Origin: Rhododendron vialii
Taxonomy: Eukaryota > Streptophyta > Magnoliopsida > Ericales > Ericaceae
Direction: 5' to 3'
NCBI RefSeq assembly: GCF_030253575.1
Contig: NC_080558.1
Location: 7,822,001 to 7,886,000, forward strand
Length of the DNA: 64,000 nucleotides
In this document: positions 1 to 64,000 of the stretch, in pieces
Layout of the letters: each line of letters opens with the position of its first letter
Position numbering within the stretch: position 1 is the first letter of the stretch
Notes under the pieces: model-generated
Database searches by the model: none
The model's input: the letters and a program-made list of their open reading frames with translations, nothing else
What the model was told of the DNA's origin: nothing
Translations under genes and position numbers: made by a program

Positions 1-56
1 AGTGAGCTCGAGAAAGATCAACAATATATAGGCTGAACAGAACAATGGAGACCCTT

Positions 57-252
57 ACTCCCAAGGGGTTTGGTCAACTGGTTGTGAGAAAGCAATAAGT
101 GCTCATTTCATGCGGTCACAAGTTTCATTCTCATAGAGACCAAATATTTCAAACCTTGGGGCCACTGGGGTTATACCCGGTCGTTACCTTCAGAGCTCCA
201 GAATTAGTCGAGGTATGCGCAAACTGGCCCGAACATCCGTTATAAAAAAGAT
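57..252 (+). mobile_element. tRNA-derived SINE
   Basis: A complete short retroposon. It is flanked by perfect 12-bp target-site duplications (ATGGAGACCCTT at 45-56 and 253-264). The 5' part has a box A-like stretch (GGTCAACTGGTT, near 71) and a decayed box B (near 116). The 3' part has the plant SINE body with GGGGTTATACCCGGTCG and CTGGCCCGAACA, then a short A-rich tail. It encodes no protein and depends on LINE machinery. The conserved flanks suggest a fairly recent insertion. Confidence 0.8.
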
Positions 253-264
253 ATGGAGACCCTT

Positions 265-2345
265 TGAGGGAGTAAGAGTATCCAAGTCCTATAAAATATA
301 CGTTTGATAAAAAAATGGAAAAATAACCGTTTTGGCTTTTTTTTTTTTTTTTTGCTCGGCAAAAGGAAAATTTTTATTAAGCTCGACAAGGGTACATCGA
401 GAGAGGAGGCCACATAGGTCCCACCCCAAAAAAAGAGCAGGAGACCAAATGGCAAAGGGGAAACGAAAAAAAACAGAGGGGACACTTCCAACAGGTCAGT
501 TGGAGGTGCAAAACATAGAAATCACAACACTCCCAAAATTCTACAGTCAAATCCTCTTACGCCTTATCACCTCTATGCCCCTTTTGAAGTCTTCCACTGA
601 GTATTCCGTAACATTAAACTTTGCCTTGATCCAAAATGCCACTCTAGTTTTGATCAAGTCCACAACTTCCGCAACATCCGGATGCTTGTTACTGAAGATA
701 ACCTCATTTCTGGTAGTCCAGATTGACCATAAACCTGCGAACAAAATTGATTCCCAACATTTCTTTTCCAGGTTTTTGAAAGAGTTGTTAAACCATATTG
801 CTATGAAGTCCATAATTGTTGGAGGACAAATCCAGAGAACGCCCCACCACCTCAATATACCTGTCCACACTTCCCACGAGAATCTGCAGTGGAGTAGTAG
901 GTGTCTTGGGGTTTCACAAGTCTCTGCACAAAGGGGGCACTCTTGTGCCCCTTCATCAAAAATTAATCCTCGATTTGCCAAAACAAATCTCGAAGCAATT
1001 TTGTCTTGAGCCGCCATCCAAACAAACACCTCCACTTTAAGGGGGGAGAAGCTCTTCCAAATACGATGAAGGTTTGAATCTTCATAACAATTGAGTTCCT
1101 CCCATTTGGTGTAGGCTGATCCTACAGAGAAAGAGTTGCTCTTGTCCTTGGTACATAGTAACCTGTCATCTAGATCCCTTACTAAGTTGATCTCTACTAG
1201 CTTGTGTTGTAACTGAAGCAAACTTGCCTTCTCCCTATCAAATAAGTCCCATCTGAAATTAAGTGACCACCAGCCGAGTGTTGAGCTCTGTCCTATGTCA
1301 GCAATTCTGGTATCTTGTTGTAAGGATGCCGCATAAAGTCTAGGATATTGGCTGTTAAGAGGAGTCTCCCCAAGCCACTTATGCTCCCAGAATTTTGTTC
1401 AGTTACCCGATTTTACCTCAATCTTGAAACCGTCATGAAGGAACTTGCCAAATTTCGAGGAGATATCGCCCACTGAACAAATATCTTTCCAAACAGTTGA
1501 TGATCTTGAAGGCACTGGGATCTGCGTAACCATTCACGATAATCTAGCCCGTACTTCATAGAGATCACCTTATGCCATAAAGCTCCTTTCTCCTTGTGGA
1601 ATCTCCACCACCATTTCGCAAGGAGAGATAAGTTGTGATCCAGAAGTTTCTTGATACCTAAACCACCCCTTTTCCTACTTTTTGTCAAGCAGCTCCATTT
1701 TACCAGGTGTAACTTCTTTCCCTCCAATGTGTCTCCCCAGAAGAATTACCTTTGAATTTTCTCAATTGACTTGGCCACAGCGATAGGCATTTTGAACAAA
1801 GACATAAAGTAGATAGGTAAATTGCTGAGAGAAATGTCCAAAATGACGGACCTAGGGACAACGCTGCGCTCTGCGCAGCACAGTCCCCTAGACTGGCATG
1901 AAAGAGACTTGACTTATAGGACTTAATTTGGTCGTGACCGCGTAATATACTTGCCCAAAATGACTTCCAACTAAGAAAAGGAAGACTTTGAAATTTCGGC
2001 ATAAAGGCATATTGTTCCATTTTTCGTCTTTTATTTTTTTATAACCGAATATTCAGGTCAGCTTGTATGCATCTCGAATATTCATAGGGACCTAAAACTA
2101 ACAGCTAGGCAATCTTTCAGTGGCCCCAATGTTTAGAATGTTTGACTTTTGTAAGATTCAAATTTACGATATCTCTTGAACAAGCCTCTTTAGTTATTTT
2201 TCCATATTCATTTAGCCAAATCCGGTTTCCTTCTAGTTATTGTTCCCTTTTTTGGTCCTTTAACGAATCTACTACTTTCATTGTCCAGGAAAAACAAATA
2301 TATTTTATCCTAACTTTAATCTAGAGAATTTTCAACCATGAGCTT
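265..2345 (+). repeat. Host repeat R, copy A left part, interrupted by a LINE
   Basis: The stretches 280-335 and about 1897-2345 match 52005-52480, and the later part matches 27400-27850. These are the left part of a host duplication unit that precedes the secreted-peptide genes. The copy is cut by the LINE at 336-1870 and, at its right edge, by the LTR element at 2346. The remainder continues at 15090. No coding function is seen. Confidence 0.75.
336..1870 (-). mobile_element. 5'-truncated LINE (L1-type) fragment
   Basis: Read on the minus strand, this ends in a poly(A) tract, seen as poly(T) at 338-355. The minus frame over 1413-1835 gives the end of a LINE reverse transcriptase, with a fingerprint such as KLHLVKWSCLTKSRKRGGLG. 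The frame at 547-1221 gives the zf-RVT zinc-binding domain (W-x-C-P-L-C ... H-L-L-L-H-C) and the stretch after it. The endonuclease and most of the RT are missing, which is usual for 5' truncation during target-primed reverse transcription. Frames are broken, including an in-frame stop near 1744, so it is dead. The exact 5' boundary and target duplication were not resolved; a small GC-rich palindrome lies at 1862-1880. Confidence 0.8.
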
Positions 2346-3140
2346 TGTAGGCATGTAAAATTTCTAGCCTATCACAAATCGCCACGTGTTGCTAGGGCAT
2401 ACAAATTGGCCAATCAAATGTCGCCAAGTGCCTATAAGTCAAAGTCAAAATTTCATGGACAGGCCAATCAAGTGATGCCAAGTGTCCGTGGTCAAAAGTC
2501 AGAGACATGTAAATGGACCAATCAAATGGTGCCACGTGTCAAAATGACACAGTTATTATTTTATCAAGTCCGGCCAATCAAATTAGGCTAATTGGTGAAT
2601 AATAATATATCTCTTTATATAATTACCTTTTCTAAAATAAAAAGAAAGGAAAGATAATTATCAAATTATTATTATTCTTTTTTCAATAAAGGAAATAATT
2701 AAAGAGATCAATATGGAAGGTTAGGGTTGGAGTCTCCACCCAAACCCTTATAAATAGAGGTGTTTCCTCTCATATTTTTCCATCTGCACATTGAAGCAAA
2801 AAGCTCCAGAGCTCTGAAGATCGAAGCCTTCAAATCCTTCAGAATTCTTCAAGTGTGCATCCAACAAGAAGGTTCTTCGAATCGAAGCCTCAAAGCCTCG
2901 AAGAACATTCAATCCAAGTTATCAACTTCTTCGCAAATCACGGAGAAGATTTCGCCATTTGATTCGAGATCAAGCACAAAGCCCTCGTTTCAACAATCGA
3001 AGAGAAGAATCAGAAGACTTTATTTTCTTTGATTAGAAAATAGATCAGAGATTGTAAACCCTAATTTCATACATCAATAAAATTGACTCTTGTTCAACAT
3101 TTTTCCGTCTTTTTCGCAGACTCGAAATTTGTGTTCAACA
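2346..3140 (+). repeat. 5' LTR of the Tat element
   Basis: Begins TGTAGGCATG and ends TTCAACA. U3 carries four CCAATCA boxes at a near-regular 54-56 bp spacing (2410, 2464, 2518, 2574), interleaved with CACGTG G-boxes or their variants. A TATA box (TATAAATA) lies at 2749-2756. The following R/U5 part is rich in TCGAAG-type motifs. A 90-codon open frame at 2760-3032 is shared with the 3' LTR and is probably incidental leader sequence. Confidence 0.95.
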
Positions 3141-3146
3141 GATTTT

Positions 3147-3164
3147 TGGCACGCCCGGTGGGAC
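3147..3164 (+). other. Candidate primer-binding site
   Basis: Six bases after the 5' LTR lies TGGCACGCCCGGTGGG, which has the TGG start expected of a plant retrotransposon primer-binding site. The matching tRNA was not determined. Confidence 0.6.
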
Positions 3165-3212
3165 AATCTTTACTTCTCATCTCTTCTCTTCAACAAATCA
3201 AGCAAATTCTCA

Positions 3213-5060
3213 ATGGCTGCTAAGAAGAACAGTTCCAAGGCTTCAAAGGCTCCTAAGAACAACAGTTCAAAGGCCCTTCGAGCTAAGGTTGTACGTTTCA
3301 AGTCTTCAACCATTGCAAATCCTGGCTCTGGATCGTATGCTAGAAGTGGTGGTCCAATAACTCGAAGCAAGTCAAAGGCTGCAGCTCAAGCATATGCACA
3401 AGCCTCGCTTCTACCTAAACCAAACTCTGCCGTTGGTGCTGATCTACCGAAAGCATCGCTAACCTTCACAAGCTCACCAAAAGGGAAGGAAGGCGTCTCT
3501 ACCATGGAGGCAGCAAAAGACATGGCAACCATCATTAAGAATCCCTTTGTTTATCCTCCCATGCTTCATGAGTCTGCTTCAAAAATTCAGAAGAACACGG
3601 AAGAAGGCTATTCATGCAGTTCTGACTCCACCTCTTCTCGAAGCACTATTCTGTCAAACCTCAATGCCTTCACCAAGTCTGGTAGTTCTTCAATCATGGA
3701 TGTTATGACGATAAATGCGGTCAATCTAGAAGAGCAAGTTGCTTCCTTGGCTAAAGCAATTGAGGGCTTGTCAAAAACCGTAGAAGAGCACGATTCAGAA
3801 ATTGCCTTCCTCAAGAACAAAATAGAAACTATGGGGGATTCAAGTCAAATTGGGTCTTCAAACAAACATAAGGAGGTACCAAAAGAATTCTTGCTTTCTG
3901 TTGATGGTTCAATTCCCATGGACCAGCTGAAGGATTTCATTTTAGGCACTATCAAGCAAAAGTACAAGGAGGCATCGAAGTCTTCTTCTACTTATGCTAA
4001 GCCTTATACTCGAAGGATCGACCTTTTGAGGATGCATGTTGGCTACCAGCCACCAAAGTTTCAACAATTCGAGGGCAAAGGCAACCCAAAGCAGCACATT
4101 GCTCACTTTGTGGAAACATGCAACAATGCTGGAACTGATGGTGATCTTCTCGTCAAGCAGTTTGTTCGAACGCTCAAGGGCAATGCTTTCGACTGGTATT
4201 GCGACCTTGAACCCGGCACGATTGACAATTGGGAGCAGCTGGAACAAGAATTTCTTAACCGTTTCTACAGCACTCGCCGTATTGTTAGTATGTTCGAGCT
4301 TACGAATGCTCGCCAATGGAAGGATGAGCCTGTCATTGATTACATCAATAGATGGCGACACTTGAGTCTAAACTGCAAGGATAGGCTGTCTGAAACTTCT
4401 GGAATCGAGATGTGCATCAAAGGCATGCAGTGGGATCTACAATACATTCTTCAAGGAATCCTGCCTAAAACCTTCGAAGAATTGGCTACTAGAGCTCATG
4501 ACATGGAGCTCACCATCACGGCAAATGGAAGGCAAGGGCTACCAGTGCAAGACTCTCGCAGAGTGCAAGATTCTCGCACCGTAGGAAACAAGCCAGATAT
4601 TCGCAAAGGGGGCAAATTTCTAGTCAAAGAAGGAAAAAAAGAATCCATGGCTATCAATGCTGCACCATTCAAGATCTCTACTAAACTCAAAGAAAAGCAA
4701 GTAGAGAGGTCCACTCCACCCCAAATGAAGGAGAGGAAAAGACTCACGTTGAAGGAGATGCAAGAAAAGGTGTATCCTTTCCCCGATTCAGAGGTCCGTT
4801 CAATGTTTGATCAACTGTTAGATCTGAAACTCATTGAGCTCCCGGAGATGAAGCGACCCGAGGAAGCTAACAAAGTTAATGATCCAAACTACTGCAAATA
4901 CCATCGTTTGGTTAGTCACCCAACCCAACGATGCTTTGTCTTTAAAGAAAAGGTAGTGGAGCTCGCTAGCCAAGGAAAGATCGTCTTGGAGGAAGAAAAA
5001 GAAACCGTAGCTACAAATCAAATTGTGGTTGTTCTACAAGACGAAACTCAACAGCTTTAA
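3213..5060 (+). CDS. gag region of the Tat element
   Basis: Structural polyprotein region. The likely start is the methionine at 3213 (MAAKKNSSK), just outside the LTR; an in-frame upstream ATG at 3090 lies inside the LTR and is less likely. The N-terminal part is basic and serine-rich, and a coiled-coil-like stretch lies around residues 170-210. The retrotransposon gag domain (FVRTLKGNAFDWYCDL, then WEQLEQEFLNRFY) is near residues 300-400. A C-terminal part has a CKYHRLVSHPTQRC zinc-knuckle-like motif. It would form the particle shell and bind the RNA. Confidence 0.85.
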   Translation: MAAKKNSSKASKAPKNNSSKALRAKVVRFKSSTIANPGSGSYARSGGPITRSKSKAAAQAYAQASLLPKPNSAVGADLPKASLTFTSSPKGKEGVSTMEAAKDMATIIKNPFVYPPMLHESASKIQKNTEEGYSCSSDSTSSRSTILSNLNAFTKSGSSSIMDVMTINAVNLEEQVASLAKAIEGLSKTVEEHDSEIAFLKNKIETMGDSSQIGSSNKHKEVPKEFLLSVDGSIPMDQLKDFILGTIKQKYKEASKSSSTYAKPYTRRIDLLRMHVGYQPPKFQQFEGKGNPKQHIAHFVETCNNAGTDGDLLVKQFVRTLKGNAFDWYCDLEPGTIDNWEQLEQEFLNRFYSTRRIVSMFELTNARQWKDEPVIDYINRWRHLSLNCKDRLSETSGIEMCIKGMQWDLQYILQGILPKTFEELATRAHDMELTITANGRQGLPVQDSRRVQDSRTVGNKPDIRKGGKFLVKEGKKESMAINAAPFKISTKLKEKQVERSTPPQMKERKRLTLKEMQEKVYPFPDSEVRSMFDQLLDLKLIELPEMKRPEEANKVNDPNYCKYHRLVSHPTQRCFVFKEKVVELASQGKIVLEEEKETVATNQIVVVLQDETQQL

Positions 5061-5549
5061 GCGCCACAGAGTGTGAAGATTCAATTTGGGTCGTCCGATC
5101 CAATTGAGGTAGTGCGATGTCATTCTGTTCAACAGCTTGAGGGCAGCATCTGTGCCAAGGCAAAAGTAGATGACAAGGATGGCGAAGGATGGACCCTTGT
5201 TACTCGCAGAAAGAAGAAGTGCGAGCTAAAAGTGAAGCATCCTCAATCCGTGGCCCCAAAGCCTAGTCTCAGAAGGAGGCATACAAGAAGGCAACAAAGA
5301 AAGAAGAAGCTGAAGAAAATAGCTTCAAACTTGAAAGAAGACATCCCTGTCCAAAGACTACGCACTCCGTTTACTTTATGGGACTTCTTACCCGAATCAA
5401 TTCGCAACACCAGTCTTTTTGAAGCTTCATGCAATACTGTGAGTTGTGAAGAAACTGAAGAGACGGAACTAGAGTCGCCTCTTGCATATAAGCACTCTCC
5501 AATCCATCTTGGCTCTACCATCTGTGCCAAAGATTGCTCTGCTCGCGTT

Positions 5550-5960
5550 GGAGCCATTACACTCTCCGACGAAGATTTATTGCTTGGCGCAACTCCACAT
5601 AATCGTCCGCTTTTTGTCTCTGGATACCTATGCAAACAAAGAGTCAATAGGATGCTCCTGGATGGTGGATCTGCGGTCAACATCTTGCCTCTTCATACTC
5701 TGAAGGAACTCAATATCTCTATGGCAGATCTAGCACCTAGTCGTCTCATGATCCAAGGATTCAATCAAGGGGGGCAAAGAGCTGTTGGCGTCATTCGTCT
5801 GGATTTAGTCATCGATGATATGACTTCAAGCGCACTGCTCCATGTCATTGATGCCAAAACCTCTTACAATGTAATGCTAGGGCGGCCGTGGCTCCATGAG
5901 AATGGCGTTGTCCCATCAACCCTCCATCAATGCTTCAAGTACTGCAAAGATGGTGTGACA
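5550..5960 (+). pseudogene. Protease region of the Tat element
   Basis: Aspartic protease-type region that would process the element's polyprotein. It shows LLDGGSAVNILPLHTL, a variant of the retropepsin D-S/T-G-A active-site loop, followed by a flap-like region and the family motif VMLGRPWLH. Part of a coding region that is broken overall. The function follows from family knowledge. Confidence 0.75.
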
Positions 5961-7279
5961 AAGAAGGTGGTAGCCGATGACAAACCCTTTAGCGAGACTG
6001 AATCCCATTTTGCTGATGCTAAATTCTATTTGGCAAACATGGTGTTGACGGAATTAGTGCCAGCTGCCTCTTCATCAAGTTACAAACCCTCTAAAGTTAA
6101 TGACCTTCAAATTGGTAAAACCAACATTCTTACTAAGGCAAAGAAGGAAACTGGTCAAGGTGGCAAGCATCACGTGGAAGATCCATCAAAGAAGAAAGGC
6201 ACGCCAACACTTCGATATGTACCAAAGTTGCAAAAAAATGAAGAGTCGGCCTTGAAAGGATTAACACTCCCAGCCACTGACCTTGACGAAGCAAAGGTTG
6301 CTCCACCCCTAAAAGGATTCATTCATGCCACACATGGCCCTCAAGTGGAGCATGAATACCTGCCTTCACAGAGGACAAATGGCTTCGATCCTAATGCCTA
6401 CAAGCTGTTCGCAAAGGCTGGACATAATCCAAAAGGTTCAACCACTCTAGGGAGACTTTTGCCTGAAGTGACTGGCGAAAAAATACATGGCTTGAACCCG
6501 ACTCAGAAAATGCTCAAGCAAAAGGGATATTCTATTAAGGAGTCCCAAGCAAGCCTTGGATACACTGCACCTGCTCCTGCTCGCATCTTCATAAAGAAGT
6601 CGAGCAACAACCACATTACGGCAGAAGAATGTACTTCAACACCAAAGGCATCGGTCTTCGTTCGCTTAAGTGCTCTGAAATCAAAAAGGTCAGTCTTTGA
6701 CAGATTGACTCCTCAAGAAGAAGTTGTCTCACCAACCGCCACTAGAGGACCCATTCAAGACAGATTAGGGCCACAAAGCAAAAGCTCCACACATTCTATC
6801 TTGTGCAAGTCTATCCAAAGTAGATTGGGTTTACCAAATGAGATATCTTCAACAAATGCTTCACAAAAGTCTGTCCAAAGTCGATTGGGTGTTTCAAGCA
6901 GTGCCATCGAGAAGACTTCAAAATGGAGGACTGCTCTTTTGTCAGAAGATGACAAAAAATTGAAGAGTAAAATACCCTCTCGCATGAAGTGCCAAACTAC
7001 TCTCATTGTGGCAACTGATGATGCATTGCTAAGAGTAAGGCAACAAACTGTGGTGCTGACCAGAGTACCTTCTAAGGAATTGGATCGTTGTCTTGATGAA
7101 GAATCTGCCATTTCCTCCTTCCATATCACGGCAACTTGTAATGAAATTCAAGTAGAAGAAGATGCTGAAGATGCTCCACCAGAGTTAGAAGAAGGAGTGA
7201 GGTCCATTATCGACGATCTAAAGGAGATCAATTTAGGGACTGAAGATGACCCGCGACCAACTTACATCAGCGCTTTGCT

Positions 7280-8200
7280 CACCCTTGAAGAAGAAATTGC
7301 CTACACCGAGCTTCTACGTGAGTATAAGGACGTCTTCGCTTGGAGTTATAAGGAGATTCCTGGATTAGACCCAAGAGTCGCAGTCCATCATCTAGCGGTA
7401 AAGCATGGCATCAGACCTATCAAGCAATCTCAAAGATGCTTCCGACCAGATTTGGTCCCTAAAATCGAAGCAGAGATCAATAAACTCATCAAAGCTGGTT
7501 TCATTCGAGAAGTCAAATACCCTACTTGGATTTCAAGCATCGTCCCAGTGAAAAAGAAGAATGGGCAAATCCGAGTATGTGTGGACTTTCGTGATTTGAA
7601 CAACACATGTCCGAAAGATGACTTCCACTCCCTATACCAGAGCTCATGGTTGATGCCACTACTGGACATGAGGTCTTATCATTCATGGATGGTTCATCTG
7701 GATATAATCAAATTCGCATGGCTCCGCAAGATGAAGAGCTCACAGCTTTTCGTACACCAAAATGCATCTACTGTTACAAAGTTATGCCTTTTGGCTTGAA
7801 GAACGCAGGTGCCACATACCAAAGAGCAATGCAAAAGATCTTCGATGACGTGCTTCACAAAAATGTGGAGTGTTATGTCGATGATTTAGTCGTGAAGACC
7901 AAGAAACGAGCCGACCATCTTCATGATCTGAGGCAAGTGTTTGAGCGGCTGCGAAGGTACCAACTTAGGATGAATCCCTTGAAGTGTGCTTTTGGGGTTA
8001 CGTCTGGAAAGTTTCTTGGGTTCATTGTGCGCCACCGTGGCATAGAGATTGAACAAGCTAAAATTGACGCTATCTTGAAAATGCCTGAACCTCGAAACAT
8101 TCACGAGTTGAAGAGTCTTCAAGGACGATTGGCTTACCTTCGTCGCTTCATATCAAATTTGGCTGGGCGTTGTCAACCATTCAGCCGCCTCATGAAGAAA
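7280..8200 (+). pseudogene. Reverse transcriptase region of the Tat element
   Basis: Ty3/gypsy reverse transcriptase signatures are present: a palm and fingers stretch with VPVKKKNGQIRVCVDFRDLN, then MPFGLKNAGATYQRAM and the catalytic YVDDLVVK. It would copy the element RNA into DNA. The region belongs to a broken coding region and is described only as a fossil. Confidence 0.85.
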
Positions 8201-8289
8201 GGGACTTCTTTTGATTGAGATGAAGCATGCGATAATGCCTTCAAGAACATTAAATCATATTTGACGAGACCACCTGTTCTCACCGCTCC

Positions 8290-9045
8290 TAAACCTGGAT
8301 GACCTTTAATCTTGTATGTTGCAGCCCAAGAGCGTTCAGTGGGGGCCTTGCTTGCTCAAGAGAATGATGAAGGGAAAGAAGGCGCCTTGTACTACTTGAG
8401 TAGAATGATGCTACCTCATGAATTGAACTATTCTACAATTGAGAAGATGTGCTTAGCTCTAGTGTTCGCAATTGAAAAGATGCGACACTATTTTCAAGCT
8501 CACACTGTGCATCTCATCTCCAAGGCTAACCCAATCAAATACGTCATGACAAAGCCGGTCCTCACCGATCGATTGGCAAGATGGTCTCTTCTCTTTCAAC
8601 AATACGAGATCATCTATGTACCTCAAAAGGCTGTTAAAGGGCAGGCTCTAGCTGATTTTTTGGCGGATCATCCTATACCAGCCGAGTGGGAGTTGTCCGA
8701 AGAATTGCCTGATGAAGACGTCATGGTGGTAGAAGTTCGTCCCCCATGGATAATGTACTTTGATGGTGCGTCACATCGAAATGGCGCAGGCGCTGGCGTA
8801 GTATTTGTTTCCCCAGAAGGAGATGTATTGCCTTATGCTTTCACCCTCACACAAAATTGTTCAAACAATGAGGCTGAGTACCAAGCTCTCATTCTTGGAC
8901 TGGAGATGGCAGTTGAAGCAAAACATCTGCAACTCAAGGTATATGGAGACTCAATGTTGATCATCAACCAACTCCTCAACATCTATGAAGTGAGGAAGCC
9001 TGAACTCATGCCTTTCAATAACTACGCACGTCACTTGATTGCATG
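8290..9045 (+). pseudogene. Double RNase H region of the Tat element
   Basis: Two RNase H modules follow one another. The first is the usual gypsy RNase H (around 8310-8680, ALYYLSRMM ... NYSTIEKMCLALVFA). The second is an archaeal-type RNase H (around 8740-9040, MYFDGASHRNGAGAGVVF ... NNEAEYQALILGL ... VYGDSMLIINQL). The second module is the diagnostic acquisition of the Tat lineage. Confidence 0.85.
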
Positions 9046-9217
9046 ACTTGGTGGTGTCACTCTGGAACATGTACCGTGAGGCGAAAATAGGCAGGCTGAC
9101 GCACTTGCAAAGCTTGCTTCTACACTTGCTTTTCCTGACCAAGAGACGCACGTTCCAATATGCCGAAGTTGGGTCATACCTCCAATCTTTGACGATGAAG
9201 GCAATGGTGAAAAAGAA

Positions 9218-10501
9218 GTGAATGTTGTCTCAGTGCTTGAAATTGAAACAGAGGATTGGCGCCAACCCCTTATCGATTATCTGCAACATGGGAAACTGCC
9301 TGATGATCCACATAGGAGAGCGGATGTGAAGCGTCGAGCCCCTCGATTCATTTACTATAAAGACACGCTTTACCGCCGATCTTTTGAAGGGTTATTCCTT
9401 CGTTGCCTTGAAGAAAATGAAGCCAAAAAAGCTCTGGAAGAAGCTCATTCTGGCATATGTGGCGCTCATCAATCTGGCCCAAAACTTCATTTTCGCATCA
9501 AAAGAATGGGCTACTATTGGCTAACCATGGTCAAGGATTGCATGGAGTACGCTAAGAGATGTCATGCTTGCCAAGTCCACGCCAATTTTATACATCAACC
9601 GCCAGAACTGCTCCATCCAACTGTCACTTCTTGGCCTTTTGATGCATGGGGGATGGATGTCGTGGGGCCCTTGCCGAAGTCTTCTGATGGTCACTTGTAC
9701 ATCTTGGCTGCGACTGACTACTTCTCCAAATGGGCGGCGGCAATCGCGCTGAAAGAGGTAAAGAAGGAAAATGTCGTCAACTTCATCCGTACTCACCTCA
9801 TCTTTAGATATGGTGTACCGCGTTGCATCATCACGGACAACGGAAAGAATTTCTACAACAGTGCCATGGCCAGACTTTGCCAAAAATTTGGCTTCAAGCA
9901 GCATACCTCTACTATGTACAACCCGCCTGCAAATGGTCTTGCGGAAGCATTTAACAAGACTCTTGGAAACTTATTGAAGAAAGTAGTTGCCAAAGCAAAT
10001 AGGGATTGGCCTGAGAGAATGGAAGAAGCTCTTTGGGAGTATCGAACCACATATCGAACACCTACACAAGCCACTCCATATGCGCTAGTGTACGGTGTGG
10101 AAGCTGTTTTGCCGCTCGAACGTCAAATCCCATCTTTAAGGATGGCTGTTCAAGAAGGTCTCACTCATGAAGACAATGCTCGCTTGCGCCTTGAAGAACT
10201 AGAAGCACTTGATGAAAAGAGACTTGAGGCACAACAACGTCTTGAGTGTTATCAAGCCCGCATGTCAAAATCATTCAACAAGAAGGTTCGTCTTCGTTCT
10301 TTCCAGAAAGGGGATTTGGGTCTTCCTGTAAGAAGGTCCATCAATACCACCCATAAAATCGGTGGCAAATTCATCTCCAAGTGGGATGGACCATATGTGG
10401 TGCAAGAAGTTTACTCAAGTGGCGCCTACAAAGTGGTTGCTGAAGATGGCTTAAGAGTTGGCCCCATAAATGGCAAATTCTTGAAGCGCTACTACCCTTG
10501 A
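9218..10501 (+). pseudogene. Integrase region of the Tat element
   Basis: The region contains the H-H-C-C zinc-binding module (AHSGICGAHQSG ... CHACQVHA), the DDE core (MDVVGPLPKSSDG, ITDNGKNFYN, and the ANGLAEAFNKT segment with the catalytic E) and a C-terminal chromatin/DNA-binding stretch ending near 10501. It would insert the cDNA, leaving the 5-bp AGCTT duplication seen here. It belongs to an element whose coding region is broken overall. Confidence 0.85.
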
Positions 10502-10600
10502 AGAGCAAACATTACTCCATAATGCATGAGTCTAAACTGCATGTTGCTTCTGGCCCGCATGAGCTAAAACTATGCACGGCCCAAAAAAAAAATCAAAAAA

Positions 10601-10835
10601 TGAACTACGTTTGACTTGATCCCATTTTGGGTACGTAGGCAGCTTGAATTTCGAGCTCAGTCATTCAAAAAGAAAAAAAAATCCTTTTGAACTACGTTTG
10701 GCTTGATCTCATTTTGGATACGTAGGCAACTTGAGAATTTTTCTTAAGTTCAGTCAATCCATCAAAAAAACAAAAACAAAAATTCTTTTGAACTATGTTT
10801 GGTTTGATCTCATTTGGGGTATGTAGCCAGCTTTG
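10601..10835 (+). repeat. Short tandem repeats after integrase
   Basis: Three imperfect copies, about 90-100 bp apart (10601, 10688, 10789), share TGAACTACGTTTGGCTTGAT and TACGTAGGCA. They lie in the 3' non-coding region of the Tat element. Such motifs recur downstream of integrase in plant Tat elements. Confidence 0.75.
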
Positions 10836-11579
10836 GAAAAAATTGTGTTTACTTTATTCTTCAAGGGATAAGTAGACTAAATATTGAAATTTATTCATCA
10901 AACCAAATCAAAGAAACCAAGCAACAAATGATGGATCGTGCGGACGGATTGTTCATTTGACTTCTCAAAAGAACTGGTATATCCTTCTCAAAGTTCAAAT
11001 CGAGACCCCATGCTCCCCAACATATCTTCTATGCAAACGTAGACCTAAGGCACTCCAAGCATTGCCACGTCAGAGTACCCCCTCAAGCTTCATGGAGGAT
11101 GGCAGGAGGAAAAGATGTTCTTTGCCTGAGCTTATTTTGGCATGAACTCTCTAACTTCGTTGGTGATGGCATAAGGTTGCTCTCTTACTTTCGCTTGCTT
11201 CTGCTACGATCTCTTCAACTTCATGAATGGCATAAGGTAAAGTCACTTCCTTGCCTTGGCTTGTTTTTGCATGATCCAACTTCATGGGTGGTGGCAAGAG
11301 GTAGAGTTACTCCCTTGTGTAAGCTTGCTTTGCAGGAATCCTCATGTTGCACAGATGATTGTGGAAGGTAGAATCGCTCCATGGGTCTTACTGGCTTTTG
11401 CACTAAGCTGTCCAACTTCATAGATGACTGCAGAAGGAAGGGTAGGTGGCTTGCCTTGGCCTACTTTTGGCATGAATCCATCAAAACTCCAAGAACGATG
11501 GTAGAAAGTAGAGTCGCTCTCTCTCTCTTGTTTGCTTTTGCCGTGGTCACTCCCACTTCATGGCAAAACCTTCCTAGCA

Positions 11580-11850
11580 AGATTGGCTTCAACATCATGG
11601 CAGGCTTCAAGAACCTCCTAGCATGGCATCAACTGGCTTCAACATTGCGGAAAGCTTCAAGAATCATCCTATCATGGCAGGCACCTTTCGAGCAAAGCAT
11701 TGGCTTCGATGTTATGGCAGGCTTCAAGAACCTCCTAGCATGGCATCAACTGGCTTCAACATTGCGGAAAGCTTCAAGAATCATTCTATCATGGCAGGCA
11801 CCTTTCGAGCAAAGCATTGGCTTCGATGTTATGGCAGGCTTCGAGGACCT
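11580..11850 (+). repeat. 117-bp tandem repeat in Tat 3' region
   Basis: About 2.3 copies of a 117-bp unit; for example, ATGGCAGGCTTC recurs at 11597, 11714 and 11831. 117 is divisible by three, so long open frames cross the array by chance. The two full copies are nearly identical, so this is a recent duplication. Confidence 0.9.
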
Positions 11851-11989
11851 TTTTTTTTTAGCATGGTATAGGCTAGCTTCAATACCGCGGTGACCTTTGA
11901 TGAGTTCTTCCCTGGAATAGGCACAAGGAATTCGCAAAGTAGCAAAAGCCATCGAGCTTTAGCCCGAAGAAACAGCAACAGCGGAGCCT

Positions 11990-12500
11990 TCAAACTCAAA
12001 GAGGCAGTGGCTGCGAAGCAGAGCTCGAAGAAGCCCGCAGAGCAGAGCTCGAAGAAACCGCGGAGCAGTGCTCGAAGAAACGGCGGAGCAGAGCTCGAAG
12101 AAGCCCGCAGAGCAGAGCTCGAAGAAGCCGCGGAGCAGTGCTCGAAGAAACTGCGGAGCAGTGCTCGAAGATGCTGCGGAGCAGAGCTCGAAGAAATAAC
12201 AGCAACGGAGCCTTAAAGCTCGATAAAACGGCGGAGCAGAGCTCAAAGATGCTGCGGAGCAGAGCTCGAAGAAATAACAGCAACGGAGCCTTAAAGCTCG
12301 ATAAAACGGCGGAGCAGAGCTCGAAGATGCTGCGGAGCAGAGCTCGAAGAAATAACAGCAACGGAGCCTTAAAGCTCGATAAAATGGCGGAGCAAAGCTC
12401 AAAGAAATAACAGCAGCGGAATCTTAAAACTCGAAGAGGCAGTGGCTGTGGAGCAGAGCTCGAAGAAAGTGCGGAGCAGAGCTCGAAGAAGCTACAAAGC
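11990..12500 (+). repeat. 24-bp and 78-bp GAGCTCGAAGA-type satellite-like array
   Basis: A GA-rich array made of a short unit around GCGGAGCAGAGCTCGAAGAA (roughly 24-27 bp), with a higher-order unit of exactly 78 bp. AAGAAATAAC starts at 12191, 12269 and 12347. Both 24 and 78 are multiples of three, so both strands stay open for 90-200 codons. The predicted peptides are low-complexity and judged artefacts. The array lies between integrase and the 3' LTR. Confidence 0.9.
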
Positions 12501-14287
12501 TCAAGTAAGCTGTGAAGCACCAAATCTGTAAAAGAAAGCAATAACGCATCATCAGTAGAAAATTCATAGTACTGATATGAAAAAGAAAGGTTAGTGGCGT
12601 GGTTAAAAACATAAACCAAACTCTGTCCAACAATCAGTATTGGGATTCAAAGACTTAAAAGCTGTTGCCTGCAAGACGAAAAAGGGAAGTTATTATTTTG
12701 CTTTCGGAAAATAAGAAGGGCGAACGTGCCTGTTTTGTTTTTACAAGGCCATCGTTTGATGATCAAACTATAAACTGTAAAGAGTAAAAAAACAGCATGC
12801 ATGAAGCAATGTGGCCAATATTCCAGTAATTTCTTGGAGTCAAAGTCTGGGATTTCAAAGCATAGCATGCAGAATAAAGACACTTAAAGCGAAAGGGAAT
12901 TTTGGGGTGCCACTCAGAATATTTTCGCATGTGTATGCACGGAAAATTATTGGCTACACAAAGACTAGAAGACAAAATAGTTACCAATTACCCTACTGCT
13001 CTTGCAAAATTATAGGTTACACAAGCTCTCAGAGTGTTCTGACTTTACACGATCAGAAGCTCAAAGGGAAAGTTTTGCTGCTATTACATGGACGTGGGCA
13101 CCACATGGATAATTTTTGTTTTCCCGAAACAACTATTTGGTGCGGAAAATTGCGGTATCATGAAAGAATTCTGATTTGTCGGCCGTTCTTTTCTCAATGC
13201 AGAAGCAGAATAATTTGAAGACAAGGGCGCTGAATTGAGACCTGAAAGCAATTAAAACGGAACAACGATTCATGTGTTTGATATTCTGTTTTCTCCAAAA
13301 AAAAGAAAGGAGACTGTTAGCATTGGTAAAAAAATAAATAATAACAAATAACAGCATATACCCTCGGTTAAAAAAAAAAAAAAAGGCGAGGAAGGTTTTC
13401 CAAGGCTCACCAAAAGTGCTGTACGGGAAGTGAAATTTCGGAACGATCGAAGACCATATGCGTTTAATGGAAAGCATTCAGATGTTTCGTTAAAAATTAA
13501 TAATACAGTGGTATTATAATTTACAACAAGTCAAAGAGTGCAATTGCTGTGTGCTCTGAAAAATTATTGTGTGTTCGGTGTGAAAACAGAAGCAAAAGGA
13601 AAAGATCAAAGAAGGAGGCCGCGTTGAGCGCGAAGCAACAGAGGAAATAAAAAAAGGACTTTGAAGAATCCAACAAAAACAAGAAGCTACAAGACGAAAG
13701 AAGAAGACTTATTACTTCGTGTCTTCGTTGTTCACAAGGTTTTTCCGAACTAAGCACTCATTTGTGAGAATTGACTTCTATTGCTCTTAATATATAGAGC
13801 AAGGAGACAACTTTTAAGGAAAAAGAATCTGCAATATTGCTCTCCTAATTCATGCGTTCCCTAAATCTACATTAATTGTTCTCCAAGCAAAAGAATTAGG
13901 GCAGCAGGCAGAAGCATGGATGGGCCCTAAATCCGTTATACGTTTTGGGCAATCAAGCATACAGTTGTGAGACGGGTTCGTGCTTAAGTTAATCGGGCTA
14001 TCAAACTTCAATTTGATAGGCTAAAATATTCCGTGATGGATCAAACCTTAACTTGCACATAAGTTGGGTTTATTGCCTCTGAATATGTAAAAACAAATTC
14101 AGTGTGTGAGTTGATAAATTTTAGCTCAGTCAACGAGTGGAAATTTTGAAAAATCAACTTGATACCGAATGTCAAGCAAAAAAAAAACTTTATCGCCTCA
14201 TACACAACTTTTCAGCATCAAATCAAATCAAGTCAACATTTCGAGACCTACTCACTTTCATACATGAGTAAGTCTCGAGGGGGCATC
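12501..14287 (+). other. Tat 3' non-coding region and polypurine tract
   Basis: No gene is recognised here. The stretch is AT-rich with poly(A/T) runs and ends in a purine tract (GAGGGGG, 14277-14283) immediately before the 3' LTR, the expected plus-strand primer. Tat elements often carry long non-coding spacers or an extra open frame at this place; none is supported here. Confidence 0.7.
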
Positions 14288-15084
14288 TGTAGGCATGTAA
14301 AATTTCTAGCCTATCACAAATCGCCACGTGTTGCTAGGGCATACAAATTGGCCAATCAAATGTCGCCAAGTGCCTATAAGTCAAAGTCAAAATTTCATGG
14401 ACAGGCCAATCAAGTGATGCCAAGTGTCCGTGGTCAAAAGTCAGAGACATGTAAATGGACCAATTAAATGGTGCCACGTGTCAAAATGACACAGTTATTA
14501 TTTTATCAAGTCCGGCCAATCAAATTAGGCTAATTGGTGAATAATAATATATCTCTTTATATATAATTACCTTTTCTAAAATAAAAAGAAAGGAAAGATA
14601 ATTATCAAATTATTATTATTCCTTTTTCAATAAAGGAAATAATTAAAGAGATCAATATGGAAGGTTAGGATTGGAGTCTCCACCCAAACCCTTATAAATA
14701 GAGGTGTTTCCTCTCATATTTTTCCATCTGCACATTGAAGCAAAAAGCTCCAGAGCTCTGAAGATCGAAGCCTTCAAATCCTTCAGAATTCTTCAAGTGT
14801 GCATCCAACAAGAAGGTTCTTCGAATCGAAGCCTCAAAGCCTCGAAGAACATTCAATCCAAGTTATCAACTTCTTCGCAAATCACGGAGAAGATTTCGCC
14901 ATTTGATTCGAGATCAAGCACAAAGCCCTCGTTTCAACAATCGAAGAGAAGAATCAGAAGACTTTATTTTCTTTGATTAGAAAATAGATCAGAGATTGTA
15001 AACCCTAATTTCATACATCAATAAAATTGACTCTTGTTCAACATTTTTCCGTCTTTTTCGCAGACTCGAAATTTGTGTTCAACA
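14288..15084 (+). repeat. 3' LTR of the Tat element
   Basis: Same ends as the 5' LTR (TGTAGGCATG ... TTCAACA) and about 99.6% identical to it. The flanking AGCTT at 15085-15089 matches 2341-2345. Confidence 0.95.
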
Positions 15085-15089
15085 AGCTT

Positions 15090-15598
15090 GGTGTGGTTTA
15101 TTATTCAAAGTCCATCTAACTACCAATAACGTAGCGTGATTATGCTCTTGAAAAAATATATTTTAAGGCACAACTATCCAAACTATTGAGGCAAGATTAC
15201 TTGTCAAAAATGGACAGAAACACATGTTTGAAGTGTTGATTTCAAAGGTATTCCTATAACACAGGAGCATGAAGTTTCTCAATATGAAGTTCAGATCGAG
15301 ACGGACGGTCCGGATGGGACACAGCATTGCGCAGCACAGAAGGGCCGGCACAGCCCCGCGTCCAGGACGACTTATTTCCGTTTGACCAAAAAAAAGGAAG
15401 TTCAGAAATACATGTATGAAGTTTCTCACACTGCAGTTCTAACCAAAATTGCAGGAAGCAATCGCATCTTGACCGACATTTTCATGATCAATGATTTAAA
15501 TTTGTTATACACACGCAAATCGCTAATAATAAATTAACTCTTAGTGACAAGAATAGGCGTTTACCTGCTAGAGTCTTTTTTTCAACAAATTTGAACCG
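15090..15598 (+). repeat. Host repeat R, copy A right part
   Basis: Continues the R copy cut by the Tat element. It is homologous to 27860-28165 and to 52480-53571, for example CAAAGTCCATCTA and AAAATGGACAGAAACACATG. It is interrupted by the small retroposon at 15295-15396. No coding function is seen. Confidence 0.8.
15295..15396 (+). mobile_element. Short retroposon (truncated SINE-like) with target duplication
   Basis: A 102-bp insertion absent from the other R copies. It ends in an A-rich tail and is flanked by 9-bp duplications GAAGTTCAG at 15286-15294 and 15397-15405. Its GC-rich body (GGACGGTCCGGAT ... CGCGTCCAGGACGACTT) recurs around 17214-17259 plus 19220-19235. This gives a small retroposed family, probably SINE-like and 5'-truncated here. 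Confidence 0.75.
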
Positions 15599-15601
15599 TT
15601 A

Positions 15602-16657
15602 GGCCATCCACAGTGGTATAATCAAAAAATGATAACCAAAAGTTGACACATCTGCTTTTGATTATTCACTTAAGAGGTTGCTAAGCTTAACAATGTTAAG
15701 CTTCACTATGGTCACTTCTAGTTCATAATTAAAATATGGGGTCCACTACAATTTCATTCTCTCTCCCCCCTGTTTCCCGTCATTCACTTCCCTCCATTTA
15801 CGTTTTTTATGAGTTAAAATATATCAATTCCCTCTCTTAATTTTGAAAAAAAAATCGGTGACTTCCTTCCCTCCTATTATGATTCTTTCCTTTTTTTTTC
15901 TTTTTTCGGAGGTGGGTAGTAAAAACAGGAAAGAAAAGTGAAACACCTGAATCCGGCGACGATGGATTGAATTGTAGATGATCGAGAGATATAAGTTTTA
16001 CTTTTGGAGGAAAAGAAAGAGAAATAGTTTGTTGACGAAGTGAAAAAGATACTCCCTCCGTCCCTTTTTTTGTGTCCAGTATTTCATTTTGGGCTGTCCC
16101 TTAATAAGTGTCCATTTTGTAAAGTTTGGGGGGTAAAAGTTGGTGTATTGTCTATTTTGTCCCTAAAAGTAGATTTTTTTTTGAAAAGTTAGTGAGTAAA
16201 AATGTAATGATGATGGGTAAGTAGGGAAAGTAGAGGAAAAAATTGATGTGAAAGGTGTAATGATGATGTCTTTTTAATAAGTTGAAGTTACGAAGCAGAA
16301 CACTTAAAAAGGGACGGAGGGAGTATAGAGTAGCGAAAAAGCTTGGCTACATAAAAATTTTATTCTTCAATTTTATTTTTTTAACCAAAAAAAAAAAGAG
16401 TGGGCGAAGAAGGAAAGAAGAAAATACTAATTGAAACACGTGTGTATACAAATTTTGGAACTAGTTAACTTATGTGGTGCAGGATCCACAAATTTTGATT
16501 ATTGAAAAAGGTTGTTAGTTTTGGTTATCCAAATCCCAAAATTTGATTATTTCTAAGGATGTTGCTAAGTTTGATTATACCATTGTGAGTAATCTTTTGC
16601 ACCAATATTGTTAACTTTAAAAACAATTGGCATTTAATTATACCACTGTGGATGGCC
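15602..16657. mobile_element. PIF/Harbinger non-autonomous element
   Basis: Terminal inverted repeats of at least 22 bp begin GGCCATCCACAGTGGTATAA and their reverse complement ends at 16657. The target duplication TTA (15599-15601 and 16658-16660) fits the TWA preference of PIF/Harbinger. No transposase is present. Without the nested Stowaway element its length is about 782 bp. Confidence 0.9.
16052..16323. mobile_element. Stowaway MITE nested in the Harbinger element
   Basis: A 272-bp Tc1/mariner-type MITE with termini CTCCCTCCGTCCC and GGGACGGAGGGAG and TA duplications at 16050-16051 and 16324-16325. It was inserted after the host Harbinger element. Confidence 0.92.
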
Positions 16658-16660
16658 TTA

Positions 16661-17259
16661 GAAATACTTTTTAGTTCAATCTCAAATTGCAAATTAAGAA
16701 GCCAAATCCTTCTCATTAATGCTTCACCAAGTTAAGAAAAGCGAAAATCATACGAGATTTAAATACTTCGATTTAGTAATTTCGTATTTCCGATGTGTAG
16801 GACAACCTCCGAAAAAGACCCACCATCCAAGAACGAGGGGTTGGTCCACATCTAAGTTCACATCTATTCTTACCTCCTTTCTTTCAAGTAAAGGGGGTGC
16901 CCCATAACACTATCCAACTGGTCGATCCCACCATGACTTGGAAGAGACAACGTACGAATGGATGTAAATTAAATTCTTCTTGTGGTCGAAGAAGAATTTT
17001 CTTTAACATCTGTTTAGCTCTTGTTATACCATTTGACCACTTCCACGTACGATGGCCCTTGCCTCAGAAGGAGAACTCCGGAATGGTGCTGGGCCGAAGG
17101 TATTGTGGATGGTGTTCTTAATCTCAGCCATTCAAAAGTAATTTGGATGGTCCAGATTTTAAAAACTCTTCTCAGGAAGAATATTTTTAAAATCCAAACT
17201 ATTAATTGTTGGCCGATGGTCCGGATAGAGCACAACACGGAAGGGCCAGCACCGCCCCC
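16661..17259. other. Gene-free stretch ending in an interrupted SINE-like repeat
   Basis: No coding region is supported. The last part (about 17210-17259) matches the small retroposon body at 15305-15345. That repeat continues after the solo LTR at 19220-19235, so it was split by the LTR insertion. Confidence 0.6.
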
Positions 17260-19214
17260 TGTAGACACCCCAATTTGACTTCCCGATCGTTTTACTTTGT
17301 TCTTCGGTTTCTTGATTCCCCGATGATGAATCAGGTCGAAACAGTCTCGAGAACTTGGAATGGCTTGAGTTTGGCATGTGAGGAACCCATTCTTAGCCCT
17401 TAAACCCTTGAATCAGAACCTGGACCTTGGGTTTGAATGTCGCGCGACACACTAGGACCCTCGCGCGATGGTCCATTTGCCAGGTGGTGGTCAAAGTCAA
17501 AGCTTTGACCATTGACCCTCGCGGGGTTGGCTGGACCCTCGCGCGATGCTCTCACTTCATCGCGCGATGGTCAACACCTGTCATTTTCACCCAGATTGCG
17601 TGGTGGTCAGGGGGCTACAGGCCTATGTGACCCCGTTTTCCTCGGCTGAACAGCGTTCTGGGGGGGCTCCCCTTGCACCACCTCACCCCCCATTCTCCCA
17701 TCACCTTTGCCACCCCACTCCTCCACCAAGCAATTGTAACCAGCATTGTTGGCTGGTTACAAGGCCTTGGCTAGCCACCAACTAACCCTTTTTTCTATAA
17801 ATACCCCCCATGCTTCCTTGCAAAGGGTTACCAATCTCTCTCCAAGAAAGAAGAAGGCAAACTCAAGCACAAACATCTCACACCCCACTCACTCCCACAT
17901 AATCACCCTCCAAATCTCACCATCTCATCATTCAAGCCATCTCCAAGACACTCAAGCAAAGGTATAATATCTTTCTGCTCACTGTTCGAACCCCTGAGGG
18001 GGGCTGGCAGGGTCAAGGCTGGTAATCGATACCAGTTCTGGCCCTAAAGCTAGCAGGGTTTCAAGAGCTGTTACCTGGGAAACCCTCGCGCGATGGTCCC
18101 ATATACTCGCGCGACAATTCTGTCTGCGTGAGATTGGACCACGTGGGGAAGGGACCCTGGTCTTTAAGTTTATTATTGTGTTTGACAGTTTGTAGTCTTT
18201 TTAAAGTCTTTTAAAGAGCTTTAGCTCACTGCTTTGCTGTTTTGCATGTTGAAAATATTTGTTTAGCTTAGTTTATAACACCTCTTGGTTTGGAATGCTC
18301 TTGGGATGCTCCTGAACATGTCTCAGAGCCCTAAGTATGCAAAGCAATTCCTGGAAGTCCAGTCTGAACAATCGCGCGCCTGTGTCACTCTGTCGCGCGA
18401 TGGTTCTCTGTCTTCCAAGGACTGCCCTTGCATGAGTAGTTTGGCCTTGGCCTCTGTTTAGACACCCCCACTGTTTAGGGGTTGCGTTTTTATAATATTT
18501 CCATCTGTTTGTTGTAATATTGTTTACTTTCAAGTACCTATAAACTGCTTGGTTTGCACCTGGGTGAGCACTGGTCCTTCCAGAGCCCAGAAGGGGGTGA
18601 AATTCAAACCATTGGTGAAGCGTCAATACTCGCACGAGTATATGGTTATGTCGCGCGATGGTTTGCTTGCATGCGGATGAACTCGCGCATGCAAGCTGGC
18701 TGTTTGTTTGTGCCAAAATCATACACAGCGCTGTCTTGATGTATGATCGACGTTTTGAACTTCATTCCATTTATTACTTGTCATCTCACTCATCCATGCT
18801 ATCTATCACATCTTGCAAACTGTTACAGTTTTAATCCTTTAAACTGTTCCCCCGCCCTAAATGGCTAAAGAATTGACTAATCAAACAGAATCGCAAACAA
18901 ACATTTTTCGCAAATGCCTAAGTAGAGACCGATCCCCGGATTGGGCGAGAGGGGTGCCATAAAACCCTTCCCCTCTCGTAACCTGGCTCCCGAACCCAGA
19001 TATGGTTATGACGGACTGGTTCCTTAACTTTTTCAAATCAAACAGCGCGGCAAGTGCTTCGAAATACGGTTCCTTGGGTGTCGAACCTTCAAACCCGAGT
19101 GGCGGCTCTGTATTTTGCGAGCGCTTGCTTTCCCCGCACGCGCTCCCTCGACCCGGGCCCCTTGCCTCGCGTCTCGGAATCCGGAAATTCCGAAAACGGG
19201 CACGCATGCCCACA
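17260..19214 (+). mobile_element. Solo LTR, about 1.95 kb (probably Ty3/gypsy)
   Basis: Begins TGTAGACACCCC and ends CCCACA, with 5-bp duplications CCCCC at 17255-17259 and 19215-19219. No internal region remains, so it arose by recombination between LTRs. The CCTATAAATACC-type TATA region is near 17800. The motif (T)CGCGCGA(TGG) occurs nine times (17441, 17461, 17540, 17560, 18086, 18107, 18372, 18393, 18651). Length and ends suggest a Tat/Ogre or Athila-like family, which is an inference. Retention of many CpG sites suggests it is not old. Confidence 0.85.
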
Positions 19215-19271
19215 CCCCCGCGTCCAGGACGACTTCTGGTGACCCAAGACTCCCAAGTCTTTGAAGTCTTT

Positions 19272-19315
19272 CTTGTGGCGCAAGTTTCCTTTAGTGTTAT
19301 TTGAGCTATAAAAAG
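19272..19315 (+). promoter_or_regulatory. Core promoter of peptide gene A
   Basis: A TATA box, CTATAAAAAG (TATA starts at 19307), lies 49 bp before the ATG. A conserved element, CTTGTGGCGCAAGT (19272-19285), ends 21 bp before the TATA box. Close variants sit at the same distance in copies C and D. Only about 50-90 bp of ancestral upstream sequence remains before the SINE/solo-LTR junction. Confidence 0.65.
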
Positions 19316-19355
19316 CCATGAGCCCTATATTCCCTACCATTATGCTTGAAGGAAA

Positions 19356-21228
19356 ATGGCTTTAAAAATGCTTTTTGTCGTTTGGAAAGTCCTTTTGTTC
19401 TGTACCCTTCTCTTGGCTTTTCAGGTGGCTGCTAGGGAACTGCTCCAAACTTCCCCTGTTCCTAGTGAGTTTTCGATCCCCTCTTATGTTATTTACTTGA
19501 TCCGAAATTAATAGAAAATGCTAGAATACCAACTATAAACTATATATAGGGGAACTTAAATATGAGTCATTTCCTATATAAATACTTAAGACTTCATCCT
19601 AGTGGGTTTGAAAACTTATTTTTCTATCCTCAAATTCAAATAAATCCTAAATTACCCTTTCTCTCTCCTAATCTTTGAAATCTTTCACTCTCCTTATCCT
19701 TCCTAATTTATCTCCTATCTTTATCTCCTAATCTTCTCTCTCCGATTTTCTCTCACCTAAATCTAAAAACAAGATTTAAAATTTGAAAATGAATATTCAT
19801 GAACAAGAGTGTATATAGATTAGTAACAACATACAAGTAAGTTTGATGCAGATAAAAACATGATACTTTTAGTTTGTTCATACATCCATAACACTTTATA
19901 TAGATTTTCTTTAAGAAACTAATTCTAACAATTTATTATTATTCAATACTTAGATATCAATAATCCCTAATAGGTATATGAACTAATGATGTCTTCAAAG
20001 TTTCACGTGTTTTCGTTAACATGATCAATTCAAAAACATGACAAAATTCTAAAAACATGATACCTACAATGATACTTTTAGTAAGTTCGATGGATTTAAA
20101 TTACTAACATGACACTTTTCAGAAAACGTCATACTTTTAGTAAGTTCGATGCAGATAAATTATTAACATGATCAATTCACGAGCATGACAAATTTAAAAA
20201 AAAATGATAATGATACTTTTAGTAAGTTCGATGCATTTAAGTCAATAAGTTCGATGAAGATAAATAACTAACATGATTCTTTTCGAAAAATGCGATACTT
20301 TTAGTAAGTTTGATACAGATAAATTACTAACAAGATCAATTCACGAACATGACAAACTTCGAAAAAATATGATACAATGATACCCATTGCAACCCATCAT
20401 TTCGACCAAACACATACAAATTAAATAAATCAACTTGTAAAATCTGATTTGATGGTGGGTTGACGGCACCACGATTCGATCTCAATCAAACCATAGACAC
20501 ACATGCAATACACCCATTAAATTGATTCGTAAATAAAAATTTGTGAAACTCATACATACATTAAACCAATCTATTTGGAAAAATTAAAACCATACGTTGT
20601 TTTCGACATTTCGTCTCTCTTGAATATTCAACGTCGGCAACGGAGGGGAACGAGACCGGGGCTTGAGTGGAGAACAGCGGCTTGCACCGTTGTCATTTGA
20701 GATGGACGTCATTCCAATGAAGATCAACATCGTGCAATAAAAACCCATAAAACCCAATTCTCTCTCCACAACGCACCGCCGGAGCCAAGCGTCCGTCACC
20801 ACCGTCAAATATTAATAGCTTTACAAACTGGCCGTGTTAGAGCCGACGATGCCATAATTGGAGATGCTAAAGACACAGGAGATGTGGCGGTAGAAGATTA
20901 GAAGATTTGACTGATGGAGATTCTACTCAGTTGGATGGAGATGGGTCTTATACGGAAATGGGTTTGAGCTTTGAACCAAAATGGTGTTTCTGTTGGTGTG
21001 GAAGTTCACGGCTTGGAAAGAGTAAATGAGAAAGCCAAAAATTGTGGGTATGTTGATAACTGTCTTGCTGAAAATGAGGGAACTCAAGGTGAGGAGGTTA
21101 TAAAAATTAGGAGAGAGAAAGGGCATTATGGGGTTTATTTGAATTTGAGGATGCCAACTTAATGATTCAAACCCATTAGGATGGTGGCATAAATAAGTTC
21201 ATCAAATAGGATGGCTATTTAATTTCTT

Positions 21229-21295
<67 letters not shown>

Positions 21296-22045
21296 GATAT
21301 GCACCCTTCAATGAATAGAATTTTATGATTCTTTGATACGATTTCGTAACCTTATTCTTAAATTCGCAACTTTGTTTACAAATATATGATATTCGCGTAT
21401 ACATTCGAGAAAATAACCTTGACTTCATAAGTTTTTAAGTTATGAGATTTTGTCTTGATGTTGTGAATTGTTTTTACGAAGGTGATGAATTTCCCACGTA
21501 TTTTATGTATTTTTATGCAAAGGTTGATTATGAATTTAAGGCGATTAATTCAAGAATTGCATACTGTACACCTCCGAATAAGGGGATCCGTATATTGTAG
21601 CAATTTTGAGAACAATTCTCGGAAATTTCAGCCATAATGGTGATATTTTTGTCCCCTCTGGATCAAATGTGACATAATTGGATACTTTTTATGTATTTGC
21701 TCAATTTATCTCGACCAAAAGAAACTGGAATAATAACAACAACAAAAATGGACCTTATTTTGAAGATAAAAAAAAAAACGTCGCTGAATATAAGAAAACG
21801 AAACACAAACAATATTGTCGAATTTGATTAGTCTTTTGTTTCTTCTTCTTTCTTTAGTGCCTTTTTAAATGGGGTAGTTTCTGAAAAAGAATTTTATGGT
21901 TCAATAGGAAAGTTATTTTCTTTTTGTTGATTTGCTAAAGAAATGCCATTATTGACTTTGCCCCTTGTCTTGTTCAACAGATATATCACCCTCACCCACG
22001 AAGAAGTTGCGCAAACGCGATGAGCCATGGGGCCATAATCCATGA
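19356..22045 (+). CDS. Small secreted peptide precursor, copy A (PWGH family)
   Basis: Two-exon gene: 19356-19464 and 21981-22045, with a phase-1 intron, donor A|GTGAGT and acceptor TTCAACAG. The product has 57 residues. Residues 1-26 form a clear signal peptide (hydrophobic core LLFCTLLLAFQVAA). The mature part starts RELLQTS and ends in a basic, proline-containing tail, KLRKRDEPWGHNP. There are no cysteines after the signal peptide. The design (short precursor, basic residues before a conserved C-terminal block) resembles plant peptide hormones, but the motif matches none I recognise (CLE, CEP, RGF, PSK, IDA, SCOOP). The 2.5-kb intron holds a MULE-like element and a TA microsatellite; without them it is about the size of the copy C intron. 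Gene prediction strength comes from four homologous copies. Secretion is inferred, function unknown. Confidence 0.8.
19549..21230. mobile_element. MULE-like element in the intron of gene A
   Basis: Long terminal inverted repeats of about 90 bp: the start GGGGAACTTAAAT ... TCCTCAAATT mirrors the end around 21145-21230. They match the ends of the element at 24266-26055. The inner subterminal region (19840-20380) repeats GATACTTTTAGTAAGTTCGA several times. A TATATATA duplication is likely but ambiguous, because the insertion lies in a TA run. No transposase is visible. The centre (20580-20960) is more GC-rich and may be captured host sequence. Confidence 0.75.
21231..21291. repeat. (TA)n microsatellite
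   Basis: About 30 TA units at the right edge of the MULE-like element, inside the intron of gene A. It probably expanded from the TATATATA target site. Confidence 0.9.
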
Positions 22046-22957
22046 AATTTGTTTCATCTCTTTCGGAATAAGAGTCTCCTCATGATCAAGACTAATGTTT
22101 GGGTTTGATCGAGTCTCATATTTGTGGGCAGCTATATATTTTTTCTTTTTCTATACTTTTCTAAAACTAATTAAAAAAATAATAATTTGTATTGAATATT
22201 GTATAAATAACTTCAATTGTAACATTGTCGTTAACTTGTTGTTTCTAGCGTTATGCACACGTTGCAACTTGTAACATTCTTGGACCAACTGCGCTATGAA
22301 AGTGAATAACCATGTTTGACAATCTGCGTGCTATTAATACTTGTGCTGGGCAAGATCATATGAAGCTCCCTAATGTATCATTTCTTAGGTTTGGTTTTTG
22401 TGGGTTTGGGCTCTTCTGTTTGAGCTGGGCTCTTTTTTGGGTGTTTGTTGGTGTCTTGTCAACTTGTTGGTGTTTTTCTTTTTGTGGGGGGTTTTTTGGG
22501 AAAAAAATGTGAGGTGATGTGTAGTGATAGCTGAGGTACTACCATTTATGCATAATGCTCCCACCATAGGATTTCTATTTTGTATTATTTTTATTAATGA
22601 TATGAAAACTTTTCTTTGCTAATGAAAAAAAAGATCATACGAAGCTTCGCTCGGATTTTAACTGAGCTCTCAACCTAGCAAACAGTGAGGTTGATCCTCC
22701 GAATCGTTGGATTCATTGAGCCAAATACAGAGAGATCAAAAATAGATCATGTCCCACCCATAACCATAAGTGTAAATGTTTTTTTTCTTTTTCTTTTTTT
22801 TCCGCCAAAATGCCCCTGGGGCCCCATAAGTGGAAATGTCGCTCCGTAATTTCAGCTTCTGCGATGAAATTCCCGTTGTCAAAAAAATTGGACATTCCAA
22901 CTCTTGATCCCAAATATATCAACCGTAATATTGGTTTAGTGAGATATAGATCATGGT
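22046..22957 (+). repeat. Conserved downstream segment of unit A
   Basis: Homologous to sequence after gene C (29962-30500) and after exon 2 of B (24159-24265 plus 26056-26460). Shared landmarks are CTTGGACCAACTGC and TGTTTGACAATCTGCGTGC, then GAGCCAAATACAGAGAGATC. It includes the 3' UTR of gene A and intergenic sequence. No other gene is seen. It is interrupted by the LINE tail at 22368-22630. Confidence 0.75.
22368..22630 (+). mobile_element. LINE 3' tail insertion
   Basis: A 263-bp insertion ending in an A-rich run. It is flanked by 16-bp near-identical duplications (AAGATCATATGAAGCT at 22352-22367, with one mismatch at 22631-22646). Length and flanks fit a strongly 5'-truncated non-LTR retrotransposon. 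No protein domain survives. Confidence 0.75.
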
Positions 22958-23495
22958 GAATTTCTCCCCTTTTGGGATTTTTCAATCTCCTGATTCTAAA
23001 TTTCGGAGGTTTTCTCTCTTTCCTCTTTCACCCCATCCTCCTTCTCTCCAAACCACCATCCGCCGCCCCTTCCGTCGTGCAGTCCTATGGCTTTTGGGTG
23101 TAGTGGCTTGCAGATCGTGGTTGCCGGAGGCGTCCTCCTCCTGCTGAGTGTGAGATCTTGGTGGGTGGATGAAGTCTATTCCGGTACGGCGGACTCTGTC
23201 TGATTCCGTTACTGGTTTTTTTCTTTTTTCTGGTTCCTTTCTTTGGTGTCCCCTGTGTGGGATTTCTCTTTGTTTGTGGGGCTTCTATCACCCCTGTATG
23301 GGTATTTTTGGTTGTTTTTTGTAGTGCTCCGTCTGTTTGGAGCGATGCATTTAGTTAGAGTTGGGCAGTCTTTGAACAGAGTTTTCCCCTATTTAGTTTT
23401 TTGATCCCTTATTTAGGGATAGAATTTTCTCTTAATGTATTATTTCTTGGATCTTTAATGTCACCTGTTATCATTGTGGAAAAAAAAAAAAACCT
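22958..23495 (+). mobile_element. Retroposed sequence with poly(A), about 540 bp
   Basis: Interrupts the segment conserved at 27180-27250. It is flanked by ATAGATCATGGT (22946-22957) and ATGGATCATGGT (23496-23507) and ends in 13 A. The beginning is CT-rich and then codes like a plant 5' leader (CCACCATCCGCCGCC near 23055). It is either a LINE 3' piece or a processed copy of a host transcript; no known protein is recognised. Confidence 0.65.
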
Positions 23496-23589
23496 ATGGA
23501 TCATGGTTGATTGTGGGGCCCAAGGATTATCAAGGGCAACAACAAGCTCCCTATCCTTCATACCTGTTTGAACAAGAGGAAATACAAGA

Positions 23590-24158
23590 ATATATATGAA
23601 AGCAAAAACATGAGGAATTTTTTAATTATGTTATGTGTTTTTATACAAGGTTAATTATGAATTTAAGGTGATCAATTCAAGAATTGCATACCACATATAC
23701 ACCTCTGAAGAAGGGGTCTACATTGTAGCAGTTTCGAGAACAATTCTCAGTAATTTCAGCCATAATTTTGTCCCCTCTAGATCGAATGTGACATTTTTGG
23801 ATATTTTTTATGTACTTGTTCGGTTTTTTTCGACAAAAAAACCCGGAATACTAACCGAAACATGGACCATATTTGAAGATTAAAAAAAAAAAACGTCACT
23901 GAAGATAAGAAAACGAAACACAAACAATGTCAAATTTGATTACTCTTTTTTTCTTCTTTCTTCAGTGAATTTTTAAATGGGGTAGTTTCTGAAAAAGAAT
24001 TTTATGTTTCAAATTTCAATAGAAATTTTTTATTTTTGTTTTGATTTGCTAAAGAAATGCCATTATTGACATTCCACTTGTCTTGTTCAACAGAGATATC
24101 ACCCTCACCCATGAAGAGGTTGGGCAAACACGATAAGCCATGGAGCCATAACCCATGA
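23590..24158 (+). pseudogene. Peptide gene copy B, exon 2 only
   Basis: Intron sequence and exon 2 (24094-24158, acceptor TTCAACAG) match copies A and C. The tail would read KRLGKHDKPWSHNP then stop, with WSH in place of WGH. Promoter, exon 1 and the preceding R repeat are absent. The left breakpoint near 23610 joins the unit-A downstream segment to intron sequence, with short shared sequence (ACATGA). This looks like an intra-array deletion. It cannot be expressed as a secreted peptide unless a new exon is used. Confidence 0.8.
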
Positions 24159-24265
24159 AATTAATTTCATCTCTTCCGGAATAAGAGGCTCCTCATTAGG
24201 ACTAATGTTTGGGTTCTTGTCTCATATATAGTTGTGGGCTGGTATTCTAGCTTTTCTATATTTTT

Positions 24266-26055
24266 GAACAAATTAAATAGGCATCCTATTTACAAGACTT
24301 ATTTAGGTGTCCATCCTGACGGGTTTGAATACTTATGTTCTCATCCTCAAATTGTCATGTTACACTGTTATACCCCTATCTATATATTAATATTAATATA
24401 TAGAATAATTTAATTTTCTTTAATTACCATGCCCCCCACCCCTCATTTCAGGGATTAGGAAATCCCATTTAAAACCAGTTATGTTCCTATTTTCTCGTCC
24501 TCGTCCAAATCCAATCTTGGGCCGCTGTTCTCCAACCCGCTTCGGTGACCCTCTTCCACAACATTATGTCACTCACTGGTAAACCTCCATCTTCCCCTCT
24601 CTCTCTCTCTCTCTCTCTCTGGTTCGGGCCGTGTTTCTCTTTTAAGCAAAACAAAAAAAAAAATGAAAGAGAAAAGCTTGTACTAGTAGCTATGGCCGAT
24701 CACCTCTACTGTCACCGATCAACCCCACCATCGCCGTCAACCCCATAGTGGCCGGCTGACACCGTCAAATCCATCATCAATTTGGATCACTCTCTCTTGA
24801 TCGATGACGACCATTGCCGCCCGACGCATTCGCCTCTCGATTGCCCGAAGCAAAATTATCATGACAATTGAGGATCAACTATGGCAACCATTTTATGACA
24901 AATTTCGCAAATTCAGCATGTTTTAACATGACACATTTTGGTACAAAATTAGTCAACAATTAGTGAGGATCAACTATGACAACCATTTTATGACAAATTC
25001 TAGCATGTTTTAACATGACACATTTTGGTACAAATCAGGCAACAATCAGTGAGGATCAACTATGACAACCATTTTATGACAAATTCTTCAAATTCAGCAT
25101 GTTTTATCATGACACATTTTGTCACAACATCAGAACAATCAAAATTCCGAAGCACCCAAAAAAAAAAAAAGAAAAAGAATCACGAACAATCAGAATCCAT
25201 GGTAAGTTGAATCAATATGATTCCAACAATGGTTCCTTTCAGTCCCCAAAGAAACAAAATGCTTTAGCTTTTTCGATGGAAACCCAAAAGATTTGTCATT
25301 ACACGAACAAAAGGAGAAGGGAAAATTAAACCCATGAATGAACCAAAGAACAGGAACAATTTTTTTTTTGCTCGGCAAACGGAACAATATTTCCATTTCG
25401 TTAATATTCAAATAACTACCATAATCATCAATCGACGACAGCGTATTTGTGTGTTCTTCCATCGCCAGTCGACTGCGGCATCGCTCCACAAATTAACCAA
25501 TCTCGGCTTTCTACCACTTCTGGTGGCAGAATCGAGGCTTATGTGAGAGAAATTCGACAATGGCCCCGTGAATAACCAGATCTGGTTCGGTGGAAAAGCT
25601 ATTCCATTGTTTTGGACCACCAACTAGAAATTCCATGATTCCAAAACTCTTTCTAGGGCAATGGCAGCGAGGTTGTAGGACGGCTGGACCAACGACAATC
25701 GACGGCGGCGGCGAGGTTACAGTGCGGTGTCATTGGTCAATTGGAAGCCGAGGGGAGAGAGAGACAGAGATAGAGAGGAGAGAGAGTTTTGTGTGATTGT
25801 GGCACACATTATGGGATTGGGGTTTTAAATAGGGGTTTAATGCATCAGAGAGAGGAGTTAAATGATCCATGATTTTCGGTTACAATTTCTTCTTCTTTTT
25901 TATTAAGGGTTAATCAGAAAAAAAATAGTTTCTCCATATTAATTAAGGGTGTTATTGGCATTTTTTGAATATCAGGACGGAGACTTAAGTATTCAAATCA
26001 CTAATGATGGAGACTTAAGTATTACTAGGGGAGAGGACTCCTATTTAACTACCCC
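24266..26055. mobile_element. MULE-like element, 1.79 kb, downstream of copy B
   Basis: Inverted ends related to those of the element at 19549-21230. A perfect 9-bp target duplication TATATTTTT (24257-24265 and 26056-26064) is the size expected for Mutator-like elements. No transposase is found. The interior (24480-25860) is GC-richer, with CT-rich leader-like stretches at both sides, so captured host sequence is possible. Confidence 0.8.
24870..25135 (+). repeat. Three tandem repeats of 86-95 bp inside the MULE
   Basis: Units start with AGGATCAACTATG at 24871, 24966 and 25052 and contain AACATGACACATTTT. They are a subterminal-type array, possibly transposase-binding. Confidence 0.85.
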
Positions 26056-27360
26056 TATATTTTTCTAGCAATTAATAATTGAAAAAAAGAGTAAATTATC
26101 TAATGAAATTGTAGTGAAATCTTGTATAAATAACTTCAATTGTAAAAATTGTCGTTTGTAGTTTCTAGCTTTATGTGGTTGTAACTTGTAACTTGAAACA
26201 TTCTTGGACCAACTGCCTTATAAAAGTGAATAACCATGTTTGACAATCTGCGTGCTATTAATATACGAAGCTTTGCTCCAATTTTAATTGAGCCCTTAAA
26301 CTAGCAATTAAACTCCAAGGTTAATTGGTCCTCCGAATGGTTCGATCCATTGAGCCGAATACAGAGAGATAAAAAATAGGTCATGTCCCGCGCGCCCGTT
26401 AGTGTAAATGTTGCTACGTACTCAGAAATTATACCTCATGACCACATGAATTCACCCAATCATTTTTCTACAAACTTTGTAGCGTAATGATCTTTGGGGC
26501 TGAAAAAAAAAAAAAATTGATCTCTGGGGATATACGGATTCAGAAGCCCTGTAGTGCAGGGGTGCCTTCCAAAGCTGCAAGGCACATCCAAGTCATCCAA
26601 AAGTGTTTTCAACAGTCCGGATTAAAAAGAGTTAAAGAGTTTGTTTTCAATCCGGATCATTGATTTGCTGAGATGAATGGTCCGAATGCGCCCTGCTGAG
26701 AAATGAGTAGTCCATCTTCTTTTTGTACTTCTCCTTTAGTGCAAAGTAACCCCTTGAGTTTTTGGCGAATGAAGTAGAAAAGGAAGAAGCAAAAGAGAAA
26801 AGCATCTTGAGTGTTAATGTCAGGATAAAAACGCAATGTGTCTATAGGAGTAAAGCCATGGTTCCAAAAAAATCCACGAAATAGATTACAATTTCACTTC
26901 ATTTTTTTCTATTGTCCATAGAAAAAATATATTTCCGTTTGAGCAAAAAAAAATAAATAAAATTACACGAGTACATAGTGGAATTAATCAATTTCTCATA
27001 CTTACAAACAATACTCCAAACCAAACACTAGATGAGGAGTTATTAATCGAGTGATCCCCTTCCCCTCCCCGTTTAGGACGTTCCCTTCGTACTCGTACAC
27101 TGTCTCAGCTGGATTTTAGCTTTTGCGATGAAAAATTCCCGTTGTCGAAGAATCGGACATCCCAGCTGATCTTGATCTCAAATATATCAATTGTAATATT
27201 AGTTTAGTGAGATATAGATCATGGTTGATTGTGGAGCCCAAGGATTATCAAGGGCAACAACAAGCTCCCTATCCTTCATATCTGTTTGAACAAGAGGGAA
27301 AAAAAAATGTTTGATAAATTACAAGAATATATACAAAAGCAAAAATATGTCAATGAATTA
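26056..27360 (+). repeat. Downstream segment of unit B with a foldback insertion
   Basis: 26056-26460 and 27110-27320 are homologous to the unit-A segment (22150-22950 and 23500-23590). The stretch 26522-26710 carries CCCTGTAGTGCAGGGGTGCC and TCCGGAT motifs of the foldback family seen at 39841 and 44336. 26711-27100 holds nothing recognisable. No gene is seen. Confidence 0.65.
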
Positions 27361-27389
27361 TAAGAAGATGTGAAGTTTAGGTGAATTTG

Positions 27390-28165
27390 AGGAGTGAGAA
27401 AGATAAGGCATATTGTTCCATTTTTCGTCCTTTATTTTTTCTAATAACAGATTTTCGGACCAGCTTGTGCACAGCTCAATTATTTGTGGGGCCCTAAAAC
27501 AAACGGCTAGGCAATTTTTCAATGGCCCCAATGTTTGGAATGTTTTTTTTTTTTTTGGGTGTGAGTGTGTGTACCACGGCTCAAACCCTTGACATGGCAA
27601 ATGACAACAGAAGATCGAGAAATCAAAGCTTTGGTTGTTCAGAATGTTAATTTGACCTTCATGGGATTCGAACTTACGACTTCTTGATGGCAAGCCTTTT
27701 AATTATTTTTTCATCCCCACTTAGCCAAACCCGATTTCGTTCCGGTTATTGTTTCTTTCTGGTCCTTTAACGAATCTACTTCTTTTTCATTGTCCTTGAA
27801 AAACAAATATATCTTATTCTGTAATGAATCTAGAGAATTTTAAACCATGAACTCTTGGTGTGGTTAATATTCAAAGTCCATCTACCTAACCAATAACTTA
27901 GCGTGATTGCCTTGTAAAAAATACTCTATTTTAAGGCACAAGTACCAAAACTATTGAGGCAAGATCACTTGTCAAAAATGGACAGAAACACATGTTTGAA
28001 GTGTTAATTTCAAAGGTATTCGAGTATGAAGTTTCTCAATATGACCGGGCTTCCCTTCACACTGCAGTTCAAATCAAGATTACAGGAAGCAGTCGTATCT
28101 TGACCGTCATTTTTACGATTAAGGATTCAAATTTGTTGTATACACACAATTCGGTAAGAATTAAA
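27390..28165 (+). repeat. Host repeat R, copy C
   Basis: Nearest to an uninterrupted R copy: it runs from GGCATATTGTTCCATTTTTCG to the AATTCGGTAAGAATTAAA end. It is homologous to 2010-2345 plus 15090-15540 and to 52150-53560. It precedes peptide gene C. A short antisense SINE-like insertion with poly(T) sits at 27543-27650. Confidence 0.8.
27543..27650 (-). mobile_element. Possible SINE fragment in R copy C
   Basis: Absent from the other R copies. On the minus strand it carries AAGGGTTTGAGCCGTGG, like a tRNA box B, and ends in poly(A). Borders are approximate and no duplication was resolved. Confidence 0.4.
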
Positions 28166-28440
28166 CCCTTGTCGCCGTCCGGTATCCCCAAAATTGACCG
28201 CTAAGTAACCGCCAAATCGGCACCCATAAACAATCGGAGGAACCCCGGATGTCAAGAGCCATAAACCCAGCTTCTTCCACCAGCACCGCCGCCTCCAGCC
28301 ATCTCGTTACCATGCCGATCGTTTTTCATAAAGGAAGAAAGAGGGGGAGGAGGAGGAGGAGGAGGCACAGCGGCAGCGCCTCCCCCATCCCCCTAAATTT
28401 CGAGAGCTAGAGAGAGAAGGGGAGAGGAATAGTTTCTAGA
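28166..28440 (+). other. GC-rich insertion upstream of gene C, with (AGG)n
   Basis: Not found in the other units. It contains an AGG microsatellite (about 28339-28362) and CACCGCCGCCTCC-type leader-like sequence. No open frame of substance is seen. Possibly a captured or retroposed host fragment. Confidence 0.45.
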
Positions 28441-28473
28441 GAGAGAAGGGAAGGACCCTGTCTTTGAAGTTTT

Positions 28474-28516
28474 CTTGTTGCCCAAGTCTTCGTAGTATTA
28501 TTGGGGCTATAAAAAG
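28474..28516 (+). promoter_or_regulatory. Core promoter of peptide gene C
   Basis: The element CTTGTTGCCCAAGT (28474-28487) lies 20 bp before the TATA box (28508); the ATG is 51 bp after the start of the TATA box. It has the same architecture as genes A and D. Confidence 0.65.
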
Positions 28517-28558
28517 ACACGAGCCCTATATATCCCCTGTCCTTATGCTTGAGGAAAA

Positions 28559-29961
28559 ATGGATATCAAAATGCTTTTTGTGGTTTGGAAAGTCCTTTTG
28601 ATCTGTACCCTCCTCTTGGCTTTTCAAGTGGCTGCCAGGGAACTGCTCCAGACTTCGGATTCCCTTGTCCCTCGTGAGTTTTCCCCTCTTATATCTGTTT
28701 ATTTACTTTAGGCTTGTGAATGGGCTGAATTCGATTCGAATTCGATAAATTCGAATCCGATAATAGTAATTCGAATCTACAAAATTCGGATCCGATCCGA
28801 TCCAAAAACTTTATTTACTTCAAAAATTTTAGCAAAAAAAAAATTCAAAAAAAATTATTTTCCAAAAAAAAATTAAAAAAATTAAAAATTAAAAATAAAA
28901 ATACAACTTCTTAAACAATTTTTTTTTCAAAATAAAAAATTTACAATTTTTTTAATAAAATTTAAAAAATAAAATTTCAGATCGGATTGATAACGGATTT
29001 AATACGATCTAATCTGTATTTGGATTACTGGATTCGGATTATCGGATCGACGTTATTGGATTCGGATCGGATTTTTCAGATCGGATCCGGATCAAATCCG
29101 GTCCATTGACAGGCCTAATTTACTTGATCCGAAAATAATATTCCGAAAATGCTAGAATACCAACTCTTTATATGTATGAGTGTATAAGATATTCACCCTT
29201 CAATGGATAGAATTTTATGATACTTTGATACAAATTCGTAACTTTATTCTTTAATTCGCAACTAATTATTTGTTTACAAAAACATAATCTCGAGTATAAA
29301 TTCGAGAAAATGACCTTGACTTCATAAATTTTTGCACGAGATTTTGTCTCGATGTTGTGAATCTTTTTTTGAATGGTGAAGAAAATTTTATTAAACATAG
29401 GAAATTCGTCATGTTTTGTGAATCTTTTGTACAAACATGATGAATTTCCTACGTATGTTATGTATTTTTATAGTACAAAGGTTAATTATGAATGTAAGGC
29501 GATGAATTCAAGAATTGCATACCGTACACCTCCGAATAAGGGATCTGTATTGTAGCAATTTTGAGAACGATTCTCGGTAATTTCAGCCAAAATGGTGATA
29601 ATTTTTGCCCCCTCTGGAATGTGACATTTTTTATGTTTTTTATGTACTTGTTCGGTTTATCTCGACCAAAAAGAAACTGGAATAATAACCGAAACATGGA
29701 CCATATTTTGAAGATTAAAAAAAAACGTCACTGAAGATAAGAAAACGAAACACAAACAATGTCAAATTTGATTAGTCTTTTTTTCTTATTTCTTTAGTGA
29801 CTTTTTAAATAGGTTAGTTTCTGAAAAAAGAATTTTATGGTTCAATATATAGAAATTGTTTTTTTTTTGCTAAAGAAATTCCATTATTGTCTTGTTCAAC
29901 AGAGATGTCACCTATAGAGAAGTTACGCAGACGCGATGTTCCGTGGGGCCATAACCCATGA
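28559..29961 (+). CDS. Small secreted peptide precursor, copy C (PWGH family)
   Basis: Two exons, 28559-28673 and 29903-29961, with a phase-1 intron (C|GTGAGT, acceptor TTCAACAG), giving 57 residues. The signal peptide (residues 1-26) ends LLLAFQVAA, the mature part begins RELLQTSDS, and the C-terminus is KLRRRDVPWGHNP. Relative to copy A, exon 1 gains two codons and exon 2 loses two, so the length stays at 57 while the terminal motif is unchanged. The intron carries a hAT MITE. It sits directly after R copy C and before a conserved downstream segment, so the whole unit was duplicated. Function unknown; secretion and a peptide-signal role are inferred. Confidence 0.82.
28709..29117. mobile_element. 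hAT-type MITE in the intron of gene C
   Basis: 409 bp, with ends TAGGCTTGTGAATGG and CCATTGACAGGCCTA and an 8-bp duplication ATTTACTT (28701-28708 and 29118-29125). The interior is an AT-rich core between arms full of ATTCGAAT/GATCCGGAT motifs. A second copy lies at 52527-52871. Confidence 0.88.
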
Positions 29962-30720
29962 AATTAATTTCATCTCTTCCGGAATAAGAGGCTCCTCATC
30001 AGGACTAATATTTGGGTTCGAGTCTCATATATAGTTGTGGGCTGCTATTTTTGCTTTTCTATATTTTTCTAGCAATAATTGGAAAAAAAAAAGAAGAGTA
30101 AATTATCTAATGAAATTGTAGTGAAATCCTACTTACCAAAAAAAATTATAGTGAAATCTTGTACTCCATAAATAACTTCAATTGTAACATTGTCGTTTGT
30201 TGTTTCTAGCTTTATGTGGTTGTAACTTGTAACATTCCTAGACCAACTGCCCTATAAAAGCGAATAATCATGTTTGACAATCTGCGTGCTATTAATATAC
30301 ATTTGTTACGATTTTAATTGAGCTCCCAAACTAGCAATTAAACAGCTAGGTTGGTCCTCCTAATGGTTCGATACATTGAGCCGAATACAGAGAGATCAAA
30401 AATAGATCATATATGTCCCGTGCGCCCATAAGTGTAAATGTTGCTACGTGCTTAGAAATTATACCTCATAACATGACCACAATTATAATCGAATGCACAT
30501 TAATTCACCCAATCATTTTTGTACTAAATTTTGTAGCGTAATGATCTCTGGGCTGATAAAACTAAAAATAAAATGACTGATAAAACTAAATATTCATAAT
30601 ATTTGGAGGCAAGAGTACTTGTGAAAAAGGAGAAAACAAATGATTTGAGCCTTGAGGTGTTGATTTCAAAGGGCATTCGTATCATAGAAGTATGCAGTTT
30701 TTCATGAATGCCTCACTTCC
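29962..30720 (+). repeat. Downstream segment of unit C and an R remnant
   Basis: 29962-30500 matches the unit-A and unit-B downstream segments. 30600-30720 holds a remnant of R (GAGGCAAGAGTACTTGT, GTGTTGATTTCAAAGG). No gene is seen. Confidence 0.65.
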
Positions 30721-30791
30721 AAATAAAGGAAAGAATTAAGGGGAAAAAAATAATCATAGTACAAGATTGAAGATTTCAGTACTTTGATTTA

Positions 30792-31466
30792 CTCACTCCG
30801 TCCCCATTTTTTAAGTCTCAGTTACCCCATTTTTTTACTGTACCAAAAATTTTGTCCCACTTTAAAACTATATAGCTAATAGTCAACCAATTTCCCATTT
30901 TACCCTTGTTTTTACTAATTTTGAGGGACACTTTGAATTTCAAAATGACCCCCTTTTTCTCTTTTGTTGGCGCCTTGATTTTCGGAGTGAGAGTTTTATT
31001 CTGTTTTGGGCTCTTATTCTGGCGCCTAAATAGCTGGGAAATCAACCCCAATTGCGTGTGGTTCAGTAGTTCGAGTCTCTCCACTTGTATGTATGTGTTC
31101 TTTTATTTGTATTTGTTGGGGTTGTTTCTCCCCTTAATGAAGTTTGTAGTTGAGTTTGGCTCATAGTGATTGTTGGTCCAATTGTTGGACTTAGTTATCT
31201 CGTAGACTCTCACACAATGGATGCAAATGTCCCGTGATTTGTACTTTATATTTCATACATGATGTAATAATATCTCCTACTAATTGGAAAAAAAGAAAAT
31301 TCAACCCCAACTGACTGATGTAAAAAATGCACTATTCCGCATCAATTTTTTTCCAAAAAGATTGAAGGGTAAAATTGAAAAATCAAGTGATCAAACATGC
31401 AATAATTATGTCTCTTTATTAAATTGAGATCCCGAAAAGAGATTTAAAAACTGGGAACGGAGGGAA
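30792..31466. mobile_element. Stowaway-like MITE with internal insertion
   Basis: Ends CTCACTCCGTCCCC and GGAACGGAGGGAA, with TA at both sides (30790-30791 and 31467-31468). The 675-bp length is unusual for Stowaway. The stretch about 30960-31290 looks like a separate insertion, with a retroposon tail-like end. Confidence 0.65.
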
Positions 31467-31813
31467 TAATTACTTTTTGTTTTCAATGCCTAGGACAACC
31501 GTCATCATATAGGGAAGAGGAATTAAAGAAAACGAACAAATTAAGGTACTTTAAATTTGTTAGGCTTCATTGCACATCTTTTGTTCGAAGTCATCCGAAT
31601 TTGATAAATATAATCTTAGATGTCACTTTACCCTATATTGTCAATTAACTTTAAATTTGATCCCTCAAAGAAATCTTACAAAATTAAAGGGAAAATGTAT
31701 CATGTATTCAGTCACACTATTGAGTTCGCAATTATTGCTCCACTCGTCCCATATTTTTGGTCCTTTATGACAATTTTTAATTTTTTAAGAGGACATGCGA
31801 TCGAATAACGCAT

Positions 31814-32725
31814 TTGAATTTAAATTGGCTTATTAATCTGTTTAGTCCCCAAAGTATTGATCTCGTCTCATTTTTGTCCCTAATGTAAATATTGGAGACA
31901 TTTGGTCCCCAACGTTTCAATTTTGAACCAATCATGTCACCAGGTCTAACGCCATGAGCCCCATCCATTAAAATGAGGGGCATCCTCGTCATATCACCCA
32001 CCCCATTTCTGTCGAACATAAACGAAAAAAATGTCAAACATAAACGGAAATAAAAAAAGAGGAGGAAAGAGGAAAGGCTGCAACTGTAATGGATTTCATT
32101 CCATTACAGTTCTTCAAATCCACCATAAACATCAACACTCCACCACCACTCATCAGTCGCGACGCCTCACCAATCCATACCCCCTCCTCTCCAAAGCCCA
32201 ATCCATACCCCCTCCTCGGCTCCCTTCTCATATTCCTTTCTCTCCTCTTCTTCACTCTCTCCTCCTTCGAACCCACCATTGCCCCCGTCTTCTCCTCTCG
32301 CCGAAACCTCCCCTCTTCCAACCCCCAATTCCTACCCAAACCCAATTACCAAACGCTCCCACATTCCAACTTTCTGGCCTCATGATCATCATATGCATGC
32401 TTTGCAAGGATTGGGGAATTTGTACAGAAAAGGTGCCAAGCCATGAACGAGAAAGAAGAGAGGAGAGGATGGTAGGGGCAGGCAGCGATGGCCATGGCTG
32501 CCGCTGGCTTTCTTTCTTTCTTCTTCTTCTTCTTTTTTTTCAGTTTTTGATTGATAGAAATGGGGGTGGGTAAAACAACGAGGATGCCCCTCATTTTAAC
32601 GGATGGGGCTCACAGCGTTAGATCTGGGAACTTGATTGGTTCAAAATTGAAACATTGAGGACGAAAATGAGATAATTAAAAATCAATATTTGAGAACCAA
32701 AAAAGCCAATAAGCTTTAAATTCAA
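31814..32725. mobile_element. Probable Pack-MULE carrying a host gene fragment
   Basis: Long inverted terminal arms of about 160-200 bp: 31814-32010 mirrors 32565-32725, for example ATGAGGGGCATCCTCGT against its complement. Between them lies sequence of a different base composition. A forward open frame at 32089-32385 (98 codons) has a serine/proline-rich start, a hydrophobic segment (LLGSLLIFLSLLFFTLSSF) and another proline-rich stretch, like the N-terminus of a type II membrane protein. No transposase is seen. Capture of a host exon is inferred; the donor was not identified and no clear target duplication was found. Confidence 0.6.
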
Positions 32726-32979
32726 GGGCATAATTTCCTAATTTACCCCAACTTTCTCTCTCTTTCAAGTACAATTATAGCTAATTTATGATGGATAACT
32801 TTGGAAAGTTACTACTTTTTTTTATTTGACTTAATTTCCAAATAAGGAAAGAATTGAAGGCCAAAAAAGAAAAGAAAGTCTAGCAATATGAAACGGAGGG
32901 AGTAGTTTGGTTACATTAAAACTTGCATTTTTTGCAAAAAGATATTATCACAATAATTTGAATGGAGAATAAATAATAT

Positions 32980-33119
32980 ACACCGGCAGTGTAAATATAT
33001 GTTTACTCCAAATCAATTACATTAGATCATGTAGTCAAAACAATGGTCTCAATTAATAGAACATTGTGATGTGGCGCAATATAATTGATTTGGAAGAAAC
33101 AATATTTACAACGGCGGAG
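32980..33119. mobile_element. 140-bp MITE
   Basis: Inverted ends ACACCGGCAGTGTAAATAT and, on the complement, CTCCGCCGTTGTAAATAT. A near-perfect duplication TAAATAATAT/TAAATAATTT flanks it (32970-32979 and 33120-33129). The 9-10 bp duplication suggests a MULE-derived MITE. Confidence 0.7.
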
Positions 33120-33752
33120 TAAATAATTTAATCTCCGGACGACATGATTAATACATAAACATAAAAACCTAGCCCACCCGCTTAGAACTTATTTGATAGG
33201 TCTGACAAAATTCAAATCTTGAAATTGTAGAAACTTTATATATATCCACGCGACAAACCCATACCCAAATTAATTAAACAGAAAAGTAATTTTTTTTAAA
33301 TCATCACTTTGAAAAGGTATGAAAACAACGACAAATTATACGCGTAGAAATGTCTACTGGTTGAACCGTTGAAGGTCAAGCCCACTTGCATTGAATTTTC
33401 TTAGACATTATTGAATTTTTTGATGTACCATTTCTTTTTGGAGAACATCATTTTTACGGAGGTTTTGGAGAACATCATTTCTTTTTGAGGTTTTCGTAAT
33501 GGGTTTACGGAGCCCAATCGCACGCGTCCAAAAGTGTTTTTAGACGGTCTAGATTGAAAACCAATTTTGACCGGTCAAAAATTGAAAAATAATCTCAATC
33601 ATTAATTGTGGAAACGAACGGTTGCGGTTGTACGATTCTGCAAAAACTTGTTCACAACTCTGCCGTGATTATGTTTCTCTCTTCTTTTTGACCATGCACT
33701 TGCACTAATGCCCTTTGCCTAATTAAAAGTCCAAGTCTTCTGTGAAGACTTT

Positions 33753-33796
33753 CCTGTGGCCCAAGTCATTTTAGTTTTTATTTTGTGCTATAAAAG
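33753..33796 (+). promoter_or_regulatory. Core promoter of peptide gene D
   Basis: The element CCTGTGGCCCAAGT (33753-33766) lies 22 bp before the TATA box (TATAAAAG, 33789-33796); the ATG is 52 bp after the TATA start. Just upstream is a perfect interrupted palindrome AAGTCTTC-TGT-GAAGACTT (33734-33752). Confidence 0.65.
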
Positions 33797-33840
33797 GTCA
33801 TGAACCCTAGATCCCCTTCCCTAATTATACTAAAGAAAAA

Positions 33841-34753
33841 ATGGCTCTGAAAATGTTTTTTGTACTTTGGAAAGTCCTTTTGATCTTTACCCTTGTTTTT
33901 GCTTTGGAGGTGGCTGCAAGGGAACTGCTCGAGACTTCGAATTCCAATGTCCCTCGTAAGTTTGCTTCTCCTTTAGCTTCTCATTTGCTGGAGATACTCT
34001 TACCAAATACTCCCTCCGTCTCATTTTAAATATTTCTTACAAAAAATCTTGCATTTTTCAATCCCCAAAAAATATATTTTTGTGTATAGTTTTTTTTTTT
34101 TGTATTTTTACACCCAATTAAAAATGTGACAGAGGGAGTACATAATAAGGGTTTTTTTTTATTTTTATAAAACAGAATGCTAAATAAGTAGCAAAATACA
34201 CTTTTAAATATAATTTTTACAATATCTGCTCGAGATACTCTTATTTGTCATTCACTTGATCTGAAAACAATTCCCAGGGATGAAGGGCTCGAGCTCCGTC
34301 ATGGGCATTTGTAGTTCAGAACTATGGACAGCCTTTGAACCATCTGTGGAATAACTTACTAACTACTCCTAATCCCCGTTGATCTGCTTGATCAAAAAAA
34401 AAAACTCAATCTTATTACTTTTGAATAGAAATTTTTAACATGTACATATATTCTATAATTTCATAACATCAACCGAATTCATGACATTAATTTATGTGTT
34501 ATGAGTTTTTGTCTCGAGGTCATGAATTTTCATAGAGTTAATATTAATTTCTATGCAAATTTATTATTAATTTTTGTACGTATGCTTTAAAAGAAAAGGT
34601 CACTGAGTTTATCTAAAGCTTAAAGGCATTTTTATATTTTTTTTTGCCCCTAAAGATTGCCATAGTTAACATGTCATTTGTCTTGTTTCAACAGATAAGA
34701 TGCCTATGAAGCTCGCGAAGAGACAGGATGATCCCTGGGGCCACCACATATAG
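33841..34753 (+). CDS. Small secreted peptide precursor, copy D (PWGH family)
   Basis: Two exons, 33841-33955 and 34695-34753, with a phase-1 intron (C|GTAAGT, acceptor TTTCAACAG), giving 57 residues. The signal peptide ends VFALEVAA and the mature part begins RELLETSNSNVP. The tail is KLAKRQDDPWGHHI, the most divergent of the family; the PWGH core and the preceding KR are retained. The 739-bp intron is the shortest and holds a Stowaway MITE and a SINE piece. Being the most divergent yet intact copy, it suggests that the family predates the A/B/C duplications and is under constraint. Function unknown. Confidence 0.8.
34010..34138. mobile_element. Stowaway MITE in the intron of gene D
   Basis: 129 bp, with ends CTCCCTCCGTCTC and GACAGAGGGAG and TA at 34008-34009 and 34139-34140. 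Confidence 0.85.
34277..34404 (+). mobile_element. SINE 3' fragment in the intron of gene D
   Basis: Its 3' half (CTATGGACAGCCTTTGAACC ... TAACTTACTAACTACTC, then poly(A)) matches the end of the SINE at 35656-35827. The head is decayed or truncated. Confidence 0.6.
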
Positions 34754-35049
34754 GAATATCAGGGATTTCTTTTCAGAATATTAATCCTTGATTTTCGTGA
34801 TGTCAACATAAATCATTCAGAACAAGAGACTCCTTATCGATCCGGACAAATTAATGTTTAGGTTCGAGTCTCGTATATTTGTAAGCTGCCTTTTTTCTTT
34901 GTCAATTTAAATTTTTTTTATTTTTTTGTAGTAATAGACTGAAGTTGATTAAACAGTCAAATTGTAGGGAAGTTGAATGAAAAAAAAATCAATAACTCAG
35001 TGATAGACTGAAGATATTCCATGCATCAAATTGTAGAGCATCTCTATAA

Positions 35050-35100
<51 letters not shown>

Positions 35101-35655
35101 TACACACACACACACACATTCGATTAGATATCAATAACTCAGTGATCTAATTCTTTTTAAGATGAATGATAAATTTAAATTTGAAAATTTCCTTCATAAT
35201 AAATTCGATTTGACCATGAGGTTTTCATTTTTTGATCAACTTGAATTTTGGTATAGATGTAGTACTTGTCAAAATTTACAATATCAAGGGAGAAGATGAG
35301 GGTATATCGAACTTTTGATGCGCGTCCATCACACACTTGACGTTATTATAGACGAAATTGGGTGTCTTGTGCACACTTCACAAAATGCACAGGGGTGTTA
35401 TTGCACACTTTCAAACATACGGGGTGTATCGTCACATGACTCAAACCATAGGAGGTCAAAGTGGACTTTGACTTATTTTTAACACTATAAATAACAAAAC
35501 ACAGAACAGGAGTAACTCATCAAAACTGATGGTTCTTGTATTTCCCCCTTTTTAGGATGGGTTGTAATATGGTACCTTACCTTGTGACTTGGATTCGCTA
35601 GTTTCATATTATTTCTATTTGACCGAAAAAAAAAAAAAAAAACCATGAATCACCA
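34754..35655 (+). other. Gene-free stretch after gene D, with TA/CA microsatellite
   Basis: 34754-34900 is the decayed equivalent of the other units' 3' segment (GAGACTCCTTATC ... GGTTCGAGTCTCGTATATTTG). A (TA)n run followed by (CA)n lies at about 35053-35119. 35140-35640 shows nothing recognisable apart from a poly(A) run just before the SINE. Confidence 0.6.
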
Positions 35656-35827
35656 ACCAATGGGCTTACAGCCCAGTTGATAACTCCTGGCTCTCTCTTA
35701 TGGGAGACCAGGGTTCGAGCCCCGCTGTGGGTGGTTTGTGGATTCAAGGCTATGGATAGCCTCTGTGGACTAATTGACTAAACTTTCCCAACTAACATTC
35801 GCCGATGTATACTATATTGGCAAAAAA
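35656..35827 (+). mobile_element. tRNA-derived SINE, complete
   Basis: 172 bp between perfect duplications CATGAATCACCA (35644-35655 and 35828-35839). Box A is CAGCCCAGTTGATAA and box B is GGTTCGAGCCCC, spaced as in a tRNA-derived Pol III promoter. The 3' end is A-rich. The family differs from the SINE at 57-252. Confidence 0.9.
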
Positions 35828-35839
35828 CATGAATCACCA

Positions 35840-36356
35840 TAATCGTCAATCAGTCCGGGGTGGACGCAAGGGCGTGGCTAGAGTGTCCGGTCCCTGCACA
35901 ACTCCATTTTTTCTCATCACTAACCATACCAATAGTTTTTCAAGTCAAGTTTAATTGTTCTTTAAGCCGGATTGGTCTCTGAAGTTCTTCTGGTGAACAC
36001 GAACCATAAAACATTCTTACATAGGTGCATGTAAAAAAAAAAAAAAACCTCTAAAATTTCAAGTTAACAATCATTTACTTGTCGGCGTAAACAAACGTAC
36101 ACCTCCTCCGCCCCAATATTAAACAGCAGCGACATAGATATAAACATCTACTATCTTTTTTGTATTTTTTGGCGGGTGTCATGTGTAACGAAATACCTAA
36201 GGAAGTCCTACGATCGATGCTTGTTCGTTAGGCCATTTTGAATTATCCAAAACAGCCCAACAAATAATAGTATTTCGTCACACATCATCCAAAAGAATCA
36301 CAAGACAGATGTTTTTGGAAAAACATCATTTTATTGAATTTTGATTGAAATTACTA
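35840..36356. other. Gene-free stretch, includes 3' flank of the defensin-like gene
   Basis: No coding region is seen. The part next to 36357 is presumably the 3' UTR of the minus-strand cysteine-rich peptide gene. A poly(A) run lies at 36031-36044. Confidence 0.5.
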
Positions 36357-39300
36357 TTAACAAGAAAAACGGCATGCGCAGTAATTGCCAGGTACAGGAG
36401 GTAGATGTGATTGACATTCACATTCCTGAACGTGCAATGGGGGACGATTGTAGCGATCTTTGCACGACTGGTTCCCTTTGGACCCGCATTTGGTACCCTC
36501 TGGTAATCCAAAGTTAAATTTGCACTGCCTCCCTGAAATTCATTTCATCATTATTGAAAAGAATTAACTATACAAGGTTAATTACATTGAGATCGATATT
36601 GAATTTGAGAAAGGTGAACCTGATCAATATGCCATAATGTCCATGAGGGGGTCCTCATTTTACACAGTCTGTTTTCCATGAGGGGGTCCTCATTTTAGTT
36701 AAAATACAGATCTTTCCATTTCTCCCATTTACCGATCGAATTTTGATGATCCAAGCCGCTCAATGTGATCAAAACATGATTTTAAGTGTACATGCGAGAA
36801 ATCAACAAAAACAATGACCGGGAAGGGCTTCATCCAAACAGTTTTTTATTAAACAGTTTAGTAAAAAATTGCTCAAATCAATCCCTTCCCGGTCTTTTTC
36901 TTTTGCCTATTTCTCACGGATACCCGTAAAATCACGTTCTGAATACATTGAAAGGCTCGGATCATCGAAATTCGATCAGGAAAGGGGGGTCCGCATTTTA
37001 AGAGATTCTCATTTGAAACTTTCTGCATACATACTACATACATCTACACGAGAAACTTTTATGTATTCTTGGTATACAAAGGGGGTTGGTATCCCCTCCG
37101 GGAAGTTTCTAATTTTCCAGTCATTTTCCGATCACATTTGGATGATCCCGTTCATTATGTAGAGTTCGGCAAGAACCTTAATCATACCGAAAATCGTGTT
37201 CATCGGACTTTAGTAAATACATGATTGGCATATGTGAAAATTGAAGAAAATCAAAATTGGGTCCAAAAAAGACATTGAATCAAAACCCAGTTTTAGTGGG
37301 TTTATTTTTATCTTCTTATTCAAAAAAACTAAAACTGGGATATTGAATATGACATACTTCCTATATTATATCATACAAATGTACGTGATTACATGAACGC
37401 TATATTCGGATATTGAATTCTAAGAAAAGGAAAACTAAACCAAACCAAACCAAACCGAGCCTTAAGTCCCAATCACTTGGGGTTGGCTACATGAATTATT
37501 TTCCTCCATTGAGCTCTGTCAAGAGCCATTTGTTCACACAAACCTACTATACTCATATCGAAAGAAAAGGAAAACTCAAACAAGGAGATCTGGTAGATGC
37601 GTTTTGGAGTTGTCTGTTATGTGGTGTGTTTTGATTACCTACAAAAACGGGCCTATTTCGGCCTAATGAGCCAAATGGCCTTTTTTTTGTTCTTGTTTAT
37701 TTTATTTTTTTACATTTTTTAGTTTTTCGTCGATTTTTTTGTGAATTATTGCTTTGTCATGATGGAAGGAATCTAAAAAGTTAGAAACTTATGATCGAAA
37801 TCTATATTTTTTTTTTGAATAAAGACAAAAAATTGGCTTATTTTAGTTATCTTATTCAGAAAAATGTGGGTTTCGATCGTAAATTTTTACTTATTAGCTA
37901 GATTCCTTTCGTCATGACATAAGCAATAATCCAAAAGAAATCGACGAAAAACTAACAAATGCGAAAAAAAATTAACAATGACAAAAAAATAGGCCATTTG
38001 GCTAGCTTATTAGCCCAAAATTGGTTGGGTACATGTAAAAATACCACGAACGACAATACTTGTTTTTGTTAATTATACTGCTGTTTTGGATATATCGTTT
38101 TTGTATTCTTAGTTTCAAACTTTGTATCCTTACGGCCCAATTGAATGTGCAAGGAGTTTGGGGGTATTATTTATGGAGGTGGATAAGATAGTAGTAGAAG
38201 TTATTATAGAGGACAGATTCACATTAATGTGATTTTTATGGGTGGTGAATTCAAAAGTACTCCCTCCGTCCCAAAATGTTAAAACATTTTTGGGACTGTG
38301 TGCTATTTTAGATTGCTTATATCTTTCGATTTATAAACTCTTATGTAATTTTGAAAACTTTGTTTAATAGAATTATTTAAAATCCATCAAACAAAATCTA
38401 TATTGCATATTTTTTAACATTCACATTATTACATTAAAAGATATAGGGAATTTAAAATGACACGCTATCCCAGAATGTCTTAACATTTTGGGACAGAGAA
38501 ATTAGTTGGTTTGGTTTCAATGAAGGATTAAATAGTACTTGGTTAATTTGGATGAGGGACAAAATGGAGAATAAGGTTATTAATAATTCACTTTAATCAT
38601 CACCTAATAATATGAATTAAAGACACAACATCCAATTTTAAAAACTCTATAGTCTGGGTAGTTTTTGTCGATTATATTTAGAGTAGAAGGGATTACAATA
38701 TTTTCCCTTATTTACTTCAAAATATAAAAGATTTGCTTTGAAATTAAAAAATATATATATTAGCCTTTATCGATTATGAGTATTTTCCCAACGCTCCGGA
38801 AGTATTGCAATACCAATATAAACCATGTCGAGAGACATAAATGCATGTGAAATGAGACCAAACAACGTATGGTATGGGTTTTGTAGAAGAGGCCCAGAAC
38901 AAAACCCTAAATAAACATAATAAGAACGAAAGTTGAAATGGTAAAACTGACCTTTCAATGGCTTTTCTTGAGCAAGCATAGGGTGATGTCGCCGCTGCGA
39001 CGCAGACGAGTAACCTGTACCATATTTTACAGCAAATGGGTGTCATAGTGAGAAGAGATGCGAGAGTGTCAAGCGGTCGAAATGGCCGTCATGGAAGTAC
39101 CAATAATTTTTCCTTTCTTTGCAAAAGGTGAATTTCAGATGGACAGGACAGTACCAGTTTAAGACTATATACTGGTTGTGATCAGTACTATGAGAAAGGG
39201 ATTGGATTCAAAGGAAATGAAAATTTATTTATGGGGTTTGGATATTGCATGTACTAATTTCCAATGGGAGATATATATTAGCCAAACTTATAAGTAGCGC

Positions 39301-39680
39301 TGAACAATTGTTCGTGCATACGTAGCATGGAATGCCTCCCCTACTTCAAGCGAAAGAGTTCGATAAGTCGCCTCAGCTCAAGATAAAACCATGACAATTT
39401 TAAACTCGATGACCGAAGCCGGTAGCATCTCAGAAAGTGAATCATCTGAAGGAACATGTACAGCGAAGGAGGGTTTAAAGGGATACCATGCACATACGGT
39501 GTCGGTTTCCCTAGTTCATTGATAAAGTAGACGGCTATCAATTTTCAAGTAATTAAAAAGTAAGGGTTTCAGAATATCGATCATACCTTGATCAGGTCCT
39601 AGAGCTTGACCTTGAGAAAGTGCAAGTGAGCTCAAAAGAAGAGTTAAAGAAAGGATGGAGAGGGCTTCCAATTTCCTCAT
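36357..39680 (-). CDS. Defensin-like (SCR/SCRL-type) secreted cysteine-rich peptide
   Basis: Two exons on the minus strand: 39680-39587 (94 bp) and 36532-36357 (176 bp), with a phase-1 intron, donor G|GTATGA and acceptor TTTCAG. The product is 89 residues. Residues 1-24 are a signal peptide (MRKLEALSIL then a Leu/Ser-rich core ending LALSQG). The mature part has exactly eight cysteines with spacing C-x11-C-x7-C-x13-C-x1-C-x11-C-x1-C-x3-C. It also has a glycine right after the second cysteine and an aromatic residue after the third, as in the S-locus cysteine-rich (SCR) and SLR1-binding pollen-coat groups of plant defensin-like proteins. A signal-peptide exon joined to a cysteine exon by a phase-1 intron is the family's usual structure. 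The intron of about 3.05 kb is unusually long and filled with MITEs. Expressed role (pollen, defence or other) unknown. Joining of the two exons is inferred. Confidence 0.7.
36640..37180. repeat. Foldback element in the defensin-like gene intron
   Basis: Two arms read as inverted copies: ACCGGGAAGGGCTTC (36819) against AATCCCTTCCCGGT (36880), then CGATCGAATTTTGATGATCC against the complement of GGATCATCGAAATTCGATC. Arms are about 130-170 bp around a centre near 36860. The right flank (to about 37180) repeats the same motifs in decayed form. No coding sequence; it could give a hairpin transcript. Confidence 0.65.
37648..38020. repeat. Foldback (long hairpin) MITE
   Basis: Arms of roughly 180 bp: GAGCCAAATGGCC near 37669 mirrors GGCCATTTGGCTAGC near 37993. 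Other mirrored pairs are TTTTTCGTCGATTT against AAATCGACGAAAAA and GATCGAAATC against its complement. The loop is around 37820. Not an assigned superfamily. Confidence 0.75.
38260..38503. mobile_element. Stowaway MITE, degenerate right end
   Basis: Starts CTCCCTCCGTCCC after TA (38258-38259). The right end (GTCTTAACATTTTGGGACAG) mirrors the left arm but the last bases have decayed. It lies in the long intron of the defensin-like gene. Confidence 0.7.
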
Positions 39681-39840
39681 TAGATCTTTCCTCTCAAATT
39701 TGTTGCCAATCTTTCAGTCTCCTATGAAGGTAATGGTATATGCTTTGTTGATCTAGGAGCCATAGACTCTATTTATGGAGTGCTTATAAAATAATGATAT
39801 AGAAAACAATAAGTGTTGGGCGGATCCAAGGATGCGGCTG

Positions 39841-40035
39841 GGCACTCTCTGTAGTGTCTACATGGCAGATTCGGATCGTCCATCTCAACAATAAATAGTT
39901 CAGATATATTTGTTAATTATTACCGATAGTAATTAACTTTGACCGGTAATAGTTTACAAACACATCTAAACAATTCATTGCCGAGATTGACGGTCCGAAT
40001 CTGTCCTGTTAGGTGCACAATAGAGGAGGGCACTG
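39841..40035. mobile_element. Foldback MITE of the CTGTAGTG family
   Basis: Palindromic element. CAGATTCGGATCGTCCATCTC mirrors GAGATTGACGGTCCGAATCTG and ATTATTACCGAT mirrors its complement near 39953. Outer ends are GGCACTCTCTGTAGTG and GGGCACTGCAG. Related stretches occur at 26522-26710, 41012-41162, 41395-41540 and 44336-44519. Confidence 0.7.
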
Positions 40036-40383
40036 CAGAATTTCCAATTCTATGTGTGGGCAAGGCATAATTAAAATACCATTGGATGGCCCATTATTGA
40101 ACAAAAATCGAACTGGTAGAAGCTAGCATAAAATTAATAGAAGTCTTCTTCAGGCTGTTAATGGGGCCTTTTCTGAGGGGAAGATGACAGGGTGGCCTTC
40201 GAGGGCTTCCAAAAATTTACACAAAAGAATTAACAGGGTCCCTTTCGTTAGTTATAAAGTCAAAATATATTTCATAATATACAAATTAGTTCGTGAATGC
40301 ATTGCCCATTATATATTGAACTGGTACAAGCATAAAATAAAAGTCTAATGCTTAAAGGGTGAACCATCGTAATCATTAAAACT

Positions 40384-40870
40384 TTTTTTTTTGTCAACAT
40401 GGTACGAAATTTCATTCATAACAAAGATCATATAAAGCAGTACATTAAAGAAAACAATTATCGTTCCAAAGAAGATTCAATAACCAATCAGAAGGTCTAG
40501 CTTCCCAAATACGAATACTAGAATCTCACAAATTCGAAGTTGCTAAAGCGTACGCAACTACCTTCGCCAACCTAAAAATAAAAAGAAAATCACAAATCCT
40601 AACCGATCAAAGCGAATATCTTCGATGACAGCTTCCACTTCCGTAGGGCAAGAGCCGCAAGACCACACCTATGATAAGTCAAACCAATCATTAAAACCTT
40701 GTTGCCTGTCTTTTTCTCTATTTTTTTATGTCGATTCAAAATGATTTGATATAAACAAGTGATCTTCAGTCTGTACGTTGCCTTAGTTTCATCAAACAAA
40801 AAAATTTGAGTAAAAATTCTAATGTTCTCTCCATTCCTCCACTTAAATCTATACCAAATTGAATCATTAT
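40384..40870 (-). mobile_element. LINE 3'-end fragment
   Basis: Poly(T) at 40384-40393 marks the 3' end of a minus-strand retroposon. The first 200 bp, read on the minus strand, give a decayed RNase H-like end (RIWEARPSDWLL) typical of plant LINEs. The rest is unclear. Borders are approximate. Confidence 0.5.
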
Positions 40871-41011
40871 TCAATATTACTCAAATCAAGAGTGGCTTAA
40901 ATAGTTTTCAAAGTTAATAAAATAATTTTGTAGTTTTTTAGAATTAATTAAGTTATGATCCTAAAAATATTAACCTGGATAAAGACGTACACCAGCGAAA
41001 CCGAAAGTTAT

Positions 41012-41540
41012 TCATAGCCTTGACCAATTACCGTCCGTCTCGGCAATAAACGGCTCTCAATCATTAGTTGCCAAGATGAGATCCGAGCCGTCGGATGCAC
41101 GATCCGACGGCTCGGAAGTGCACAGCACGTACGGTGTTTTGCACCTCACTACACAGCACCAACCCAAAGTCCGTTATTGATAGCCTTAACCAATTACTGC
41201 TTCCCCCACAAGGCTCCTGATCAGGTTTTACTCCGTCCTAGAATGGGATTGTCCACTCCCTTGGATAAGGATTAATTATTGACACATTCTAATCCCACCG
41301 TATTAATTATTATCAAAATCAACTAACTGGGGAGTTGGCAGGTGATAGAATTAATCAATTAATACAATTGGGTTTGTTTGAATGGGATTGTGGGACAGTG
41401 GTGTGCGCATGCTAACCATCCGCCTCGGCAATCAATGGTCCGAATTGTTCGGTATTGTGCGTAATCTCAACCGTCTCGGCAATCCTAACCATTGATTGCT
41501 GTGACTAACGGTCCGGATGTGCACAGCGCCATCCCCAAGT
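41012..41540. repeat. Two further copies of the CTGTAGTG/TCCGGAT foldback family
   Basis: 41012-41162 contains the self-complementary GATCCGAGCCGTCGG...CCGACGGCTCGG and ends CACTACACAGCACC. 41395-41540 contains CCGCCTCGGCAATCAATGG and ACGGTCCGGATGTGCACAGC. Both share motifs with 39841-40035 and 44336-44519. The stretch between them (41170-41395) is unassigned. Confidence 0.55.
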
Positions 41541-42862
41541 ATGTTTGAATGTTAGGATGAGAACATAGCTCATTAGTTTGATTAGGATGGATACATAATA
41601 TTATACTCCAATATGGGTACTCGAGACTAGGACCTCTATTTAAGCAACTCAATTTTTAATTACTTGAGTATACTAGGAGATACTAAATTAATTATGTGAC
41701 AAATAATATGTCAAATGGAATCCATCTTGCCATCCGAAAAATACATCCAGAGAAATGGATTTGAGGGCTGGCATTTTGTAAATCAAATTCAGATTCAGAT
41801 TCGTCCACCACTCGCAAACCAAAAATTGGATTTGACACGCTAGCTGACCGATATTCAACAAAAAAGTCTAGAAACAGAGTCTTGAAATACAACTTCAAAC
41901 ACAACTTTAGAATCTTCCATTATAAATTTATATGTATTGCTATAAGGAAAGTGCATATTTGGATATAATGCATTGAAATCTATATATACGAAAGGGGTTT
42001 CTTGGGTTTCTGCAAAACATCATGTAGAAGCTAGAAAAAGAGAGGAGAGATTGAGGGTTGGAATTCACCTAATGACTACTCTATTCCATTACTCTTTTAA
42101 GTTGTATGCTTTGGATCTCATCAGTATATAGTAGCATAAAAAACAATCACGTGCATCGCGCATGCTCTTTTACTAGTCAAGTCTAAATAGGCGAGCAACA
42201 AACTCAAGGTTCCAGAATGCGAAAATCAATATACCATGGTGTTGAAAATGGCCTTGAATCTTGATCTCCTTACTATGGTCATCCAATTGTCATCCGGAGA
42301 AAAGAGAGCAAGTATTAGCTGCTACTACTATATACTACGAGCGGTGGTTTAAGCAACATACACAGAAGCCGAAATTCAGGGCACGTTTAGATGGCTAAAT
42401 GCATGTGTTTCGATGATAAGATAAAATTCCACAAACACTAGGAAATCTAATAACTGAACTATTGCACTATAGTTTATTAAACAACCCACAATGCTGAAAC
42501 CAGAAAAATCCAATCGTAAATCACACATTTAAAAAGACCTTTCCAACTTACTAGAGATGAGCAGATGGTGATGTACTGCATAAAGTACGCAACCACTACA
42601 AAATGACACATAATGCAATCCGATGTTGAGCTTCAAATTCCATTTCTCTCACGGTAACACCTGATCTATTCGATTAGCAGCGCGTTATGCCAAAAAGAAA
42701 AATGGGCTCGTACTTGCTTCTGCGCCAGGACAAGGGCTAAAGAACTCACACTTGTCAGGTTTGAAATTACAAGAATTCGATTCCCCAGAGTTGAACCATG
42801 AGAAGCAAAACCACAGGGCAACTACATCCATAACATGTCTGGCATTGATACCCATATCCCAT
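41541..42862. other. Gene-free stretch downstream of the mTERF gene
   Basis: No coding region is supported; the short open frames have no recognisable domain. The part adjacent to 42862 is presumably 3' UTR. Confidence 0.5.
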
Positions 42863-43999
42863 CTACTTCGCAAGATCCAATGTTGCATTATACAACTTCA
42901 ATAGCTCGGGGGCTTCTTCCATCTTATAGCTCAAAACCTTCTTCCGGAACTGCTTTTCAGAAAATTTAGCCATGTACTCAAGCTGATACCATTAGTCTTG
43001 ATTAAACCTTGCAACAACAAAGCTTTATAAACTGCACTCCTCGGAACAATCCTCTTCTCCAAGATTAGTTGTATAATTTTTGGTCTTCTTGCAACCAACG
43101 AAGATTCCCAACCCATTTTTTTAACAAGAAAATCCATCACACGGTTGATCTTATCCTGTGATGCAATCATACAATTTGGATGCTTCTTAAAAGCAACAAG
43201 AATCTCGTCCTGGGTCCAACCCCACTTCTTGTAAACCTCAACCTTCTTCTCCCATGTAGATTTACTCATCCCTCTTAACACACGAATGGCTGACATAAAC
43301 TCCATTTGCGAAGGATTAAAACCCATCCTGTTAACTTCATCCACACAAATCCTAAACCGATTGCTGCTTACAGCGAATGCTCTAGGTCGTCTCGTCAACA
43401 AAAGCCCAATATTGGCATTGGGAACACCTACTTCTCGCAGAATTTCAATATTTGGTATAACATGACTGATGACTTTGATAATCAAAAAAACAAAACCAAG
43501 CACAAAGTCACAATGTCTAATAAAAGCAAGCGCTTTCTCTTCGGATTGAAGAAAATTACCATAGAAAATAAGGAATAATTGAGTTTTCCAAGCTGCGTTT
43601 CAAGATGAATTGTGACATAGACGTTAATCTGGCAATATCTGTGATCGAAAGGCCCTTAGATTTGAGAAACTCATGCTTGGGCAAAAGGGACTTTTGGGGA
43701 TCACGTATTATCACAGGAGGGTACTTTCTAATGGCACTGGAGATCTGGGTTTGGGTGAATCCATGGTTCCTGAAGAATGCCAAGACTGAGTCAGGCTTAT
43801 CTGGAGTCTCAAATTTGACATACTTAGATGCTGAGAGAGCTTTTTCTGGAGACAACCCACACGAGTTTATGAGGTATGTGACCGTGAACGAGTGCTGATT
43901 TGAAGATTTATCCATGGGTTTGAGGGATGTGGAAAAAGGGTGGGTTAGATGATGGCAATAGAAAACATAGGTTGGAGACTTTAGCAGCAGATATTCCAT
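42863..43999 (-). pseudogene. mTERF family protein, frame broken
   Basis: An organellar mTERF-type gene: tandem helical repeats that bind nucleic acid and tune mitochondrial or plastid expression. The minus strand gives an N-terminal transit-like region and then mTERF motifs (SFTVTYLINSCGLSPEKAL, NHGFTQTQISSAIRKYPPVI, KSLLPKHEFLKSKGLS) from 43999 to about 43560. The middle is in another frame (about 43560-42990: SHVIPNIEILREVGVP, GWTQDEILVAFKKHP). The typical C-terminus (KMEEAPELLKLYN) is in a third frame, ending with a stop at 42863. Two frameshifts (near 43565 and 43000) interrupt an otherwise complete gene of about 379 codons. mTERF genes of this type are usually intronless and multi-copy, so this is most likely a recent pseudogene. 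Assembly errors are the alternative. Confidence 0.75.
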
Positions 44000-45165
44000 G
44001 GCGTGATTTGCAGAAAAACTTCAACATTTGACGAGATTTCAGTATTTCACGCAGAGGGGAGGAACTAAAACTTACCTTCACTACAGAGGAGATTTCCCCA
44101 AGCTTGGAACCTTGTAACCCTCTTTCCTTCATGAACCGCAAACCCTCTCTGTGGGCTAGTGAAGCTCCAACCATTTCATATGTAGCAAAGATTTCCACCT
44201 AAATTGCGCACTCAAGAATTTTGGGCAACAGAGAAGGAACTCACCTGTTTTCAAGAAGAGACATTCAAAAAATTGGGGGTTTATCCCGATAACCCTCTTT
44301 CTTCCAGGAAACCCTAAAACCCTGGATTGGAAGTTGCTGTAGTGCGGCAGCCACACTAGTGGATCCGACCGTCCATCTCGATATAAATGGCTTGGATTTA
44401 ATCCGAGCTCCTCCAAATCCGAGCCGTCTATTGTTTAGATGAAAATTCGAGCCGTTCTGCCGAGATGGACGGCTAGATCGGCGCACTACACATGTAATGT
44501 AGGGGTGCACTACAGCACCTAAAACCGTCTCTTTGACCAAAACTATACCACCTTTAACGAAGGTTTTTGCGAAGTAATTTTTTTTTCCCGACGATAGATA
44601 GAATGCTAAAGGGCTTTGTTCGTGAGTATATCATCCATGAGGACTCGAACTTAGGACCCTTTCACTTAATAGAAAGAGTGAGGAACCAATCACACTAGGC
44701 AGTGTTCCTTTTGTGAGATGAAAACACTCGATTTGTGATTCCAAGCGCGTTTGAGCGCAGCCATTTTTTTTGCAATTTTTGTGCACTCAGTGGACTTAAT
44801 GGACTAGCTGGATCATTCTCTATCTTGAGACAAAAATTGAGATGGCTCATAACCAAATTGGCTGGGTGGAATGATGGGCATTGTGTTTTCATGAAATATT
44901 GAGCAAATAATTCCGCTTCATAAGAATTGAACTATGGGTCCGATTGATTGTTTGAATTTCGGAGATGGTAAGGTTGCATTTGCAAAGAAGTAATGAAGCA
45001 CATTCATTGACATTTGATTGTTTAACTTTGGAGATGGTAGCTAGGTACCATTTGCAAACAAGTGATGAAGCGCATTAATTGACATTTGAGTATACAATTG
45101 GAAAACTTCTGGTTGATGTAGCATGGAAACAGGTGAATTTGCTATGAGAAGAAATGGGCTTTTGA
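44000..45165. other. Gene-free stretch with a foldback MITE
   Basis: 44000-44330 is the upstream flank of the mTERF gene. 44336-44519 is a MITE with ends GCTGTAGTGCGG and, on the complement, GGTGCTGTAGTGCACC and mirrored GACCGTCCATCTCG/GAGATGGACGG. 44940-45100 repeats a GGAGATGGTA ... TTTGCAAA motif twice (44958, 45031). No gene is recognised. Confidence 0.6.
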
Positions 45166-46173
45166 GTGGCAGTGCTGATGGTGAAGGGAGCAATATCGGG
45201 TCCAACGGAAGGAACTCTGGCAAAGTGTTTGGTACTACCTTGTCAAGGTAAGATTCACCACTTTGTCCAGAAATGCTTTCATGATATTCTTCCTGTTAAA
45301 GATGCGCTAGTCAGGAGACATCTTGCAAATGATGTGTTGTGCCCTCTGTGCACGGAGGATAGAGAATCAGTTGTTCATTTGTTTGTTAGATGTCCCATTG
45401 CACAAGTGGTGTGGAGGTTGTCCCCGTTGGGGGTTGAACATGTCAACTGTCTTAAGGGAGGATATTATGTCTTGGTGGGGTAATATGCTGGAAAGATGGT
45501 AAAACATGAAAGAGAGAATAAAGAGGTTTGGGCTGTTGCAGGTTCAATTATATGGAAAATCTGGAAGTGCAGAAATGATTAGGTTTTCAATGGCAAATCG
45601 TGCTGCCCGGACATGGCGTGTACGCAAGCAATTTTAGAAGCAAGTGAATTTCTAGCAGCTAACGAGCCTGTGCGAAGCAAGCCAGGCACATGTGGGTGGT
45701 AATCTGCATGGGTGGGAAAAGCCAGCTTTTGGGTGGGTGAAGCTGAATTTTGATTGGGGGTCTTGACAGCCATATCAAAGTGAGTGGATTGCATGGGGAT
45801 TGTGGCTAGGGAGCATGATGGAAGGTTTAGAGTTAGAGCGGCAAGGGCTGTTCATCTTGGGTATGTGATGAGCCCTCTGGCTCTTGAGGCAATATTGGCG
45901 GCAAGGGAGTGCTTGGTTATCGCTAAGGAGATTGGGCACACATTGAAGGTGATTCTTTTCAGGTGGTCAATATGATTAATGACAGTGAGGACTCTTTCTC
46001 CTCGGTAAGGGTTCTTATAGCAGATGTGAAATGTTGATGCGAGACTTTGTTGATGTGAGAGTGAGTTTTGTTGGGAGGAATGGCAATTCTTTGTTTCGTT
46101 TGACATTCTGTTGTATTTTGTTTGACATTCTGTTGTCAATAAAATTACTCCTAAACTTTGGCCAAAAAAAAAA
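45166..46173 (+). mobile_element. 5'-truncated LINE with RNase H
   Basis: The plus strand gives the zf-RVT domain (PVKDALVRRHL ... CPLCTEDRESVVHLFVRC, 45290-45420). After frame changes comes an RNase H-like stretch (SPLALEAILAARECLVIAKEIG, about 45870-45940) and an A-rich 3' end at 46164-46173. Plant L1 elements commonly carry this C-terminal RNase H. Endonuclease and RT are missing and the frame is broken, so it is dead. The 5' border is approximate. Confidence 0.75.
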
Positions 46174-46914
46174 CTGGACCGGAGTATTTTAGTGCATCAA
46201 AAAAAAATATGGATGGTTCTAATTTGTGGCATACTTTGGAGAGAAGCAGATGCAAAATCACACTGAATGACAATTCAGAATATTTTGCTAACAAATGCAA
46301 CCATGAATGATGAATTTGTTACTAAGGTAGGGAATTTTGGAAGGATTGAGGATCACAAGTCGATGTTTTCAAGATCACAATTCGGCTAAAAACTAGAATC
46401 AGGAATAAACAGATACATCCTTGAGTGAAATCACCTCCACAGGCTATCATGAATCGATTTCCAAATTGAAACCAATCTTCAAAGTAGAAGCTGAATCCAA
46501 TCTTCAAAGTACACTAGAAAAATGCGAGACTGGAATTTGTATATCACCCCTAACCTCTTTCAAACAATCATCGACAATGCATACAGTTTTGCAAGTCACC
46601 AAGTCATTGGCTATGATACATGATGAAGTCCTAATGGATACACCAACGAGCCAAAGGATACACCAACGAGCTTTGATAAGACGAGACAATAGCGGAGATG
46701 CCTAAGGATTTTGGTTGTATTATTCATATTTGACACCACTAATAGTAGGAAAATAGCCCCAAAGACAACTAAAATAACCACATTTTCCTTTCATCGCGAA
46801 GTCTTCAGCTCCTTAATTAACATGGCTTTTGGTACTTGACACCACTACCCGAAAATCCTGACTCTAACCCTGATTACAAGACCGAAAGAGAGAAAGAGAG
46901 AAACATTCAACTAA
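46174..46914. other. Gene-free stretch, 3' flank of the receptor kinase
   Basis: Nothing is recognised. The last 100-200 bp before 46915 should be the 3' UTR of the minus-strand kinase gene. Confidence 0.5.
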
Positions 46915-49900
46915 CTAACTAAGCATGGGCAGCTCATCAACACCCTCTCTAACAGATTTTACCAACTCTGGACTATCTCTGCCAGCTCCGGCGTTCATCT
47001 CAAGCACCTGAGATGCATCATACATGGTAGGCCTAGAATGTGGTTCGACGCGCAAGCACCAGACTGCTAGATTCAAAATGGAATCCAATTCGTCTTGTAG
47101 CTTCTGACTAGTAGGAGGCGGAAGACGAGGATCCAACACATCTGCCAATTGTATGCGTTCATTGTCCACGGATGAGTATAGGTTCGAACTGAGTTCTCCC
47201 GGATGCAATCCCATCAAAATCTCTAGTGTCAAAACACCGAAGCTGTACACGTCACATTTCTCTGTCACTGCCATTGTGTACGATAATTCTGGCCATGCCA
47301 AGGAAAAAAAAAACACACCAAGAATGTCTCATGTTAGTTCTCACTCACGAATCAAACTAGCCAAGCAAATAAAGGATGGCCTTTCGAGCACTAAATAAAG
47401 TTACCTGGAGCAATGTATCCGAACGTGCCTGCAACCGCGCTCCAATTTGAAGAATCAGGCTTCAAAAACCTTGCCGTGCCAAAATCTGAGACATGAGCCT
47501 CCATTTCCGAGTCCAACAGAACATTCTTGCTCGATATGTCCCGATGAGTTATGGAAGGCGCGCAGTTGTGATGCAGGTAAGATAAAGCGTGAGCCACCCC
47601 TTTAACTACGTTCACTCTCTTACTCCAGTCCAACTCCTTGGCATCTTTATCTCTCCTCAAAACGTCCGCCAAGCTTCCTCTCTCCATGTACTCACAAACC
47701 AAAAAAGTGTGCTTTTCATGGTAACAGAAGCCATAGAGTTTCACGATGTTCCGGTGCCTTATTTCTGTCAGCGTGGCTACCTCATTCGCAAAACTCTTGA
47801 TCTCCCCAATCTCTGAGCCTTCATTCATGAATAGCTTTTTAACTGCTACTACCTGTTGAGGATTTACACAGGATATAAGATAGTTATCAATCGAAATGAT
47901 AGATAGAGAAAATTTATTTGAAACTTCCAAAAGTACCTGCCCACTTGGTAAGTTAACTTTGTAGACTCTGGCCGATCCTCCCTGTCCAATGCAGTATGCA
48001 TCGTCAAAATTGTCTGTAGCGCGGACGATATCTCCATACACAATTCTTCCACGGAAATTCCGGATCAAAAAGATGTTTTCTCCCTTTACCACATCTTCTT
48101 TCTGGCCTTTCCGGTTACTTTTTCGATGAAGCGCAATGGCCCCAACAAGCAGAAGCAAGAGAAACAACGAGCCTAACGAGGCAGAAACTGCAATAATGAT
48201 CAACCGCGAGTTTCCTTTATTTTCCTTACCTCCACCCCCAGACACTGAGTTGTTACATGGTGTCAAACCTTGGTTTGGATAACCGCATAGGTTCTTGTTA
48301 TGAGAAAACGCTTCGGACGGAGACTTATTGAAAACCTTGGAGTCAGGCAGAGGACCCTCCAGTTCATTGTACGACAAATCGATGGTTGACAAGCTGAGCA
48401 TTCCACTGAACGAATCCGGTATAGAACCGGAGAGAGAGTTGTGGGAGAGGTTTAAAGCTTCTAGGCTAATCAGCTTCCCAAGTTGAGGCGAAATCTCTCC
48501 AGTGAGAGAGTTGTTACTAAGATCAAGCAGAATTTGTATAGATACAAGATTACCAATCTGATATGGAATGCTCCCATTCAAGTGGTTTGTACTCAAACTT
48601 AGAAAGATTAATCTTGACATGTCTCCAATTTGATATGGAATAGGTCCGCTTAGCATGTTCATTGAGAGATCAAGAGAAGCCAAATTGGACAGTCCCCCGA
48701 TTTCTAACGGTATTCGACCAAAAATGTTGTTGTCACTCAAGTTTAACAATGATAATTTCGACAGTTGTCCAACTTGGGCAGGAATTTCGCCGTAAATCTT
48801 GTTGGAGGAAAGGTCCAGCTCTACTAATTGGTTCAATTGGGAAATTTCCACGGGGATTTCACCTTCTATAGAATTTCCGCCCAAATTCAGCAGTGTCAAG
48901 TTACTGCATTCTCCCCATTTGGGTGAAATTTTCCCTTGTAAATTGTTGTGGCTCAAATCGATGTAAGTGAGATTTGGGTACACTCCAAAATCTTGATCAA
49001 GATTTCCGGTCAGTTGGTTATATTCAAGCCGGACTCTGCGCAAGGATGTGCAGTTTTTTAGGCTTACCGGAATTGGACCGGTGAAATTATTGTACCCAGC
49101 GCTGAAATTTTGTAGCTTTCGACCTCGACACACTTGTGGAGGTAATTGACCACTCAAGTTGTTAGAAAGTACGTGAAAACGTACCAGTGATGAAAGATTT
49201 CCGATTTCTTCCGGTACTGAACCGGATAAGTAGTTTGAATACAAGCTCAAATCGGTTAACTTGGTCAAGGTGCCGAAACTTTTAGGAATCGGGCCAGTTA
49301 ATCGGTTTCGGTTAAGATGCAGGAAAGTCAACTTACTCAAATTACCCAAAGATTGAGGAATTGGGCCAGAAAATCTGCTACCATCTAAAGCCAAGATTGT
49401 CAAATCTTCCAAATTACCTATCTCTGGCGGGAGGGGACCACTGAGCGAAGTATTTTGGAAGAGTAGCTTTTGGAGGCTAAGCAGGCCGGTTTTAGCCTGA
49501 CTTGACCCACGGTCAGGAAATAACCGCGGGTCAAGCTGCCCTGTTATGGCGTTTCGCCCAAAATCTAGCTCGACAACCTTGGTGAGATTCGCGACAGAGA
49601 GAGGGATTGTGCCCGAGAAAGAGTTGGTGGAGAGATCAAGATACACGAGGTTTGAGAGTAGGCCGATGTTGGTGGGTATGGCACCGGTTAGTTGATTGAC
49701 TTTGAGGTCGAGACGGAGGAGAAGAGGGAAATATGAGAAGTTTAAATGATCAAGAGTACCTGGTAATCCCGTGTAGGCAAGGTTCATTCCAGTTACATTT
49801 CCTGCAGCGTTGCATGAAATTCCTCGCCAGTTGCATGGGCTCGATGCTGTAGAGTTACCATTTGTTTGGTTGAAAATCCATGAGCTGACAATTGTTTGGT

Positions 49901-50033
49901 TGCGTAGGCTTTGTTTCCACAGGAGAAGCGCTTCGACTTCGGGATTTTGTGGTGGTTGAGCGGTGGAGGGAGGTGCGAAAACCACCAGAACGACTGAGAG
50001 AGCCAGAGCAAGGTAGTTGAAAAGGTTTGGCAT
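46915..50033 (-). CDS. LRR receptor-like kinase, MIK2-like
   Basis: Three exons on the minus strand: 50033-47937, 47852-47405 and 47288-46915 (sum 2919 bp, 972 residues), with GT-AG introns of 84 and 116 bp. Order: signal peptide (residues 1-25, ending PPSTA); LRRNT region with CNWRGISCN; about 20 plant LRRs (repeats of LxxLxLxxNxLxGxIP); a transmembrane helix around residues 615-640 ([19 protein letters not shown]); kinase domain. The kinase shows [11 protein letters not shown], catalytic lysine in [31 protein letters not shown] across the exon 2/3 junction, and DVYSFGV. All catalytic residues are present and it is an RD kinase. The [18 protein letters not shown] signature and layout are those of the MDIS1-interacting receptor kinase 2 group, plasma-membrane receptors for small peptides; ligand specificity cannot be read. 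The first intron is 84 bp and open in frame, so a retained-intron form would add 28 residues near the ATP-binding lysine. Confidence 0.92.
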
Positions 50034-51994
50034 TTGTGAAAAGGTCTGTTTTGGTGGTTTGATTTTCTGGGTGCACTTTATTTATTTCCCCTTTCAAATG
50101 GAAGGAAAGGGACATAAGGAGGGACAAAAATTAGACTTCTTGAGTTTTACCATGTTACCCAACAAAGATTCAGAGATTGTCCGTAGTCTGAACCCCAAAC
50201 CCAAACTCTGACCTCCACTGAGGAAAAATGAGACAACCAACTGAGCTAGCTTGGTTTCTTGGTAATTAACTTGTCTAGCATATATATCTAGTTTGTGGTA
50301 TTTGAACATATTTCAGGTTGTCCCACCGTCCGCATACATTTAACAAAAGTACATGAGATAACTTTAAAAATACAACTCAAAGATAACTATATTCGGAATC
50401 GTTCAATTATGTTTTGTGTTTTAAAATCGTGTTCTTATGATCTATACATCTACTCTCCGTTTCTTGTATGTGATTAACTTATAAATATACTACATCTAAT
50501 TTGTGGGTGGATTGATGTGGCTGTTCTAGGGTCATTATTCATATTTTTCCGGTAAAGGTGTCTAGGATTTTATCTTGACTAGTCTCCACACACATATCAA
50601 ATCCGTGATACATTTATCAAATAGTTGTCAGTCTAGTCCTCGGATTATAAAAGAATTATTTATATTTTTATCCTCCAAACTATCTCTCTTCTTTTCTACT
50701 TCGCCGTCGTACTACCAAAACAACTCATTTCGTCCTTAAACTATTCAAATTCCACCCATTCAGTCCGATTAGTTTAATAACGAAATAGAAAAATGAGTGA
50801 TAATTTGAACAATAAAAACAAACTATTCTAAAAAAACTATTATAAAACTATCTCGACTTAATCATTGCTTAAACTGATAGAATTACTTTCCCTTGGTCAG
50901 AGAAAAAGTAGTTATTAATCACTTTCCCACTTTGACCAATGAAGCTGCCATGCATAGACCATATGCATCACGTATCTCTATTTTAAAAATCTCCTCTAGA
51001 AGCCTTTATTGATGACACCGACGACTTGGACTTCGAAATTATACCAAGCTCTAGACTAAAATTAAGCAGATTGGTTTCTTAAGATCCAAGTAAGCCTAGA
51101 AGGACTTGTATGAAAAAAAAAAAAAAAAGACTTTTCAACTAGTGCTTTCTTTCTTGGTTGCACACAGTAGGTTGTAATATTCTCTTATCAATAAAATTCT
51201 TACTCTTTCATGAAAAATGAAAAAAAAATGGAATAAATTTAAGATTTCAATGGAAGTGCTTCGAGGAAGTAAAAATAGGAATTGGAGTCTCTTGTCTCTC
51301 TTCAATTTCTCAAAGGGACGGGATGGTCCAGGTCCATTCCGTCTATTTGTGGCCCTTCTCGGATTCAATTTAATAATCAGGACCATTCATGTTTAGGACC
51401 TTGTCCAGTACTTATTGCACGCCAAAAATTATATTTGATTGGAATCATTGGATATCGTAACATTTCAAAAAGTCTTTTAACTTGAAGAAAATTATTGCAA
51501 TATTAGCTAGATCGGAAACTTGTTTTTCTTTAAAAAGACGTCTTCCAAAAGCACATTAAACAATACCCGGTCAACATTATTTTCAGGGTGGTTAATTTTG
51601 TCAACTAAATTTAAGAAATGAACAACGATATGCAATCAATCATCGAATTGACCTCGGGAAAGATCCACAATAGGTTGGGCTGCTTGGGCAGAACCATTCA
51701 GAGGTTTTGTTCAGTTGTCGGGAATACTGTGTGGAAAATAAATTCCCAAGAAAGTTTAAGTGGGGTTTGGTAAAGTAAAAATAATATTATTTATTTTGTT
51801 GTATGTGTTTTTTTTTACAAGAAATCTTTCAGGAAAACTAAAGTTTATTCATTTTGGCAAGACCTATTTTGCAGAAAAGTGTGAAAGTTAAAGATGTGGA
51901 TCCTATAACTTTCTTGATAATTGAACAAATAAAAAATACGGAAAAGCTATTTTTTTTTCCTTCCATTCCATGCAACTGAGCGTGGTATTTTAGA
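50034..51994. other. Gene-free stretch upstream of the receptor kinase
   Basis: Contains the kinase promoter side (next to 50034). A retroposon-like 3' tail (ATCAATAAAATTCTTACTC then A-rich, about 51120-51229) is present. The rest is not recognised. Confidence 0.5.
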
Positions 51995-53571
51995 GACAGA
52001 GAGTATCAAGTCCTATAAAATATCCGTTCGATAAACAAATGGAAACATAGCCGTTTTGCCTTTTGAAATGCCCAGAATGAGTTGCATGAAAAAGACTTTG
52101 CTTTACAGGACTTAGTTTTTGATGGTCGTGACCGCGTTATATATAATCTCACTTGTCCAAAATGACTTCCATTTTTGGTCCTTTATATATATTTTTTATA
52201 ACGGGACATTCGGATTAACTTGTGCGCAACTTGACTATTTCGGACCCTAAAATTAACGGCTGGGCAATCTTCCAATGGCCCCAATATTTTGAATTTGCGA
52301 TCTCTTGGGGCAAGTCTTTTCTTTACTTTTTTATGTTCACTTAGTCAAATCCGATTTTGTTCCGGTTATTGTTTCCTTTTCTGGTCCTTTAACGAATTTA
52401 CTATTTTCATTGTCCAAGAAAAACAAATACTTCATATTTTATCCTGACATTAATCTAGAGAATTTTCAACCATGAACCCTTGCCTTGGTGTGGCTATTAT
52501 TCAAAGTCCATCTACCTACCCATAACTAGGCATATCAATGAATCGGATTCAATCCGAATTCGATAATGTCAATCCGGTAATTCAAATCCGGTAATCCAAA
52601 TACGGATCGGATTAAATCCGTTATCAATCCGATCTGAACTTTGTTTTTTTTTTGTTTTTTTTACAAAAAAAAACTGTAAATTTTTTATTTTGAAAAAAAT
52701 ATATGTTTAAGAAGTTGTATTTTTATTTTAAATCTTTTTTGGAAAATAATTTTTTTTTGCTACAATTTTTTAAGTAAAAAATTTTTCGGATTCGGATTAC
52801 CACTATCAGATTCGAGTCTTATTGGATTTGGATTTATCGGATTCGGATCGAATCCGGTCCATTGACGCCTACCTATGACGTAGCGCGATTATGCCCTTTA
52901 AAAAATATATTTTAAGACACAAATATCCAAACTATTGAGGCAAGATTACTTGTCAAAAATGGATAGAAACATAGGAGTTTGGTCAAAGGTATTCCTATAA
53001 CATAGGAGTTCTCATTATGGGGACGTATCTCAACCAATTCAGTTGGGACCAGTTTGGTCCAGTTAAAACTGATTGTGGCCTTCCCCGAGCTCACAAAAAT
53101 AATCGGAACCGTTCACTTTTTAGAGCACGTTGAAAACATTGACCACGCTGAAAATCACGTTGATCAGATATAGTTTGACATGATTTAGAAATGCATGCAT
53201 TAATTTTGTAAGAATAAAAGTGTGCAACACCAGATTGCAACCCTTTGACACAATTATTTGAAGATTAATGCATTTCGAAAACATAAAAAATGATTTCCGA
53301 TCAATGTAATTTTTGGTGTGGTCAACATTCTAGACGAGCTCTAAAAAATGAACGGTTCCGATCATTGTTGGGCCCACAATCAATCTTAACTGGACCAAAC
53401 TGGTCTCCCTGGTTGGGATACAACCCCTCGCATTATGACCTGACTTCCCTTCACGCTGCAGTTCAAACCAAGATTTGCAGGAAGCAGTCGCATCTTTGAC
53501 CTTCATTTTCACTATCAGGATTCAAATTTGTTATATACATGCAAATCAGTAAGAATAAATTACTCCAACTC
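51995..53571 (+). repeat. Host repeat R, orphan copy E
   Basis: The longest R copy. It begins with the stretch matching 280-335 (CAAGTCCTATAAAATAT), then the 1900-2345 part, then the 15090-15540 part. No peptide gene follows; the copy is cut at 53572 by a Harbinger element. It carries a hAT MITE at 52527-52871 and about 350 bp (53080-53400) not seen in the other copies. Confidence 0.75.
52527..52871. mobile_element. hAT-type MITE, second copy
   Basis: 345 bp, with ends TAGGCATATCAATG and CCATTGACGCCTA, related to 28709-29117. An imperfect 8-bp duplication flanks it (CCCATAAC at 52519-52526, CCTATGAC at 52872-52879). Confidence 0.8.
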
Positions 53572-53574
53572 TTA

Positions 53575-56500
53575 GGGCATGTTTGATAGCCAGTTAAGGA
53601 CTTGGGATTGGACTAATAAAGTGGTTTGGACTTGAAATTGTTTGTTTGGTTTGAATTTGGTGGAAGGGATTAGGAGTCCCATGGGATTGTGAATCCCACA
53701 GATTGGCTGGATTACCCAACCCAAGGGGGGGTGTTACTACCAATCCTATTCCCTGGGATAGATGTTGGAAGACTTTTATGCCCTCCTTTTTTACAAAGAT
53801 TGACACAAGTACCCTCATCTATCTATATAAATGAAGAAAACCTAGAACCAAATTCGCGCGTCTTCTCCTCCAGAGCAAGAAGTGCGGCGCTGAAAAAGGC
53901 ATCGTCTTCTCCTCCAGATCATCCTCTCCTCCGGCAACTCTTTGCTCTACGAACGGCGGTAAAGTACCCTTCTTCCGTTGGAATTTCTTGCAAATTAGTG
54001 CAATTTTTTTTGGGTTTTTGGAAGGTAACATCAAATTCTGCTCTGACAAAATCAAGGAACCCCATTTCAGTAATGTTTAAGCTCCATTCTCAATCAATGT
54101 TTAAGCTACATCCTGAACCAGTTACTCGAACTTTAGCCCATATTTGGTTTTTTTTCTCAGTTTTTTCCAATAATGATATTTTTCATTTAACATGAGGCCT
54201 ATTTGGAACCTTCTGTATTCTCTTCCTCATAAGTTATTTGGGTATTGGCTTAATTTTTTTCTCTCTATTTTATTAGGCTTTATTGGTTGGGAAAACTTAA
54301 GTACTATGATTATTCATGTTTTTAGTTTGTTCACAATTTGATGATCTTGCTATTTTAACTCATTAAAAAATGTTTTGAAATATCTACTGCACAATTTCCC
54401 TCATTCTGATCTTACATGATAAACCCAGGGGGCATAAGGTTTGCTGATTCGTAAGTATTAGGGTTCACAGCTCGTACTTAATTTCTGCAGCTGCTTAGTG
54501 TGTAGGGAAGTAATTTCTTTGGCATCCCAAATATAGGAAAATCTTATTTATTCAGAACAATGTACACCAACTTAATCCAACTCAACTTATCAAACTTTCT
54601 TCATTGGAGTTGAATTTATAATTACTGATATAGAAAGTTTGAACGAAAGAAAAATTCTTTTGTTGATTTAGTGCATGATGCACTTGCATTGTTCCGAAGC
54701 AAATGTGAATCTCAAACCTCAATTTGCTCGTTAACAAAAAGTGTTGATTTCATTAGCTACTTGCCCCATGATTAACTCCTGTTTTCATTGGTTTGTGATT
54801 TTTTAGATGGACAATAATGAAGAACCAAATAGCATGATGGGTCTCATTCATGCATTCATAGCCCTTCAACATCTTGTCGCCTCCATCAATCATGCTTGTT
54901 CTTTGTTTGTCGTAGTCATACACATTGCCTTAAGCAAGAGATTAGATAGGTTGGATGTCAAAAGGTCACCACATCCCTTTCGAAACCAATTAGACAATTT
55001 AAATAGGTTGATCCGAAATAGTGAGGTAAACTGTCACGAACAACTTCGAGTGGATATTCATACATTCATGAGGCTTTGTACACTAGTCAGAGGTGTTGGA
55101 TTAACTGATTCAAAGTTCGTTGTGGTGGAGGAGAAAGTTGGGATATTCTTATATACACTTGCACACCACTTAAAGAATCGTAAGATTAAGTTTGACTTTA
55201 CAAGGAGTGGTCAAACCGTAAGTAGGTATTTCAATGACGTGCTTAAGGCTGTTATACGGCTCCAAGACGTCCTTCTTAAGGTACCAGAACCAGTCCCGGC
55301 AAACTCCAATGATGAAAGGTGGAAGTGGTTTCAGGTATACTTTTTAAAATGTAGCAACACTTTGTTTAACACAATTTTCAAACTGTATCTCATTTGTATG
55401 TTGGTTGACCCTTAGTTTTTTTGTCTTCATAGAATTGCCTCGGGGCATTAGATGGGACCTATATTGATGTTCGTGTTGCTGCGGTAGATAAACCAAGGTA
55501 TAGAACGAGGAAAGGTGAAATTGCTACCAATGTATTGGGTGTGTGTGCCCCAGACACCCAATTTATTTATGTGTTGCCAGGATGGGAAGGATCCGCATCA
55601 GATTCTAGAGTTCTTAGAGATGCTGTCAGTAGGCAAAACGGGTTGAAAGTGCCAACTGGTATGAATTCCCACAAACTAATGTAATGTATATATAACCACG
55701 TTAATAACTCGTACTTACTGCTTTAAAAATTCAACAGGTCACTAATATCTTGTAGATGCGGGGTACACTAATGGGGAAGGTTTCTTAGCACCTTATCGAG
55801 GTCAACGTTACCACTTGTCCACTTACATAGGTGGTCCTGCCCCTACTACCCCCCAAGAGTTCTTCAACATGAAGCATGCTTCAGCACGTAATGTCGTTGA
55901 GAGGACTTTTGGCATACTTAAGGCCAGATGGGCTATCCTTAGGTCGCATTCATTCTTCCCAATCAGAACTCAATGTCGGATAATCACTGCTTGTTGCCTT
56001 CTTCACAATCTAATCACTCGTGAGAGGCCCAATGATCCTTTCGCGCAGGAATTTATGCAACCACCCCCGCCACAACCAGATGAGGAGGACGATGAGTACA
56101 TTGATGTGGTTGAGCCCTCCGACCAATGGAGTGAATGGAGAGTCACATTGGCAAATCAAATGTTCAATGAGTGGCAAGCAAATAGGGGTCAAAATGGTGG
56201 GGTCAATGTTGCTTAGTTTCAAGAGAGCTAGAGATGTGTCCAACCTCTTAGCTAGATGATGAAAATTTGAGCTTCCTAGTGGTTATTTTAATTTGTAATT
56301 GGAGATCTATGTTTGCTGAAAGCTGTTAATGTCACTAAATATGTAAACTTTGTGATGTTCTACCTACTGCTTCGTCATATTCTGGTGCAGAAAATGATGT
56401 TTACTCGATGTGATGTTAGAGAGATTGATGCTTATTCACTTGACCAATCTGCAATTTTTTATTTCAGTAATGTTTACGCTCTGCGTTTATGTTCATGATT

Positions 56501-56651
56501 CTGCAAATTTTTTCTTGTTTAAGTTGTGCTTTTATATTTCTGTTTCATTCCTATGTTATTATGGACTGAAAAATAGGTATGAGTAAGAGAAGTGGCAAAC
56601 AACCTTGAAGGTTTTGGTCAAAAAGGGAGGAGGAATTCCTCATCGGTTGTA
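53575..56651 (+). mobile_element. PIF/Harbinger transposon with transposase, right end not found
   Basis: The left terminus GGGCATGTTTGATA follows a TTA (53572-53574) inside repeat R. The body holds a leader-like region (53830-53960), then a spliced transposase gene. The right terminus is not seen before a CACTA element begins at 56652. A candidate right terminus at 58564 has flanks that do not continue repeat R, so it probably belongs to another insertion. The Myb-like second protein of autonomous Harbinger elements was not found. Confidence 0.75.
54807..56216 (+). CDS. PIF/Harbinger transposase (HARBI1/ALP1-like)
   Basis: Three exons: 54807-55334, 55433-55658 and 55756-56216 (sum 1215 bp, 404 residues), with GT-AG introns of 98 and 97 bp and consistent phases. 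The DDE_Tnp_4 nuclease core is visible: first D in [13 protein letters not shown] at the start of exon 2, second D in GSASDSRVL, and the E in [14 protein letters not shown] in exon 3. The N-terminal part contains an HTH-like stretch ([26 protein letters not shown]). The C-terminal tail is acidic (DEEDDEYID). No internal stops or frameshifts were found, so it looks intact. The ATG follows an AG directly (TTTTTTAG|ATG), so an upstream non-coding exon is likely. Host proteins domesticated from this family (ALP1-like) look similar, but the flanking terminus argues for a transposon. Confidence 0.85.
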
Positions 56652-56669
56652 CACTACAAGAAATAAGTC

Positions 56670-57125
56670 TTTTTGCGAGAAATTTTTTAGCGAGGATGTC
56701 TATTTCCTCGCTAAAGGAAGAGTTTTGGCGAGGAAATTATTGTTTCCTCGCTAATGGTGTTTTTTTGCGAGAAAGACATATTTTACTCGCTATTTATTTG
56801 TCGCTAAAGAGTAATTGCGACAAAGTTTCGGAATTCCTCGCTAATTGTTGTCGCAAAAAATATGGCGAGAATTTTTTATATAGGTGGGAAAAATGAATTT
56901 GCAAGAAAATACAGTATTTTTGTCGCCAAATGCCTGTAGTAATTTTTTGTGGCAAACTTACTGGGACGCTACAGTTGAAATCCTTTTGCAAGAAATTAGT
57001 TTTCTCGCAAAGAAATTAGTTTTCTCGCAAAAACATTGTCTATTTGCGAGGAAATAAAGAATTCATCGCTAAAAACATATATTTACTTTGTGAGGGGAAT
57101 TGTGTTCCTCACTAAAAATCTGTAG
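56670..57125. repeat. CACTA subterminal repeats
   Basis: Many copies, in both directions, of a motif around TTGCGAGGAAAT (for example 56676, 56733, 56765, 56866, 57036) and its complement CCTCGCTAA (56706, 56746, 56835). Such clustered motifs bind the TnpA-type protein in CACTA elements. Confidence 0.8.
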
Positions 57126-58189
57126 TTACTTTTTAAAGTCCCATAAACCCACATCAGTTCACTGCCAAATCCAAAAAATCCAGCCCTAAATTGCAAGTTC
57201 TGAGCATCAATTACAAGGATTCAAGTTGGGTTTGTTCAAAGTACGTACGTTCCAGCCGTTGGCCGAAATCTCCACTGTCGAGAAACCAAGGTAACGCCTC
57301 CATTCTCTCTTGCAGCGAACTCTGCCATTTCCATCTCTTTTCTCACCTCTCCTACATCACCCAATCGTTAAACCACACATCTATCTCTCACAAAACCCTC
57401 ATCCCACTGCCCTAAACCAGTCCAAAAATACCTACATTGTCTTCTTTCTATTCTGCCCTCTGGAGCTGCGCAAGGAGACGAGCTGCCTTCTGGACCTCCG
57501 GCGACCTCGGCTCAGGTAAGTGAGTTCAACTACGACTGGCTTCAACTCGGATCTGGTGGTTTTTGGTTTAGTTCCTTGATTAGCAACTGGTGAAATTCAA
57601 TTAAAATCCCATGGCGTTTACGAAGAGGGGAATTCATTCAATTTCTCCTCTAGGTATGAAATTGAATTAAGCTTCTATAAAAAGGAAAACCTAAAGACTC
57701 GTTGGAACATCCCAGTCAAGGATGTTCCAAGCCTTCCATAACTTGAGGACCAGAGTCTTTGGCTTTTGCCTTCTAATGTAACATATTTGTCGAGCAACCC
57801 ATCCTTTTGGGCACCACATGTTCGACAAAATGTCTCACATGTCAGAGTAAATTTTTTGAGTAGACGAATCAATAATCCCCACAAGTTAGTCGCAAAATTA
57901 ACAAACGCGAATAAAATTTTGAATAAGGACAAAGCAAGAAAAATTTTAGTGAGCAAGACCTTAATCAATAGTAGAAGTGGGTATGACTTCATATGATTAT
58001 GTTATAATGACCGGTTGATCCCTATGGCATGTTATGTGCCTTGTTTTGAGGCAAAGAGGGAATTTGTAGAATCCCCTATTGGCATGTAATGATTGCCTCA
58101 TTTTGTAAGATGCGTATACATAAATGTATATACAATGATTGTTTAGGCTTGTACCCTGCTGATCCTTCTTTTTTTTTTGGTTCTCTCTT

Positions 58190-58564
58190 GCTTAATATAG
58201 ACCAGTGTCACATACAAGTCTGCAATTGGTTGTCCAAATAAGAATCTGGAAATTGATTGGATGAAAAAAAATGCAAATTGTCCAAAAATGATTGGGAAAT
58301 TTAATTTGTTAGTGGGTCTTCCTTGCAATTCAATAGACCAGGTTTTTCACCCATGGGTATGATTGGAAAATGCAATTTGTTATCCTATCCCTTGGTATTC
58401 CAATCAAACAAGAGATTAGGATTGGTAATCATAATCCCATGATTTAATCCTTACACAACCAAACACCCACTTGGAATTACACTTAGGATTATTAATCCCA
58501 TCTCCTTATCAATCCCACCTCCTTACTATTCCCATCTAATCCAACACACTTATCAAACACGACC
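58190..58564. mobile_element. Harbinger-type terminus inside the CACTA intron
   Basis: Ends TATCAAACACGACC followed by TAA. On the complement this is GGTCGTGTTTGATA, very like the left terminus at 53575. The preceding 350 bp is rich in GGATTA/TAATCC motifs typical of the family's subterminal region. A left partner was not located. Confidence 0.55.
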
Positions 58565-59596
58565 TAAAAGTAACTTTCCTTTCCTTCCTCTTTCTTTTAC
58601 TTTACTCTTTTCTTTTCCATTTTGAGATTGCATTTTCTTTTCCAGGTCTTCATGCTAAAGGTTTTTCTCGTGGATCTACAACACAATAGCAGCTATCGAC
58701 AGAATCAACTATTGATACTTTGTCGGAATCTCTGTTGGAATCATACCTGTTGGTGACATGTAAGCTCTATTCTAGAAGCCATAAAAAAATAAGGTATGTT
58801 TCACTCTGAAGCCATGGTTTCAATCCGGGGGGGGTCTTAATCTTCACTTTGAATCATTCACAGATTTTAACCTAGTTTGTTTGTTCCTTTATGACAAGTA
58901 GTTGTGGATATCTATTGGTGTTCCTGTAATTGGCTTGTGGGGTTTATTGAATGGTAAATGAAACTTTTTGATTGGAGGGTAAACCAATTTTATATGTTTT
59001 TGTCTCCGTAACATTCTGTTAAAAAATTTGAAGCCAAATAGGATTTACCATTTTTTATTTTTTTTCGAAAGGCAAATGGTATTTAAAAAGGGTGCTCCAG
59101 TAAATGATATTTTAATGTTTCCTTTCTAAAAGTTCAATGTTCTTAACTTTATTAAACAAAAAATTTAGAAAGCATTACAATTGATGCGAAGGATTAAGAT
59201 TTAGAACTTTCATGAGGTGGCTATCTGGGGATTGTGGTTCCCAATATAGAATAATAGTGGTCCTTTCTTAATTACCAGGTCCACATTATATATTGCACAT
59301 ATTTAATGACCATCCCTTTACACAGTCTAAAATATGGACTACTTTCTATACTTCTTAATAAAGAGGTTAATAAAGTAGCTTTTACTTTCCACATCATGTA
59401 TTCCACATATGTTTTTTTGGGGGGCTAGATGGGTTTATGAGGCTCTGAGTTTCTGAAGCAGTTTGGTTGGGTTTTCGTGAGCTTTTGGTTATGAATTTGG
59501 TTCTTTTTTTTGGTTGGTAGGTTGCTGTGGTTGGCTATCTTTTTGGAGGTTTTCTTATTGATATTGTAGTTTTCTTTCAGTTCATAAGGGCATAAG

Positions 59597-61315
59597 ATGG
59601 ATAGGAGTTGGATGGAAATTCGTAATAGAAGGCACCCTTTGTACATTGAAGGAGTCAAAGAATTCATCAAATTTGCGATTGATCATATGCCACCTAGTGA
59701 AACTCTCATTTGGTGTCCATGTATAAGATGCAACAATTTCAACAAGATGACTCCTGATGAAGCTGAAGAACATATGTATGCGTGGGGGGTAGTGGTGGCG
59801 TATAATCGATGGGTTTATCATGGGGAAGAATTTGATCAAGAAAATAATGGTCAGGGTAATACTAACATTGAAGAAGAGGGCATCACTGTGGATGCAATGC
59901 AAGAAATACTTGATGATGTACGTGCAGAACAATTCACAAATGATTGGACGGGTTCCTCTGCTACAGGCCATGGTCCGGACATGTCTAATGACTTACTAGG
60001 GGAAGGGAACAAATTTGCAAGGTTAATGAGGGATGCAGAGAAGGAACTTTACCCTGGTTGTGAAAAGTTTTCAGTTTTGTCTTTCATTATGATGTTGCTC
60101 CATATAAAGTTAATTAGCAAGTGGAGTAACAACTCATTTGATATGTTACTCAAACTACTAAGTGATGCATTTCCTCCTGGAGCTACAATCCCAAGAACTT
60201 ATAGAGAGGCAAAGAAAGTGATTCGAGACTTAGGCCTTACCTATAAGAAGATACATGTTTGTAAGAATGATTGCGTACTCTTTTGGAAAGATTATGAATT
60301 TGAAGACATGTGTCCATCTTGTCAGACACCAAGGTACAAGGAGGAGGTCCAAAAGGGAAAGAGTAAAGGGGTTCCTCACAAGGTATTAAGGTATTTTCCT
60401 GTCAAACAAAAACTAAGGAGATTCTTTGGGTCAAGAAAGATAGCTGAGGATATGACATGGCATAAGGACAAGCGAGTTGAGGAGGAAGGAGTGATGCGAC
60501 ATCCTGCTGATTCTTTAACATGGAAAGATTTTGACCAGAAACATGAGTCATTTGCTAGTGATCCACGCAATGTAAGGCTTGGGTTGGCAAGCGACGGTTT
60601 TAATCCATTTGGAAGTATGAGTAATTCCTATAGTGTGTGGCCTGTAATTCTTGTCCCATATAATTTGCCACCATGGAAATGCATGAAGGATCCATTTTTC
60701 ATGTTGACTCTTCTAATTCCTCGGCGTAAGTCTCCTGGAGTGGACATCGATGTGTTTTTAAGGCCATTAATAGATGAGTTAAAAGAGCTTTGGAGTATAG
60801 GTGTTGATACATATGATGCGGTTACAAAGCAAATTTTTCAGTTGCGTGCTGCATTGTTATGGACCATCAATGACTTACCTGCCTATGCTAATTTGTCTGG
60901 TTGGAGCACCAAAGGAAAGCTAGCTTGCCCTAATTGCAACGAGGATGCATCTCATCAATACTTGCATAATGGAAAAAAGACTTGTTACATGGGACATAGT
61001 CGATTCTTACCAATGGACCACCCAATGCGAAAAAGTAATCATACTTTTGACGGTAAAGCCGAGCATAGGCCAGAACCAAAATTCTTATCCGGAGAAGATG
61101 TGGTTGCTCAATTGAATCGTCTAGTGCAAACAATTTTCGGAAAAGTAGATGAACGGGGTGAAATTAACGAGATCGATCGTAAAAAAAATTTATGTGAGAG
61201 ATTGTGTTTGAATTGTTATATATGTAGCACTGTTGAACCAGAAATCAAATTCACAAAAACAATTCATTCAGCGAGGAATAATTTTCGTGTCATTCGTCCA
61301 AAAATTTCCAATTAG
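59597..61315 (+). pseudogene. TNP2 transposase of the CACTA element, C-terminally truncated
   Basis: Open frame of 572 codons from the ATG at 59597, which lies 16 bp after a likely acceptor (TTTCAG). Residues 3-80 form the Transpos_assoc domain (RSWMEIRNRRHPLYIEGV ... WCPCIRCNN). Residues 130-500 carry Transposase_21 features: LYPGCEKFSVLSFIM, HVCKNDCVLFWKD, CPSCQTPRY, LASDGFNPFG and TINDLPAYANLSGWSTKG with acidic catalytic candidates, and CPNCNEDA. After about residue 515 (IFGKVDE) the family resemblance stops and an unrelated tail follows to 61315. Full TNP2 proteins are longer, so the last part with the third catalytic acid is gone and the protein is not expected to work. Confidence 0.85.
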
Positions 61316-61388
61316 GAATGGCGGGATTGGGAAAAAAGAAAGGCGCGGGGGAGGAAAAAAAAATGCACAAAAGGCGCGGCACTTGGGC

Positions 61389-61413
61389 ATAAAAAGGGGA
61401 ATACGACTCCTAC

Positions 61414-61464
<51 letters not shown>

Positions 61465-61495
61465 TGAAGTTGGTGAGAACGATGAACTCATAACG
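61389..61495 (+). promoter_or_regulatory. Possible promoter/leader: TATA-like box and (CT)n tract
   Basis: CATAAAAAGGGG (61389-61400) is followed 20-60 bp later by a long CT tract (61420-61459), a combination common in plant core promoters and 5' leaders. A short ATG frame after it ends within 10 codons, and a hAT element interrupts the sequence at 61505. A downstream gene beyond the window is possible; none is visible within it. Confidence 0.3.
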
Positions 61496-61504
61496 CACAC
61501 TGAC

Positions 61505-62223
61505 CATAGTTGTCGATTCCGTTCCGTACCGGCCGGTACCGGCCGGTACGTACCGTTTTCACAAGTAACCGGTACCGTCACCCCCCAATACCGTTCCGGA
61601 CCAAATACCGGTCGGTACCGGTCATCTCGGCAAATACCGGCCGGTATCCCGATACCGGCCTTTCCGGCCGAAATTTTGCAAGGTTTTTTTTTTTTTTTTT
61701 TTTTACTTTTTCTGGTCCCAAAAAAACCAAAAAAAAAAAACATTTCAGGCCCAAAAATATAAAGAAACATTTTTAAAAATTTTAGCAAAAGGCCCAAAAA
61801 AATAAAGAAACGTTTTTAAAAATTTTAGCAAAACACGGGCTTAACCATAGTACGTGCGCGAGGCTTAGATCCCGGATTTGCACCCCCCCTGCGCACGAAT
61901 AACCCGTGACGCACACCCGGTTAATTGGTTTCCGAATCAGTTTTTCCAAATTGCCTTCGGCCACGGCACATTTTCCCGAGCGCGCGAGACCTTTTATTGG
62001 GTTCTCATTCACAAGTTCACTAGTGTGCAAAGTCATCTAGTAGAGATATTTCATGATGAATTGTATGATATGGGGGATTTTTTTGAATTATAATTACATA
62101 TAATTATTATATATATTGTAGTTGCGGTAAATCCGAAACGGTACCCGGTACCTGACCGGTACCGGTACGTACCGTACCAATAGAAAAACCGGTACCCTGT
62201 CCGAAACGGTATTCAGAACTATG
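61505..62223. mobile_element. hAT-type non-autonomous element
   Basis: Ends CATAGTTGTCGATTCCGTT and, on the complement, CATAGTTCTGAATACCGTT, with perfect 8-bp duplications ACACTGAC (61497-61504 and 62224-62231). The subterminal regions are packed with the palindrome ACCGGTACC and GGCCGGTAC. The interior is not coding; it contains poly(T) and GC-rich stretches. Confidence 0.9.
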
Positions 62224-62410
62224 ACACTGACTTATTTTTCAATCGGAGCCTCAAGCAGCAGAACTGGGTTACTTTCTAATCGCTCGAGTCTGAGATTTTA
62301 GGTACGGTGGTAAGTTTCCATCTCTCTTTTCCCATATCTTCCTCCAAAGATCCTAAATCCCAGTTGATTTATTGTGGTTATTTGGGGCAAAGGTCCCATA
62401 ATCTTATACA

Positions 62411-62414
62411 TACA

Positions 62415-62486
<72 letters not shown>
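62411..62486. repeat. (TA)n microsatellite with ACATA interruptions
   Basis: Nearly pure TA repeat, broken by TACATATA about every 20 bp. Confidence 0.9.
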
Positions 62487-62488
<2 letters not shown>

Positions 62489-63201
62489 TGTACATGAATC
62501 TGTGTATATATATGCACTTATATGTTAGTATTTCTCCAATCTATAGTCACAAAACCCCATCTCATATGCACCAACGAGCAACCCAAGCCAAATCACATAA
62601 AGTAGGGGTTGGGATTAGGTTAGGCTTTACATTAGAAGACCAAAAATCCCAACTCACAATAATGAAAAGCTGAACCTACTGTGTGGAAATCAAGAATCTT
62701 GAAACTATATTGGAGAAATCCATTCGGAGAGACCAAACATGCATGGAATTTATTTTTATTTTTTTGCTGATCATGAAATTAAGCACATGCAGGAGTTGCT
62801 TAGAAAAGTAAAAAATCTTTATTTCCTTCAAATAGGAGATTGTTCACAACCTTGACAAAAGCTGATTAGGAAAGTGAAAATTCTCTAGGATCATGAGGAA
62901 TCATTTCCTAGGGCCTTTACTTTGAATGTCTTGAAGAAACTTTGTTGCCAATATTTATTTGAAGGTATATTGTTTGATAAGTTTTTGTTGCGGGACACTT
63001 CCTAATGCCCATAGTGAATTGAACTGAAAGAAAGTGTGACAACTATGATGGGAAAAAGGGCTATTGGCCCCTAGGATTTTGAGGCATATAGGGAATGACT
63101 TCCAAGTTCCAATTATGGCTTCCAAAAAAGGTCTGGCTATCTGAGTAGAAACTTAATTGTAAGGAGAATTTACTTGCGTGACAATTGGAATAAGGTGAAT
63201 G
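62487..63201. other. Gene-free stretch
   Basis: No domain, RNA gene or repeat was recognised. It may be an intron or intergenic sequence. Confidence 0.4.
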
Positions 63202-63710
63202 TGTTAGAAAAATATGTAAACCCAATTTGGGTATTTCCTTGTTTTACTTTTTGGGGGCTTTCATGTAATATCTTTATATTTTTGTCCTTAGTATGTAATA
63301 AGTGAAGTGTGTGTCTAGAATCTTGTACAGAAATATCAAGTGGATGTGTGTGTCTTTTGTCTTTAAGAAAAAAAAGAAAAAAACGTGAGAGACAGAGTGA
63401 GAAACAGAGAAGAGAAAAGGAAAAAGTGGGTTTTGTGTGCTCGTGTGGGCTGTGTTTGAAAGGGAAGGAAGAAGGCTTTGTAAAGCTTGAATCAAGTGAA
63501 GGAAAATCAGAATTTTTTGGTGCCCAGATAAGTTTATTCACTGCTGTATTTTCTGCTCTGTTTTGTGGCTGAAAACTGCATGTTTGTAGCTTGATAGAGT
63601 GCTGAAAATCTGATCTGTTACTGCTGTGTTTCTGCTGCGTTTCTGCTCAGTTTGTGACTGTTTTTTTGGTGATATTTGTGTGTGCATTTGGGCCCTTGTT
63701 CCCCCCAACA
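63202..63710 (+). mobile_element. Solo LTR, 509 bp (Copia-like ends)
   Basis: Begins TGTTAGAAAAATATG and ends CCCCAACA, with perfect 5-bp duplications GAATG (63197-63201 and 63711-63715). No internal region is present. The TGTTAG...AACA ends suggest a Ty1/copia family, which is an inference. Confidence 0.75.
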
Positions 63711-63715
63711 GAATG

Positions 63716-64000
63716 TCGTTTAGTGTTTTGTTTACCTTTCATATCTTCAATGCTCAACATTTAATCATTGATATCATTGTGGCAAAGGAAATGAGTGGAA
63801 CATTCAAGCTAACTGCAAGAAATTTATATGGCGCAACGTGATGGGCTTTACTTTCCGACATTTTTTCCATAGACGTATAGGGAATGCTTAGCTTATTGAA
63901 ATTCACTTGAACGAGTGTCTTCCATTACATTTAGTCAAACTACAACTGTAATCTTGCTCTCACAAAGCTTTCCCTGCTACTGGAACTGGACTCTTAACCG
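63716..64000. other. Gene-free end of the window
   Basis: No feature is recognised. It continues the sequence that was interrupted by the solo LTR. Confidence 0.4.

Follow-up and report, generated by a model that had tools for sequence, protein, structure and literature searches.

What are the tiny proteins encoded by the similar small genes in the window, the 64,000-nucleotide stretch of DNA that was analysed? A first-pass annotation had described three two-exon genes (A, C and D) and an exon-2 remnant (copy B). All four were confirmed, and their coordinates were exact (Table 1). In each of genes A, C and D the donor was GT[A/G]AGT, the acceptor was CAACAG and the product was 57 aa long, and the GT-AG intron was in phase 1 at all three, as the annotation had proposed. 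The intron measures 2516 bases in A, 1229 in C and 739 in D. Copy B had a CAACAG acceptor and an open exon-2 frame ending in MKRLGKHDKPWSHNP and a stop codon. Searches of the plant's own genome, with the gene A protein and with the family, gave no exon-1 match for copy B between exon 2 of A and exon 1 of C. A, C and D are probably genuine host genes that encode secreted prepropeptides, and their family is apparently restricted to the lineage of this plant.

Table 1 Positions of the peptide genes, TATA boxes, intron insertions and receptor kinase gene in the window.
Feature	Position	Strand	Remarks
TATAAAA box, gene A	19307..19313	+	49 bases upstream of ATG
Gene A exon 1	19356..19464	+	signal peptide and mature start RELLQTS
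Long-TIR element in intron of A	19552..21226	.	arms 19552-19683 and 21095-21226, 72% complementary
Gene A exon 2	21981..22045	+	linker and C-terminal DEPWGHNP
Copy B, exon-2 remnant	24094..24158	+	DKPWSHNP; gene A protein match E 0.013
TATAAAA box, gene C	28508..28514	+	51 bases upstream of ATG
Gene C exon 1	28559..28673	+	
Insertion in intron of C	28709..29117	.	TAGGCTTGTGAATGG...CCATTGACAGGCCTA, read directly from sequence
Gene C exon 2	29903..29961	+	linker and C-terminal DVPWGHNP
TATAAAA box, gene D	33789..33795	+	52 bases upstream of ATG
Gene D exon 1	33841..33955	+	
MITE with CTCCCTCCGTC ends in intron of D	33996..34152	.	inverted arms 33996-34031 and 34117-34152
Gene D exon 2	34695..34753	+	linker and C-terminal DDPWGHHI
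LRR receptor kinase gene	46915..50033	-	main part 47391-50033, kinase tail 46915-47316; MIK2-like in the N-terminal cap; candidate receptor

The window is part of an array of ~1.4 Mb on contig C2. A family search of the plant's own genome gave 94 matches, 89 of which (65 to exon 1 and 24 to exon 2) lay at C2:7.40-8.82 Mb, all on the + strand. With the gene A protein, all 67 matches at E values up to 10 fell in the same interval and on the same strand. The PWGHNP DNA pattern had 22 forward and no reverse matches in the genome, and its reversed control had none in either direction. Eighteen of the 22 were located at C2:7.40-8.67 Mb, and the one on C1 was a relic of exon 2 interrupted by a stop codon. 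Three matches on C3 and C13, being devoid of family context, were set aside as chance. The five family matches outside the array (four on C6, one on C3) were weak and resembled exon 1 only. They belong to glycine-rich-protein-like genes with a similar exon 1, e.g. MGSKTFVLLGLLLAAVLLITSEVTARDLVETS; a glycine-rich frame followed the match at two of the five places (L064, L065), and no tail of PWGH and stop was found in the 1.4-1.8 kb examined at these places.

Many transposons were present in and around the genes, and it is conceivable that the repeats are transposon cargo. The first-pass annotation had claimed a different transposon in each intron, and this was supported: a long-TIR element in A, an insertion with an 8-base target duplication in C, and a MITE in D. 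The insertion in C, which we take to be hAT-like, is flanked by the 8-base repeat ATTTACTT, its target duplication; the same bases, read directly, occur once in A at 19491-19498, the empty site of that insertion. The MITE in D is presumably Stowaway-like. That the intron elements were not the same in A, C and D makes the cargo explanation extremely improbable, as do the concentration of nearly all genome matches in a single array on the same strand, the likeness of the other five to exon 1 only, and a sole further relic on C1. Between positions -90 and -35 relative to the ATG, 34 of 44 copies had a TATAAAA, compared with 32 of 2200 mononucleotide shuffles. Because of the single same-strand array and these upstream boxes, a host gene family is favoured over a transposon, and the transposon origin that the annotation had named as a refutation was not borne out.

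Gene models were built for 58 exon-1 places, some of the 65 exon-1 matches being outside the stretches examined or missed by the patterns. An open two-exon frame with a downstream exon 2 was obtained at 36 places. The other 22 had no open gene: at 12 the ATG, an in-frame acceptor or a donor of the expected type was missing, and at 10 the short stretch examined contained no exon 2. Five open models were dropped, four with a lost homologous acceptor and one a chimera of two neighbours. The acceptor was lost in the near-identical copies L021, L022, L023 and L025. The 31 models kept gave 30 distinct CDS after removal of one duplicate. Three exon-2-like places in the window and a fourth in L020 were left out as chance. 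The exon-1 place 8153159 and exon-2 frames resembling exon 1 were also dropped. A length of exactly 57 residues, claimed in the annotation, thus applied to A, C and D and not to the family, in which the 36 open models had 47-66 aa; since the kept models spanned 50-66 aa, this length and the "basic tail" discussed below are local features only.

From its sequence, the precursor would start with a signal peptide of ~26 residues, followed by a short N-terminal part beginning with R-E-L. Downstream, the phase-1 intron would be followed by a fast-changing linker and the conserved C-terminal octapeptide D-x-P-W-(G/P)-H-x-P. The general layout of secreted signalling peptides was recovered, with a hydrophobic N-terminus (a signal peptide by composition only), a variable linker and a short C-terminal motif, and the products are accordingly predicted to be secreted. 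The octapeptide was kept across the 30 CDS. D was found in 27 of them, P in 27, W in 30, G in 24 (P in 6), H in 26 and the last P in 28, a tally that is biased upward because exon 2 was located by a pattern demanding W, and that is not independent between copies, since they are paralogues. Sixteen of the 30 copies end at the octapeptide and 14 carry a few extra residues, e.g. RHG. Changes per column were fewer in the octapeptide than in the linker (Mann-Whitney p 0.026), and six of the eight octapeptide positions had 0-2 changes. Conservation of the octapeptide did not exceed that of the mature part encoded by exon 1 (p 0.27).

The constraint on the family is weak overall. In a codon model of the 30 CDS, the whole CDS had an omega of 0.68 (p 0.0017), indicating weak purifying selection, the signal peptide one of 0.55 (p 0.004), and the octapeptide alone one of 0.87, not below 1 (p 0.68). 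Exon dN/dS, the check suggested by the first-pass annotation, had a mixed outcome next to the family-wide omega, with 0.25 for A-C, 0.52 for A-D and 0.85 for C-D, and the range was 0.23 to 1.35 in ten pairs of five genes. Both dN/dS and omega were calculated from exon-wise alignments. Pooled pairwise pN/pS was lowest in the octapeptide, at 0.35 (bootstrap 0.24-0.49) vs 0.66 (0.49-0.79) in the linker, as calculated from the first codon alignment, made without the exon boundary and with misplaced gaps. The codon-model omega of the octapeptide conflicts with this low pooled value.

An omega near 0.7, together with the 22 exon-1 places lacking an open gene or, within the short stretch examined, an exon 2, and the four near-identical copies without acceptor, would also suit a decaying array, in which most copies are pseudogenes or were left behind by segmental duplication, lowly expressed and with little function at present. 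We consider this rather unlikely, given that omega is significantly below 1, that W is present in every CDS (although exon 2 was found by a W-requiring pattern), and that most copies have a TATA box.

Defence peptides too usually form large, fast-evolving arrays, and the precursors might themselves be the active antimicrobial or defence peptides, with no receptor. The mature part of gene A, with a net charge (K+R minus D+E) of +3, would agree with such a role. Over the 31 models, however, the charge ranged from -4 to +3, without a steady cationic character, and no conserved cysteine was seen in the mature part in the alignment of family models. The basic (K/R)R tail of the first-pass annotation therefore describes the window's subfamily and not the family. 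The pattern of little-changed positions in the last eight residues is better suited to recognition than to bulk membrane action, and direct antimicrobial action appears distinctly unlikely. A phytocytokine-like family, grown by tandem and segmental duplication, is the most likely explanation. The annotation's "short secreted signal or defence peptide family" was supported in part: a family of short secreted peptides fits best, and "signal or defence" is an inference.

Searches for a known family gave little. No Pfam family was matched at its cut-off; weak sub-threshold matches to LEAP-2, defensin propeptide, DUF3302 and GRP were read as signal-peptide likeness. A full-text literature search for PWGH listed no paper whose title concerned plant peptides.

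The closest resemblances were to GmPep914/890 and CLE peptides. The soybean peptides GmPep914 (DHPRGGNY) and GmPep890 (DLPRGGNY) match DxPWGHNP in register at D, P, G and N and likewise end at residue 8, and they too are C-terminal eight-residue peptides of a short precursor, one of 52 aa (PMC4621407). They are reported to induce defence genes, their receptor is given as unknown, and the precursor is described as having no obvious signal sequence (PMC6547358). The soybean peptides have R-G-G-N-Y where the array family has W-G-H-N-P, so the octapeptide D-x-P-R-G-G-N-Y was not found, W, H and P occupying three fixed positions. The pattern DxPRGxNY-stop had 0 matches in the plant's own genome.

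The CLE dodecapeptide is R-x-V-P-x-G-P-[ND]-P-[LI]-H-[NH]. This motif was not found in the array family, whose predicted layout resembles that of CLE: a secreted precursor with a motif close to or at its C-terminal end. P4, G6, N8 and P9 can be aligned with the array tail, as can H11 in copies ending in RHG. Of the 30 array proteins, 2 have V at position 3, 6 have P instead of G6 and 16 stop at position 9. Scored against a matrix of 16 CLE peptides, RDVPWGHNP of gene C reached 13.8 bits (shuffle p 0.001). In shuffle tests with this matrix and with one for GmPep914/890, only one of 30 proteins reached p<0.01 in each case, the median p being 0.29 for GmPep914/890 and 0.10 for CLE. Membership in either family is thus very improbable. 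The annotation had not recognised the motif; no membership emerged, and what it overlooked is the P-x-G-x-N register shared with both.

A third comparison concerns PROSCOOP/SCOOP, whose receptor is MIK2. Of at least 23 Arabidopsis PROSCOOP genes, 12 are in tandem on chromosome 5, and plant SCOOPs are said to be confined to Brassicaceae (PMC8448819). Both families are fast-duplicating and have a C-terminal motif, and both are secreted, by prediction in the case of the array. The SCOOP C-terminal SxS motif was seen by eye in exon 2 of 2 of 30 array models, not at a conserved place. MIK2-like receptor sequence was also found inside the array, at three of the places examined: in the window, from C2:7470690 on and from C2:7630358 on. 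The latter two, the first with a change of frame and the second short, each follow a peptide gene at a distance of ~1.4 kb on its downstream side. Against solved-structure proteins only, the seven best distinct sequences for the N-terminal 131 aa of the window's kinase were all MIK2, and the 880-aa main part scored 517.9 bits with At4g26540 vs 505.8 bits with MIK2. In poplar, genes for small RISP proteins are interspersed with LRR receptor genes (PMC3975113). Those clusters hold receptor-like proteins (LRR-RLP) and the array holds receptor kinases; the comparison concerns gene arrangement.

The array could be a genetically linked ligand-receptor arms-race locus with ~65 exon-1 copies in 1.4 Mb, its D-x-P-W-G-H-x-P peptides being ligands of the embedded MIK2-like kinases and the whole a lineage counterpart of Brassicaceae SCOOP-MIK2 with an unrelated motif. 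We regard this as unlikely, if worth considering. For the phytocytokine-like family itself, the structure of the genes, their array, the conserved tail, the weak purifying selection and the history of duplication are established. We infer that the peptides would be secreted and processed, would have a receptor and a role, and would be absent from other lineages.

Among plant peptide hormones, a short conserved motif at the end that is recognised by a receptor kinase is common, and for many receptor kinases no ligand is known. The tagged tiny proteins are probably peptide signals, and the array provides a short list of peptides and one candidate receptor for testing. If the pairing of these peptides with MIK2-like kinases were true, the MIK2 branch of receptors would gain new ligands lineage by lineage.

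The three two-exon peptide genes reported by the first-pass annotation (A, C and D) were found exactly in the sequence, each with a phase-1 intron, a GT(A/G)AGT donor and a CAACAG acceptor (3/3 genes). Exon lengths differed between the genes, as had been claimed: exon 1 had 109, 115 and 115 bases and exon 2 had 65, 59 and 59 bases in A, C and D, respectively. Their products are MALKMLFVVWKVLLFCTLLLAFQVAARELLQTSPVPNISPSPTKKLRKRDEPWGHNP (A), MDIKMLFVVWKVLLICTLLLAFQVAARELLQTSDSLVPQMSPIEKLRRRDVPWGHNP (C) and MALKMFFVLWKVLLIFTLVFALEVAARELLETSNSNVPHKMPMKLAKRQDDPWGHHI (D). A TATAAAA element was located 49 (A), 51 (C) and 52 (D) bases upstream of the ATG. Copy B is a lone exon 2. Other features are collected in the table.

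Features in the window and at related places of the genome (L-numbers are other fetched stretches; C1, C2, C3 and C6 are contigs).
Feature	Location	Strand	Remark
LTR-retrotransposon-like open frames	window 3090-10501	+	gag, RNase H, integrase domains
Intron 3' parts, A and C	window 21295-21980, 29171-29902		88.6% identity (570/643)
Repeated block	window 26426-27614		~85% identical to stretches of array members L018, L019, L024
mTERF family gene	window 42931-43999	-	two open pieces
MIK2-like LRR receptor kinase	window 46915-50033	-	MIK2-like by its N-terminal part
DDE_Tnp_4 transposase piece	window 55815-56216	+	
tnp2 transposase	window 59597-61315	+	
Kinase relative	L011 8391-9898, C2:7.470 Mb		frame change between matched parts
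Kinase relative	L015 from 8359, C2:7.630 Mb		short
Lone exon-2 relic of the family	L009 6156-6210, C1:42584185		internal stop; another contig
Exon-1-like parts	L061-L065, C6:34.547-34.604 Mb and C3:5638039		signal peptide plus ARDLVETS or alike, resembling family exon 1

The genome (532.6 Mb, 13 contigs), in which the window occupies C2:7822001-7886000, was searched with two queries, whose counts are lower bounds. With protein A as query, at least 67 matches had E values of 10 or less, and every one was on the plus strand of C2:7.40-8.82 Mb. A composite protein of a second subfamily gave at least 94, with 89 in the same region (65 exon-1 and 24 exon-2, some weak; 89/89 on the plus strand), four on C6 and one on C3. 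Because the matches gather there in a single orientation, the peptide genes form one tandem array. At two of the five C6/C3 places with an exon-1-like part (L064, L065), a glycine-rich frame followed it, and a PWGH-stop tail was seen at none of the five in the 1.4-1.8 kb examined of each. A shared origin of these exons and the family exon 1 is possible.

Copies at ~8.10-8.67 Mb of C2 repeat at intervals that are for the most part 128-146 kb and once 213 kb; the 7.97-8.03 Mb section is repeated near 8.75-8.80 Mb. The longest stretches of the compared pairs were 84-99% identical, most of them >94%. The recurring spacing and the high pair identity point to recent segmental duplication over older tandem duplication; some array units are possibly assembly duplicates.

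In the DNA fetched, 58 exon-1 places were modelled, and 36 of them led to an open two-exon frame. Exon 2 was missing from the fetched stretch at 10 places (one also without the expected donor), the ATG from its expected place at five, an in-frame acceptor at five and a donor of expected form at two. Removal of five doubtful models and one duplicate from the 36 left 30 coding sequences of several types, including the window type (tail RRDxPWGHNP), the D type (DDPWGHHI), the MASSK type (NSDDPWGHNPRHG) and the MGLRK type (DKPWPTDP, DDPWPHNP). The C-terminal octapeptide had D in 27, a variable residue, P in 27, W in all 30 (exon 2 was located by a pattern requiring W), G in 24 or P in 6, H in 26, N in 19 and P in 28. 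It ended the protein in 16/30, the linker length differed among copies, and three had a two-residue insertion after W.

The motif had not been recognised in the first-pass annotation. GmPep914 (DHPRGGNY) and GmPep890 (DLPRGGNY; PMC7730307) have D, P, G and N at the same register as the window tails and stop at the same place. They are described as the C termini of 52-residue precursors (PMC4621407), with an unknown receptor and a precursor without an obvious signal sequence (PMC6547358), and as giving no protection against a fungus in Arabidopsis (PMC7225342). CLE peptides (PMC5538625) share P, G, N and P. CLV3 with proline replacing glycine 6 is reported to leave plants resembling clv3 mutants (PMC7552357); six of the 30 copies have proline at this position. 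When matrix scores were compared with shuffles of each mature part, only 1/30 proteins reached p<0.01 for GmPep914/890 and 1/30 for CLE, so membership in either lacks support. SCOOP precursors, as described in PMC8448819, resemble the family here in layout and tandem growth but bear SxS. A literature search for PWGH-type motifs, judged from titles alone, gave no plant-peptide paper. The lack of a match held for the tested families, although the register is partly shared with GmPep914/890 and CLE.

Pairwise dS and dN were calculated from exon-wise alignments. The exon dN/dS check proposed in the first-pass annotation gave a mixed outcome: A-C had dN 0.13 and dS 0.52, A-D had dN 0.31 and dS 0.60, and C-D had dN 0.30 and dS 0.35. 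The silent sites of A and C diverge more than the 3' parts of their introns, which gene conversion or the few sites could explain. Across the ten pairs formed by five genes, dN/dS ranged from 0.23 to 1.35, the highest value being that of C and L018, which are close to each other. In a one-ratio codon model on the exon-wise alignment, omega was 0.68 over all columns together (p 0.0017). By part, it was 0.55 in the signal peptide (p 0.004), 0.66 in the mature part of exon 1 (p 0.09), 0.58 in the linker (p 0.08) and 0.87 in the octapeptide (p 0.68). In conflict over tail and signal peptide, pooled pairwise pN/pS from an earlier alignment was lowest for the octapeptide (0.35), followed by the exon-1 mature part (0.54), linker (0.66) and signal peptide (0.84). 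Changes counted by parsimony were fewer in the octapeptide than in the linker (p 0.026), whereas the comparison with the mature part of exon 1 showed no such deficit (p 0.27); two octapeptide positions had 11 and 8 changes, the other six 0-2. Constraint on the family is real but weak, and the layout, more than omega, would support the tail as the active part.

The window receptor kinase resembles MIK2, the Arabidopsis receptor of SCOOP peptides, in its N-terminal 131 residues: among solved receptors, the best seven distinct sequences were all MIK2. Its 880-residue main part scored 517.9 bits with At4g26540 vs 505.8 with MIK2. Among the fetched loci compared, close relatives were found only in L011 (82-83% identity) and L015 (72-82%), which are the same two places as L003 and L007; each begins ~1.4 kb 3' of a peptide gene. 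A distant kinase match (31%) was seen in L009 on C1. Poplar RISP and LRR-RLP clusters, as described in PMC3975113, are a precedent for a proposed ligand adjoining receptor genes.

Judged from sequence, the peptide genes are a real family, unusually large, that encodes predicted secreted peptides of a known general kind; their tail matches none of the families compared here. Their most likely function, held with moderate confidence, would be that of a signal read by a receptor.
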